This document shows positions 1-64,000 of a stretch of DNA of 64,000 nucleotides, piece after piece. How positions within the stretch are numbered: position 1 is the first letter of the stretch; each line of letters opens with the position of its first letter. The position numbers were made by a program, and so were the translations under genes. Below the pieces are notes generated by a model. That model did not search any database, was not told the origin of the DNA, and saw nothing but the letters and a program-made list of their open reading frames with translations. The stretch is from Xestospongia muta (taxonomy: Eukaryota; Porifera; Demospongiae; Haplosclerida; Petrosiidae). The stretch lies in the NCBI GenBank assembly GCA_963693285.1, contig OY848929.1:2358501-2422500 (forward strand). The letters are read 5' to 3'.

Positions 1-5
1 TTTAC

Positions 6-77
6 CTCTTGCTGTGGGGATATCAATGCCTCTGATTCGTCTTCGTTATGCTGAGCATCCATAAGGTTTTCTGTCAT
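6..77 (-). CDS. First exon of a coiled-coil family gene (gene A), partial
   Basis: A 24-codon open exon starts with ATG at 77 and ends at 6 with a phase-0 GT donor (5-4). The rest of the gene lies beyond the left edge. The encoded peptide is acidic and Gln-rich (it ends ISPQQE). It aligns with the first exon of gene B at 10095-10027, which ends ISEQE with the same donor and phase. That match is the only reason to call it a member of the local coiled-coil family. No function is known. The model depends on that single paralogous exon. Confidence 0.6.
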
Positions 78-303
78 GAACTCGTGCTCTAGCTCTCGCG
101 TTTCCAGGCAAAAGTCAAAGAAGTGCTACTCAAGAGAGCTCCTAACCGTGGAACGACTGCCCCCAGCCGGAGGAACAACACTTAATTTCACGATGGGCGT
201 GGTCTTATATTAATTATTATTTGATATTTTCAATGAATAATAAACAGGTAATAAAACACAATGCACATGATACTGTGCTCAGTTAGGATAACTGAGAGCT
301 GTG

Positions 304-1390
304 ATGGACTCAAGTCTTCCCTCAGGATTAACAAATCTAGGAAATACTTGCTTTGCAACTACAACTCTTCAGGCAATCCTTCATATTCCTCTCCTACAAG
401 AATATATAAATAAACATGAAGAATGCAGTAAGAATTGTTATTGTCAATATCATAATGATATAAATATACTCTTATTTATATTATGCTACATATCCTTGAT
501 AAAAAGATAGAAGAATCTCTGCATGCAGGAAGGGGCTAAGGTGATACAGCCAATAGAGATCTACAATCAACTGAACAGTAATGGACAAAACTAATATGAA
601 ACAAATTACATATTTTATAGAATTCATTCCACACTGGTCTCCAGGTGATCAGGAAGATGCCCACAAGTTTCTTACTCAAGTTCTTCAAATTGAAGAGAGG
701 TATTTATAGTCAATATTAGTGCTTTTGATATATTAACATAATCACAAGTGACACCAGTGTACACAAATTAACTGATACTACAATAACTACTACTAGTAAG
801 AATACATATGTACATAAAATGTATATTTAACATAATACAGTTGAATGTCTAAAATGTGGATTGTCAAGATCTTCTGAAAACAACCAAACAAATCTACAAG
901 TAGCTGTACAGGTATGACATAAACAGTTACTATTAATATGTTGATAATACATTGGACATATCATGTAGGGAGCTAACACAGAAGAAGCAATCAAAAATTC
1001 ATTCCAAAAAGTGATGTTATCTGAAAAGAGGCGATATTATGTCTGAGGTGATAAATACATTTTCAACTTTTTTGATACTTCAATTACGAAGGTATACTCT
1101 TCTCATTGTTTGACAATGAATATATGAAAAACAAATTTCAAATATAGACTTTTTTGGAAGAATGGCCAAGCACAAAAATATACTAGTACTTTTTTCTGAA
1201 GAATTACATCTTTGTGATGCACAAGTACTTAAAGCAAAATAACAAGTTATCATAACATGTACAATTTAAGGAGCTACAATTATGTTGGACCTGGTGGTAA
1301 TGATAGAGCACATAGGACCATCTTCTACACAAGGTCATTACGTTTCCTACATTTTAAACAACAAACAACAAAAGGTGGTACAAAATAGAT
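304..1390 (+). pseudogene. Ubiquitin-specific protease (USP, peptidase C19) remnant inside the MULE
   Basis: In order, the plus strand shows the USP Cys box (GLTNLGNTCF, 325-354), a QEDAHKFL motif (about 648-680), a zinc-type ECLKCG segment (about 843-860) and the His box GHYVSYI (about 1336-1356). These match the catalytic core of the USP family, which removes ubiquitin using Cys, His and Asp. Between them, reading is broken by a TGA after RRYYV near 1040 and by frame changes before the His box. Apparent donors follow 693 and 911. It sits at the 5' end of the transposon, in the same orientation as the transposase. Which is likelier, one original polyprotein or a separate captured gene, cannot be told from this copy. 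Confidence 0.7.
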
Positions 1391-1899
1391 AACTCATTGG
1401 TAGGATATACAAATGATGATAATAAAATATAATTACTTCAAGGTATACTGCATGGATCTTGATGAGATCTTACAAAAGCTGATATATCAAAAGAAAAGTG
1501 TTAAGGTAGCCTGAATAGATGGTGAAACCACCTTCCAACCCAAACACTTAGGCCACACAATTTCAACCACATTAACCTAGTTTACACATAATATACACAT
1601 TATTAGTTCTTGTGATTTTTAGAGTTCACTAAGACAGTCTCCTGAAATTATTAATGTTCAAATCAGTTATTTGACAAACTTCTAGAAGAATTATCAACCA
1701 CAGATGAAACAGTTATCAAAGAGAGAAGCACACTTGCCACATTACTACGTACACAAGAGCTAAAACAAGAAAATAAAAGCAAACAAGGGCTCTGTCATCA
1801 ATCAGTACATGTATATGGCACATTAACAAAACTACCAACAATGGATGGTATATGAATGTCAGTTACAATGCATTAAATAAATAATCTTGTCCTATATAG

Positions 1900-2850
1900 A
1901 TCTCAAACAATACTATGATGAAATGCAATCAAACAACATAATGTGTACAGTCAAATGGGAATGTCTTAGTCAGCCATTTCATATAACTATCAATAACTGG
2001 TAAACAGTTACAGTGTCTGAAACAAATTCATGAAGAAACACATGATTCATCTTCCTGGCTCAATGATAAGGTATGAATATTTACAGTCTGAACAAAATCA
2101 CATGTAAATATGATTAGGTCATTAACAGTTATGTCATTCTCATTGCAAATGAAGTGCAGCAGAAAAAGGTAAACATGTGCTCACAAGAAGAATTGATATA
2201 TGTTATTGTAGGGTTGTCATGTTTTGCCTCTGATATCATATTTCTTTCAACTAATTTCACAACATGACATTGATCATGTTGTTCAAAACAATTACAAAAA
2301 GGTACAATATGTTGATTTGCTTTCTGTCAGACTTAGTATACATGTGCTCATAGTTACGAATGCTTGAAGACTACCATTACTGGGTAGTACCTATACACCT
2401 AATGGCTCATTGGACCATGATGGTAAGTACTGTTATGTAAAATTATTATTGTTATTGATAATATTATTACAATTATCCAAACAAAATGTCAGTCAAGGTG
2501 TTTCAAATGCCTTACATTCTAGGTTGTTGATTTTCAATCCAAGACACTCCACTATACTGATTCATTTAATCCATTATCTGGGTTTTCCTATCTTAATAAA
2601 ATCATGTTAGTGAGACACAAGTTAACCCATAACTAACCATTATTGCTAAATATTGTACATATAGTCAATTCATAAGTCAATGATATAAGTTTAGTGAAAA
2701 GTGAATCATTTCAATGGATTAATTGGAAGATAGATCTACACTGGGTAAGACAGTCATTAATAATAATCATATACTGGTAAATGCATAGAATGCTCCAGTT
2801 CAAAGGAATGGTTCTGACTGCAGAGTCTTTGCTATAAAGGTGACTATAGT
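1900..2850 (+). pseudogene. Ulp1-like (C48) SUMO-protease domain remnant inside the MULE
   Basis: Short exon-like pieces read in order as an Ulp1 catalytic domain. A WLNDKVINSYVILIA segment (about 2055-2140) spans a small intron. The His box is WVVPIHLMAHWTMM (about 2380-2421). The Asp-bearing segment is VVDFQSKTLHYTDSFNP (about 2523-2573). The Cys box is APVQRNGSDCRVFAIK (about 2793-2839), where the usual Gly after the catalytic Cys is Arg. Donors of the form AG|GTA follow several pieces. The order His, Asp, Gln/Cys is the family order. Upstream, 1651-1990 contains a charged open stretch that I cannot assign. Frame changes (for example near 1993) show this copy is not translatable as it stands. 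Confidence 0.65.
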
Positions 2851-3032
2851 GAATCATTTTATAGTTATTTCAAACACTTAACTAGATGGCGCTATATATT
2901 TTAAGTGAAGTAAAGCCTTCCTTTCAGCAAGTATTAAAAAGTAAAGGGGTTGATTAATATGACAACATAATAGGAGGACATATCTAGATTTAGATACGAA
3001 ATTTTACATGAACTACATAACTCAAAGTTATT

Positions 3033-5839
3033 GTGAGTTTTGTATACAGTATACAATATAATACAGCTGATGTAATAATTTGCCCAATATCACACTGTTA
3101 TACCATTAGGTGTGATACTGATGAGCGACCGAACTCCAATATCAATGCAGCAATGGAAAAGGCAAAATCTGTAGCACCAATATCATCATCAATGTCATCT
3201 CAATCATCAGACTTAAAAGGAAAGAAATCAAACTTTCAAACATCAAAAAAACCATCACAAGCACATCCAACTCAGGGTTCACTACTGCAATCTTTATCTA
3301 ATGAGCAGTCACAACTTCCTAATGCTTTAACAGATAGAAGTAACAATAAAGTTACACTGTCTTCTCTTAAATCAAGTTCTACCAATAAATCACATTAACA
3401 TTTGTCCTAAATGCAAGAAAGAATACCAACACAAACAAAGCCTTCACAAGCATATTAAAAAAACACACAACCATGATGGTAACGAAATGAATACTATTAA
3501 GCGCAAGGAAAAGGAATGTACCTTCAGCTGCCGTTACATCAAACAACTAAGGCAACATCTAAACGAGCATCACAATTTCAATATCAAAACAGAAACATTA
3601 CATTTCTCAATGATGCAAGGTTTGTTATGAATAATTATACAAGCTTTATATATGTACTGCAGTATTGGTAATACACATCACTATTGCTAAATAAGATTAA
3701 TTACTTGTAATAAATCTTTAACAGTTGCATGTGATAAAGGATAGTTCACTCTGTGTTTAATACAATACAACTATAACATTTCTTTCATTACACTAAACCT
3801 TACCTTCTACAGAGTTTTCACAGTGGAAAGAGGAACTGGAAGTAGCAACAGACTCATCTTAAGTAAGAGCTACAGGGAAAAAGGAGACAATGAATAAGGA
3901 GACAATTTACTTCTATTGTAGCAGGAGTGTTTTTTTTAGTGAAACAACTGGTGCGAGAAGCCTGAAGTCACAAGGAACAAACAAGATAAATGCTCATTGC
4001 ACAGCAACTTTAACTGTTACAAGTGACAAGCACATGGAATTAATTAGAGTAGAACTATGTGACACACACTATGATCATGACAAACAACTTGGACATTTAC
4101 AAATATCACAATCAAAACGTGTTGAAATTGCTGGTCAATTATCTAAAGGTATTCCTATTGACAGAATTTTAGATGGCATCAGAAACAGTGTCTCCACTAA
4201 AATTGACAGAATACATTTACTAACGAGGAAGGACATAGTCAACATAGAGAAAGCATATGGTCTCAAGGGAGTGGAACGTCATTCTAATGATGAGTGTAGC
4301 ACTATGGGTGGAGGAAATGAGACAAAAGGGTGCTGATAATCCAGTACTTCTATACAAACCACAAGGACATAAATCAACGACTGACTGCCAGTACTTAGAC
4401 AATAATGACTTTGTACTGATCCTTCGGGCACCATTGCAGTGTGCAATGATGAAAGAATTTGGAAACAACATCATTTGTGTTGACTTAACACACAAGACAA
4501 CTGGATACGACTTTCAGTTGACCACAGTGATGATTGTTGATGAATATGGTGAGGGCTATCCAGTTTCATGGTGCCTAAGTAACAGAGAGGATCAAATACT
4601 ACTGACACATTACTTTGAACACCTTAAGAAAACAACCAGAACAATATCTCCAGAATGGTTTATGTCTGATGACTTTGATGGGTTCTATAATGCATAGATA
4701 TCGGTATTCAATAGACATCCACAAAAAATCCTATGTTCATGCCATGTAGATCGTGCCTGGAGAAGTGCCTTCAAATTTATCAGTGACAAAGAGCAGAAGT
4801 GTCAAATCTACCACACTCTCCACACACTACTTGATGAAGAAGATACAATAACTTTGAACTACTTTTCAACAAGTTTACGACACTTATTGACAATAAAGAG
4901 AGTATACAACGTTTTGCTAAGTACTTCAAGCAAGAATACAGTCAACGTAAACATCAGTGGGCTACATGTTACCGATAAACAGCTGATATCAACACCAACA
5001 TGTATGTTGAAGTATTCCACCACACACTATTGCATATGAAAGGTAAAATCAATCGACGTGTTGATAAATGTATTCATCTGCTCATGAAGATAGCAAAAGA
5101 CAAAGCTTTTGAAAGACTAATAAAATTAGAGAAGGGGAAGACATCTTATCGAATAGGTATAATTAACAGCAGACATGTACATAGCATAAAGCTTTCAATA
5201 CAAGCTGTAACAGAAACTCACTGTAATGAATGGACAGTTACTTCTACATCAAAACCTGAAAACCACTACACTATCAAGAAACAACAAACATTTTGTCAAA
5301 ATTGCCATATACGATGCAAGGAATGCAACGTTTATATACATGAGTATACATGTACATGTCCCAACTCTCTTCTCAATGTAACAATGTGTAAACATATTCA
5401 CCTTGTTATTAGGTATATCAACTCTCACCTGAATCATATTCCAGTAGAACCATCAATTGTCCCTATAAAGTCACTCAAAGTTAAAAATGAGCAAATATTC
5501 TGTGAAGTAAACATCTTAGGGAAATATACCACAACCGCTGCCATGAAAGAAGATATACAGAGAGATATGGATCATCTATATACCTTATTAGATCAATGTA
5601 CAGATGAAGATATCCTGCAACAAATAAGAAAGAATATAAGAGCAGCGTTAAATCTTGTTGAAGTCAATATAGTAGAAGCATCATCTAGATTTAACAGGCT
5701 ATCAAATGAACCAGCAAACAAAGCACTATCTCCGCAAAAACCATTCTTGTCTACTCAAAAACATTGCAAAACTCCATCACAAAAATCACTAAACCAACCA
5801 ACGAACAAAAACATGAGCTATAACAGTCACTTCTATTAA
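3033..5839 (+). pseudogene. MULE transposase with C2H2 and SWIM zinc fingers, inactivated
   Basis: A Ser/Lys-rich open stretch (3033-3398) shifts frame into a C2H2 finger, CPKCKKEYQHKQSLHKH (about 3405-3460), and a second finger-like CTFSC...HEHH segment. An intron (about 3619-3813) follows. The DDE-type MULE core lies at about 4480-4760 (ICVDLTHKTTGYDF, then YPVSW). The SWIM finger CTC...CKHIH lies at about 5350-5405. Breaks seen: TAA near 3858; a frame change near 4290-4330; TAG at 4695-4697 where the surrounding motif expects Trp; a frameshift near 4850 and a TAA near 4974 before the intact stretch 5000-5839. The MULE fold and SWIM finger are diagnostic of Mutator-type transposases. The copy cannot make full-length enzyme. 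Confidence 0.75.
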
Positions 5840-6067
5840 AACTCCAATCACTCAGTTTACCTAAGTCAGCTATAGGTAAGAAGTAGTAACTTACATAGTT
5901 TATTTTAAATAAACACTGTATACACACATATTTTAGATGTGATAATGAGATTAAAACTGTAAACAATGAAAAGCTGTTGCATGAGGATAACAGTTGATAC
6001 TATGAACAATGAACAATGAATTTGTTATTACACTATATATAATTCTTGTGCTATAGAAATTCTAGCC

Positions 6068-6572
6068 ATGACCTTCAATCATAGAAGTATCGAAACCTTG
6101 TCACAACATGGACAACTAATTACAACAAATGGTCTTTTAATGTCATTACCAGATGAAATCGTTGACAACACCATTAATGATGTAAAGCATTATTTCACTG
6201 ATCATGTCTGGTACGAATTACTACAGAGAGGTATATCAAAATATGTAATGTAAAGAAATATTTTACATGTTTTTTGATATAGTAGACAAAAAGAAATATG
6301 AATGGCCCTGTAAATTATGCAATAATGTTTCTACAACAATGAATATGATACAATGTGACGTGTGAAGAGTGGTATCACTGGTACGTTTATCAACCCAAAG
6401 AATTTTTAAATTAAACATATCTTGTCTTTCAATAATCTTTGATCCAACATACAATTATATAATTTCACTTACATTCAATAGAACCTGTGTTAACATCAAA
6501 CATCCTCCCAGTTCTGAGTTTTATTGTAACACATGCTCAACATCTAAGAAGACAAGACAAAACACATCATAA
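6068..6572 (+). pseudogene. PHD-finger module at the 3' end of the MULE, broken
   Basis: An open exon (6068 to about 6232) is followed by a small intron and a PHD-type pattern: WPCKLCNN, then MIQCDV and, one frame over, EEWYHW (about 6318-6380). A separate downstream stretch, EFYCNTC (about 6518-6540), supplies the last Cys pair. The frame is lost inside the finger at about 6362, where the second CxxC should be completed. PHD fingers bind histone tails and occur in some transposon proteins. The same strand and position after the SWIM finger indicate it belongs to the transposon. Confidence 0.55.
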
Positions 6573-6749
6573 GTCTAACACAATTCATATCAATACAACA
6601 ATAGCATCATTAACAGACTATCTTACCTTGAATACTATTTCATTACCCCATTATTATAATATAAAACAACACATGTACATGATTCATGAACGTTCATGTG
6701 ATGACAGTAGTGTTCACGTGATCGACGAAAATAATCTATGAATTATGAA

Positions 6750-6777
6750 TACGATGACGCCTACAGGCGTCATCGTA
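6750..6777. repeat. Perfect 13-bp inverted repeat with 2-bp centre
   Basis: Arms TACGATGACGCCT and its exact complement are separated by AC. It lies just past the last MULE module and about 15 bp before the start of the duplicated non-coding segment at 6790. It could mark the transposon end, or be a cruciform or hairpin site. Confidence 0.8.
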
Positions 6778-6789
6778 GTTAAAGGGTTA

Positions 6790-8045
6790 AGTAAACATTA
6801 TATATTATAACTAAGTTATCACTATTCCTTTTCACAAAATATCATGAAAATAATAAACACTGTATTAGAGGGTTTTGTGAGAACTGAGATGCTGCCTAGT
6901 GTATGTTGGTAACAAGACACTATATAAATCTATTTGTATTAAGTTCATCTCTTAAACTTCATAGTCACAGCTGTACCATTACTTTAAGCCTATTATTAAC
7001 TGCATTGATTTAGTATGAATGTTAGTAGATATAACTAATAGATACCGAATCTAATTGATTCAGTTATATTGTACGTACAAGTGTTAACAAAAGCAGAGGT
7101 CAAACAGACTATAGTATTTTTGTAATAATTAAAAGATGACAGTATGATTTATGGTATATATACCTGTTCTCTTTAATTACACACTAATAACGTACAACAT
7201 ATATGCGGGCATCTTAATCAGAAAGCTTATGAAATTAAAGTTGGTACGTAGGAATACAATGATTGTCTTTCCTGCATACAATTTTTTGTAGACTTCCTGT
7301 TTAAGATGACCATGTGGGAACAATTATACACAAGTCTTCATTCCAAATTTCTTACATGATAAGACCCCTTTTGTCAGATTTTGGTCACATATATTATCAT
7401 GATCATAGTGAACAAATATCTTATTTCTCACAGAGAAACTATATTGAGTATAGACTATAACAGAGCTAAAGTCTCCTCTGTGTAAGGGGGGTCTAGCAGA
7501 AGTCATATAAGAAATTCAATTAGTTGTGATAAGTGAATTGAGGAAGCTATATATAGTCACAATCAAAGGAACCAATTCTCTTGTGTTTTGACTATAATCT
7601 AAAGATTAGCAGACTTTCAAAATCCATAGGTACTGAGTTATAGAGTCATAAATCAGTCACACCTTGAATAATATTAAATAGCTTTGTACAGGTAAGATAT
7701 CTCACATAATCCCGAAGTAGAATCTAATTGGTCAACTATAAATAAACTATGATCTTGGATAAATTCTTCTTGTGCATCAACAAAGAGAAGGCTCTAGCTC
7801 AATAGACAGTTCATACTATACATTGTTATGCCTTAAAAAGGACATATGGGGGAAGAACTAAAATCAAACAAGGAAAAAAGAGGCTAATAGTGTAACACTG
7901 ATAAGAAACTATATAAATATGGATGCCTAACATTCTTTTACTCCATAACAGGTAGTGCTGTTGAGTCATAGGGAACATGTGATTAGAGGACCTGAGTATT
8001 TTGTTTAGCAAGATATTTAATCTTATGTCTATCCACACTTCAAGC
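6790..8045 (+). repeat. Non-coding segment duplicated at 13068-14415
   Basis: From the AACATTATATATTATAACTA block to the GATATTTAATCT block, this stretch is collinear with 13068-14415 in the intron of gene D, with scattered substitutions and small indels. No long open frame or RNA gene is visible in either copy. It lies between the dead MULE and the 3' end of gene B. The remaining 8046-8307 shows nothing but AT-rich sequence. Confidence 0.75.
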
Positions 8046-8307
8046 CACTTGAATAGAACAGTGTACATACTATTTTTGTAGCTCATCCCACATAATTTTT
8101 ATAATGACAACAAATTTGAGAATATTTTTTATATCATTGTAATTTACAAATCATAATAGAATATATATATAATATAAAGTTACAAAATAATATAGTACTT
8201 TTCTGGTGAAAATAAAAGGTGTCAGATTTACAAATGAATACAAGTGATTTATTATGTGAGAGCTATAATAGGAGGAGTGGTCTAGTGTATGTGGTCTACT
8301 ATGTAAT

Positions 8308-10095
8308 TTATGATGTACCATTATTGTCAATACTATTATTATCAATACCATTATTTGTGTCACTATCAGTTTGATGAAACACTAAGCCTTGATCGTTATA
8401 GTCAATTTTTGTTTTACACGTATCACTAGTACTAGTATCGTCAACAAAACTCCCAGCAAGGTTTTTTAGTTGATCTGCTAAATCTCCCATGGCCCACACT
8501 ATCTCAACAATATTGTGATGAGTTTCAGATGAAGTTTCATTTAACTGTTGCGATATCAATTGTGCTGGAGTTTTACTTTGATGTCTCATTTGAGGAGATC
8601 CAGCAGTTATACCAGGTGAAAAGAAAGAACTCGTGTTAGAGAGTGACAAAGAAATGTCTTGTTGTTCAGGACTACCTATTTCACCAATTACAGGTAGTGA
8701 TTCTTTACTCTGTTGATGTGATAATGTGCCACGCCCACTTGATGCAGCACTAGATGCGCTATTAGATCGTTGACGATCAATAGGGTCCATAATTTCAAAA
8801 GAGTTAGACTCAACAAGTTGAGATCGAGGACGAGATTTAATTTGTCTGGCCTCACTTCTACGTCTCCTCACTGGGACTTCTTTATTAGGGATGAGTGTAT
8901 CAACGAGACTATCTAACTTGCTACGAAGTGTGTCCATAGATTCAATGAAGGTTGGTTTAGACTGATTAGCAGAGGGTGGAACATTGCTGGCAGGATACAG
9001 CTTTGATAGATCTGCCATTTCTTTTTTCATGTTCTCAACAGACTGGTCTAGCTGATTCTGTAGTTTCGAGAGCTTCTCATTAACTTCAACTCGAGAAGCC
9101 TTAAATTTCTCTGACAGTTCATCGATATCATGTACCACTTTTGTCTCAATATTTGTTAATCTCTTTTCCGATGATTCAAACTCTTTTATTCTTTTTTGAA
9201 GATTTTGATCAATAGCTTGAAGCCTTTCCTCAAGTCCTCCTTTTATCTCAGAACAAGTTGATGCTGTTGCCTGTAATTCTTCTCTAAGGCCAGCTAAATC
9301 ACCTCTGAGGCCAACTATTTCATCTCTTGTAGATTGTAGTTGAGTCTCACATTTATTGAGTCTTTGGGTTGCAGAGATGAGGTGTTGATCAAACGTATTA
9401 ATTCGTATAAGTAATGAAGCTATCAGTCTTCCAGCAACAGTGTTACCTTGGTCTGAATTAGTAACAATAATCTCATTTGGTTGTATAGGAGGAACACTCT
9501 AAATAAAATAAGGTCACATAATGATATATCATATATACATACACGTAGTATGTGTTAAGCTATGATTGATGCTCTAAGCAGTCTGTAGAATACAAATCAC
9601 ATTATATTCTATCAATGACTCCATAAGGAAGTCATTAATTACTTGGCTATATAAGTCAATAGGAATGGCTTAATGGTATGAGACTTTGTTCAAGTATGGT
9701 CATTACTGATTGACTTGGTGACTAGTTGACTGGGACTATGAATTAACTAAATATATTTCACACAATAGTCTTACAGCCTTGACTTAATGCAATAAGTCCA
9801 TACTTCATTGTATATACTATAGTGGATCCATATACATTATATCCAGAGCCTCTGATAGCTCCAAACTGTAAAACAGTTGAATATACAATCACGAACGTCA
9901 GGTTTAAGAGTTGGGTCTAGCATAGTACAGCTATTTGCTAATGAGCAAACAGAACAGCTAGTCCATCATAACAATATACATTTACCAGATAAGTATCATA
10001 CGCTCTTGTACATGCTAACGCTTTACCTCTTGCTCTGATATCAATGTCTCTGATTCGACTTCGTTTTGCTGAGTGTTACTGGGGTCTACTGCCAT
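8308..10095 (-). CDS. Coiled-coil protein, family gene B (2 exons, 419 aa)
   Basis: Exon 1 is 10095-10027 (23 codons, ATG). The intron is 10026-9499, with donor GTAAAG and a tttAG acceptor. Exon 2 is 9498-8308. Phase 0 agrees on both sides and gives 419 residues. The first exon is acidic and Gln-rich. Residues about 45-185 are a long heptad-rich coiled coil. A basic RRRR stretch and a Ser-rich region follow (about 205-325), then a predicted helix (NIVEIVWAMGDLADQL, about 352-367) and an Asn/Asp-rich tail. No enzymatic motif, signal peptide or membrane segment is visible. Genes C, D and E share the plan: tiny first exon, one big coiled-coil exon, Ser/Arg-rich region. The family is unknown to me. 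Oligomeric scaffold or adaptor is a guess. Confidence 0.8.
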
Positions 10096-10198
10096 AACCT
10101 TGCTCTCTATGCCGTAGGCTTTGACAAGAATAACCACGCCTACAAAATTATCAATCGTTCCAAAATAATATTTATTATACAAAACAATATTTTTTCTC

Positions 10199-10245
10199 GA
10201 GTAGCCAGCCCCTCCCTTAAATATAACGGAAGGGGTTGGCTACTC
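10199..10245. repeat. 18-bp imperfect inverted repeat (hairpin) between genes B and C
   Basis: Arms at 10199-10216 and 10228-10245 (GAGTAGCCAGCCCCTCCC against GGAAGGGGTTGGCTACTC) pair with two mismatches around an 11-bp AT-rich loop. It lies in the 213 bp between the gene B start codon and the gene C stop, so it could act in 3' end formation of C, in the promoter of B, or be a small MITE. Confidence 0.75.
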
Positions 10246-10308
10246 AAGACTAACAAAAATAGTTCAAACAGCTTCTGTAGTTACTTAATTCTTTACATTG
10301 GCCATTCT

Positions 10309-11368
10309 TTAAGACTTTGGTAAAGATGACAACAAATCACTCTTTTTGTCTGGGATAGAAAAAGGTAGCTTGCGTTTTGGAAGAAATACAGGTGACTCGG
10401 GATTATCTCTGCCTTCAGAGAGAATGGATTCAGCACGACTGCGATAACCAGATTCAGTTGATGTCGATCGAGGTCTGGACTGTAGAGAGGATACTGGAGT
10501 ATTGTCTAACATTTGGGTCATCATGTCAGGGGAAGAAAACAAGTGGGAATGATCCTGCTCTTGTTCTGCATCTGAGTCTGACCGACCTTCTTGTTGCAGG
10601 ACATTGATTTTCCTTTTCAATATGACATTGGGTAGTGTCTGGGGTCTTGTATTCTTACAGTTGGCTTCAATAACTTCAATCCTTGACAAAATGACAGACA
10701 ATCGCTCATCAATACTAGCAGTGTTGGATGAAACGTCATCAGGAACTATAACTGGACCAGGAGGAGTACGTAGTTGCATTTGTTCTTCCAGATTTGAAAC
10801 ACGTTTGTTCAGAGTATGGACATCAAGACCTTCAAGATTTTTGATAGCTCCAGTATTTGTTTCAACTTGATTTTCAAGTTTTCCCATACGGTCACCAAAG
10901 GTAGCACCAAGCTTCTCTTCAGCATCCTTTAATACTTTGATTAAGTTGGACATTTCATTGATTTGTGTCTCCATTGTTTTAATACATTCATCACTGTTTT
11001 TCCTCTTCTTTTTTTCTTCTTGAACAGTTTTATTCATTGACTCTACTTTCAAGGCAAGAAACTCTGTCAATTCAGTAACTTGTTTATATTGCTCAACAAG
11101 TGAATTGATACTAGAATTATCAGATATCATACCAGATACTTGTTGTGATACCTAGTAGAGTAATAAATAGTTATTGATATTACTGACACATTAACATTTC
11201 CATCAATAATTACCAAACTATGTATTATTACTTAACTAACAACTTAGCCATAACACACACACACACACACACACACATTGAGGTCACCTCTAGAGGACTT
11301 GTTTCTAGAATCGGTGTTTGATTGACTCCTGATGAGGGCTCAATCAAGTGGGGCTGATGAGAGGCCAT
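10309..11368 (-). CDS. Coiled-coil protein, family gene C (2 exons, 307 aa)
   Basis: Exon 1 is 11368-11288 (27 codons, ending SPLE with donor GTGACC). Exon 2 is 11151-10309 after a tactAG acceptor; both junctions are phase 0. The protein has a strong coiled coil over about residues 40-185, including a KKKRK basic run. A Ser-rich segment follows with an ESGYRSRAES motif near residues 258-267, then a short basic C-terminus. The intron carries a (CA)n tract at 11253-11277. Strand and spacing (213 bp to gene B) fit a tandem array made by duplication. Function is unknown. The ESGxxS motif resembles a phosphodegron but is short enough to be chance. Confidence 0.78.
11253..11277. repeat. (AC)n microsatellite
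   Basis: About 12 AC units lie in the gene C intron, about 8 bases downstream (gene sense) of the donor of exon 1. Confidence 0.95.
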
Positions 11369-12011
11369 ATTATTAACTAAAGCTTGTTGAGTGTCTTGAT
11401 GTCACTGTAGACAGAGATGGTGAAGTCAGCAGTGCCTTCTAAGTGATTGCAGGTGGGTATGTGAAACAATAGTCGTCAGTTTTTACAAATAAATCCGCGA
11501 CATAGTGCTAAATGAATTCTGATTGGTCGAGCAGATTTTAATGGGTGTGAAGTGAACGTTTATGGGTGTGTTCAGTCATAGATAGTATAGACATAGATAG
11601 TATAGACTACGTAACCGGGATTGGAAACGGATCACGCACTTCCTGTACACCATTGTCTGAAGCTCATGGTCTCCTTTATCATATGAGGCTATGGGCTCCC
11701 ATATTTATCTATATATTCCTTGGAAGTTTGTACTTTAATTTTGTAACTATACTCTCATGCATAATATGTATGTGATATTAGAATAATGACTGAACTATAG
11801 ATAGTATAGACTATGTGACTTGTAGTAAGCCATACAGTGAGTCCAGATAAGCTCTAAGACAAACTAAAATGACAAAATTTCAAAAATGGGAACCAGTCCC
11901 AAAATAGCTATTTAAAAAAACACATGTCAATGAAATTAAATGGAGAACCAGCTCCATCATATAATAATGGTTATTGTCACAATTAAGAATAAACTAGAAT
12001 GTGCACAGACT
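11369..12011. other. Intergenic gap between genes C and D
   Basis: Contains short direct copies of ATAGATAGTATAGAC at about 11581-11607, with a further partly inverted copy near 11798-11815, and otherwise AT-rich DNA. No gene is supported. The promoter of gene C must lie here. Confidence 0.6.
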
Positions 12012-15000
12012 TTATGTATCTTTTTGTTCAAGTTTTTGGGATATAAAACTATGGAGACTTGAGAGTAACAAATGAAGTTTTTGTTCACATTTACAAGATG
12101 AGGACACTGGTTGAGATGACACGATAGAATAATTATCTGGAGTACTACTAGTTGGTGAAATTACAGGAGAAAATAGTTCACTTGATAGAGGAGAGGTATT
12201 AACGTCGTCAGAAGAATTACCTCTGGTGTCTTCAAATTCAGGAATATCATGCAATTCTTCACTATGCTGAGTATCTTCTAGATCTTTGGAAGGAGTTCTT
12301 TTGTAACTAGTTTCAATAGAGTCACCAAATCCTGAGTCATTTGTACCTTTACGAGAACGAAACATTGGTTTCTTCTTACCACCACTACGTTGAGGTGTTT
12401 TATGCAATGGTGATTTTTCCATTAAGAACTCTAAAGTATTCTTTAAGTCGTCAAGTATAGCTTCATCTCTCTTTGGTGACTCTATGACAGTCCATTGTTG
12501 AACTTTAACTTCTTCCTTTAGTTTTGCTATCTCTTCTTTCATTTGGTCAAACTCTTCTTGAAATTGATGCTGATTTTTCCGAGACTGTAATTTAAGATCA
12601 GGAGACCCTCTTTTCTTTTGGGGTTCCGTAAGACCTTCAAGATAAACAACTCGTTCCATTATTTTATGACTCTCTTTAATTCCAGTGCTGATATCAGCAT
12701 TTAAACGAATTATATTTTCTGATAACAATTCAAGCTCAGCTACTTTGGTTTTGAGAGCTTCTTTTTCTGATTCCAATGTTTCTATATATTGCACAATGTC
12801 TTGTTGGAATATTGTGAAATCATCCAAAAACGGTTGCAGAGCTTCAGAAAGACCTTCAACGTATGTACCATTAGAAATCAATTTATCTTTTATGATGATA
12901 GTGTCAGAAATGATTTGTTTGAAGTCTTTTTCAAGACGTTTTATGACAGCAGACTGTTTTCCTAAAACACTTTCTCCATTCCCCAAACCAAAAGCCAATA
13001 GAGACTCCTAAAAGATTAAAATTTGTATTTGTAATTTTTTAACATACAAAATAGAGAAATGACAATATAAACATTATATATTATAACTAAGTTATCACTA
13101 TTACTTTTCACAAAATATCATCAAAATGATAACCACTGTATTAGAGGGGTTTGTGAGAACTTAGGAAATATAATAGACTGAGGAGCTGCCTACATTGGTA
13201 GCAAGAAACTAAAGTTTGTTTGTATTGAGTTCATCTCTTAGAAAACATCAACGTTCATAGCCACATCCAGAGTTGTAAGCCTACTATTAACTGTGTGGAC
13301 TAATTTTAGCAATTTTAGAAACTGCCATAAAAATTGTTAAAATCATAGATACTAAAAATTATATTTCAAAAAATTGAACTGGGCATGGCTCAGAAAGTTG
13401 CTAAGTTAGTAATAAATAAATCTGAATGTTAGTAGATTTAATTAATAGATACTGAAACCAATTGATTCAGTTATATTGTGCAGTATAGGCATTAACAAAA
13501 GCAGAGGTCAAACAGACTATAGTATCTCTGTAATAATTAAAAGATGACAGTATGATTTATGGTATATATATCTGTTGTCTTTAATTAAACACTAGTAACG
13601 ACATATATGTGGCCATCTTAATCGGAAAGCTCATAAAAGTTGGTATGTAGAAGTAAAATTATTGTCCTTCCTGCATACAATTTTTTGTAGACTTCCTGTT
13701 TAAGATGGCCATGTGGCAATATTATACACAAGTGTGGTAATTCAAAATTTTTTACACAACAAGATCCCTTTTGTCGAATTTGGTCACATATATTATTATG
13801 ATATCTTTACTGAGACACTATTTTGAGTATACACTATAACAGAGCTAAAGTCTCCTCTGGGATCTAGTAAAGGTAATATATGAAATTTGATTAATTATGA
13901 TAAGTGATTGAGGAAGCCACATATAGTCACAATCAAAGGAACAAATGCTCGTGTTTTGACTATAATCTAAAGATTATCAGACTTTCAAAATCCATAGGTA
14001 CTGAGTTATAGAGTCATAAATCAGTCCCACCTTGAATAGCATCAAATAGCTTTGTACAGGCAAGATATCATAGAACCCTGAAGTAGAATCTGATTGGTCA
14101 ATTGTAATTTAATTATAACCTTTACTAGATCCTTCTAGTGCACCAACAAAGAGAAGGGTCTAGCAGCTAGACTCTAGCTCAACACAGTTCATACGTTGTC
14201 CTTATAAAGGACATACAAATGTGAGGGAGAAAGTACCAAAATCATATAAGGAAAATGAGATTATACAGGCTAATAGTGTTATACTGATAAGAAAATACAA
14301 ATATGGATGTCTGTCATTCTTTTACTCCATAACAGGTAGTGCTGTTGAGTCATAGGAAACATGTGATTATAAGACCTGAGTATTTCTCTACAAAGATATT
14401 TAATCTAACGTCTATAGATAATAAATTAAGTACAAACAGAATCAAAATAGATATTTTATTATGGTATAAAGTATATTAGATCATGTTACAGTTTATCTAA
14501 TAAAGTATTATGCTCAACAAGACTGTAATACCAGGATTATGACAGTTGATAGTATGATCAGAACAGGCTAGGACGAGACTGTAGAATTATTCATAAGAAA
14601 AGTATCAATGTATATTAGTATAAGAAAACATTTCACTCTAGCTACATCTAATAGGGAGAAGCTGGAATAATGCTCACAGAAGCATATATTGTATTGTATA
14701 CTCAATGAAACCTTCCAGTGGCTGTCTAGAAGTCCTGAGTTTGTAGGGTACAATGTCAGAACATTTTAATTTGAGCTAATTAATTTCGTGATTTTGATAG
14801 CATTAGCTACAGTATAGTCTGGGTACATTTATGAAGACTTACTGGAGTCTGGGAAAAGGTCTGATTCTATAAAACAACATCTAGATTTGTCAAAAATTGC
14901 TTGAAAAGACAACTCAAATTAATTCCATGTTAATTATCACTTCAGCTCTCTTCTGGTATCAAGAAGTCATCTGGGTCTAGTTATATACCCTATACAAGTC

Positions 15001-15328
15001 TATGACTAAAAGTTTGAGAGTTTTCTACATACACATTATCTCATACAATATATATATATATAACTATATATATATATTATATAATATATATACATAATAT
15101 GTATATATATGTATATATATTATATTACAAGTTAGTAAAAGTAGTGTTACACGTTATGTATATATATTATATATACATAACGTGTAACACTACTTTTACT
15201 AACTTGTATTGGGTATTTATGACTTGTCTTGTTTTGCAACTTACATTTAAAGAGCCTTCAGAACACTGGAGAGAGTCACTGACAATCATGTAACCTTCGT
15301 TGACGTACGTCGTATCTTTACTAGTCAT
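12012..15328 (-). CDS. Coiled-coil protein, family gene D (2 exons, 359 aa)
   Basis: Exon 1 is 15328-15245 (28 codons, ending CSEGSLN, donor GTAAGT). Exon 2 is 13007-12012 with acceptor ttttAG. Phase 0 agrees, giving 359 residues. The pairing of these distant exons is supported by a collinear decayed copy: exon 1-like 41207-41139 and exon 2-like about 40215-39830. The protein has coiled coils over about residues 45-235, a basic KKK and RSRKG region, an NDSGFGDSIE motif, Ser-rich acidic sequence and a C-terminal helix ending FISQKLEQKDT, which matches the C-termini of E and F. The 2.2-kb intron holds the 13068-14415 repeat and a perfect 41-bp palindrome. No known family recognised. The DSGFGDS motif fits a beta-TrCP-type phosphodegron pattern (inference). 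Confidence 0.75.
13068..14415 (+). repeat. Second copy of the 6790-8045 segment, within the gene D intron
   Basis: Collinear with 6790-8045 over its length, in the same orientation. It is absent from the corresponding position of the decayed D/E duplicate (40215-40320), so it was either inserted into D or lost from the duplicate. 14416-15125 is otherwise AT-rich. Within it, about 14900-15060 matches 40350-40545 of the duplicate. Confidence 0.75.
15126..15208. repeat. Perfect 41-bp inverted repeat with a single central base
   Basis: I checked the pairing base by base: every position from 15126 to 15166 pairs with 15208 down to 15168 around T15167. The outer part is ordinary mixed sequence (ACAAGTTAGTAAAAGTAGTG), and the inner 16 or so bases are TA-rich. 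It lies in intron 1 of gene D, 36 bp beyond the exon 1 donor, next to a (TA)n tract at about 15046-15117. Confidence 0.95.
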
Positions 15329-15511
15329 TCGATCACCTCTCCTTACTGGCTAGATTTTATCAAAGTAATTAAATATTCATAGCATTATTATTATTATTAT
15401 TATGAATAATTATTATTATACAAAGCTGTTAAACACAAATAATTCTCATGGAGAACAAAATACTAAAATACACAAAGGTTTGTACATTTTATCAGTAATA
15501 TAAAGCTGAGG

Positions 15512-18500
15512 TCACTGACACTCTACTAGTTTATCAGAAATAAATGTACGTATTTTAGTGAGAAATTTTAAAAAATGGTCGTTATCACCACTAGTGTGAT
15601 AAGAGTCATGTTTATTATATAATGGAGTACTGGTGCTGGCAATGCCAGGTACATTAGCAGCTGTAGGAGATTTTAGAACATCAAAATCAGCCTCAGAAGA
15701 AATAGGAGAAGCAATAGAAAATACAGCACTATCACGTGCTCCTGCTTGTGAAGAGCTTTCCATTGAAATTTGACTTTGAAAACTTTTGTATTCTGAGCCT
15801 GAACTATAACTACGACTACGACTTCTTGATAAACGTTGAATGGGTTGGGTGCTTGATTGTACTTCCTCTAGAAAGCTGTCTATTAAGTCTCTTAGTTCTT
15901 TCAAAAGAGAATTGTCTTGTTCTTTATTTAAATGTACGTCAGCATTCTCTGTAGCTTTTGGAGCTGGTTTTTCTTCTATACTGCTATCTAGCAATTGATT
16001 GGTTGGAGTAGATCGAGTGGGGTTTAGAACTTGATCAATGCTCTCAACCTTTGTCTGTAAGTTCTGTAAATCAGGAGAAATGTCATCATCAACCTTTTTA
16101 GACAAAGATTGAAAATTGTTCTCAGAGTTTGTCTCGACCTGGCTAATTTTGTCCCCTAATGCATCAACTTGTGTTTTTAGTTGAGGAAGGGATTGTGTGA
16201 TGTCATTCACCTTCTCTGATAGGGACTTGATATCATTCTGAGAACTTTCAACAGATTGCTTCATTTTTGTTTGAGCTCCAGCAAATTCAGCTACTTGATC
16301 CATACACTGTTTTAAACCTGCTTTGATCGATGACAGTTGAGGACTCATGCTATGGTTGGTAGCTTCTAGTTGTTTTACTGTATCTTGTACTTCAATAACA
16401 GTTCTTATTACAAGACTGAGGTCTTGATTAAGACGTTCAACTGCACGAGATAATTTCGCAATCACATCTTCTGAATTGCCATCACCAACGATCATAATAG
16501 ATTCCTAAAAATTGACAAAGGAAAGTGATGGTCAGAGTAGATGTGAGGAATAATGGTCAACAATGCATAGCACAGTAAAAATACTATATTTAAAGTAACC
16601 TGATGTGTGTGATATATTATCATGACTGTAGTGTTATTATAATATTTTATTATTATTATTCATTGATTATGTTAGCTAATTAATTTCTAATATATAATCA
16701 TGATTGATTTAGGAGAACACATGTCGAAATTTGGTATCAAGAGAAGAGTCTACATTCTGTTGCCATCGACTGTATTCAGGAACTATAAACATTATAACTG
16801 GCGTCAAGACACATAATCCTTTTGTAAACTACCTCAAACTTATAGTGATCATTTATTGTCTTTCTTCGGACATGAAGGCCTGAATTTGTGTCAAAATACT
16901 CAAGTAAAACTTTGTCAAACTTAGAATGGCCAAAGAAAGGCTAAGCTGTCACTTTTTTGTCAGTGAATTTATACAGATTGATTCACATGCATGCTGTGTT
17001 AGTTCAGACAGTACTTTCATTGTACTATGTAACGTTTGAGATACTTCTCCTCTATTATCTATTCTTAATGAGGGTAACAAGCACTTCAGATGTGGATTAA
17101 ATTCTATATTAGACAAATTTTGTGAGCAGGTTTCTGAACAATTGATCTAAATATAATATCTGTGAACACCAATAATTGTTTATACTGACACTTTATTATC
17201 TACTTGAAAGAATGAATACCATGTTATACAGATATCATACTTCTTTGGTGTATAAAGTACCAGAATAGAGGAGGAAAAAATTTGGAGACTCTGAAATTGT
17301 AGGCTGTCTTACATGAAATGGGTGTGACTAAGAACCAAAATTTAGTAAATAAATTTAATTTCTAGCAAATGCTGCCTGTTCAAGACAACATGGACATCTG
17401 TTCTTGATAAAAGCTACTGTTTGGAGATTCTTCGGCCTTATACAGTCATTTCAAAGATGAAAGATGAGATTGTTACCATATCATAGCAACAATATGATGA
17501 CTGGGCCTACACAGATCGATGTAGGAGCATTTTGTATTAACAGAGTCTCCATATGTTTCCCTATTCTAGAAATGTCAGACAACATGAGACTAAGTCAAAA
17601 CCATATGTTCTCCTGTCAATAGTGGTCTAGTAAAGCTTTGTGAGTAATGTTCCATCAAATGTTAACACATTAAGCTTTAATAGTCATTGATAAGTTAAAT
17701 CCTTGAATTGGACTCTGAACCTTTTCCACAGGTGGGAGGGGCTGGCTGCACTGGACTAAGTGAACTTTCTATGCTTTCATTGACAACAATAGCTTTTGAT
17801 AACAGCACAATGGATATAATAATATAAACCAGACCCTTCCCTCTAAGGGATAAGAGGCTAGACAGCCTACATGTGGTCTCGTGTGGGAAAGAATGCCTAG
17901 GAAACTGTGTAGAATAAGTTTGGTGTTATAGAAAGCTAAGTGGTACTAATGAAAATGAACACGCCACAATGTTATCACTACCTTAGCAGGAGTGTATGAA
18001 CATCACAAAGCGATGTGAAGGAGTGTCCAACTTGCATTATATTTCTATTCTAACCACTGTCAAAACACGGTCAGGAATTATTCCATATAAAGAAAATACA
18101 CTTACGTAGCATAAGTACTATTAAGTACGTGACGAAGCAACGAATATTATTACTATCAGCAATGGAGAGTAAAATGAAGAAACTAAGAAAGAAGTTATAT
18201 ACATCGAGAAACATTTAAAGATTTGGACTTGGAGGTTATGGATTATTAAGTCATTAAAGAAATGGAAACTGTTGAACAACATAATTATATCTCTTTATTC
18301 AACAAGACGAGTTCTCTGTCACTACATGAAGACTAATCTCAGGCTAGGGAAGTTGCTGGAGTTCTTACAGAGAGCTTTTTGCGGCTATTACAAGGGTAAC
18401 GAACATTTTGGTTGTTTCCTTGCTGCATGAAATAAAGAAATAGGCACTTTGGCTTGTGACACTTTCTCCACACAGTGGTGTGGTGCAACTAAACAGAGTA

Positions 18501-19216
18501 GCTTTTGCCATATAGATTCACTGCTCCATGAATTGTGAAAAAAAGAAAATGTCATATGGGATTGGTCATGAAATTATGGAAGCTGAGGATGGACATTCCA
18601 ATTCCTATTTCTTTTGTGCACCTTCACGTATTTAAAAATTCCAATTAACAACCCAGTTGATGAGTTCCAATGTCCTATTCCTTATTCCATTCTCAGCACA
18701 TGCATCATTTCTAGGCTCTTCTTGGTACTTAATAAAGTGTGGAGCACGAGTACCACAAACCGTCTCTTAGAATTGAGCATCAACAAGATCTTTCCAGTTG
18801 GATTAGGTTCCTGATTTTGATTGTAGGTCTGCTATTTACGAAAGCTGAGGATGGAAATTATAATTCCACATAACCCCGTTTAATTTAAATAGGAATTTGA
18901 ATGTCCATCCTTGGCTTCCATATGAAATACCCAAATATTGCATTCCTGTTTTGCAAAGTTTTTCGACACAGTTCCCCAGACATTCTTTCCCACCCTAGAA
19001 TGTCTGGCCACATGAGACTAGTCTATACTAGACTATGGCTAAACCTCCATACAAATGTCTATTTACTGTGTTTCTTATAAGTCATGATGTTATGAGAGAA
19101 GGTAAATGTCATCTTATTGGGTGTTTTATATACACTCTTATGATACCCAAATGACTAACCTGAGGATGAGTCTCACGTTGACCTTCAGTGAGGTAATCAT
19201 CAATCTGTTCAGTCAT
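15512..19216 (-). CDS. Coiled-coil protein, family gene E (exon 2 ORF 327 aa)
   Basis: The large exon runs 16505-15512 with a tttttAG acceptor. Its own ATG at 16495 opens 327 codons: coiled coil over about residues 10-175, an SRSRSYSSGSEYKS motif near 226-239, Ser-rich sequence and a C-terminal helix ending FISDKLVECQ. A first exon is visible at 19216-19160 (19 codons, ending ETHPQ, donor GTTAGT), matching exon 1 of the decayed copy at 43247-43194. Here, however, the junction is one base out of frame: read in phase 0, exon 2 meets TGA after seven codons. So either translation starts at 16495, another first exon exists, or this allele carries a one-base insertion. The 2.6-kb intron contains several repeats and no other gene that I can see. 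Confidence 0.65.
18574..18925. mobile_element. MITE-like element with about 35-bp inverted ends
   Basis: The left end (ATGGAAGCTGAGGATGGACA...) and the reverse complement of the right end (ATGGAAGCCAAGGATGGACA...) match over about 35 bp with few differences. ATGAAAT flanks both sides (left 18566-18572), a possible 7-bp target duplication. It sits in the gene E intron and has no coding capacity. Confidence 0.6.
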
Positions 19217-19453
19217 TTCTCAAACAAGTGCAGAGGAAAGAACGAACCAATCAACAAGTGAAATGGGATTATAATCAATTTTAATTTTCCAAATTCATTT
19301 CAGCGCCTAATCCAGTTATCCGTCAAAACAATGTTCACGTGATCAAAATTAGCTCCTCCTATCTATTAGGCACGTGTTATACACTCCGCCTATTCAACAA
19401 TTTCAGAGAATGCACTTTTATCTCCTGCTCGAATCGTCTCTCAGCTATTGAAA
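19217..19453. promoter_or_regulatory. Putative bidirectional promoter upstream of gene E
   Basis: A TTCACGTGATCAAA box (E-box CACGTG) followed by TTAGCTCCTCCT and a CACGTGTTATACACTCCGCC block lies at 19333-19392. The same series occurs at 43346-43400 between the decayed E copy and SEC23IP. On the plus side a 37-codon ORF (19454-19566) starts at ATG, but I cannot show that it is a gene. Confidence 0.45.
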
Positions 19454-19696
19454 TGAGCAGACCCATAGTGGATGACCTATTAGCTCTTGAAAAGAGTGTC
19501 CATATTTTTGATGCATTTTCAAATTCAGAAGTATTAGTAATTGTCCCAATAATCTGTGCTTTGTGAGAATCAGAGATTGTAAACCATCTTTTTAGTAAGG
19601 CAACAAGACTTTGTCAGATATGCATGGTTAGTTAATTGTGGTTAGAGCATTTTAATTTCTTGTGTTACATACAGTGATACAGTGATCCCACAATAC

Positions 19697-19883
19697 GGGT
19701 GCTTCTTGATGTAACTTGACTGATGATGTAACAACATGTCCTATGATGACATCACTTGTGTCATAGAGAGTTAATAATGTTAGGTTTGGTTTAGGGTTTA
19801 GGTGATGTCATCAATATGATGACGTCATTATGTGTCATTTCATTATGATGTCATCATAGTCAAGTTACACCAACAACCATCCC
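19697..19883. mobile_element. Small MITE with inverted ends
   Basis: The left end (GGGTGCTTCTTGATGTAACT) and the complement of the right end (GGGATGGTTGTTGGTGTAACT) are related, and the TGTAACTTGACT core is identical. The inside is rich in ATGATGTCATC and TGACGTCA-type repeats. No coding potential. Confidence 0.6.
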
Positions 19884-20089
19884 ACAACACTGGGGGAAAG
19901 ATGTTCAGATGAGCTAGCAATGTGTCTTATTTGAGAGATAGAAAAAAACTGTTACTACAAGACACAAAGAAAGGACAAAATATGGCATGAGAGAGCCTGC
20001 CAATCCATGGTTTGAATTGTTATCTGATTTCTTCAGGTAAATATAGCACTAAGTATAATTGTGTCTACCTAAAGTGAAAAACTCTTCTT

Positions 20090-21493
20090 ACAACAGATCT
20101 ACACAAGTTGAGATTTTTTACACCCTTCTTCAGGGTGCATACAAATACATGCTCTGTCAATTTATGGACTCTAGAAATACATCTGGAAAGAAGATTTTAG
20201 CCAAAATATCAGCATTTCCGCATGTGGTTTTTCAAATTGAGTATGTGACAACATATCTTATCCTTTGTAAGAAGGCATTTCAAAGCATGGATGCAAATGG
20301 CATTGTTCATTGTTCCATGTTGTTTAACAAACTCTGAAACAGTCCTGGTACCTTCTCTTTAAGGTATATGTATAAATGCACAAAATCTACATTGTTGGTA
20401 TTTCTGTTATATTTTCCAAACCCTCTATTATATCCCCTTGTCTCTTGATGGTATCACGGACATTAGATCCATACGCAATGAGTTAATACAATCTACTGCT
20501 GAATATATGGCAGAATATTTTCAGAGGTTGAAGACACATCTCTTTCTTCATATTGCTGATCACTTCACAGATTTTGGTCCATCTGATTGCTACAACACAG
20601 AAAGGTATATTTTGAGATGGAAGTAATGTAGACTGTACATAATTGATGTATATGTGAAGCATTTAATTCACTAATGAAGACTCGGGACATATATGGTAAT
20701 AGACATTTACCCAGCAAAGACATTGCATATAATTTTGCTGTCTTAGAGCACTTACGATTTATTTGTAGTGGTGGATATTATCATGAGACAAAGTGAGTGA
20801 ATAAACCTAATATATAAACTAAATATGATGTTGCATATTAATAACAAGGAGGTATGGGCAAGGACTTGAAGACCTTTATAACAGTCCTCAAGTACAAACA
20901 TACTTGAATTCTATTCCTCTCAAACGTCTTTATCAAGATAAGCCAATTTATGCCTCTGGAACTTTAAGGAAGGTACATAAAGGCAATAGATATTTATTTA
21001 CCATACATACTAATACATAGTTGAAGCATAGAACTGTTCCATGTAAATTGCTCGATGTTCCTACTTCAACATTGTTCAATGCTTCATCCGTGTCTCTTAA
21101 AGCTTATCTCTGTGATTTCAATTGTAGCATACTTCTTCATAGCTCCCTGACATTTGACTCTAATATCCTCAGCTATCAAGCTGTCGTATCACAGCAAAAA
21201 GTCATAGTCAACAGAGGGGACTTTGTCAAAGTTAACAGTGCAGATGTAAGGTCATAATTTTGTAACTACTCTTTATTACTAGTTATTAATCTTAGGTGTC
21301 TTATGGAATTTTGTTAGCTAGTTTCAATGATCTGGGAACATCCAATGATATTTGTATTGTGAGGAAGCTGAAAATACAAGCCACAATAAATGGACCACCT
21401 CTACTTATAGAGTTTGATTGTACACTTCTTGAACTCACAACTATCACTTGTTTGTTTTATCCTCTTCCTCTATTATGTATTCTGTGTCAGTAG
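20090..21493 (+). CDS. KDZ-like transposase-related protein, C-terminal part, multi-exon
   Basis: Several plus-strand exons line up. An open stretch runs 20090 to about 20337 and another about 20420-20604, with FGPSDCYNTER. Next come EAFNSLMK...GNRHLPSKDIA (about 20657-20791), 20852-20970, 21022-21246 and 21296-21493. The last three junctions agree in phase: donor GTGAGT near 20792, donor GTACAT near 20971, donor GTAAGG at 21247. The FGP...NTERxEAFN...R..GNR..PSKDIA string resembles the C-terminal region of KDZ-type transposases of fungi and animals. The junction near 20605-20655 has no clean acceptor, and the stretch 20090-20337 ends in TGA, so this copy may be broken. The N-terminus is not identified. 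A host gene derived from a transposon is the alternative. Confidence 0.45.
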
Positions 21494-22190
21494 CTCATGT
21501 GTGTAGTAGTTTGTGTCATATTGTAGGCAAAAGGTTTGTGCATGACTATTCAAATATTTGAACATTTACTGTATTTGTAGTTATAATTTTGAAAAGATGA
21601 CACTATTAAAAAATTATGAATATTCATTGCAAGTTGTATCGTACTGTATCATATTAGTTGCATGTTCTATTGTAATCATACTGTATCAGTTCTGATTGTT
21701 CAAGCTGAATCTGGACACTGCCCCAAGATGCCATATCATATGTAACTAATATGATTTGAATGCTAATCTCTATTACTAAGTAGTATTAGTAATAGGCATG
21801 TCTCACTACATCATGTTTTCATTAAATCTTTATAGAGTATATTGTCCACCTATAAAGAAGGCTGCACATAAACAAAGAACCGTGCTGACTCAACGTATTT
21901 ATTGTATCTATTTAAAATATATATAAAAATAAAAAGATGTCTATAATTTATCATTATACTTTATTATAAAGTCAGAGATTTCTACACACAAAATCATTGT
22001 TTTATACAATATAGTGTTACTCTTTTACTACCTTAGGCAATCATGAACATAATTATAAGTGACCATAGATACTTCAATTACTTATTACAAGTGAAGAAAT
22101 ACTTTCTATAAGAGAATAAAGTACACACACATTATGTGACAATGCATTCTATAACAAATGATAAACATTATTGTAGTAATAGAAAAAAGG

Positions 22191-22985
22191 TCACTGATCT
22201 ACGTCTAGTAGTTTATCAGCAATAATTTTTCGTATTTCCTTAAGAAAATGGAGTTTGTCTTTCTCGTTATGATAAGAATGATGCTTAGAAAATGGAGTAC
22301 TGGCACTGCCAGGAGCATCAGCAGCTGTAGGAGATAGTGGTAACTCAAAACCAGTCCTAAAAGAGCTGGGAGAAGCAAGAAACACAGCATTGTCCTGTTC
22401 TGTTATATGCATTGAAGAATATTCAAAGGAACTTTGACTTTGTAAACTCTTGTAGTCTGAATCTGAACTATAACTACGACTACGAGTTCTTTGATAACTA
22501 GGTTGACGTTGAAGTGGTTTTACTTCTTCAAGATAACTGCCTATTAAATCTCTTAATTCTGTCAAAAGAGGGTAGTCTTGAGCCATATTTAAATCTCTAG
22601 CATTCTCTCCAACATTTGAGGCTGGTTCCTCTTCAATACTGTTGTTTACCAATTGATTGGATGGAGTAGACCAGATTGGAACTTGATCAATACTCTCGAC
22701 CTTTGTCTGCAATTCATCTATTTTCTTAGATAAAGATTGAAATTTGTTCTCGGAGTCAGTCTGAAGCAAGTTAATTTTATTTTCCAATACAATAACTTGT
22801 GCTTGCATATTACTAATATTAGGGAGAGATTGGGTAATGTCAACCATCTTCTCTGATAAGGACTGGATATCATTGTGAGAGCTTTCCATAGATTGCCTCA
22901 TCTCCATTTGATCAGCAGTAAGCTTAGCTACTTCATCAAAACACCGTTTTAAATCTGCTTTTATGGGTGAGAGTTGAGGACTCAT
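22191..22985 (-). CDS. Coiled-coil family gene F, N-terminally truncated relative of E
   Basis: From an ATG at 22985, 264 codons align throughout with gene E from MSPQLS onward: coiled coil, SRSYSSDSDYKS motif, Ser-rich region and a C-terminal helix ending IADKLLDVDQ. The frame stays open upstream to 23165, but that leader is unrelated to E and reads like intergenic sequence. The first 48 or so residues of E and the usual first exon are missing. The downstream flank (about 21960-22190) also matches 41290-41450 next to the decayed E copy. It could be a truncated pseudogene, or a gene with a new start. Nothing shows expression. Confidence 0.45.
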   Translation of the reverse strand: MSPQLSPIKADLKRCFDEVAKLTADQMEMRQSMESSHNDIQSLSEKMVDITQSLPNISNMQAQVIVLENKINLLQTDSENKFQSLSKKIDELQTKVESIDQVPIWSTPSNQLVNNSIEEEPASNVGENARDLNMAQDYPLLTELRDLIGSYLEEVKPLQRQPSYQRTRSRSYSSDSDYKSLQSQSSFEYSSMHITEQDNAVFLASPSSFRTGFELPLSPTAADAPGSASTPFSKHHSYHNEKDKLHFLKEIRKIIADKLLDVDQ

Positions 22986-23602
22986 GCTATCAAAAAGATA
23001 GCAGTGACCTGCTGAGGTAGTTCCCCTGTTTCGTAATCCTCCTGTTTCAACTCCACCCAATGCATGGAGAAAACAACTAACACTCAGCAGTATATGAATG
23101 TATAGATGGTCTAACCAATTGATGGAATTAAGGTTACAGGGGTGTCTCATTTTTAGTAAAGTCATACTATTCCTTTCAAATTCTTATTGTTGACAAAAAC
23201 CAAGTCAGTTTCTTGTACTTTTTTGTTTGTTCTAACCCCCTTTCCTTCTCTCCCTAGGTAGTAAACTGTGGATCAAACTACTTTTGTTAAACCTAAAAGG
23301 CAACACATTGTGGGATGAACTGTACTAAAGTAGACAGTTACTATTAATAGTTGCAGACTTGCAGGTCATATATCATGATAACATCATAGTCTTAATATAG
23401 CCATATCTTGTTGGTTCAGTTGTATTTTATTTTTGACATACACAGAAGTACTTAGTCACCACTATTATGGGAAATTTTATTACGATTTCAGGCTTCAATT
23501 TTGTGTCTTCAGATTGAAGTTTCCCTGTACTAGTAATTGTTATTTAACGTGTAAAAGAGTTGCAATTGTTTTACAAAACATTTATTAGTTTTTAAATTTA
23601 TA

Positions 23603-26237
23603 TTATGAATTCACATCTAATTCACTTAGAAAACGGCATATCTCATAAGCTAAAGCCTTGTTTTCAACAGGTGGATTACTAACAACATCAATGATTGTCT
23701 GCCAAGTGACTGGAGTATACTTGCTATCAATCCATTCCTGCAACATTTCATTGAGTTTATTATCATCAGGTGAAGGAAAAGACTGCAAACCTTTAAGGAC
23801 ATAATACGGTATACCTAATGATTCTCCAATTTCTATCCACTGATACGAAATAGGTTTTAACAATCTTAGTAGATCTATTGTCATGGGCCTTTTCTCAAGC
23901 ACTGCAGAAATATCTAAAGGATAAAATGGGAAGGTCTTTCATGAGAACAATCATTTAGAATCAAAGTTATCAGAAAAGTTAAAATAAGTATACAAAAGTT
24001 AAATACATGAATACATACATATACAAGTGCTCCAAAAGAACTTTAAGACCACACCTGGCATGCATAGTGTGCCAGGTGGAAAAGCTTTGCACTAAACTAT
24101 TAAGCAAACAAGCATAGACAAACTGTTTAATTTTGATAAGAGAAATTAAATGTAAGGATCACCAATGTCAGTATGATATAAAGAATGGAAACAAGGTAGT
24201 AGGAATGATAATTTCAGCATCTACTATACATAATAGCAAAGGCAAATGCAAAATGGAACAATGTCTATGGCACTCTGTGCATTACTCAGAGATTTTGATA
24301 TACAGTAATACATTTAGATTTGCTTGTGCTATCATGTAGAGATGATGAAACTGCCATCTTTACTACCTTTGTATAGCTAGGACTGATGTCAGTGATCCAT
24401 AGATTTAGTTAATTTTTCAATTTTTTACTTGTATAATAATTCAAGTCTAGCATTGAGAGCTGCTATTAGTATACTTTCCTTTAAGGTTACAGGATACTGA
24501 ATTTAACTGTAATATCAACTTACAAGTAAACAAAATTTTTAACCTTAAAAGAATGTCAATGCTGTATAAACTTAGTACAATATTTAATGAGATTCACAAG
24601 CTATGTGGTTTTATAGAATACAGATTATTAAAATGTATTTCCACTAAATCTACGTGTTGCTTCCAATCCCATGCCAGCATATTCTAATATTTATGATCAT
24701 ATAGTTAGCACGATTTTAAAAGAACTGGCAATGCCAGGCAGTACAAACTACACACATACATGTAGTTTATTCCCTTACCAGGTTTTACAACGTCAGTTAC
24801 ATTATCAGATGGATTTAAGTGAGTCACGTATTCTCGTAGCTTAGCTGCCACTTTCATATTGTCGACAATAGGACTTTCCACTGCAAGAATCACTGTCTCC
24901 CATGTCACTGGTGTAGATTGAGTATCTATCCAAGACTGAATGACTCTAGAAAGTCTCATTGAGTTGCTAAAGTTGCTTTGATCTAGGCTCATCAGGACAC
25001 CATCTCGCACATACAACGCTAACCCAACACGGTACCAATCGTATGAAATAGGAGATAGTAGTCTATGCAGGTCAAACATTGTGGGTTTCTGCTTCAAGAC
25101 ATCATAAATATCTGTAAAATAAGAGATCTAGTGACAATTTGTAATTGTATGTAGCTTAGTATATTCATATAAAAAAGCACTAACTAACTGTTAAAGTGCA
25201 GAACCCTCCCTCAACACATTAACAAATCTATAATAATCCAAATTAGGAGGTTCTGTAATTTATACGAAACATATTGTTAAGTTTATCACAAATTGCAGAA
25301 CCACCCACATTTGGATTATTAATGCTCACCATTTATGGTTACATTTGCCTGTAGAATTACAAGCGTATGCACATAGTAATTAATTTGAATTCTTCCAAAA
25401 TAGTGTTTGGTAAGTTAAAATATGTGGTTTTATTTAAAGACGTCAGGACCTTTGTTAATATTAAAACCAAAATTTGACAGATTTACCAAAGTAGAGGACT
25501 GGCAGATCAAATATCAAACCCTATGCTCACAACTATCATAGGATTATAATAAAATCATCCTTTGTGTAATGAACTATAAAGAGAAAATGGTGTTATAAGA
25601 TATATATTGCATACCATGTTTTTTAATGTCAGTTGTATTCTGTGACTGATTTTCTTGTAATAGAAACTTCCTCATATTATCTGCTACTTTCTTTTTTTGG
25701 ACAGTAGGACCCTCAACTGCCGAGATCACTGTCTCCCAAGTCACTGGAGTAGACTGAGATTCTCTCCAACACTGAATAACCTCTGCAAGCCTTTTGATGT
25801 TAGTAAATTTGCTCTGAGCTAGGCTACCCAGGGTACTATACCCTAGTTTCAATGCTATTCCAATATGCTCCCAATCATATGCAATATCAGCTAGCAAATG
25901 GAGCAAATCAGATTGACGAGGCACTTGCTTTAAAATTTCAGTAATATCTAGAAAACAAAAGATTCTCACTGACATAATAGGATATATGTATAATTAAATA
26001 AATCTATATATCTATATACATACATACATACATATACACATACACATACATACATACATACATATACACATACACATACATACATACATACATATGTACA
26101 TACATACATACATACATACATACAATATATATATACACAGACATACATACATATATATACATATATATAATTATATATATATACATACGCACACATATAT
26201 ATGTACATACATATATACTATTACATATATGTATGTA

Positions 26238-26279
<42 letters not shown>

Positions 26280-29200
26280 CACATATCCATATTTATATGG
26301 GTTCATTTGTTTTCATCATTTTATTGTCTTCTATGACAATCAAAGTGACAGGTGAACTTAAACTATAACCTTTAACTGGTAATACATACAACAACTCTGA
26401 ATTAACTCATTAACTCCAACTATGATTGCTACAATGATGAATGTGACTGACAATACTCAAACTGTCTTGCTAGCTTTGTAACTCTTTGTAGTTATAGTAT
26501 CTACAGATATTGATGCTAATTATCCAATCTCTGTAGCTCTAGTCATTGCCTCGCGTTACATACTGCTCTAATAGAAGAGTTTCAGGCAGCTTCAACAACT
26601 TTGCTAACCATCGTTGAATCATGCGAAATAGGTGTTAAGTGAAAAGGAGAAGCATGTAAGTGCAGAAGCCGTTTCTGTGGCCTACAAGGTTTTTGAAGGC
26701 TGTATGAGTCCTATATGCAATTGTCCCTAGGCTTTTCCTCTCTTAGTGAAGGGTCAGGAATCCCAGACCAGGTTTTAATCCATTGTTGTGTATGACTTTT
26801 AATAGTGATGAATAAAATTAACCCATATAAAGTAGCCACTGAGGCACATAACACTAATAATTACTCTTATCACAAGTACTTCAAATTAAGTATGACTGAT
26901 CAAAGCTTCTGAGTTCTGTGATTCAAGAAAGCACATATTTGAGCAGTTCCATAGCTTCTACCAACTCTCGATTATTGTACAAAAATTTCAAGGAAAGCTA
27001 GTTCATATAACTGTAATTTAGTGATAAACTACTCAGACAATCAGGACAAACCTCACACCATGTGATTTATAGACAATAAATAACAAGAGTATAATCAAAA
27101 AAGTTGGGTTATATTTTTTTCAAGTGCTGATGCTACAGTAATAGAGATTCATAAATGGTAAGTGTAGAGTGTAGCAACTGCAGGTAGTATGGTAAAGATA
27201 TTCAAAAGCATTGAAACATGACCAGTCATACGCATCGTCATAGCACTCATGGTAGAATAAATTACAACTCAAAGACAACTAACTCATTTGTACAGAATAT
27301 TATCTCACCTTTAGTGAGCCATGCCATCTGACGCTTCTTAATAGCAATTGTAGAAGAACCATCTTCACAGCATACAACCACATCCTTACTCTCAACTGGA
27401 CAGCATAGGTGTTGCCTTGTATCATGTATGGTACAGTAAAAACACGGCTGAGGAGGAGAGATGATTGCTTTGTAATTGAATCTCTTAGTCACAGCCTCAA
27501 TTCCATCATAAATTGCATTTCGAATCTCCAAACATCCTTCTGAATGACCGGAATAATATATCTCAAGCCAGTAAATTGAATCAACCAACAGAATTCCAGC
27601 CATCAAGTTGTTACATTCCAAAAGTATTGCATTACGATATTGGGAATCACTACATCGATGTTGTGATAACTCAAATGCTGGAGTAGAATGCCGGTTGAGA
27701 AGATTCACACTCAATGCAAGAAAAAGACCTCGAGGTATAGGCTCCATGTTCCATGATAAAATAAGAGGATCGACACATTTCATGAAATTTTGGTGCAATG
27801 AGTCCAAATGAAAAGTCATAGAGAGAGCACTCGGGATAAAGAACTTTCCATGTTGTGGTAGAGGGGCGACAATATACAAATTCTCCATTAACTTCAAAAA
27901 ATGGTCAGCTGAGAACTCAGGAGAAAAGCCTTCAAAAAGATATTCTGTCAGCAAATCTAGATCAAAAATCCCTTCATTCTTCAATTGTTCGTGTGCTCCT
28001 GGAGGAAGATCAATCTCATTATCCTCCAAATGATCCACAGCCTCAGGAATAGAAATACTAATTAGTTCAGACAACTTATCCAATAGCGGCTGTGGGTGAA
28101 GGAACACAATATCTGGGAGGACTTCAGGAAAGTAGAGGAATTTCCCTAAATCAATGAAAAAAGCCAATGCTTCTTCAACTTCACTAGGACCCACGTTGAG
28201 AGCTTCTCCAATTCTAACACACTCATCAGATTTCCTTGCAATCTTGATGAGAGAGGTTTTCTGAAGCTGGTCTAGATTTCGCTGGAATAAAACCCATCGA
28301 AAAGGGATATCTGCTTCCTTGTAAAATTTAGATATCTTGCGACGAATTAAACTAGTCATTTTAAAATTACTAGAGTCACTCGCAAGAGGAAAGATCACCA
28401 TATGTCTGGATTCTTGATAGTTTAATCGAACCTTTTCAAATTGTTTCAAAGTTGACCACAGTATTGCATCTTCTTCACTAATCTCATTTGAATGCATACC
28501 CAGTACCATAATGTGGGACATATCTGGTGGGTCTATAGATGCTAGTGAGCGAAATGAAGCTTCAAGATGTTGTAAATGGGTTAGCTGGTGTTCAACTGGT
28601 TCAGGGAACAACTTCCCTTTGACATTGTAGTAGAAGACACATTTACCTTCAAGCTTTTTATCTAGATTGAGTGTGAGAATGTTGACTTGATTATATTGCA
28701 GAATAGCTGGAGCAATATCCATAAAGGCAGGTTGCCCACCTGAATCTAGGCAGTAGATCCAATGCACACTTCGTTTATCTGACATCTTTTTGGCCATTAC
28801 TGTCAAAGAGTCATGGTCCATCTTCATCCAAAAGTTGTCATCATTTACCATGAGATTAGTGGTCTTAACTTCAGACAGCATATCTGCTGATGTACTACAG
28901 TCATTTGAAAGAGGCTCATCAAGTAGTAGTTTTATAATAGATGATCTGCAACTTCCTGGAGGACCTGAGAAGGAGACACTGGTCCATCTCAGAGTCACAT
29001 AACTTTCAAGAGGACACTCCAGAAAGTCAGAATAATCTATAACATATGAATAGGAATCATATAAATAAAGTACAAGTAAAATAATTAAGATACACAAACA
29101 TAACATTTTCCATAAATTCTGTAATGTAGGCAGTACTAACCAAACATTACGGTTTTAGTTTTTCTAGAAGGGAATGATATTATCCTATATTATCAACCAG

Positions 29201-32200
29201 TTTATAGATATCTAAAGACAAATCATCAAGCATTATCCAACAGACAAATATAAGTATATTGAATGCACAACATTTTGGGATATGTGAGCAAGCTAATGAG
29301 AGCTGAAGATTACTGGATGAGTGTCATTGCAGAGAGAAGTGACTCTACTAAGTATCTGCTCTGCAAACAATGTAGTGTATGAAGAGGTCAACTGCAATGC
29401 TAAAGTAGAAGATACAGGACAAAGTACAACTGTAGGCCATAACACTGTTAATATTAAGTATTTCTAATTAAGAAAAAATAACAAACAATGATAATACCAA
29501 GGCAACATAGGTTAAATTGCAAAGTAGTTTAATGACAGCTATAGCTGGTCCTGCATCTAGCATGTTGGCATTGCAGTTGAATTTCTCCTTATATTTTATC
29601 TACATATTAGAGATGTTTAGACTAGAATTACTTAGGACATTACAAATTGTAATCCTGCAATTCACACCAGATTTCTAAAACACGTGAGTTTGCACAAAAT
29701 GCCCATTCAAACAGGATATGACCACCTATTTTAATTGTCTTGCATTATCTTAAGTGGACTTACATTCAAATTTCCTTACAAATACAATGCTCATTGAAAT
29801 GAACTTGCAAGGCAGTTTCGCTGAATATAATTTTTGATGCATAACCAAATACAGTGCACTTGTATAAATAAAATCAATTCATATTGGAAGTGAATTGAAT
29901 GTGCATTATATGACCAGTACGAATACACCTAATAAGATTACACAAAACATTCACAACTACCAGAAAAGTGACCTTCATACATAAATAAATGCCTGGATTC
30001 ATCACTTTCAACATCTGCACACAACAATAAAAGTAACAATGTAAGTGGACAAAAACATGAGGCACTACTACTGCCTGGTTTACTTTGCATGTTTGGTAAT
30101 AAAAACAGTCAAAACTGATAAAACACTCACCAAGGAAATAAACAGCCTTTGATAGCTGTGACATGACTTCAATGCCCTGTCCAATAGATATTCGGTTGCC
30201 AGAGCATTTTGAGAATCTAGTAGGAAACATGCTCATGAGAGCAGATATTTCGAAAGTCATTGATATAAGATCAGCAGTCATTGATCGGTGCTCAAAAACT
30301 TCATTTAAAACTACTGTTGACAAGCTAGAGTTGCTAATTTTCCCTTTCTGGGTGGACCACATAACAAATGTATCAGGGGTAATATGATATCGAGGTGGCT
30401 GAGTTGTTTTAGCTGGAACAGAATTGACAAAAAAGAGCTTTGGTTTTCCTAAAAGGGAATGACACCGGTCTATCCTATCAACCAGTTCACAGACATCCAG
30501 AGATACATTGTCAGATGTTATACAACAGACAAAGCTGTCATAAGCAGTGTGATCCATAGAGGCTATTTCTTCCATTAGTTGCATCATTTGTGAGGCCGTG
30601 ATATTGGAGTGGCATTGAACTGAGTAATGTAAATGTTCAAACAAGCCTTCAAACTCAGTTGTAGCTCTTCCAGGTAAACTATGTGTACTATCCTGGTTTT
30701 TAATGACTAGAGCAATACCATGTGGTCGTGCCTTCATAAGGTAACGTGGTCTTGGTATCTCTTTTATGTTTTTGCTTGAATGTTCTGTAACAAACTCTAC
30801 TGGTAGAAATAAACTACACCCCTTACGACAAGGAAAAAAACAACTGCTGTAACAACCACTAGCAAAAGTGTTATCACCCAAAACTGGACTATCCTAGAAA
30901 AAGAGAATTTCAATAAAACTTGAAAATGTATTGATGAAGCCTTGTTGAATATGTAATCTCATGTACTTGGAAAGAGATGAAATTTAGCAATGACATTCTA
31001 ATTAGTGCCCATCATGCTGCTCTACATTTCATGCAATCCTTGGCAATAAACAATTGTGGGTATTACTGTCACAGACACTTATCATAAATTAACATATCTT
31101 AGAGGTGATGGCATTCTTAAACCAGACAAGGCAATAGAGCTATTACATATGACATCATTTCTACAAAAGTTTGAGCATGTATCAGTCACCAAGTAAGTCC
31201 CGCTTTTGAGAGACCACAATTTGCGTGTACCGACACAATGCAATACAAAACCACCTCTAGTCAAAGGCCACCACTTTTATGAGACCAGAGACCACTAAAA
31301 TCGTGCATTATTAAGACCATTAGAAGTGTAAATTGCATGTAAAATTCAATGCATGCACATAATTGCAGCTGTATTATCATGTGACTTGCAGCTGTAGTTA
31401 ACTAAAGTAGTACTTAATGCTTTTTGTAATACATGTACATACATTTTCTCATGATTAAAAATTGATCCAACCCATTACCCCACCCACTTCTAGTGGAAGA
31501 CCACTTTTTGTTGGATATGAGGGTGGTCTCTCAGAAGAGGAACTACTATATTGGCAAGCTTAATTGTGCTTTCAAGTCTTTTGTAAAATTGGTGTGTTAA
31601 AGTACCTTTAAGCACAAAAACATATGTCTTTTGTACATTTCACACAGTCATAAATCTTTTCAATTATTACAAATACTATCCCTTAAACCCTTAAGGGTTG
31701 TCCGAGATTTAGACTATCACATTGGGGTTCTGTACATAAGTACATTTCACCTCATAAGTATCAGTTTCAGTTATTATAACCAAAAAAACTTGAATAAATA
31801 TCAAATGTTTATTGTTACACATATGGTTATACTTTATGCCTAAGCTTTTAGAAAGTGCTTGAAGTTGTGCCTCAAGCAATTCATCAACTGTTTGCCCTAT
31901 ATCTATAATAAAAATACTTGTACGGTACAAAAAATGCTAATCACTTCTAGTCTTCATTTTTAGACATATATCACAGTGGGGCATTATGACTATCTCATAC
32001 TTGGGAATTCCTATGTCTGCAAAGTCTTTCCCATTGTGTGCAGCTTGACCCCTTCTACTTGGAATGGGTGTGGTATGTGAGAACCTACCCCATGGGTGGG
32101 TACATTTCAAAGTAGCAAGTTCTATCCTTTCTCACTATTTACTTACTGTTTCGATTCCAGCAAACACTTGTTGGTCACCAAAAGATGGCAACACTCCCAA

Positions 32201-32386
32201 CCATTTCACTACACCAGCGATGGGTTCAGTAGCGAGTAACCAAATCTTTTTTTCTTCAATTTTATTAACATTCTCAGTGGCATACTTCCAGAAGTCACTA
32301 GGAAGAACAAGTCTGTCTTCTAGAGAGAGGAAGATGGGTTGATCAGAAGATGGTAGAGACACAGACACATTTAGCTTGACAGCCAT
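23603..32386 (-). CDS. CAP-Gly-like / pseudocaspase / Roc-COR / triple Death-domain protein (7 exons, 1249 aa)
   Basis: Exons: 32386-32147, 30893-30131, 30014-29973 (optional 42-nt micro-exon), 29036-27309, 25947-25615, 25111-24779, 23913-23603. All phases agree and the total is 1250 codons with the stop. Residues 58-115 resemble a CAP-Gly domain (GVVKWLG...FAGIE, then CSLFLPVE) split by an intron. Residues about 132-250 are a caspase fold (ARPHGIALVI, KPKLFF) where the His-Gly and the QACxG active site are replaced by TSDN and VNSVP, so it should be inactive. The Roc-like part has a degenerate P-loop GPPGSCRSS and a DSGGQ switch. COR follows (about 600-720), then a Cys/His patch (CFYCTIHDTRQHLC). 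Three Death domains end the protein; Death 1 and Death 2 are each a 333-nt, phase-1 exon. Probable cytosolic death-fold signalling protein (inference). Confidence 0.8.
24150..24402. mobile_element. MITE-like element, same family as 37930-38205
   Basis: The ends (GATCACCAATGTCAGTATGA... and the complement GGATCACTGACATCAGTCCTA...) are related in inverted orientation, and the internal ...GTAGTAGGAATGATAATTTCAGCAT... recurs at 37978-38000. It lies in the intron between the second and third Death exons. Confidence 0.5.
26005..26282. repeat. Compound microsatellite (ATAC)n / TA-rich / (GT)n
   Basis: Interrupted TACA and TATACACA units cover about 26018-26235, followed by a pure GT run at about 26241-26275. 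The open frames across it on both strands are artefacts of the repeat. It sits in the intron between the Roc-COR exon and the first Death exon. 26283-27308 shows no further coding sequence. Confidence 0.95.
29150..29252 (-). pseudogene. Decayed partial copy of the pseudocaspase exon inside an intron
   Basis: This stretch aligns with 30436-30535 of exon 2 of the same gene: both carry a TTTTCTAGAAGGGAATGA-type block, then TATCAACCAGTTTA/CACAGA and ...CAACAGACAAA. It holds stop codons and lacks flanking splice sites. It is evidence for a past internal or tandem duplication of this exon. Confidence 0.6.
31192..31548. mobile_element. Possible MITE with GAGAGACCAC-type inverted ends
   Basis: The left AGTAAGTCCCGCTTTTGAGAG and the complement of the right AGTAGTTCCTCTTCTGAGAG are similar in inverted orientation, followed on both sides by ACCAC. 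It lies in intron 1 of the minus-strand CAP-Gly-like gene. Boundaries are approximate and no target duplication was found. Confidence 0.4.
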
Positions 32387-32451
32387 TTCTCAAGTACGAT
32401 CGCGTGGTCCGTCACGGTTTCCGATTAGGCGGAATTGTTAACTTGGTGAAG
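32387..32451. promoter_or_regulatory. 65-bp bidirectional start region of the divergent gene pair
   Basis: The start codon of the minus gene (32386-32384) and that of the plus gene (32452-32454) are separated by only 65 bp, which is relatively GC- and CpG-rich (GTACGATCGCGTGGTCCGTC). No TATA box is evident. Transcripts must start within this stretch or overlap antisense to the neighbouring first exon. Confidence 0.6.
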
Positions 32452-35400
32452 ATGGAGGTCGAGCTGCCGTTCATTGATGGAGCATTCCCTCTCTATTTGG
32501 ATAAAGAAGTGAATGGTATACCGATTGACTTTAATGGTGATCATTTGACTGCAAACGGCGTGGTGAAATGGTTGGGGAAACTACCCGTTAGTAACTCAAT
32601 AACCTTTGCTGGATTAGAAATGGTCAGTACCCAACTGAAGGTATTTTAATCTCTAACTTTAAACTTATTAGTTAACTATATTACCCCACTTTAACCATAC
32701 ATAACTTTTAGGAGGCTTAACCTGCTGTAATTGCCTTGTTTTATAGACAATATGTTCTAGCTACCTTAAGCCTACTATTAATTGTATCAATTAAACTTGG
32801 TGATTTTAAAACATTTGGTATTAATTTCAGCAATTTTTTACATTTAACTATATTTTATTCCTGAAATAAACATTTTAGTATATATAGATTTTAGCAATTT
32901 CAGCATTTGCTAAATTTGCTAAAATTAGTACATACTATTTATAGTAGGTTAATTATGCTTGCACAAATGTGCTATAGCTATGCTGAAGGACAGGGAGAGT
33001 CTGGTACTATATTAGATGCTGGTACTATCATAAAGTTTAGAGGCAACATAACTAGGATTGGAAATGCCCATGTCTGGTGACCTAGCCCCTCCTCCTTTTT
33101 GATTTGTCGGGAGAGTCTAGAAATGAACATACTGCTATATAGTTTTGAATGGAATTATTATAGTTGCCTACTTCCCATTTTCTGGCACTGTGTTTAAGGG
33201 TGATTTTGGATTTGTTGCTAAGCAAAATGTACTGAGAGTGTGTTTGTAGCCTTTTTTCTTGATAAATGCTAACATTTTGTCTTTAAGTTGCAGTATATTA
33301 TGTTCCTGTCTTTGTGTTTGCAATATATACTTCTATTGGAATGTGGGGCAATACCACAAATGTTTACATAGTGGTTATGAATTCTTAATTATGATTGCCA
33401 TAATTTTGGTGTCTAAGTAGAAAATTAAATGAAAAGGCTACACTCTGTACGTGTATACATGTTGATAACGACCACTAACTCAAATATTATAACTCTAGCT
33501 AGGAACAAGCTAGAGAGAATTTATACCATTCAAAAGACCATGCAAGTTTAAATATTGTATCAAAAACTAGAGTGCTAGTTATTTAGGAAAGTCGTAAACC
33601 AGAAATCCTATATAAAGTGAATGGCATTCTTCACATTCTAGTGTGATCTGATGTCATTTAAATTTGCATATTATTAACAAATGCTTAAACAAACAAGTGT
33701 TTTCCAGCAGAAAAGTTTAGAAATTCTTAAAAATACCTTTAACAATAAAATTAGGATATATTAAGAAAAGACAGTGACAAAGAACCACGTAAAACTTCAA
33801 TATGACTCACAAAAAATGCTGATGATCATGATGTTGTCATAATTGAATTCTACTAAACTGCAGTCGTTGTCAATATGAACAGGGTGTACCTTGCTAACCT
33901 TGGAAGTTAAAATTCTAGACCATGAGTTGCAAATATTTCTAAAAATACTTGCATATAACTCTGACATAATTAAGAGTTTCCTAAAGGGACACTACATGTA
34001 CTACTTGAAAAAGTAGTTCAGCCATTCTCTTGTCTTGTGGATGGCATTTCAGCTAAAGGATAGCTTAGTGAAAAAAGTAATGATTCCATTTTATGTGTAA
34101 ATTATATTAATTACAATCACATAAATTGATATAGATTATGATGTTTAAGTGCTAGCACAATTTGCCTTGACATCTAAGCAAAGCATATTTTCACCTCTAT
34201 TATCAATCTTGAAACAGAAAAGTAGTTTCATTATTAGAATAATAATTCCAAAAGTAAATATGAACATGGTACAATAAAATCATATGCCTGGTGCACCAAT
34301 ATGTGTGTCAGGTATTATGTTTGTTTAATTTTTTATTGTTTTTTTTGTATATAAATTTAGGACAATTGCTCGTTTACGTTTAATGGCTCGTATGGTGATA
34401 TATCATGTTTTAATTGCTCTGAGAAATGTGGAGTGTTCTTACCTGTTGAATTAGTTGTGAGGTATTGCAACAATGATCTTCCAAAGTCAACATCAAATTA
34501 TTGCATGACTGCTAGGCCACATGGAATTGCTCTCATTATTGAAGTAGGGAGTACTGAAGGTTGCTCTCTCTGCTACATTGAGGATACTTTCAAGCATTTA
34601 AGATACAAAGTTGAACTCCATTCTAAAAATTCTAGTTCACAAATGACAAAACTTGTGGAAAAGATAGTTTCTGATGATCACAAAGATTATGATAGTTTTG
34701 TCTGTTGTATATTATTTAGTGAACAATGTCAACAAATTAACGTTGATGGACTAGTGGATAGCATCCAAAAGTGTCCTTCACTAGATGGAAAACCAAAGCT
34801 TTTATTTATTCAGAGTAGCCAAGAATTGTTTCAGTGCTCATCGCAAAATGTTGGTCCCGATATGCTTATCGTGTGGACAAGCCTAAATGGAATTCATGAT
34901 CAGTTTGCGATGGCTTTATGGAAAGCTATCAAATGTAATATCAGAAAGCTTGGTCTGATCTCAGTCATGGAGAAGGTATCTGCTTATTTTGTCAGCATGT
35001 TCCCCCCAGAAGAAACAAATATGAAAAAGTATATTGAAATCTATAATCAACTTAAAAAAGAAGTCTACTTTTTATCTCCAAATGAATTACCTGGTATGTT
35101 TTGAATTTTTATGACATCTATAATTGTTCTCTATCTTGCAGATTATTCAGTGTGTCTGAAATCCCCTAACGAAGATTGTATTACCTTTCAGTGGACCACA
35201 CTCATCCTCTCAGGTCCTCCTTCAGCAAGTGATTTGTCGATTTTGAAGTTATTGCTCAACAATAGTGCTCAACCTAATGAGTCTCCTGACGGTGCTCATC
35301 CCGAAATCGGAAAGATAGAAACTAGTATCTTGCAGGTAGAAGAGTCCAATACATGGAAGACAATGAACTATGAGTCATTAAAAACTGTGGGGAAAAGGTT

Positions 35401-38400
35401 ATGAAAGATGGTAATAAACTGCATTTTGTTAATGCTATTGAATCAAGAGGTCATGCTGTCTTTCTAGATATTGTTTCACCCTTACTGCACTATAATCCAG
35501 TGATCATCCTTGCATTAGAGTTGAGCCAAAAGCTCAAGGATGATAAAGCCATGTTTTACAATGTTGAGGGTGAGCAAATCAAGGATGAGTTAAAGGAACG
35601 ACAAGTAACACATTTAGAGTTCCTTGAAACATCATTCCGTTCTCTGTTGTCCATTAGAACACCTGACTTGCCTGTCAGTTGTCCCTCTAAAAAACCTAAA
35701 CCTTCGATTCTAGTTCTCGGCATTTCAGATGAAACTATCGATTGTAATGAGTCATTAGCTGACAAAAATACCACTCTGTGGCCAAAATTGGAACAGTTTA
35801 GAAAGGTAAATCTAAGTTATAAAGAATCAAGACAGATGGTTATTTTTCCTGTCAATCCAAAAAGAAGTGGTGATGAGTATCACAAGATTGCTGCAACAAT
35901 TCGTCGTAAAATATGCAAATCTTCCATTGACGTAACAATTTCTCACCAGTGGTTCTTGCTTTTGCTGAAGCTATACCAACTACAGTCTGGACAACAGTCT
36001 GCAAAAATTATTAGAAAAAGGGAATGTGTAAGGATTGGTAAAGGCTTAAAGATGGATTGTGGTGACGTTGAAACAGCTTTAATTTATTTTCACCATCTAA
36101 CTTTTATCTTCTACTTTCCTAAAGTCCTTCCTGATATTGTGTTCCTTCACCCACAACCAATCTTCAATAAGTTGTCTGATTTGATTAGTATTTCCATTGC
36201 TGATGCAGTGGATCATTTGGAAGATGATAAGGAGATTGATTTAATGCCAGGAGCACATACTGACCTCAAAGATTTGGGAACTTTTGAACATGACCTATTG
36301 AAGATTTTTCCACTTTTTCCTACTGACTTTACAGCAGAGGATTTCTTGCGACTAATGGAGCATTTTAATATCATTTCTTATTTGCCACAGCAAGGAAAGT
36401 TCTTTTTACCTCGTGCCCTTCGTACTACTCTCTCTGAAGCCTTGACCTGTCGTTATAAAGCATATGTTGACCCTCTTGTCTTGACCTGGAATGAACCCAT
36501 ACCTCAAGGTCTTTATATTACATTGGTTGTTAATCTTCTTGGACGTAAGAACTCGCCAATATTTGATCTTGTACCAGAATCTGTCCAAAAATATCAATAC
36601 CGTAATGCTATTCGTTTACGATGTGTAGATCTAGGAAGTTCTGTTCTTTTAGTAGAATCTAATTATTGGCTGGAGATGTATTACTTTGGTTTTTTAGATA
36701 GCTGTCCACTTCTCCGTAGTGCGATTTTAACTGAAGTTACCAAAGTTGCAGAGAAATTTCACATTAAGAAGATAGAACCTGAAGTGTGTTTTTATTGCAC
36801 AAAGCATGAAGAATCAAAACACCTTTGTCGTGTACATGAATCTAAAAGAATAACCTGCTGTGAACACAGTGAAATGTATGTTATGGATCGTAAATATCAG
36901 CTCCCATGGTTTGAAAATGTGGGATCTGAAACTGATAAAAATCTCCGAGGTTAGTATATATATATAGTGTTATGTGGTAATGTTCTACTGATACTGGTAT
37001 TGTTATTGGTACCAACACCAGTATATTAGTATTGATAAACAAAAAGCCAATGCTAATCAGGCAGATGGTACACTGTAAAAATTGATTTGTTGATTTAACT
37101 AATATATTGTTATACAGGTTGCATGTAGCAAAGTTAATATAATATGAAAGTAAACTTAACACCTGTTTTTATTACTAATATTATTAATATTATATTTATT
37201 AGTAATAAAAACAGTGTTATGTCTATTTTCACATCATATTAGTTTGCTACCTGCAACCTGTACATATAACAATATATTAGTTAAATCAACAAATCAATTT
37301 TCACAGTGTAGCACTCCCTTATATAGGGATGGTCATAATGAAATGTATTGGCAAAAAAATATCTCACCAAAACACATAAGAAAATTTCAATAGTTGTCAA
37401 TCTTCCTCCCTAGGATAATGCCTATGCCGTGACTGATTTATAGGCTAAGCATTGTTTCTAAGCATCGCAGTAGAAGTTGGTAAAAATGCTGAATTGTTTA
37501 TGTTTCTTCTTTTTTGTCTGCATCAATAAAAAGTAAAAGATTTTGCCACCATTTTCACAAATGCAGCACAATCTAAAAGAAATATCTGCTTTTGCATTTC
37601 ACGTTTTGAGTGCTTTAAAAATGAAACCAAGTAATTTCAGCAATTTGCTATCAAGAGCTACTCTTAGAAAAGCTATTTTTATGAATAATTAATATTAACA
37701 GAAAAGAAACGGATGCAAGTAGAGATCTGAAAAGCATAGTCTCCTACTTCTGGTAATAATTATTATTTCTTCATCACAATATGTACAAGAATGCTTTTTT
37801 GTGAGCTGGTTGAATATGAAACTTTGTTGCCTTCTAACATGCTACAGTTTTTCTATTTATTTTCAAAACATTTGCATTTAAAAAATGAAGAAAAATAAAT
37901 AAAAAATATTTTCTAATAAATGAAGTAAATGTAGAGCTAAGTAATATCAGTCTAATACAAAGAATCCAAACAAGATAGTAGGAATGGAAATTGCATTATT
38001 CCTACATAATAGCACAGGTGACATGAACAATTAAGGATATACACCAACTATCTAAATCACTTAAATAATATCAGTAATATCAGTGATATATTATTTGAAT
38101 TCTGTGCATGTACTATTATGTAGGGATCATGCTGATTATCATCCCTACCATCTCATTTGTATTCTTGTATTAAACTGATATTAGCCATCCCTATATTTAC
38201 TTACATTTTTTATAAGATGATTTTATTTACTGGTTAATATTAAGGTGGAGGTCAGGAAGCCTGTCAAATGCTTGTTAAATATATTCATTTCACATTGTAT
38301 TATGTTACATTTATATTGCAATGATATGTTACATACAGTTTAGGTACATTTTTTCTTAGTTCTTGTTACTTGCACTGAAATTTTGTACACATACAGGGGG

Positions 38401-39646
38401 GGGGTGTTGTTACATTTTGCTTCATCTTGTTACTGTGATCATGAAGAGTTATAATGCAAAATGTCACTACACTATTAAGATTTAATGATCTGGACTTGGT
38501 AGTTAGTTTATAATATGTTTCTGTAGGATTTTAGTCTTAGGTATATAATACCAACTTGTATCAAGTTTCATTTTCATATTATGGACACAGTAGCAAAAGG
38601 TGTATCTTTGTATATCACAATTAGAAAGCAGATATTGTTGAAATATTCATCAACTGTATTTGAAGTTTTATAGCAGTGATAAAACTTTTTTGAGTTAAGT
38701 AAATGCTGCAAAATGAGCTTTGAAAGCTCTTACTATAGTTAATGAATATTCATAATCTGCCTGACCACACATCACCACTCAATAAGCCTAAATTTGAAAC
38801 TTTTCTGCAATGTGCATTTCGAACTGAGTGTGGTCCAAGGAATGCCTTTCACACCTTGTCCACTGAAAGAGACCTTTCAAAAGTATAGACTATGATAAAT
38901 TAATCGACAAGTTAAGCTTAACTAATAGAAAAGTTCTTCCTATTTTCATTGAGCCTTGTTGTATTTTCATACATTATTTGACTGACTAACACAACGTGTG
39001 TACTGTAACTCTTGCCCACGTAGAGCTTAAGGCCATGCCCCCCACCTGGAAACTTTGCTCTGCAGTATTAATGAATTATTTTTAAAATCATTATTCAAGA
39101 GTCACTCCCACCGGTGAATTAGTATGCAACAATCATGGCAGCTAAAAAGTGACACATGTAAACAGTTTACTGTTATAATATAGTTTGTTTAAATTATTAT
39201 AATTATTGTATAAACATAAAAAAGTAAAACAGAACATAGTGCTATCCATACATTGGCAGCACTACTACCTGCCTGATCATATTATGTACATTTGCAAGAT
39301 CATTAATGTTCTATTCCTAATAGATATTACTGCAGTGTTGCAAAAGGAACCAGACCAACATGACTTGCTTAATATACTAGCTACCATTGATGCCAAATGG
39401 CAAGAAATTGGCCTGGGTTTAAATATAAGGGAAAACGACCTCTCTGACATAGCTGATAAGAGTAAGTCAAACACAGTACGTCTTTCTGCTGTTCTACAAA
39501 AGTGGATGGAAACTTCAACAAGTATAACATGGCAAACAATCATTGTGGCCATTGGTGGCCCTATTGTTCGTAGTCATAATAAAGCAACAGAAATATGTAG
39601 ATTTCTGGCTGAACCAGAAAATTATTCTAAGTACAACAAGAAATGA
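32452..39646 (+). CDS. CAP-Gly-like / pseudocaspase / Roc-COR / Death protein (4 exons), with a frameshift
   Basis: Exons: 32452-32622 (donor GTCAGT; a second phase-0 donor at 32641 is possible), 34361-35093, 35142-36949, 39324-39646. Domain order matches the divergent neighbour. CAP-Gly-like: GVVKWLGKLP, FAGLEM, then CGVFLPVELV. Caspase fold: ARPHGIALII and KPKLLFI, with FSEQ and IQSSQ where His-Gly and QACxG should be. Roc-like with an unrecognisable P-loop (GPPSASDLS) and switch (ESRGH), then COR, a CFYC...H..C patch and one Death domain. Within exon 3 the frame changes at about 35396-35404: one frame ends GKRL-TGA and the other continues MKDGNK, and homology to the neighbour runs straight through. 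This is a real one-base frameshift or an assembly error in a G/A run. Otherwise the exons are intact. Confidence 0.72.
37071..37308. mobile_element. Palindromic mariner-like MITE, 238 bp, TA target duplication
   Basis: The ends match over about 29 bp with one mismatch (CACTGTAAAAATTGATTTG / complement CACTGTGAAAATTGATTTG), and the element folds almost end to end. It is flanked by TA on both sides (37069-37070, 37309-37310). A related copy is at 55382-55628. It lies in the last intron of the plus-strand CAP-Gly-like gene. Confidence 0.8.
37930..38205. mobile_element. MITE-like element with inverted ends
   Basis: The left AATATCAGTCTAATACAAAGAA and the complement of the right AATATCAGTTTAATACAAGAA match, followed on both sides by AAACAAGATAGTAGGAATG-like sequence. 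Same family as 24150-24402. The rest of this intron (38206-39323) has a G9 run at about 38396-38404 and no gene. Confidence 0.55.
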
Positions 39647-39829
39647 TTTGTTATATTTTCAATTTATTAATTATCAATATCTTATTATCATTTTTTATAA
39701 GATGAAAGATGTAATCCAAAAATAAATGAACTTGTTGCCACTTACCTAATCCCAACTGTGATATACAATACATACAAACACACTGTATTGTCAATTAAGT
39801 TGATAATCTCAATCTTTGGGAGGAGTTTC

Positions 39830-41207
39830 TAGGTTTCCATAGATTCATCAAATCCTGAATCCTGTGTAACTTTATAAGAACAATATTGGTCTCTTGTTAC
39901 GACACCACATTGAAGTATCTTATGTAATGGAGATGCTTCCATTAAGAACTCAAGAATATGCTTTTAAGTTATCAAGTATATTTTTATCTCCTAAGCTTTC
40001 CTAGTCACTCAATCGCCATCCATTTCCAATTTTATGTTTCTCTCACTATTGCAAAGTATTAATGTTTTCCCAAGACCACAACTAAGATATCAGGGAAATC
40101 TTTTCTAGTTGGGTGAAGCAGGCTCCATAGCACCTTTAAGATGAACAGCTCATTCCATCACTTTACAATGTTCGTATCAGTTCCAGTGCAAATATCAGCA
40201 AATAATCGTTCCATTGAAGTCTTCATCCACATATAACTTCATATAATAATCAATGGGAGGAGCTTAAATATTACTTCTGCATAGTCAAAAGCCCCAAGTT
40301 GATTAATCAACAATGTTATTAGCATTGCTGAAATGTTTTGGGCTGTGGTCAGCTCTGATCAACCAACTCAAATTAATTCTGACATTAATCACTTCTGGGT
40401 CTCTTTTGATATTAAGAATTTGCCATGAGTCTAGCTATGCCACTGCTCCCTACATTACAACCCTGTACAAGTCTATTACAGCTTATTATAAAATCAGAAA
40501 GTTTTCTACATACAAAATCATTTTCTTAATACAATATACAGTGCTACTCTTTTACTACCTGTATAATATATTGGTTAGGGTGTCCAACTATAACTCAACG
40601 TACAAACATTTCGTATAAAGCCTTGGTATACGAAGAGCCCTCACCTTGTTTATAATGTATGCGAAGTTTGCAATAATTTTGTTTTCTCAATGCTTCATAA
40701 TAATAATTTTACTGTGCACGACTCCATTGAGGCATATTTTGGTCACGTGACCAATGTCAATGACGTATGCAGCACGTTTATACTCAAGTGTCCTATTCAA
40801 CTTGCACAGGTATGTTATGTGATGTCAATTTAAATTGTTAACTTCAATAAGATATTTGTCCTATGAACATTTGAGTTGGTAATAACACCAATTAGACGTT
40901 GGCATGCTGCATACTGTATGCCATACGTCATTGATCACGTGACCAAAATATGCCTCAATTGAGTTGTGCACAGTAAAACTATCATTATGAAGCATTGAGA
41001 AAACAAAATTATTGCAAACTGTGCATACATTATAAACAAGGTGAGGGCTCTTTGTATACCAAAAATTTAGACAAAATGTTTGTATGTTGCGTTATGGTTG
41101 GATACCCTATATTGGTGACATCTCCATTTACAACTTACATTTGCAACATCTTCAGAACACTGGAGGGATTCAACAGTAACTATGTAGCCTTCATTAGTGC
41201 AAGCCAT
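39830..41207 (-). pseudogene. Decayed duplicate of coiled-coil gene D
   Basis: 41207-41139 is a 23-codon first exon (ending CSEDVAN, donor GTAAGT) aligned with exon 1 of gene D. About 40215-39830 aligns with the middle of D exon 2 (the region around the DSGFGDS motif and the SPLHKTPQRS segment) but has stops and indels. About 40350-40545 matches 14900-15060 between them, so gene order is conserved. A hAT-like MITE has inserted in the intron. Not translatable. Confidence 0.7.
40576..41108. mobile_element. hAT-like MITE, 533 bp, with long inverted arms and 8-bp target duplication
   Basis: It starts TAGGGTGTCCAAC and ends GTTGGATACCCT, flanked by ATATTGGT on both sides (40568-40575 and 41109-41116). 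The arms are about 200 bp each and highly similar, and both contain a GGTCACGTGA(C/T)C block. TAGGG-type ends and an 8-bp duplication fit the hAT superfamily. No transposase frame is present, so it would be non-autonomous. Confidence 0.85.
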
Positions 41208-41454
41208 CAGATAACCTCTCTTTAATATCAACTGGAAGTTTACAGTATTCACAATCAATTATGAATATTATTATAGAGGGTCATTAGGACTGACCCTAGA
41301 TTACAAGTGAATAAGCACTTCATATAAGAGAATAACGTAAAGTCATACATCATATGTGACAATACATTCCAATTTTAAGTAATAAAACAAATGACAAATG
41401 TTACTGTTGTAGTAATAGAAGAAAGATCACTGGTTTACTGGTAGTTTATCAGTA

Positions 41455-43247
41455 AATTTTTTGTATTTCCTTAAGAAAATAATGAAGTTTGTCATTCTCA
41501 TGATGATAAAATGGAGTACTGGCACTGCTGGAGCATCAGCAGCTATAAGAGATTTTGGTAACTCAAAACAGTACCAGAAGAAGTGGGAGAAGCAGGAAAC
41601 ACAGCAATGTCCTGTTCTGTTATATGCATTGAAGAATATTCAAAAGAACTGACTTTATAACCTCTTGTAGTCTGAATCTTAACTACAACTAAGACTATGA
41701 GTTCTTTGATAACTAGGTTGAAGTTGAAGTGGTTTTACTTCTTCAAGATAACTGTCTATTAAGTCTCTTAATTCTGTCAAAAGAGGGTAGTCTCGAGCCA
41801 TATTTAAATCTCCAGAACTCCCTCCAACATTTGAGGCTGGTTCCTCTTCTATACTATACGATATGATTGGTATCTTCTAACTTTTTTTATTTTATCCTTT
41901 ACCTCAACCACATTAGTTACTACATGAGTAAGTTCACGATTAAGACGTTTCACTACACAAGATAACTCCTTAATGACATTTTCTGCACTGGCATGACCAC
42001 CAACCATAACAGATCCCTGAAGAAAAATAGTGAAAGTTAAATGAAATACTCTGAACCAATTATGATTATGCAAAGGGTGTGGCTAAGGCAACATTGTCTC
42101 TGAAGCCCAGATATCAGAAAATACTGACACATTATAGATGCTTTATGTTACATTGTATGTTCCCATATTTTGTGATATAAATCTGTTAAGATATGTAAAA
42201 TAAACTTTGTGTACAAGATTGACGTGGAATGTATTTGATTGCGAAACATATGTCTTGACAATGATCTTAAGAGTTCTATTGTTGCTAGCAATGTTTGAGT
42301 GACAACAGAAATTAACCTACATTAGGAAATCACCAATGCACATAGCAACCAATGAATATAATTACTTAATGTAAGCACTTAGAATTGAGTGTGACTAATG
42401 TGCTTTGTGACTATAAAAAAATGTCTTTGAGTAACACAGTGTACCCATCTCTCAATTTTCAATCTTAAAAAAATTTAGTCCTTTTTTTAGCAACAACTAA
42501 ACTATTAAACTAATCTTTGATGATTTCCAAAATAATAATTGTGTTGATAATTTCAAACTCAGGGAAAAGGTAACTTCCTAGCACTATTTCATAAGTCCTT
42601 GCCTTCTATAATCATGATTTGATATTGGGCATGAAATTACCTGCAAGGTATCTAGAGGTATTGCACATGACTCATTCCCATAAAACTCTGACCACAATTA
42701 GTGACATAGTCGCCATCTTTGAGTACAAGGCAAACTTTGTTTTGAAAGTTTTTTACACTTTGTATTTGTTGCATAATATGTAATAACATGTCTAGAAACA
42801 AAGGTAGATGATACATAATGTATTGCAACTTGAAGATGATATAGTTAGTATTGTAAAGAAACAAAGTCACAAACATAGCCTCAGTACAGTTTACTCAATG
42901 CTACATCACAAAATTGTCCTCAAAGATGATGTTTGTAAGATAGAGAGTGGATGCCAGTATAATAATAATATTCATAACTTTCATACAAAATAAAAGAAGA
43001 GGCAACCGTGTTCACAGGAGACAATGTAACTAATATTAATTTTAATTAAAAAACTCATTGAAATCTAGATCATTTCAATTGTAGATAAAATGGGACAACA
43101 GTACATTTTGTTAGACAAAATGGGATTAGACAAAATGGCTATAAACCCATACACGGTGCACCATACAAATTCTGTCACATTTACTAGATTAACCTGGTTA
43201 TAACTTTCACTTTCACATTGGTCTTCAGTGAAGTAGCCACCAGACAT
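41455..43247 (-). pseudogene. Decayed duplicate of coiled-coil gene E/F
   Basis: Exon 1 is 43247-43194 (18 codons, ending ESYNQ, donor GTTAAT). Exon 2 starts at 42016 in phase 0 and matches the N-terminus of gene E (GSVMVGG...VIKELSCVVKRLN), but stops at 41849. About 41845-41455 aligns with the C-terminal half of F and E, with frame changes. The central coiled coil is deleted. The flank at 41290-41450 matches 21960-22190 beside gene F. A short protein of about 73 residues from the first part is possible but unlikely to be functional. Confidence 0.7.
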
Positions 43248-43465
43248 TCCTCAAAATCCAGTAAACAGCATACAGGTAGCTGTAAATTAAAGAGCAGCCA
43301 AAAAATAGACGAAAAAACACAAAACAATCCGTGAAGACCGTGATATTCACGTGATCAAATATTAGCTCCTCCTTTAGGACACGTTGTACAACTCCGCCCA
43401 TACCAGGACCACAATAAGCACGTTGTACACTCCGCCCATACCAGTACCACAATAGAATATCTATC
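43248..43465. promoter_or_regulatory. Bidirectional promoter region of SEC23IP and the decayed E copy
   Basis: TTCACGTGATCAAA and TTAGCTCCTCCT blocks (about 43346-43372) are shared with 19333-19361 upstream of gene E. Next to them a CACGTTGTACA(A)CTCCGCCCATACCAG...CCACAATA unit is present twice in tandem (about 43379-43455). SEC23IP begins at 43466. Confidence 0.5.
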
Positions 43466-48167
<4,702 letters not shown>

Positions 48168-48299
48168 TCATAGAACATATTTTATGAAGTAATTTGATTA
48201 TAATAATTATTATAAACTTTGATAATGATTGCTTTTATTGTTGCTGAAAAATTGGAAACTTGGGGTGGACCGTTTTAATAGTCTCTGCCTCTTTTTATT

Positions 48300-49318
48300 A
48301 TGGGTAACAATATTAATTTGTTAGAGGAAGAGATTAGTGATGAAGACATTGATAAGATAGCTACTGCTATGCCAGAATGGGAAAGACTAGTTCGATATCT
48401 GTTTGACAAGGACAGTGACGCTAAAATAGTGGATATCAAAAGAGATCATAATGAGCACCATCATGAACAGAAGATAGCTTTACTGACTCTATGGAGACAA
48501 AGTAAAGGATTGGATGCTACATATGACGCACTTATTAAAGCCTTAGAGTCAATGGGAGATCAGAAAACTGCTAATAGAGTATATGACATAAAGACAGGGC
48601 AACTACGACAACAGAAGAAACATAGTTTACCTTCAAATACTGTGTCTTCCAATCAATCATGTTACAAAGTAGTTTTGTGGAGTCTTCCTATTGCAGTATT
48701 AGTATGTGCCATACTTGTGATACCATACATTGGCACTACAAATGAAGGTACATAGCATAGTATATATAAATTTTGTGCTTATTATTATTAATAACTAGCA
48801 ATAAAAGATATAATTAATTTAATGATAGAATTATTTACAATTGCCATAGAGAATGATGTAAATCCAAGTCATGGACAACTATATAATGATCATGTTTGTG
48901 TTAGAGGAAGTGGACACACTGATGTGAGAGAAAATGGAGGTTTGTACATGACTTTAAGAAGGAGTAATTATTTTTTACTTGTTAATTATCTTTTTCTATT
49001 CTTTTTCATCAAGGGGTAATTCCAAAAGATGAGAATCTCTTGATTCATTTAAAAAGCATCTCAGAGTTCCTACAGTTCTGTATCTATCTGGGTCTTGAAT
49101 ACAATGAATGTAACAGAATTGAGAGAAAGAGAAGAGATATTGATGATCAAATAATTGAAATGTTACAGAAATGGCGAGAGAGAGATTCTCGTACTTGGAG
49201 AGATTTTATTAAACCATTTATAATGTTAAGGAAATGTACTAAAGCTAAAGAATTAGTTGAAAAGTATAATGTTATATTTTATGATTCAAAAATTAATGAA
49301 ATGTGTCTAACTATTTAA
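48300..49318 (+). CDS. Death-TM-Death membrane protein (3 exons, 287 aa)
   Basis: Exons 48300-48747, 48829-48939 and 49014-49318 join in phase 1, giving 287 residues. Residues about 17-97 look like a Death domain (helical, with W near 27 and LLTLW near 61-65). Residues 124-145 are a clear membrane segment (VVLWSLPIAVLVCAILVIPY) preceded by basic sequence, with no signal peptide visible. After a polar linker, residues about 195-275 form a second Death-like domain (LEYNECNRIERK, then IIEMLQKWRERDSRTW). The start is 132 bp downstream of the SEC23IP stop on the same strand. A second, divergent copy is at 63206-64000. A Death fold on each side of one membrane segment is odd, since Death domains act in the cytosol. 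The topology, or the second domain call, may be wrong. Confidence 0.75.
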
Positions 49319-49811
49319 GAATATTGTTACAATATATTGTTCTACTCTTCATTATGCTTTCACCCTATTAAAGTGCTACTGACTTAAGTGATTTATAAAT
49401 GATAACATATTTATTATTTATTTAGCTGAGGTCAGTTCTACAGTTATTGTTTTATTATTCTACTCTTCATTATTAATAGACTTCACAAGATAATCAACTC
49501 TTATTATTTTGTTAGTAGATATAGAATAATTGATTACCAGTTTACTGTATAGACTATGACTTCATATTACTACTGGGTTTAACATTCCTCTGTGATAAGC
49601 TTACTGTGTTCTTATATCATTTCTGTGGACATCCTACAATCATGTATGTATTTATTTGATGTAATGTGTTAGTTTAAAGTAAAGAAAACAAAAAAGAACA
49701 GCACTAATAAAGCAGCAGTAAAAAAAATTATATATAGCAGCATATATTGATATTAATAGTGTTCTTTTTACAAAGATAACAAAATAGTTAAAATCAGCTT
49801 TATAATTGTTC
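49319..49811. other. Convergent 3' ends
   Basis: 493 bp separates the stop of the plus-strand Death-TM-Death gene from the stop of the minus-strand receptor gene. It includes a GTGCTACTGACTTAAGTGATTT block (about 49372) also present in a SEC23IP intron at 47836 and in its duplicate near 62743. Otherwise AT-rich, with no gene seen. Confidence 0.6.
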
Positions 49812-52610
49812 TTAATAATGTTTTTTGACTTCAAAGTACAATGGATTCTCAATTTTATCTTCAGAAATGTCATATTGCTGTAAATTAAGTCTTCTTCGTT
49901 TGATAACACGAAAAAATATAATTCCAGCAATTAGACAAATAACTACAAGAAACGGACAAAGTAAACTATTAACTGCTTAATATAGAAAGTATTAATAATA
50001 CCTGCAGTAACTATAACTGTTATTATTGACACAGCAATATAAACAATGGTACTTGAGCTTGAGAACTACACAATATTATAATACATAACCACAATTACAA
50101 TACATAACTTACTGTCTCACTGTCTAGAGTCACTGTTGGTATAACTTGAGCAGCTATTAAAAATAATAAGATGGCAACATATATGTAATCAATAGCTACA
50201 CTATTAGTAGTATCAAGTATATTAATGTATCTCAATTGTTTATCTTTTCACTTTCACAACTGAACCCATTGCCAAGCAAAACAGTATTTTGAGCATATCC
50301 TGATGAGTTCTATTTTTAGAAAAATAAAATTGACCACACTCCTCAACATGATGAAGTGTGCAAGGAAGAAATGCTTGTTCCCTGACAAAAAAGGAAAGGA
50401 ATTGGTTGCCTCTGTAGTTAGAGATGAGCACGATGAAATTGTTGACAAGGCCATTGAAAAATTACTAACACATGCTCAATTTAAATATTATCCTGAACGT
50501 CTAAAGTTTCTACAAGATCTTGAATAACAGCTTCTACTTCAATGTGCAAGAAATATGGTACTTGTTTACCTAGAATTATTGAGGCACTATTGTAAGGGTA
50601 AAAGATATCTTTAATTGCAAAACTCTTGGTTTGACTACATAAATTTGTACTTTGATGCAAGCATTAAAGTAGATGGTGTTAGTAGTTAAATACTTTCAAT
50701 CATATACATACCAGTACAGTTATGACCATCAATATTGAGAGTATATCCTGAATCACAAGAACAGCTATAATTACCCAAGGTGTTTGTACAATAGTGAGCA
50801 CAACCACCATTGTTTGTAGCACATTCATTGATGTCTAAATGATATAGAGTTATGTCATTAAACTTATATTACCTTACCAGAACAATGTAGTTTGTTATAA
50901 ACTTGATAACCAGAAAAACAAGAACAGACGGCTATGCCATTTGTTTGTGTACACATTTGTTCACAACCACCATTGTTATTTGAACATGTTGGATTTACTA
51001 GTGCAATAAGTAACTGTATTAATATTCTCATTAATATTGTTTTACTTACAAGTGCAATTATGTTGATCAACCTGTAAAGAATAACCAGTACCACATGTAC
51101 AAAAATAACTATATAATGTATTGTGACAGAAGTGTTCACAACCACCATTGTTGATGTCACAAATATTACTAGTATTAACCTTAACACCTACAATATACTA
51201 ATAAGGTCATAATAATTAATCTATTCACTTACCTGGTCCATTGAGAAGCAATCCTGTTAGATATCCATAGCCACCATAAGAGAAAAATCCATACACACTG
51301 ACATATATCTTCCCATTAGGATGACTATGACTGATTGTGTAGTTTCCATCAAATGTAGTGTTATAACCATATCCAGTGACTGTCCCATACATATCATATA
51401 TTGGAGTAAAATCCAGTGTTGTTAGTGTACCATTAATTACTACAGTCCCATTGTAGTATGTATCAGCTGGTATTGCTATACTGTAATGATTTGTTGGCAT
51501 TTCAGGTAATGTAGTAAAAGTGACATTGTGAGGATATTGTCTAATAGGAGGAACTGTCATTAACAATGGGTCACCATAGCCATACACAGGATAATCACGA
51601 CCAAATGCCAGTGCAGCAATGTAGCATTTACTACTGCAGAGAACATAGCAAAAGTGGCCAAAATTAGTATCAAAAGTAATGATATCTCCAGCAAAGCTCA
51701 ATGTAACATTAGTATTGTTTTGTGGACATGAAATACTCACTTTAGTGTTATTTTCTGATACTATGAGTTTAAATTGTTGTCCATTACGACTATACAATGG
51801 TGTCAATAAGAAATGTGTTCCCCAATTAATAGTAGGTGGTATTTGTGTACTAAGAGGATCACAATCACTATAAGATACTGGAACTTTGGCACAGTCATGT
51901 CCTCCAACTACTGTTAATGGATGATTTGAGACTATTTTAGTTCCACTGAGATCAACTAATGTTGCTGCTATCAGTAGAGTCTGCAATGAATGAAGGGTAA
52001 TAGTATGACTGGACCCTGCTGTAATAGTATTTAATGTGCTATTTGTTTGAGCATTTGAAGGTAATTGTACATTTTGAGTAGGTGTAATAGTCACAGTTGT
52101 ATTGTCTCTACAACCAACAAGAAGGATTTGACTATATCTTCCACTACTTGTACTATTTGCAGATATTCCATAATAGATATATTCCTGTGTAGGTTGGTGA
52201 GAGCATGGTAGAGCTAGATAGGTTGAACGAGGTGTATTTATATGGCCTATCAATACAATGGAGATAGGTTGACCAGAGACTGATTTAACATGGAGTCCAT
52301 AATTACGATAAGAATGTGTTACTTCTCTCACTTGTAGACTGGATGGTATTGTTACCAAGTCAGGAGAATGGACACTTGTTATTCCATTATAACTATAAGT
52401 TCCAGTCAATGATGAAATATTGAATTGAACTGGATTTGGACTCATAGTATAGATCAGCATTTCCATGACACTACTAGCAGAGTATTGTCTTAAGAATGCT
52501 ACATTGAATTCTGTAGCATAACTGGATGCACTTATGCTTGAAACTTTGCCTGTAAAAATTGAGAAGGTATATAAGTATAATATTATAGTTAGTTTTAACA
52601 ATTGGAACAT
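49812..52610 (-). CDS. IgGFc-binding-domain receptor with three EGF repeats and membrane anchor (7 exons, 675 aa)
   Basis: Exons: 52610-51233, 51187-51050, 50997-50878, 50834-50712, 50153-50113, 50065-50002, 49975-49812. Phases agree, giving 675 codons plus stop. A hydrophobic leader (about 1-21) precedes an IgGFc-binding N-terminal domain (about 30-455) with many N-glycosylation sites. Three EGF repeats follow, one per exon (NNGGCEHFC, NNGGCEQMC, NNGGCAHYC); the third, DINECATNNGGC, is calcium-binding type. Two adjacent hydrophobic stretches follow (TIVYIAVSIITVIVTA and FLVVICLIAGIIFF), then RVIKRRR and a tail with ENPLYFEV, an NPxY motif. Probably a surface receptor. The leader contains a good internal acceptor (start 52549), so an upstream exon, perhaps from the next gene, may replace it. 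Confidence 0.8.
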
Positions 52611-53659
52611 TATAATTATTAAAGAATTCAGACAAGAGAAAAAATATATGTTAGCAAAAATTTATAATTTCTCAACAACAGTTGAACACGTGGACAAATC
52701 AAAGGTTACTACTGGTATATTAATACTATATACATGTGTTTCTTGATATTACAAGATTTTAATTGATTATGAAACATGAATCATTTTATAATCGATTTGG
52801 AAGATGCTGACTCCACAGTAAAGCATTAACTAGCTAGAGCTACGAAGATTGTATAAAATTAGCAGCAGTGTCTGTGAAAGATCTAAACTATTGCTGGAAA
52901 TTTGGAAGAGAAGCAAACTAGCAAGCATTATCAGTCTCATGCATCGTCGTAGTGCTCGCGGCTAGGGTTAATAAAATTCAATGGTTGCTATACGCGTCAT
53001 AGCTCGAAGGTACGGTTTAATTTCAGTCGCCGTCGCTCTTGCTTCAATATATTAAACTAATTATTAATTTGTGAAAATGGGCATAATATGATTATAGTTT
53101 TCACGTAGTTCAAAACGATTATAGGCCTACCTGGCACGTGCGTGTCAGGTAGTCCTATAATCAATGTCGATCTTGAAAGGTTGTCAAGTGTCAAGCGGGA
53201 AGTCTGTACCATTGTGTATCAAACCATATCCAAAGCTAGTGTGAACGTTTGTCAACTATACTATAGTATAATTACATGTTGTATTTATTTGCTTGTTTTC
53301 TGATTTTAAAAACAAATGTCAACCAAATTCATTTTTTCAAAGTTTTAGTATTATTGTCAAGAGCTGATATAAACTATAATGGATTGTGAACGCGATTATG
53401 TCAAAATTATGATAGTGTATGCATTAATAGCAGCTTCTCTCATTGACTCACCGAAACCTCAAAATCCCACCCTTTTAAAACCTCAGCTATATCCATTCGT
53501 TAGTACAAAGAAACGCCGCACTTAAAAGGGTTAAAATTTAAAGTCTGGGGATTAGTATAAATTTCACAATCAAGACACGACATTCTTCTGCCAGCTACCT
53601 GACGTAGCGAAGTATATATTTATTTTGTAAATTATTATCGCTAAACTTTTCTATCTTAC
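52611..53659. other. Gap or intron between the two IgGFc genes
   Basis: No exon seen. It includes an imperfect palindrome at 53117-53162. It is either the promoter of the 3' gene or a 1.1-kb intron joining both IgGFc exons. Confidence 0.5.
53117..53162. repeat. 46-bp imperfect palindrome
   Basis: GATTATAGGC...GTCCTATAATC arms enclose CTACCTGGCACGTGCGTGTC. Related CCTGGCA...TGCCAGG-type blocks occur at about 24052-24080. Confidence 0.75.
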
Positions 53660-55067
53660 CAGTAAGTTGCATTAAGTTCACACCAGCACTGTAAGAATAA
53701 CCAGTAGCAGCACCAAATCCATATACCAATACAGTTAGTTTGGATTGACTTGTAATAGTATGTGAATTTAAGTCAGTAATTTGTACTTGTGCACCATAGC
53801 CAATAATGTTGTTATCATTATAGATAGTGTTCCATGTTAATAATAGCACTGATCCATCCATTAATACTGTGTCTTGACTAGTAGCAGCAATATTGATGTA
53901 ATGTACATGTGATGTGACTGGATAAGAACCTGATATAGGAGGAGAGATAAATATCATTTTCTCAGAATACTGGTCAATTGAAGGAATCATTGAAATAACA
54001 GGATCACCAATGTTATCTACACTGTGACCTGCTCCTAACTGATTTACTAAAATAGGCTTGTCAGAAACAATAGAACAATAGACATTTGTAGTTGAATATT
54101 TTGTGATTGTACTTCCAGATGTTGATAGATATACAGTGGATACATTTCCATTGCCACATGTAAAATTGAATGTTGTCTGATCCTCTGCAGCTAATATCTT
54201 ATAATACTGCCCTGATCTACCACTATAAGGAGTAAGAAGGAACTGTCTTCCCCATGTTACTGTAGGAGGTATTTGTTCAGTGATATGCTCACAAGCTGCC
54301 ACACTATCAGGAACATTACCACACTCATGACCACTGACAACACTCAGTGGTTTGTTTGATACTATACTAGTTCCACTTATATCAACAGCTAGTGCTCCAA
54401 ACAGAAATGTCTGCATTCTATGAAGTGTAATAGAGAAAGGAGTTCCAGCTGTAATTGTCACATTAGGACTGCTTGGATTCTGGATATTTTCAGGTACAGT
54501 AACATTCTGGGTTGGGATAATAGTAACAATTGTATTGTTTTTGACACCAATAAGAAGTACTTCACTTAATGTATAATCAACTATAGATCTTGTAGACACA
54601 GCATAATACTGGTACTGATTTAAATTTGCAATGTCTTGTGATGGGTAAGCAACATATTCACCTATAGTTGCAGACTGGTAGTTGATAACCAGTACTGAAA
54701 TAAGTCCTCCATTATTTGTGTAGACATGAATCCCTTTATTACGATTTGAATAGCTGCTGTCCAATGTAACTTGACTTACAGGAATACTCACGTTCACTGA
54801 AGATTTGTGATTGACAGTTCCTGTTATTATAACATTAGTGTAGTTTTCAACTGTGAAGGACACAGGTGATGAAGAAGTAGTCATGATATACAACCACACA
54901 TGTTGAGTTTGTTCCCGAAAATTTCGCATAGCCCCAATGTAGAAGTCAGTTCCATAACTGGATTGAGCAAGAGCACATGTCAAAATACCTATATATAATA
55001 TATAAGAGTAAATTAAAACCTTATTAACAAAATTCAACTGACTTAAGAAAATCACTGCCTTCATCAT
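53660..55067 (-). CDS. IgGFc-binding-domain protein, second gene or upstream exon
   Basis: One long exon from ATG at 55067 encodes a hydrophobic leader (to CALAQ, about residue 35) and a full IgGFc-binding N-terminal domain related to the neighbour (AAGTPFSITLHRMQTFLFGA and SNKPLSVVSGHECGNVP-type blocks). It reaches a strong donor at 53660 (CTG|GTAAGA, phase 1). Reading on through the donor adds 20 residues before a stop at 53595. No EGF or membrane exon is visible before the next gene. The phase-1 acceptor at 52549 fits this donor exactly, so the exon may be spliced onto the downstream IgGFc-EGF-TM gene, giving a two-domain receptor of about 1124 residues. Alternatively it is a separate secreted protein. 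Confidence 0.7.
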
Positions 55068-57008
55068 AGTTTCCTGTGACCTTTTAGATCAAAGAATTAT
55101 TTGTTTATCGTCTTCTTTTAAACGAAATATATTATATTTAAAAATTGATTTCGTAATATGATGCGGGGGCGGAATAGGAAATTTGAGGCATTAAACGAAG
55201 CAAGCACATACAGTAGTAATATTATAACTTCCTTTTCCCTAGATTCTAAATCTGAAATCTTGGAATGAACATATATCACTTTTGCATTGAAGTTGTGTCC
55301 ATTACCAGAATATATATAATATATATGGACTCGCCCACAAGAAGATTTTATTTCACTTCACATGATAGTAAAGTATTATTAGACGCTAAAAATTGATTGG
55401 TTGATTTAACTAACACATTGTTATACAGGTTGTATTAGCAAAATGTAAACATAATACTATTTTGATTACTAATGTACTATGAAATTGATGCATGGTTATG
55501 TAGCTACATAAACAGCAGTACATTAGTAATGAAAACAGTATTATGATTACTTTTTCAACAAAAATAAGTTTGCAATTGCAGTCTGTATAATTAAATAATG
55601 GTTAAATCAACCAATCAATTATACAGTGATATAATTGGTACATGGCATATAACTCATTATAAGTACTATCTAATAAGTGCATTGTATTAATACTTGATGA
55701 TACTGTAAAATACACTATTGACACCTCTGTCCTGGAGAGGTTGTGAGAACAATCTTTTAAAATGACTATCCTAACTGAAAAAAACTACTTGAAGACATTT
55801 TAACAATTAGACAAGATCAATGAAGAGTCAGAATTTAATAAAAATGCACTAAAGTGCTCAACTTCACTGCAGTGGGCAGTGTAGATCTATACTGCAGAGT
55901 GCAGAGTGCATGTACATAGATTTAACATTTTACAAGCTTAAAAGTATCATAAATTAATAATGGCTCAGATTTACTCTGACAATAGTCAACTTACTGGCCA
56001 ATTTGCAAACTAATTGACCATAAGGCACTACCAAGCAAATTTCTTTTATTCTTTATAGCCTTCTCAAGTGACGTATACCAGACAAGAGATATCTCACGTG
56101 ATGTGCAAGATGATTATTGATAATTCAGCATTTCTCTTTAATTAAAGGGAGAAAAGTTTAAACTGCTTTGCCGTCTACTGGGTACTTTGAAGGTCCAATA
56201 CTTTCCAACTTCTTAGTAAAAGTTAGTGATTCTCCAATGACAGCTATGGTTATATAATAGTATTTTTAGTTCGGGCTTAATCCTTAATGTATCGACAAAA
56301 ATAACTGCCAAAAGTTAATAAAACTGTCATAACTTTCCAAAGAAGTATTTTTGCAAAAATTCTCACTTTAAAAAGTTGGAAATGTCATAAGCTGTATGCA
56401 GGAGGTTTTTATTGAATTCTCGAGTCTTCACTGAAAGCTGTGCTTTTTTCAGACTTTTAAAGCTTTTTGTTCGTTTGACGATCCTTTTGACAGTATTCTT
56501 AAGAAGTACAGAGGTTTTGCTACTGTTCATTATAGTTTGGTGGCTACCCGTGCCGTGTTTGCCGAGTTAAAGCAGCTCAAAGCCGATTGCCTCCGTAACA
56601 GACACACATACAGACAGACACACTGACAGACTACAGTAACCATAGCTATGCGCCCACGCAAAGCAAGGTTAATAAGTAACACTTAACCCTATTCTTTGAA
56701 GGAGGGGCTGACATGACCGTAGAACACGAGCTCAGCGCTTGTAGTAATGAGTTATAATAATAAAGATTGTACGAGTAAATAGGACCACAAAGTCATACCT
56801 GGAAATGACAGGAAAGAGAGACTTTGGCTTAAATCAGGTATATAGACTTAATATAGTGTGGGTACATAGTAGCAGAGAAATAAAACTCATTGTTAGATTA
56901 GTTGCATTGTAAAATAATTATCTTGAACATGCAATGATAAAAATACTAAAGCAAAAATTTCTGAACAAACATAGTAATGAGTTTTCAGTGAGTTCACTTG
57001 TATTAAAA
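55068..57008. other. Intergenic region with repeats
   Basis: Apart from the MITE below, I see AT-rich DNA. Near 56605-56665 there is an ACAGACACACATACAGACAG-type simple stretch followed by AGTAACCATAGCTATGCGCC, which may be the tail of an unidentified repeat. No gene is supported. Confidence 0.5.
55382..55628. mobile_element. Degenerate copy of the mariner-like MITE family
   Basis: It has inverted AATTGATTGGTTGATTTAAC ends and an ATTACTAATG-rich middle, as in 37071-37308. The right end keeps ACAGTG and the left end has diverged (CGCTAAAA). Confidence 0.7.
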
Positions 57009-60000
57009 ATGGCGAGTAAATCAGCGTCTCATAGGAGCTCTGTTACGTCTTCCAGTAGTAAGCTTCCAGCCTCTAAACAGTCCTCCAGTACCAAATATAT
57101 TTGTCCTATATGTGAAGATGTCATAGAAGACTCATCTCCCAAAGTCAAAGGTCAAAAATTGATCTTTTGTGAAGGTGTGTGCAACACGTGATTACACAAG
57201 GGTTGCGCTGGGTTGTCGAAGTCTGCCTTCCAGTTAGTATCAACGACAAACGAACCTTTTTACTGTCCCCACTGTGCACTTTCTTCACAGAGGAAAGAAA
57301 TCGTAGCCCTTAAAGCTTCTGTTGACCAACTATTCTCTAAAGAAATAGTATTTCTAAAGTCAACTATTTCTCAACTTACCTCAGAAATTTCCTCATTAAA
57401 AGAAAAATAGGCAACTGTTGCTCCACACAACTCTACTAATTCTCATCCTCTCCAGAACTGGTCAGAGGACCCTGCAAACCCTCCAGCAGTCACTCCTCAG
57501 CAAAATACACCTACACAACACACCTCTGTATCCAACCGCAGGTTCAACGTTGTTATCTCTGGAATCTCTGAGCTACCTAAAGGTTCATCAGGCTATACAA
57601 GAAACCATAATGACTTTAAAGCAGCGTCTTCCATCATTTCTGAAATTGAAACCCACTCCAATCATTCGACTTCTATTCGTGATTGTCGTCACCTTGGCAG
57701 ATATGACGAAACCAAACCTAGCCCACGTCCTATCTTAGTGTCTTTAATTTCTACTACTGATGTTAGCAATATCCTCTCTCGCTGTCGTCACCTCAAGCAA
57801 CCAATATCCATCAAACCTGATTTGTCACCTCCTAAAAGAAAAATTCGCGTAACTTTACTTCATGAAAGATGGAAGCTGATTAACTCAGGGATAGATTGTA
57901 GTTCTATCAAAGTGCGTAACTCCAGTATTTTCGTCAACGGTCGTCTATACAGCAAAGTTACTAACGGCATATTCTCACTGTCTCCTACTCTGTACGATTC
58001 TGGGCCGCAGCTTACCACCACAATTGACACCTCAGATAGCCCACTTGCTCTTGATTCACAACCCAACAAGTCTTCTGAAGAGGATATACACAGTCAAACC
58101 ACACCCATCACTTCTGCCTCAGATTGACTCTCTCCGGACATCAAGGTATGTCTATGGAATTGCCGGAGTCTTGTGAACAAACTCACCCATTTTCAATCGT
58201 TTGTATACTCCTCCATCTTTCCTCATCTATGCTTTAACTGAAACATGTTTATCTCCCTCTTACCTCAATGGTGAAATCTTACCTACTGATTTTGCAGTTT
58301 ATCGTTCAGGTCGTTCTTCTAGAGGTGGAGGTGTTCTTGTAGCCGTTAATTCCCTACTTCCTTCCCATCGACTCCCTTCTCCGTTTCACCTTGAACTTAT
58401 ACTGGTTGAGATTGAACTTGTCACTCCCCTTTTAATCTGTGTTGTTTACATTCCTCCTAATGCTAGTTCTGACTATTGCCTCCATATTCTTCATTTTTTT
58501 TTTGAATCTATTTCCTCTAAATCTCCCTGTATCATAGTTGGTGACTTCGATTCTCCAGATATCAATCGGTCAACTCTAGTTGAGCAGTCTCCATCATCAG
58601 TAGCCTTTTGTGACCTCATTTTTCGTCTCAATCTCACACAGCTTGTTGATTTCCCAACCCATAGCTCGGGCAATACCCTTGATCTAGTCATTTCTGACTC
58701 AACTGAGTTAATTCAGAATCTTTTCAGTTTTTCCTCCAATCTTCTTCAATCAGATCATTTCACCATCACTTTCTCAGTTTCAGTACACAATAGCAAGAAA
58801 AAGAAGCCTAAACACCCTCCCTCATACAACTTCAAGCGAACTGCTTTAAATGCTCTCAGCGACTTTCTGCTTGATTGTAACTTCAATTTACTTATGGAGT
58901 CTACCAACATTGAGTTTGTGTGGTCATCTTTGAAGAATCTCATCCTTGAAACAATTTTACATTCTACTCCTATTACTAGGGCCAGACGAAGTCCTTATCC
59001 CAAATGGTTTGATTCTAACATCAGGCACAAAATCAACAAACTTCGCTCTCTTCGAAAATTCTGTAGACGTAAGCCATGTCCTCACAATCTACTTAAGCTC
59101 TCATTTGAAGAGATACAGCTCCAAGACAACATTTCTCTTGCCAAATCAGAATTCGAAAACAATCTTGTGTATTAATTTGCCTTTAACTATGACCACAAAA
59201 TCTATCGCGATATTAGAAATCTGTCTGGTCAAAGCCAACTTCCTGCTACTATGTACTTTGGTTCAGAAGAGGTTTCTGAGGATCTTGACAAAGCGAATTT
59301 CTTTAATTGGTTTTTCCATTCAGTATTTAATGATCACTCGACCTTACCATCTTATGAGTCATCAACTATTCCAGCAGATTCCCTCTCCTCCATTAGCATT
59401 TCCATACACGACACATGGGATGCACTTGTCACATTAGACACAACCAAAGCTATGGGCTGTGATGGTATTCCCCCTTTGATTCTCAAACATGCTGCCACTG
59501 CACTAGTTGATCCAATACATTATCTGTGTAATCTTTGAATCTCTCAGTCATGTCTTCCATCAGAATGGCGTTCTCATCCCATCACACCCATACCTAAGTC
59601 TGGTGACAGGTCTAATATAGAAAATTATTGGCCCATCTCACTTCTCTGCTCCATTTCAAAAGTTTTGGAGAAAATCATATTTGATAAGGTTAGCAATTTT
59701 ATTCTAAATTACACCATCTCACTTTCCCAGTTTGGCTTCATCAAAAAATGGTCAACTGTCCAGCAACTCTTTTTATACTGTGACCTCCTTTCCAATGCAC
59801 TCCACAAGCATCATCAAGTTGATGCCGTTTATCTATATATCTGTAAGGCTTTTGACACTGTTCCAAATGATATACTTCTTAGCAAATTGTGTAACACTGG
59901 CATCACAGGTTCTCTGTGGAACTACTTCAAAGCTTACCTTATTAACAGAAAACAATGTGTTGTCGTAAATAGGTGTTCTTCTGATTGGCTTCCAGTCTCA

Positions 60001-60385
60001 TCTGGTGTCCCACAGGGCAGCATACTGGGATCTTTATTGTTCATACTATACATTAATGATCTACCTTTGTCAGTTGCTTTTTCACGTCTCTTTCTGTATG
60101 CGGATGACACCAAGTGCTGCAAACAAATATGTTCTACCTCTGACTGTTCCTTACTTCCAAAGGACATTGATTCTCTGTATAACTGGTCTTCTCAAAACAA
60201 ACTGTGGTTTAACATACTCAAGTGTCTCATTATCCACTTTTATAAAAGGTCTTCATTTCCCATATTATCACCGTATTATCTCAATGGAGAGCTTATTGCA
60301 ACTTCAACTTTCTCATATATATTTCTCTCTCATATCCTGTTCTCAAAGCACATCTCAAAAGCATTTTTCGGACACATTTCTTAAC
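57009..60385 (+). mobile_element. CR1/L2-like non-LTR retrotransposon (LINE), inactivated
   Basis: ORF1 begins at 57009 (Ser-rich, then a PHD-type finger CPIC...C...C..HC) and runs into an RRM-like region to 58127. It is interrupted by TGA at 57189-57191 where Trp is expected (NT-stop-LHKGC) and by TAG near 57408. ORF2 (about 58138-60385) has an APE endonuclease (TETCLSPSYLNG, RGGGVLVAV, VGDF, SDHF) and a reverse transcriptase (CDGIPPLIL, YWPISLL, GVPQGSILGSLLFILYINDL, LYADD). Breaks include a frameshift near 58200, TAA near 59174 and TGA near 59538. The PHD finger in ORF1 and the APE-RT order suggest the CR1/L2 group. No poly(A) or simple-repeat tail is seen. The element abuts the duplicated SEC23IP segment at 60545. 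Confidence 0.8.
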
Positions 60386-60544
60386 TAATTTTGAATTTTG
60401 AATCTTCTCTTCCCTGCTCTCCGCACATTATTTGCCCTTGTTGCAAGTGCAAAGCACTTCCAGTCAAGTTCACTTTTCACAACTGAATCATTTAGTTACT
60501 TGTACATTACATATTATAATTTTAATTTTTATTCAATGGGTATC

Positions 60545-63079
60545 AGACTGAGTACATTTAGAAGTCTTATTGACTGTGGTAAGTAACAATATAAATATAA
60601 TAGTGTTTAGTTTTCACTTAGTTGATGATTTTCGTGAAGTTGCTCAATTAATGTTAAAAACACACAAGTTTGGTGGACAAATTATGACCAAATGAAGAGT
60701 AGAGTTTTTACCTGTTCACTGGCACAGTGCTTTACTTGAAAATGATGGTGATGTGGATAAGTAAGTGGAACTAGCTTTAATGTAGCTAATGAGTCTCTCT
60801 CTCTCTCTCTCTCAGAATTGTTCGTGCTATATCTCTACCCAGTATTATTCGACTAAGGGACTTCACTAATAATACATTTGTTGATATTTTATTTTATACT
60901 AGTCCTCTCTATTTACAAGTATGTCTGACTGAAATATTATAATCTGTTTATATTATTATTTAGAGAATTATTGATCATGTCTCTTCTGAAATGAACAGGA
61001 TGTTAGAAATATTTTAACAACAAAATCCAACTTTCTCACATTTCTGTAATGGGACATTCTTTAGGATCATGTATTCTGTTTGACTTACTTTATCATCAGG
61101 TACAACAGTACTAGTCAATCCTCATATCATTGTGTTCATCTTACAGACTAGTGGAACTCCACCCACATCATTAATAAAGACATGTGAAGTTGATGATCCA
61201 CTTGTAGATAGTAAAGATAATGATAAAGTAGAGGAAGAAATTGAGAAAGCTCCTACATTAACAGAGGCATTAAGTCAATTAGGACTACCTCAATTAGCTA
61301 CAACATTTGAAAAAGAAGAGATTGATTTTGATAGTTTGGTAAGTGATTTGTCTAGTGAGACTTAGTTCCTCTGAGGAAAAATACATGTTAGTGTAGTACA
61401 ATTTGTACAATTACTATTCTCATACCCAGACTGAAAGTTACCAGGGTATTGGTATGGGACTATATAATATATTGTACATTATGAGGTTATTATGTTTGTA
61501 GATGATGTGTTCAAATGATGATTTGAAGGAGATTGGTATTCCAATGGGACCTCGTAAGAGACTAGTTAGTTTCATTAGTGAATGGAGTGTAAAGATGAAA
61601 CAAGCACAGGTAAGAATGTCATATTCTTTCTTGTTTTTATATATCTTTAGGAGAAGCGAACTAGACTTGCTGAAGAGAAAATTGCTCGTGAAAAGGAAGT
61701 TCAACTTCAAAGAGAGCAACAATTATCTGAACAGAGTCGAGGTATTGAAGGGGTTAAGTTTGTGAGTGGTGTTGGAGGGACAGGGAAGCCATTAGTTGTC
61801 TACCCTCAATTCAACTTTCAGCCATCTTATCTATTTTGTGTGGGATCACCTATTGGACTGTTTCTTACTATCAGGTAGATCATTTAATACATATAAATGT
61901 ATGATCACAATATGTCACATATAAATGTATAATCACAATATGTCACATATAAATGTATAGTTGCAATGTATACACACATATATAAATGTATAATCACAAT
62001 ATGTCACATATAAATGTATAGTTGCAATATATACACACATATATAAATGTATAATCACAATATATACATATATGTGTATACATTAATGACAAATTGACTA
62101 GTCATTGTTTACATTATTGTGATTGCTTGAAGTTTGTGAAGAGGTGTGTCAGTCAACTAGTCAATCTATTGTCATTACCAACAATTTTAACATGTATATA
62201 TTTTCTACTATTTTTCACACAGAGGTGTAGAGACTCTTGGACCAGACTATCAACTACCCACTTGTCCAGCCTTTTTAATATTTATCATCCTGTAAGTTAA
62301 TCACATATCATATCACTAATCCTTCATATCTCTTTTAGTTTGATCCTGTAGCTTATCGTTTAGAGCCTCTAATAATTCCATATCCTCCATCAAAACCTGT
62401 CCTGATGCCACACCACAAAGGAAGAAAGAAATTCCATTTAGGTTAGTCTAGTAGTTAACAGGTTACTAGTTTGTCACTTTCTAATAGAATTATATGAGAA
62501 CTTTGAACGTGTGAGTCAATCTGTACGATATCATTTAGTGGAAGGAATTCGTAACATGTGGTATCAATTAAATGAACTAGCTCGTGCACATACCACTACA
62601 GGTACTGTTAGTGGAGGTAAAGAAGAAGAGAATGAAATGATACAAGGTAATAAAATACTCTATTGAGTCCAAGGGATTCTATTTATTGTATTATGTAATA
62701 GATAATTAACATTACTAGAATAATCTTTTAGCCTATTAAAGTGGTACTGACATGAGTGATTTATAAATGCTAACATATTTATTATTTATTTAGTTGAGGT
62801 CAGTTCTCAAGGATCTGTTGATGAATATGCTAGTGATCTACATGTACCTATTGGTAAACTTAATGGTGGAAATAGAATTGATCATGTTCTTCAGGAAAAA
62901 CCAATTGAGAAACTGAATGAATATCTCTTTGCATTAAGTAGTCATCTGTGTTACTGGTATGACAGTATATTGTTGTTGTCAATTGTTTTAGTTTGTTCTA
63001 TAGGAGATCTGAAGACACGGCTTTATTTATTTTAAAGGAAATTTACAACAATCCACATCCTGAAAACATCAAATCATAG
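60545..63079 (+). pseudogene. SEC23IP 3'-half duplicate, inactivated
   Basis: The copy begins inside the exon 8 equivalent (at AGACTGAGTAC, matching 45598) and runs through the last exon, introns included, with near-identical sequence. Lesions: TGA at 60693-60695 (exon 9), TAA at 61015-61017 and a 5-bp deletion near 61038 just before GHSLGS (exon 11), and loss of the original stop (TAA to AAA, next stop TAG at 63077). No promoter or 5' exons are present. The SAM and DDHD exons are still open, suggesting recent duplication. Confidence 0.85.
61891..62070. repeat. AT-rich minisatellite (ATATAAATGTATAATCACAAT units)
   Basis: About six tandem units of roughly 25-40 bp (ATAAATGTATAATCACAATATGTCACAT and variants). 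The parental intron at about 47105-47165 has only about two units, so the array expanded after duplication (or contracted in the parent). Confidence 0.85.
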
Positions 63080-63205
63080 AACATATTTTATGAAGTAATT
63101 TGATTATAATTATTATTATAAACCTTGATAATGATTGCTTTTATTGTTGCTGAGAAATTGGAAACTTGGGGTGGACCGTTTTAATAGTCTCCGCCTCTTT
63201 TTATT

Positions 63206-64000
63206 ATGGCTAACAATATTAATTTGTTAGAGGAAGAGATTAGTGATGAAGACATTGATAAGATAGCTACTGCTATGCCAGAATGGGAAAGACTAGTTCG
63301 ATATCTGTTTGATGAGGACAGTGACGCTAAAATAGTGGATATCAAAAGAGATCATAATGAGCACCATCATGAACAGAAGATAGCTTTACTGACTCTATGG
63401 AGACAAAATAAAGGATTGGATGCTACGTATCACACACTTATTAAAGCTTTAGAGTCAATGGGAGATCAGAAAACTGCTGATAGAGTATATAACATAAAGA
63501 CAGGACAACAACGACAACAGAAGAAACATAGTTTACCTTCAAATACTGTGTCTTCCAATCAATCATGTTACAAAGTAGTTTTGTGGAGTCTTCCTATTGC
63601 AGTATTAGTATGTGCCATACTTGTGATACCATACATTGGCACTACAAATGAAGGTACATAGCATAGTATATATAAATTTTGTGCTTATTATTATTTAAAA
63701 CTAACAATAAAAGATATAATTATTTTAATGGTGGAATCATTTACAATTACCACAGACAATGATGTAAATCCAAGTCATGGACAACTATATAATGACCATA
63801 CTGATGTGAGAGGGAGTGGAGGTTTGTGCATGACTTTATTTAGAAAAATGAGTAATTACTTTTATTATTTGTTAATTATCTTTTTTTACTTTTTTTCATC
63901 AAGGAGTTATTCCAAAAGATGAGAATCTCTTGATTCATTTAAAAAGCATCTCAGAGTTCCTACAGTTTTGTATCTATTTGGGTCTTGAATACAATGAATG
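63206..64000 (+). CDS. Second Death-TM-Death gene, partial at window end
   Basis: Exon 1 (63206-63653, donor GTACAT) is intact and differs from the first copy at only a few residues. Exon 2 ends before GTTTGT at about 63820, and exon 3 starts at 63904 and runs off the window. The exon 2 acceptor used in the first copy (GATAG) is mutated to GGTGG here. An AG 24 bp upstream (AAAAG|ATATAATT) keeps the frame open and would add eight residues. So the copy may be functional with a changed junction, or be in decay. Confidence 0.65.

Follow-up and report, generated by a model that had tools for sequence, protein, structure and literature searches.

The window analysed here, a stretch of 64,000 nucleotides of Xestospongia muta, contains a head-to-head pair of genes, gene A (32386-23603, minus strand) and gene B (32452-39646, plus strand), which share the domain order CAP-Gly, caspase fold, Roc-COR with a Cys/His patch, and one or more Death-like exons. 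By analogy with known proteins, we interpret both products as one-chain CAP-Gly/pseudocaspase/Roc-COR/Death scaffolds in which a cFLIP-like pseudocaspase would be embedded in a ROCO-Death scaffold that has lost its GTP switch, a reading to which we would give even chances. We are equally divided on whether this doubly dead scaffold, with a pseudocaspase and a pseudo-GTPase placed between CAP-Gly and Death, is a conserved form that originated from a family with an intact P-loop and has been kept as a pair. That the interval holds two paralogs with this domain order had been proposed in a sequence-only reading of the DNA, and this is supported by profile searches and by the continuity of the predicted splicing.

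Gene pair and predicted exon models

The predicted splice models of A and B agree in exon order and phase. For gene A, six exons joined at GT-AG boundaries are open across 1,235 aa; gene B likewise consists of GT-AG exons, with a single frameshift inside exon 3 that is absent from three homologous frames elsewhere (P0078, P0079 and P0080 are intact). The features of the pair, with the evidence on which they are based, are the following:

32147..32386, minus strand: gene A exon 1, start codon and N-terminal half of CAP-Gly (GVVKWLG..LP...FAGIE); GTAAGT donor
30131..30893, minus strand: gene A exon 2, C-terminal half of CAP-Gly and pseudocaspase; caspase fold at about 30719-30132
27309..29036, minus strand: gene A exon 3, Roc-COR module; COR-A 2.2e-9 on the open frame (Pfam)
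28939..28965, minus strand: gene A degenerate P-loop GPPGSCRSS; sequence and column counts
27370..27435, minus strand: gene A Cys/His patch, located towards the end of the exon that encodes COR; pattern C-x7-H-x-C-x10-C
25615..25947, minus strand: gene A Death-like exon 1, phase 1-1; 51% identical to Death-like exon 2
24779..25111, minus strand: gene A Death-like exon 2, phase 1-1; exon comparison and profile match
23603..23913, minus strand: gene A Death-like exon 3 and stop; Pfam Death below cut-off, profile match
32387..32451, no strand: intergenic 65 bp separating the start codons of A and B
32452..32622, plus strand: gene B exon 1, start codon and N-terminal half of CAP-Gly; spliced CAP-Gly score
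34361..35093, plus strand: gene B exon 2, C-terminal half of CAP-Gly and pseudocaspase; Peptidase_C14 1.3e-12 on the open frame
35142..36949, plus strand: gene B exon 3, Roc-COR module, with the Cys/His patch at about 36796-36861; homology to gene A exon 3
35374..35404, plus strand: frameshift of gene B exon 3 in the assembly; overlap of the frames 35105-35404 and 35374-36954
39324..39646, plus strand: gene B Death-like exon and stop; Pfam Death below cut-off, profile match

The short stretch between the two start codons is presumed to be a shared bidirectional promoter. A decayed fragment of a caspase exon is located at 29153-29248, and tblastn searches of 20 kb on each side of the window (L009, L010, L024, L025) found no third copy.

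The caspase and Roc-COR modules

The caspase part of both proteins is recognized by the Pfam family Peptidase_C14 (5e-11 and 3e-12 for the full models of A and B, respectively, and 1.2e-11 for the open frame of A). The best PDB matches of gene A exon 2 are caspases, including caspase-8, and for gene B exon 2 cFLIP ranks second among the PDB matches (E 1.3e-7). The catalytic His and Cys are both missing in all 39 aligned rows of the caspase family, A and B included; only the outlier P0077 keeps the two residues. Judged by its residues, the caspase part of A and B is catalytically dead, and the missing catalytic residues led us to rule out an active caspase. It is conceivable that protease activity is still provided by a displaced nucleophile, and 19 of the 39 family rows indeed show a Cys one position ahead of the usual catalytic Cys. 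However, neither A nor B has such a Cys, and a His in the catalytic column is found in none of the 39 rows (P0058 has a His close by); we regard this explanation as extremely improbable. A single scan of viral contigs for relatives of the caspase exon, with A1 as the query, gave none.

In the full model of gene A, COR-A is detected with 2.3e-9 and 37.8 bits (Pfam cut-off 35.3), and the first 18 Foldseek matches of the AlphaFold2 model of gene A exon 3 (pLDDT 86.4) are Roco, LRRK1 and LRRK2. The structure check suggested with the sequence-only reading is thus in favour of the proposed folds, for the Roc-COR module of A directly and for the caspase through the relative P0048, on which, and not on A or B, the caspase structure was modelled (Foldseek 7e-19). 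Gene B exon 3 alone has no Pfam match; it shares about 45% identity with exon 3 of gene A across about 515 aa, and its 93% counterpart P0079 has a precomputed COR-A. Chlorobium Roco is found weakly by the Roc-COR sequence profile (E 0.0049). The arrangement by which ROCO proteins are recognized, Roc directly followed by COR, is seen in A by Pfam and the structural model, and in B by homology.

The Lys of the G1 motif (P-loop) is present in 60 of the 67 rows that have a residue at this column. It is missing from P0034 and from each of the six A/B rows, and 60 of the 61 rows other than A/B keep it. At the G4 Asp column all six A/B sequences are without Asp, as are P0110 and P0164, with G4 being less clear-cut than G1 in that P0078 and P0079 have an Asp one position earlier. 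Because the G1 Lys is lost and the G4 column is devoid of Asp in all six sequences, A and B are, as judged from these motifs, ROCO proteins by descent and fold and not ROCO GTPases. The Cys/His patch at the end of the module is retained in all six A/B sequences, and its positions C, H, C and C are present in 73, 70, 68 and 72 of 73 aligned sequences; we infer that the patch may bind metal. The earlier proposal of a signalling platform had implied working enzymes, a part which does not stand: since the caspase is dead in every aligned family row and the GTPase degenerate in A and B, a scaffold, decoy or brake would fit better than an executioner.

The loss of catalytic residues, of the P-loop and of the reading frame of B might also be the result of pseudogenization, A and B being nothing but decaying copies. 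Both are located on long branches in the Roc-COR tree, and the frameshift in B and the decayed caspase-exon fragment mentioned above are in line with such a process. On the other hand, the reading frame of A continues through six predicted exons, other sequence records contain open counterparts of the A and B exons with 81-99% identity, the Cys/His patch is intact in each A/B sequence, and the caspase dyad is missing throughout an otherwise conserved family. In addition, partial counterparts of A and of B, with open frames, are found together on each of three contigs (13,558, 10,068 and 1,780,685 bases), a pattern that speaks for selection on the degenerate form. We therefore consider decay improbable.

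CAP-Gly and Death-like exons

The CAP-Gly domain is interrupted by an intron and is whole only once spliced: the frame of gene B exon 2 scores 14.7 bits, while spliced gene B reaches 33.9 bits (E 3.1e-8, Pfam cut-off 26.5). In gene A the spliced segment scanned alone gives 25.9 bits (E 9.5e-6), just under the same cut-off, and a Pfam scan of the full-length model shows no CAP-Gly match. The relatives P0048, P0057 and P0065 combine CAP-Gly and caspase domains in a single frame, and for one of these three the CAP-Gly score is 42.3 bits after removal of its presumed intron. A profile built from five spliced CAP-Gly segments matches ten PDB sequences, from CEP350, Restin, CLIP-115, CYLD and one RIKEN cDNA product, all of which we take to be CAP-Gly domains. 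Neither A nor B shows a clear GKNDG, the usual motif of CAP-Gly domains. In the predicted structure of P0048 the CAP-Gly region is unfolded, with pLDDT mostly below 50 there; the frame of P0048 contains an apparent unspliced intron, and its CAP-Gly is covered by few alignment rows. As predicted in the sequence-only reading, profile searches thus find CAP-Gly (above the cut-off in B), caspase (in A and B) and COR (in A).

On the sequence comparisons, Death appears to be the weakest of the four domain calls. The Death-like exon of gene B scores 20.6-21.6 bits (E 2.4e-4 at 21.6 bits) and the third Death-like exon of gene A 15.6-16.9 bits (16.0 alone), both under the Pfam Death cut-off of 22.6, and Death-like exons 1 and 2 of gene A have no Pfam Death match. 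A search of PDB with a profile of the four exons gave nothing significant (0.085 for FADD, the best Death match, and 0.018 for an unrelated protein). The comparison of the four exons with Pfam-scored Death domains of the same genome at the profile-profile level resulted in a score of 33.6 (P 1.1e-5), the maximum in 200 column shuffles used as a control being 17.8. In A and B these exons, with their sub-cut-off Pfam scores, sit C-terminal to Roc-COR, the place of the Death domain in the DAPK1 group. Putative Death domains are thus suggested in both proteins by the profile-profile match and not by Pfam, with three such exons in A and one in B.

Known systems and proposed role

Among the matches listed in a search of open-access titles and abstracts, no description of a four-domain fusion of this kind was found, in agreement with the novelty claimed for it beforehand. 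A and B would thus represent a new combination of known domains, the function of which we infer by comparison. With cFLIP (CFLAR), the pseudocaspase partner of caspase-8, they have in common a caspase fold without the catalytic dyad. cFLIP contains tandem DEDs and is not known to carry CAP-Gly, Roc-COR or Death, whereas no DED is among the Pfam matches of A and B, whose N-terminus is CAP-Gly. The CAP-Gly domain itself is shared with CYLD and the CLIP family; a USP-type deubiquitinase domain had no Pfam match in the A and B models. Roc-COR is followed by Death in the DAPK1 group and in ROCO-Death proteins of Trichoplax and Amphimedon, and by Death-like exons in A and B. DAPK1 has ankyrin repeats. 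Its kinase is described as preceding RocCOR (PMC6337361); A and B in contrast have CAP-Gly and a pseudocaspase before Roc-COR and have lost the P-loop Lys, and no kinase domain is among the Pfam matches of the 1,235-aa gene A model. A dead enzyme ahead of Roc-COR is described for Entamoeba IMLRK (inactive myotubularin-LRR-ROCO-kinase; PMC4104024), but this is a different dead enzyme, with a kinase in place of Death and in another lineage. Lineage-specific mixed Death-superfamily architectures, some with caspase, are described for the Death/TRADD-N/caspase proteins of Amphimedon, for which the sections of that paper considered here do not mention Roc-COR or CAP-Gly (PMC8195603). A protein of Dysidea avara may combine some of the domains of A and B; CASc and COR are among the abbreviations in a figure legend on NLR architectures of this sponge (PMC12909245).

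Alternatively, A and B might be receptor-like intracellular adaptors with a dead GTPase, in which CAP-Gly or a ligand site senses, Death signals and the caspase fold is merely structural. CAP-Gly and Death are located at opposite ends of the chain, and expansions reported for ROCO proteins with Death or CARD in Trichoplax (PMC4104024) and, on a huge scale, for Death-like architectures in Amphimedon (PMC8195603) would be compatible with such a role. Nevertheless, the blocks that are invariant in exon 2 (RPHGIAL-like and DSFVC) fall within the caspase part and suggest a specific surface rather than a filler; we view the adaptor as possible but rather unlikely.

In the scaffold reading favoured here, which relies on analogy with cFLIP, LRRK2/DAPK1 and CYLD, the Roc-COR part would form a dimer platform, CAP-Gly would capture the tail or a peptide of a partner as in CYLD or CLIP proteins, and the Death domains would recruit Death-domain adaptors or be recruited to them, while the pseudocaspase would pair with a real caspase and tune it, comparable to cFLIP with caspase-8. 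Among relatives whose P-loop is intact, GTP would act as the switch of the platform; the platform of A and B would stay in a single state, rendering them constitutive scaffolds or dominant brakes on their switchable relatives. Control of caspases by a dead homologue of the cFLIP type is best known from vertebrates. If the scaffold reading is correct, a cFLIP-like brake has been built into an LRRK/DAPK-like platform, of which a natural GTP-independent version exists beside GTP-switchable relatives, and a conserved pseudocaspase in cis with Roc-COR and Death in what appears to be an early-branching animal would point to a repeated or early origin of caspase pseudoenzymes. The relatives with intact P-loop and the A/B proteins would then constitute a natural experiment that asks if GTP is required at all for a ROCO platform to serve as a scaffold in death signalling, which is also of interest for LRRK2 and DAPK1.

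Relatives and probable spread of the fusion

Of the 15 contigs of the A/B Roc-COR clade, 11 carry caspase ORFs, compared with none of 43 other contigs. This is a post hoc comparison made after shared contigs had been noticed, in which contigs are distinguished by base count only, gene B served as the seed of the caspase search, which favours close relatives, and the clade is provisional (the tree has no support values and includes 72 of the 124 Roc-COR proteins found). Because caspase exons share contigs with the A/B Roc-COR subclade and not with others, the fusion is probably not private to the A/B locus, as far as these sequences indicate. In 25 loci compared, Roc-COR matches were present in 7 (representing fewer genes, with L002 lying inside L011) and CAP-Gly or caspase matches in 0; most of these stretches are cut, and front exons may lie outside. 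The named relatives among the matches are two Amphimedon queenslandica proteins with 25 and 29% identity, and LOC109587808 (P0163) of Amphimedon, one predicted protein, passes the Pfam cut-offs for COR-A and Death.

These relatives also bear on the question of whether the exons belong to two or more adjoining separate genes, one of them encoding CAP-Gly/caspase and another Roc-COR/Death. Splicing is predicted, and the introns of the predicted models reach 2.4 kb, which would leave room for such an organization. Yet the GT-AG junctions are phase-compatible and occur in identical order in A and B, caspase ORFs co-occur on contigs in a clade-specific manner (with the post hoc and gene B-seeded nature of that comparison), and LOC109587808 unites COR and Death. 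Considering splice phase, domain continuity and contig co-occurrence, we hold separate genes to be very unlikely. On one further contig, of 423,264 bases, a copy of gene A exon 3 (98% identity) is accompanied by a caspase exon that shares 48% identity with that of gene B.

Exon structure of the two divergent genes

A sequence-only reading of the DNA between 23603 and 39646 had proposed two genes that share one order of four domains, CAP-Gly-like, caspase, Roc-COR and Death. We rebuilt both as exon models with predicted splicing, tested the domains by profile searches and compared relatives; the rebuilt models agree with the proposed order. The window is located on contig 13 of the 158-Mb assembly (28 contigs), and the two genes diverge from start codons 65 bp apart, at 32386 (minus strand, gene A) and 32452 (plus strand, gene B).

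Exon models of genes A and B
32386-32147, 30893-30131, 29036-27309, 25947-25615, 25111-24779, 23913-23603, minus strand: gene A, six exons, GT-AG model
32452-32622, 34361-35093, 35142-36949, 39324-39646, plus strand: gene B, four exons, GT-AG model
35374-35404, plus strand: frameshift in exon 3 of gene B, two frames overlapping

Every modelled intron has GT-AG borders, the coordinates of both last exons include the complete stop codon, and the model of gene A gives 1,235 residues of uninterrupted reading. According to the exon lengths, intron 1 falls in phase 0 and all later introns in phase 1. This makes the inner Death exons symmetric, so a duplication of them would preserve the frame; the first two Death-like exons of A, 51% identical, fit such a duplication. 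The frames of P0078, P0079 and P0080, public-sequence counterparts of B (96, 93 and 82% identical to its exon 3), are unbroken, which points to allelic variation, a recent event or a fault in the assembly as the source of the break in B. Intron 2 of A contains, at 29153-29248 on the minus strand, a decayed caspase-exon fragment (56% identity over 32 residues to exon 2 of A), the trace of an earlier extra copy.

The CAP-Gly domain is interrupted by intron 1. For B, the match rises from 14.7 bits in the exon 2 frame alone to 33.9 bits after splicing (Pfam cut-off 26.5); for A, a Pfam scan of the full-length model gave no CAP-Gly match, and the spliced segment scanned alone stayed slightly under the cut-off (25.9 bits, E 9.5e-6). 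The segment of one relative reached 42.3 bits, and database annotation places CAP-Gly and caspase within a single frame in the homologs P0048, P0057 and P0065. A profile of five spliced segments matched ten PDB sequences, from CEP350, Restin, CLIP-115, CYLD and one RIKEN cDNA product, all presumably CAP-Gly domains. AlphaFold2 gave no fold for the CAP-Gly part of P0048; this frame apparently includes an unspliced intron.

Death is the weakest of the domain calls. All four Death-like exons are mutually homologous, and a profile-profile comparison matched them, over 74 columns, to Death domains encoded in this genome (score 33.6, probability 82%, P 1.1e-5), which speaks for the proposed Death domains, but every exon remains under the Pfam cut-off of 22.6 bits (21.6 bits for the B exon, about 16 for the third of A, no Pfam Death match for the first and second of A). 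Controls gave at most 17.8 for 200 column shuffles, 11.2 for the reversed alignment and 7.6-17.9 for three unrelated alignments. The comparison set comprised six of eight loci, two on the opposite strand having been dropped; two of the six (L003, L004) lie in the window, and leaving these out lowered the score to 27.7 (P 1.5e-4, probability 52%). Against the PDB, a profile of the four exons found nothing significant. The paralogous locus L016 encodes Roc-COR followed by two Death-like exons (37-51% identity), and in Amphimedon LOC109587808 COR-A and Death both pass Pfam within one predicted protein.

Catalytic residues of the caspase and Roc-COR parts

We consider the double loss of catalytic residues the most interesting feature of A and B. 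That both carry a caspase fold, as had been proposed, is borne out by clear Pfam Peptidase_C14 matches (A 5e-11, B 3e-12) and by the structure predicted on the CAP-Gly/caspase frame of the relative P0048, whose best caspase match has an E of 7e-19; PDB matches of the A and B caspase parts were effector caspases and caspase-8, and for B also cFLIP. We aligned 40 sequences, several of which are nearly the same. The outlier P0077 alone has the catalytic His and Cys, and all 39 others, including A and B, lack both (His column: another residue in 28, a gap in 11; Cys column: another residue in 38, a gap in one), so that the loss is a family trait. A Cys stands one position earlier in 19 of the 39, A and B not among them, and P0058 has a His near the usual catalytic place.

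The Roc-COR module was likewise recovered, in A through COR-A, barely above its Pfam cut-off, and through the AlphaFold2 model of exon 3 (mean pLDDT 86.4, pTM 0.87), whose first 18 Foldseek matches are bacterial or archaeal Roco proteins, LRRK1 and LRRK2. Exon 3 of B scanned alone had no Pfam match and is assigned by its alignment to exon 3 of A (45% over about 515 residues). The Roc-COR sequence profile matched Chlorobium Roco in the PDB weakly (E 0.0049). Our alignment of 73 sequences leaves out the window's own B exon owing to its frameshift; the P-loop of that exon reads GPPSASDLS. Of the 67 rows having a residue at the G1 lysine position, 60 keep the lysine; the exceptions are the six A/B sequences (P0039, P0103, P0105; P0078, P0079, P0080) and P0034. 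The same six A/B sequences lack the G4 aspartate, which is weaker evidence than G1 because the Asp is also missing in P0110 and P0164 and is displaced to one position before the column in P0078 and P0079. Three of four G3 positions are altered in the B sequences but kept in A. The Cys/His patch noted in the sequence-only reading, C-x7-H-x-C-x10-C at the exon end, is conserved at its four residues in 73, 70, 68 and 72 of the 73 sequences, and none of the six A/B sequences lacks any of the four; a putative metal site is a fair guess.

Relatives and proposed working

Among the relatives listed, those with a species name were two Amphimedon queenslandica proteins (25 and 29% identity), which makes a sponge the likely source of the genome. 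In a tree of the 73 Roc-COR sequences, drawn without support values, A and B group as long-branched sister sequences, and the other members of the surrounding clade keep intact P-loops. Caspase-exon proteins occur on 11 of 15 contigs with Roc-COR of this clade compared to 0 of 43 others (Fisher 6e-9), in a post hoc comparison that used 72 of 124 Roc-COR proteins, distinguished contigs by number of bases and seeded the caspase search with gene B. Parts of counterparts of both A and B lie together on three contigs (13,558, 10,068 and 1,780,685 bases), and from this co-occurrence the pair probably predates this genome. It may also contain ROCO genes that lack the front part. The 10 kb upstream of the L016 Roc-COR (L021) contain no CAP-Gly or caspase match; among 25 loci picked around Death matches and the window flanks (several incomplete, L002 inside L011), seven gave a match to Roc-COR, and no locus matched CAP-Gly or caspase. 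A full-length search, which scored the best 7,997 candidates by shared words, yielded 37 proteins of 680-862 residues (sources ena or lgn), none of them a complete protein with the make-up of A and B.

The analysis shows the predicted order, the folds, the dead residues and the conservation of the patch. By analogy to known families, the COR part would dimerize, the Death part would recruit Death adaptors, CAP-Gly would bind a peptide or acidic tail, and the pseudocaspase may pair with a live caspase in a cFLIP-like manner. The ancestral type might have been a GTP-switched Death platform with its own caspase regulator, activating or restraining, and A and B would be versions of that platform minus the GTP switch. 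Published work reports that ROCO in Trichoplax is accompanied by Death, CARD and many further domains and that in Entamoeba an inactive phosphatase stands ahead of ROCO (PMC4104024). DAPK1 is described as the animal ROCO group having a Death domain (PMC6337361), and for Amphimedon the count of Death/TRADD-N proteins runs into the hundreds, a part of them containing caspase (PMC8195603). None of these passages joins all four domains, and among the papers listed in searches of the open-access literature none treats the combination; we thus rate A and B as a new combination of known domains.

Other features of the window and the genome

Two plus-strand frames of 157 aa at 48282-48752 and 63188-63658 (clear Pfam Death domains, 47 and 48 bits) are identical at 148 of 157 positions and on this likeness are a duplicate pair; a further Death frame lies at 48986-49315. 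In the whole genome, Death matches are abundant, partly clustered and spread over many contigs (e.g. 6, 9, 3, 2); the best 150 of 1,488 candidates were scored, all above the cut-off, and about thirty of these have an open frame of 362-398 aa. Directly behind A ends a row of long minus-strand frames of 280-396 aa (8311-9498, 10312-11151, 12015-13007, 15515-16504, 22191-23183), possibly a tandem family; three of the five were scanned and gave coiled-coil-type Pfam matches, all sub-threshold. Adjoining IgGFc_binding frames are located on the minus strand at 51228-52661 and 53598-55088 (E 7e-55 and 1.6e-52). On the plus strand, 4248-4694 is transposase-like, with ZSWIM1-3 RNaseH-like above the cut-off and MULE slightly under, and 58177-60381 is LINE-like, with endonuclease and reverse transcriptase domains.
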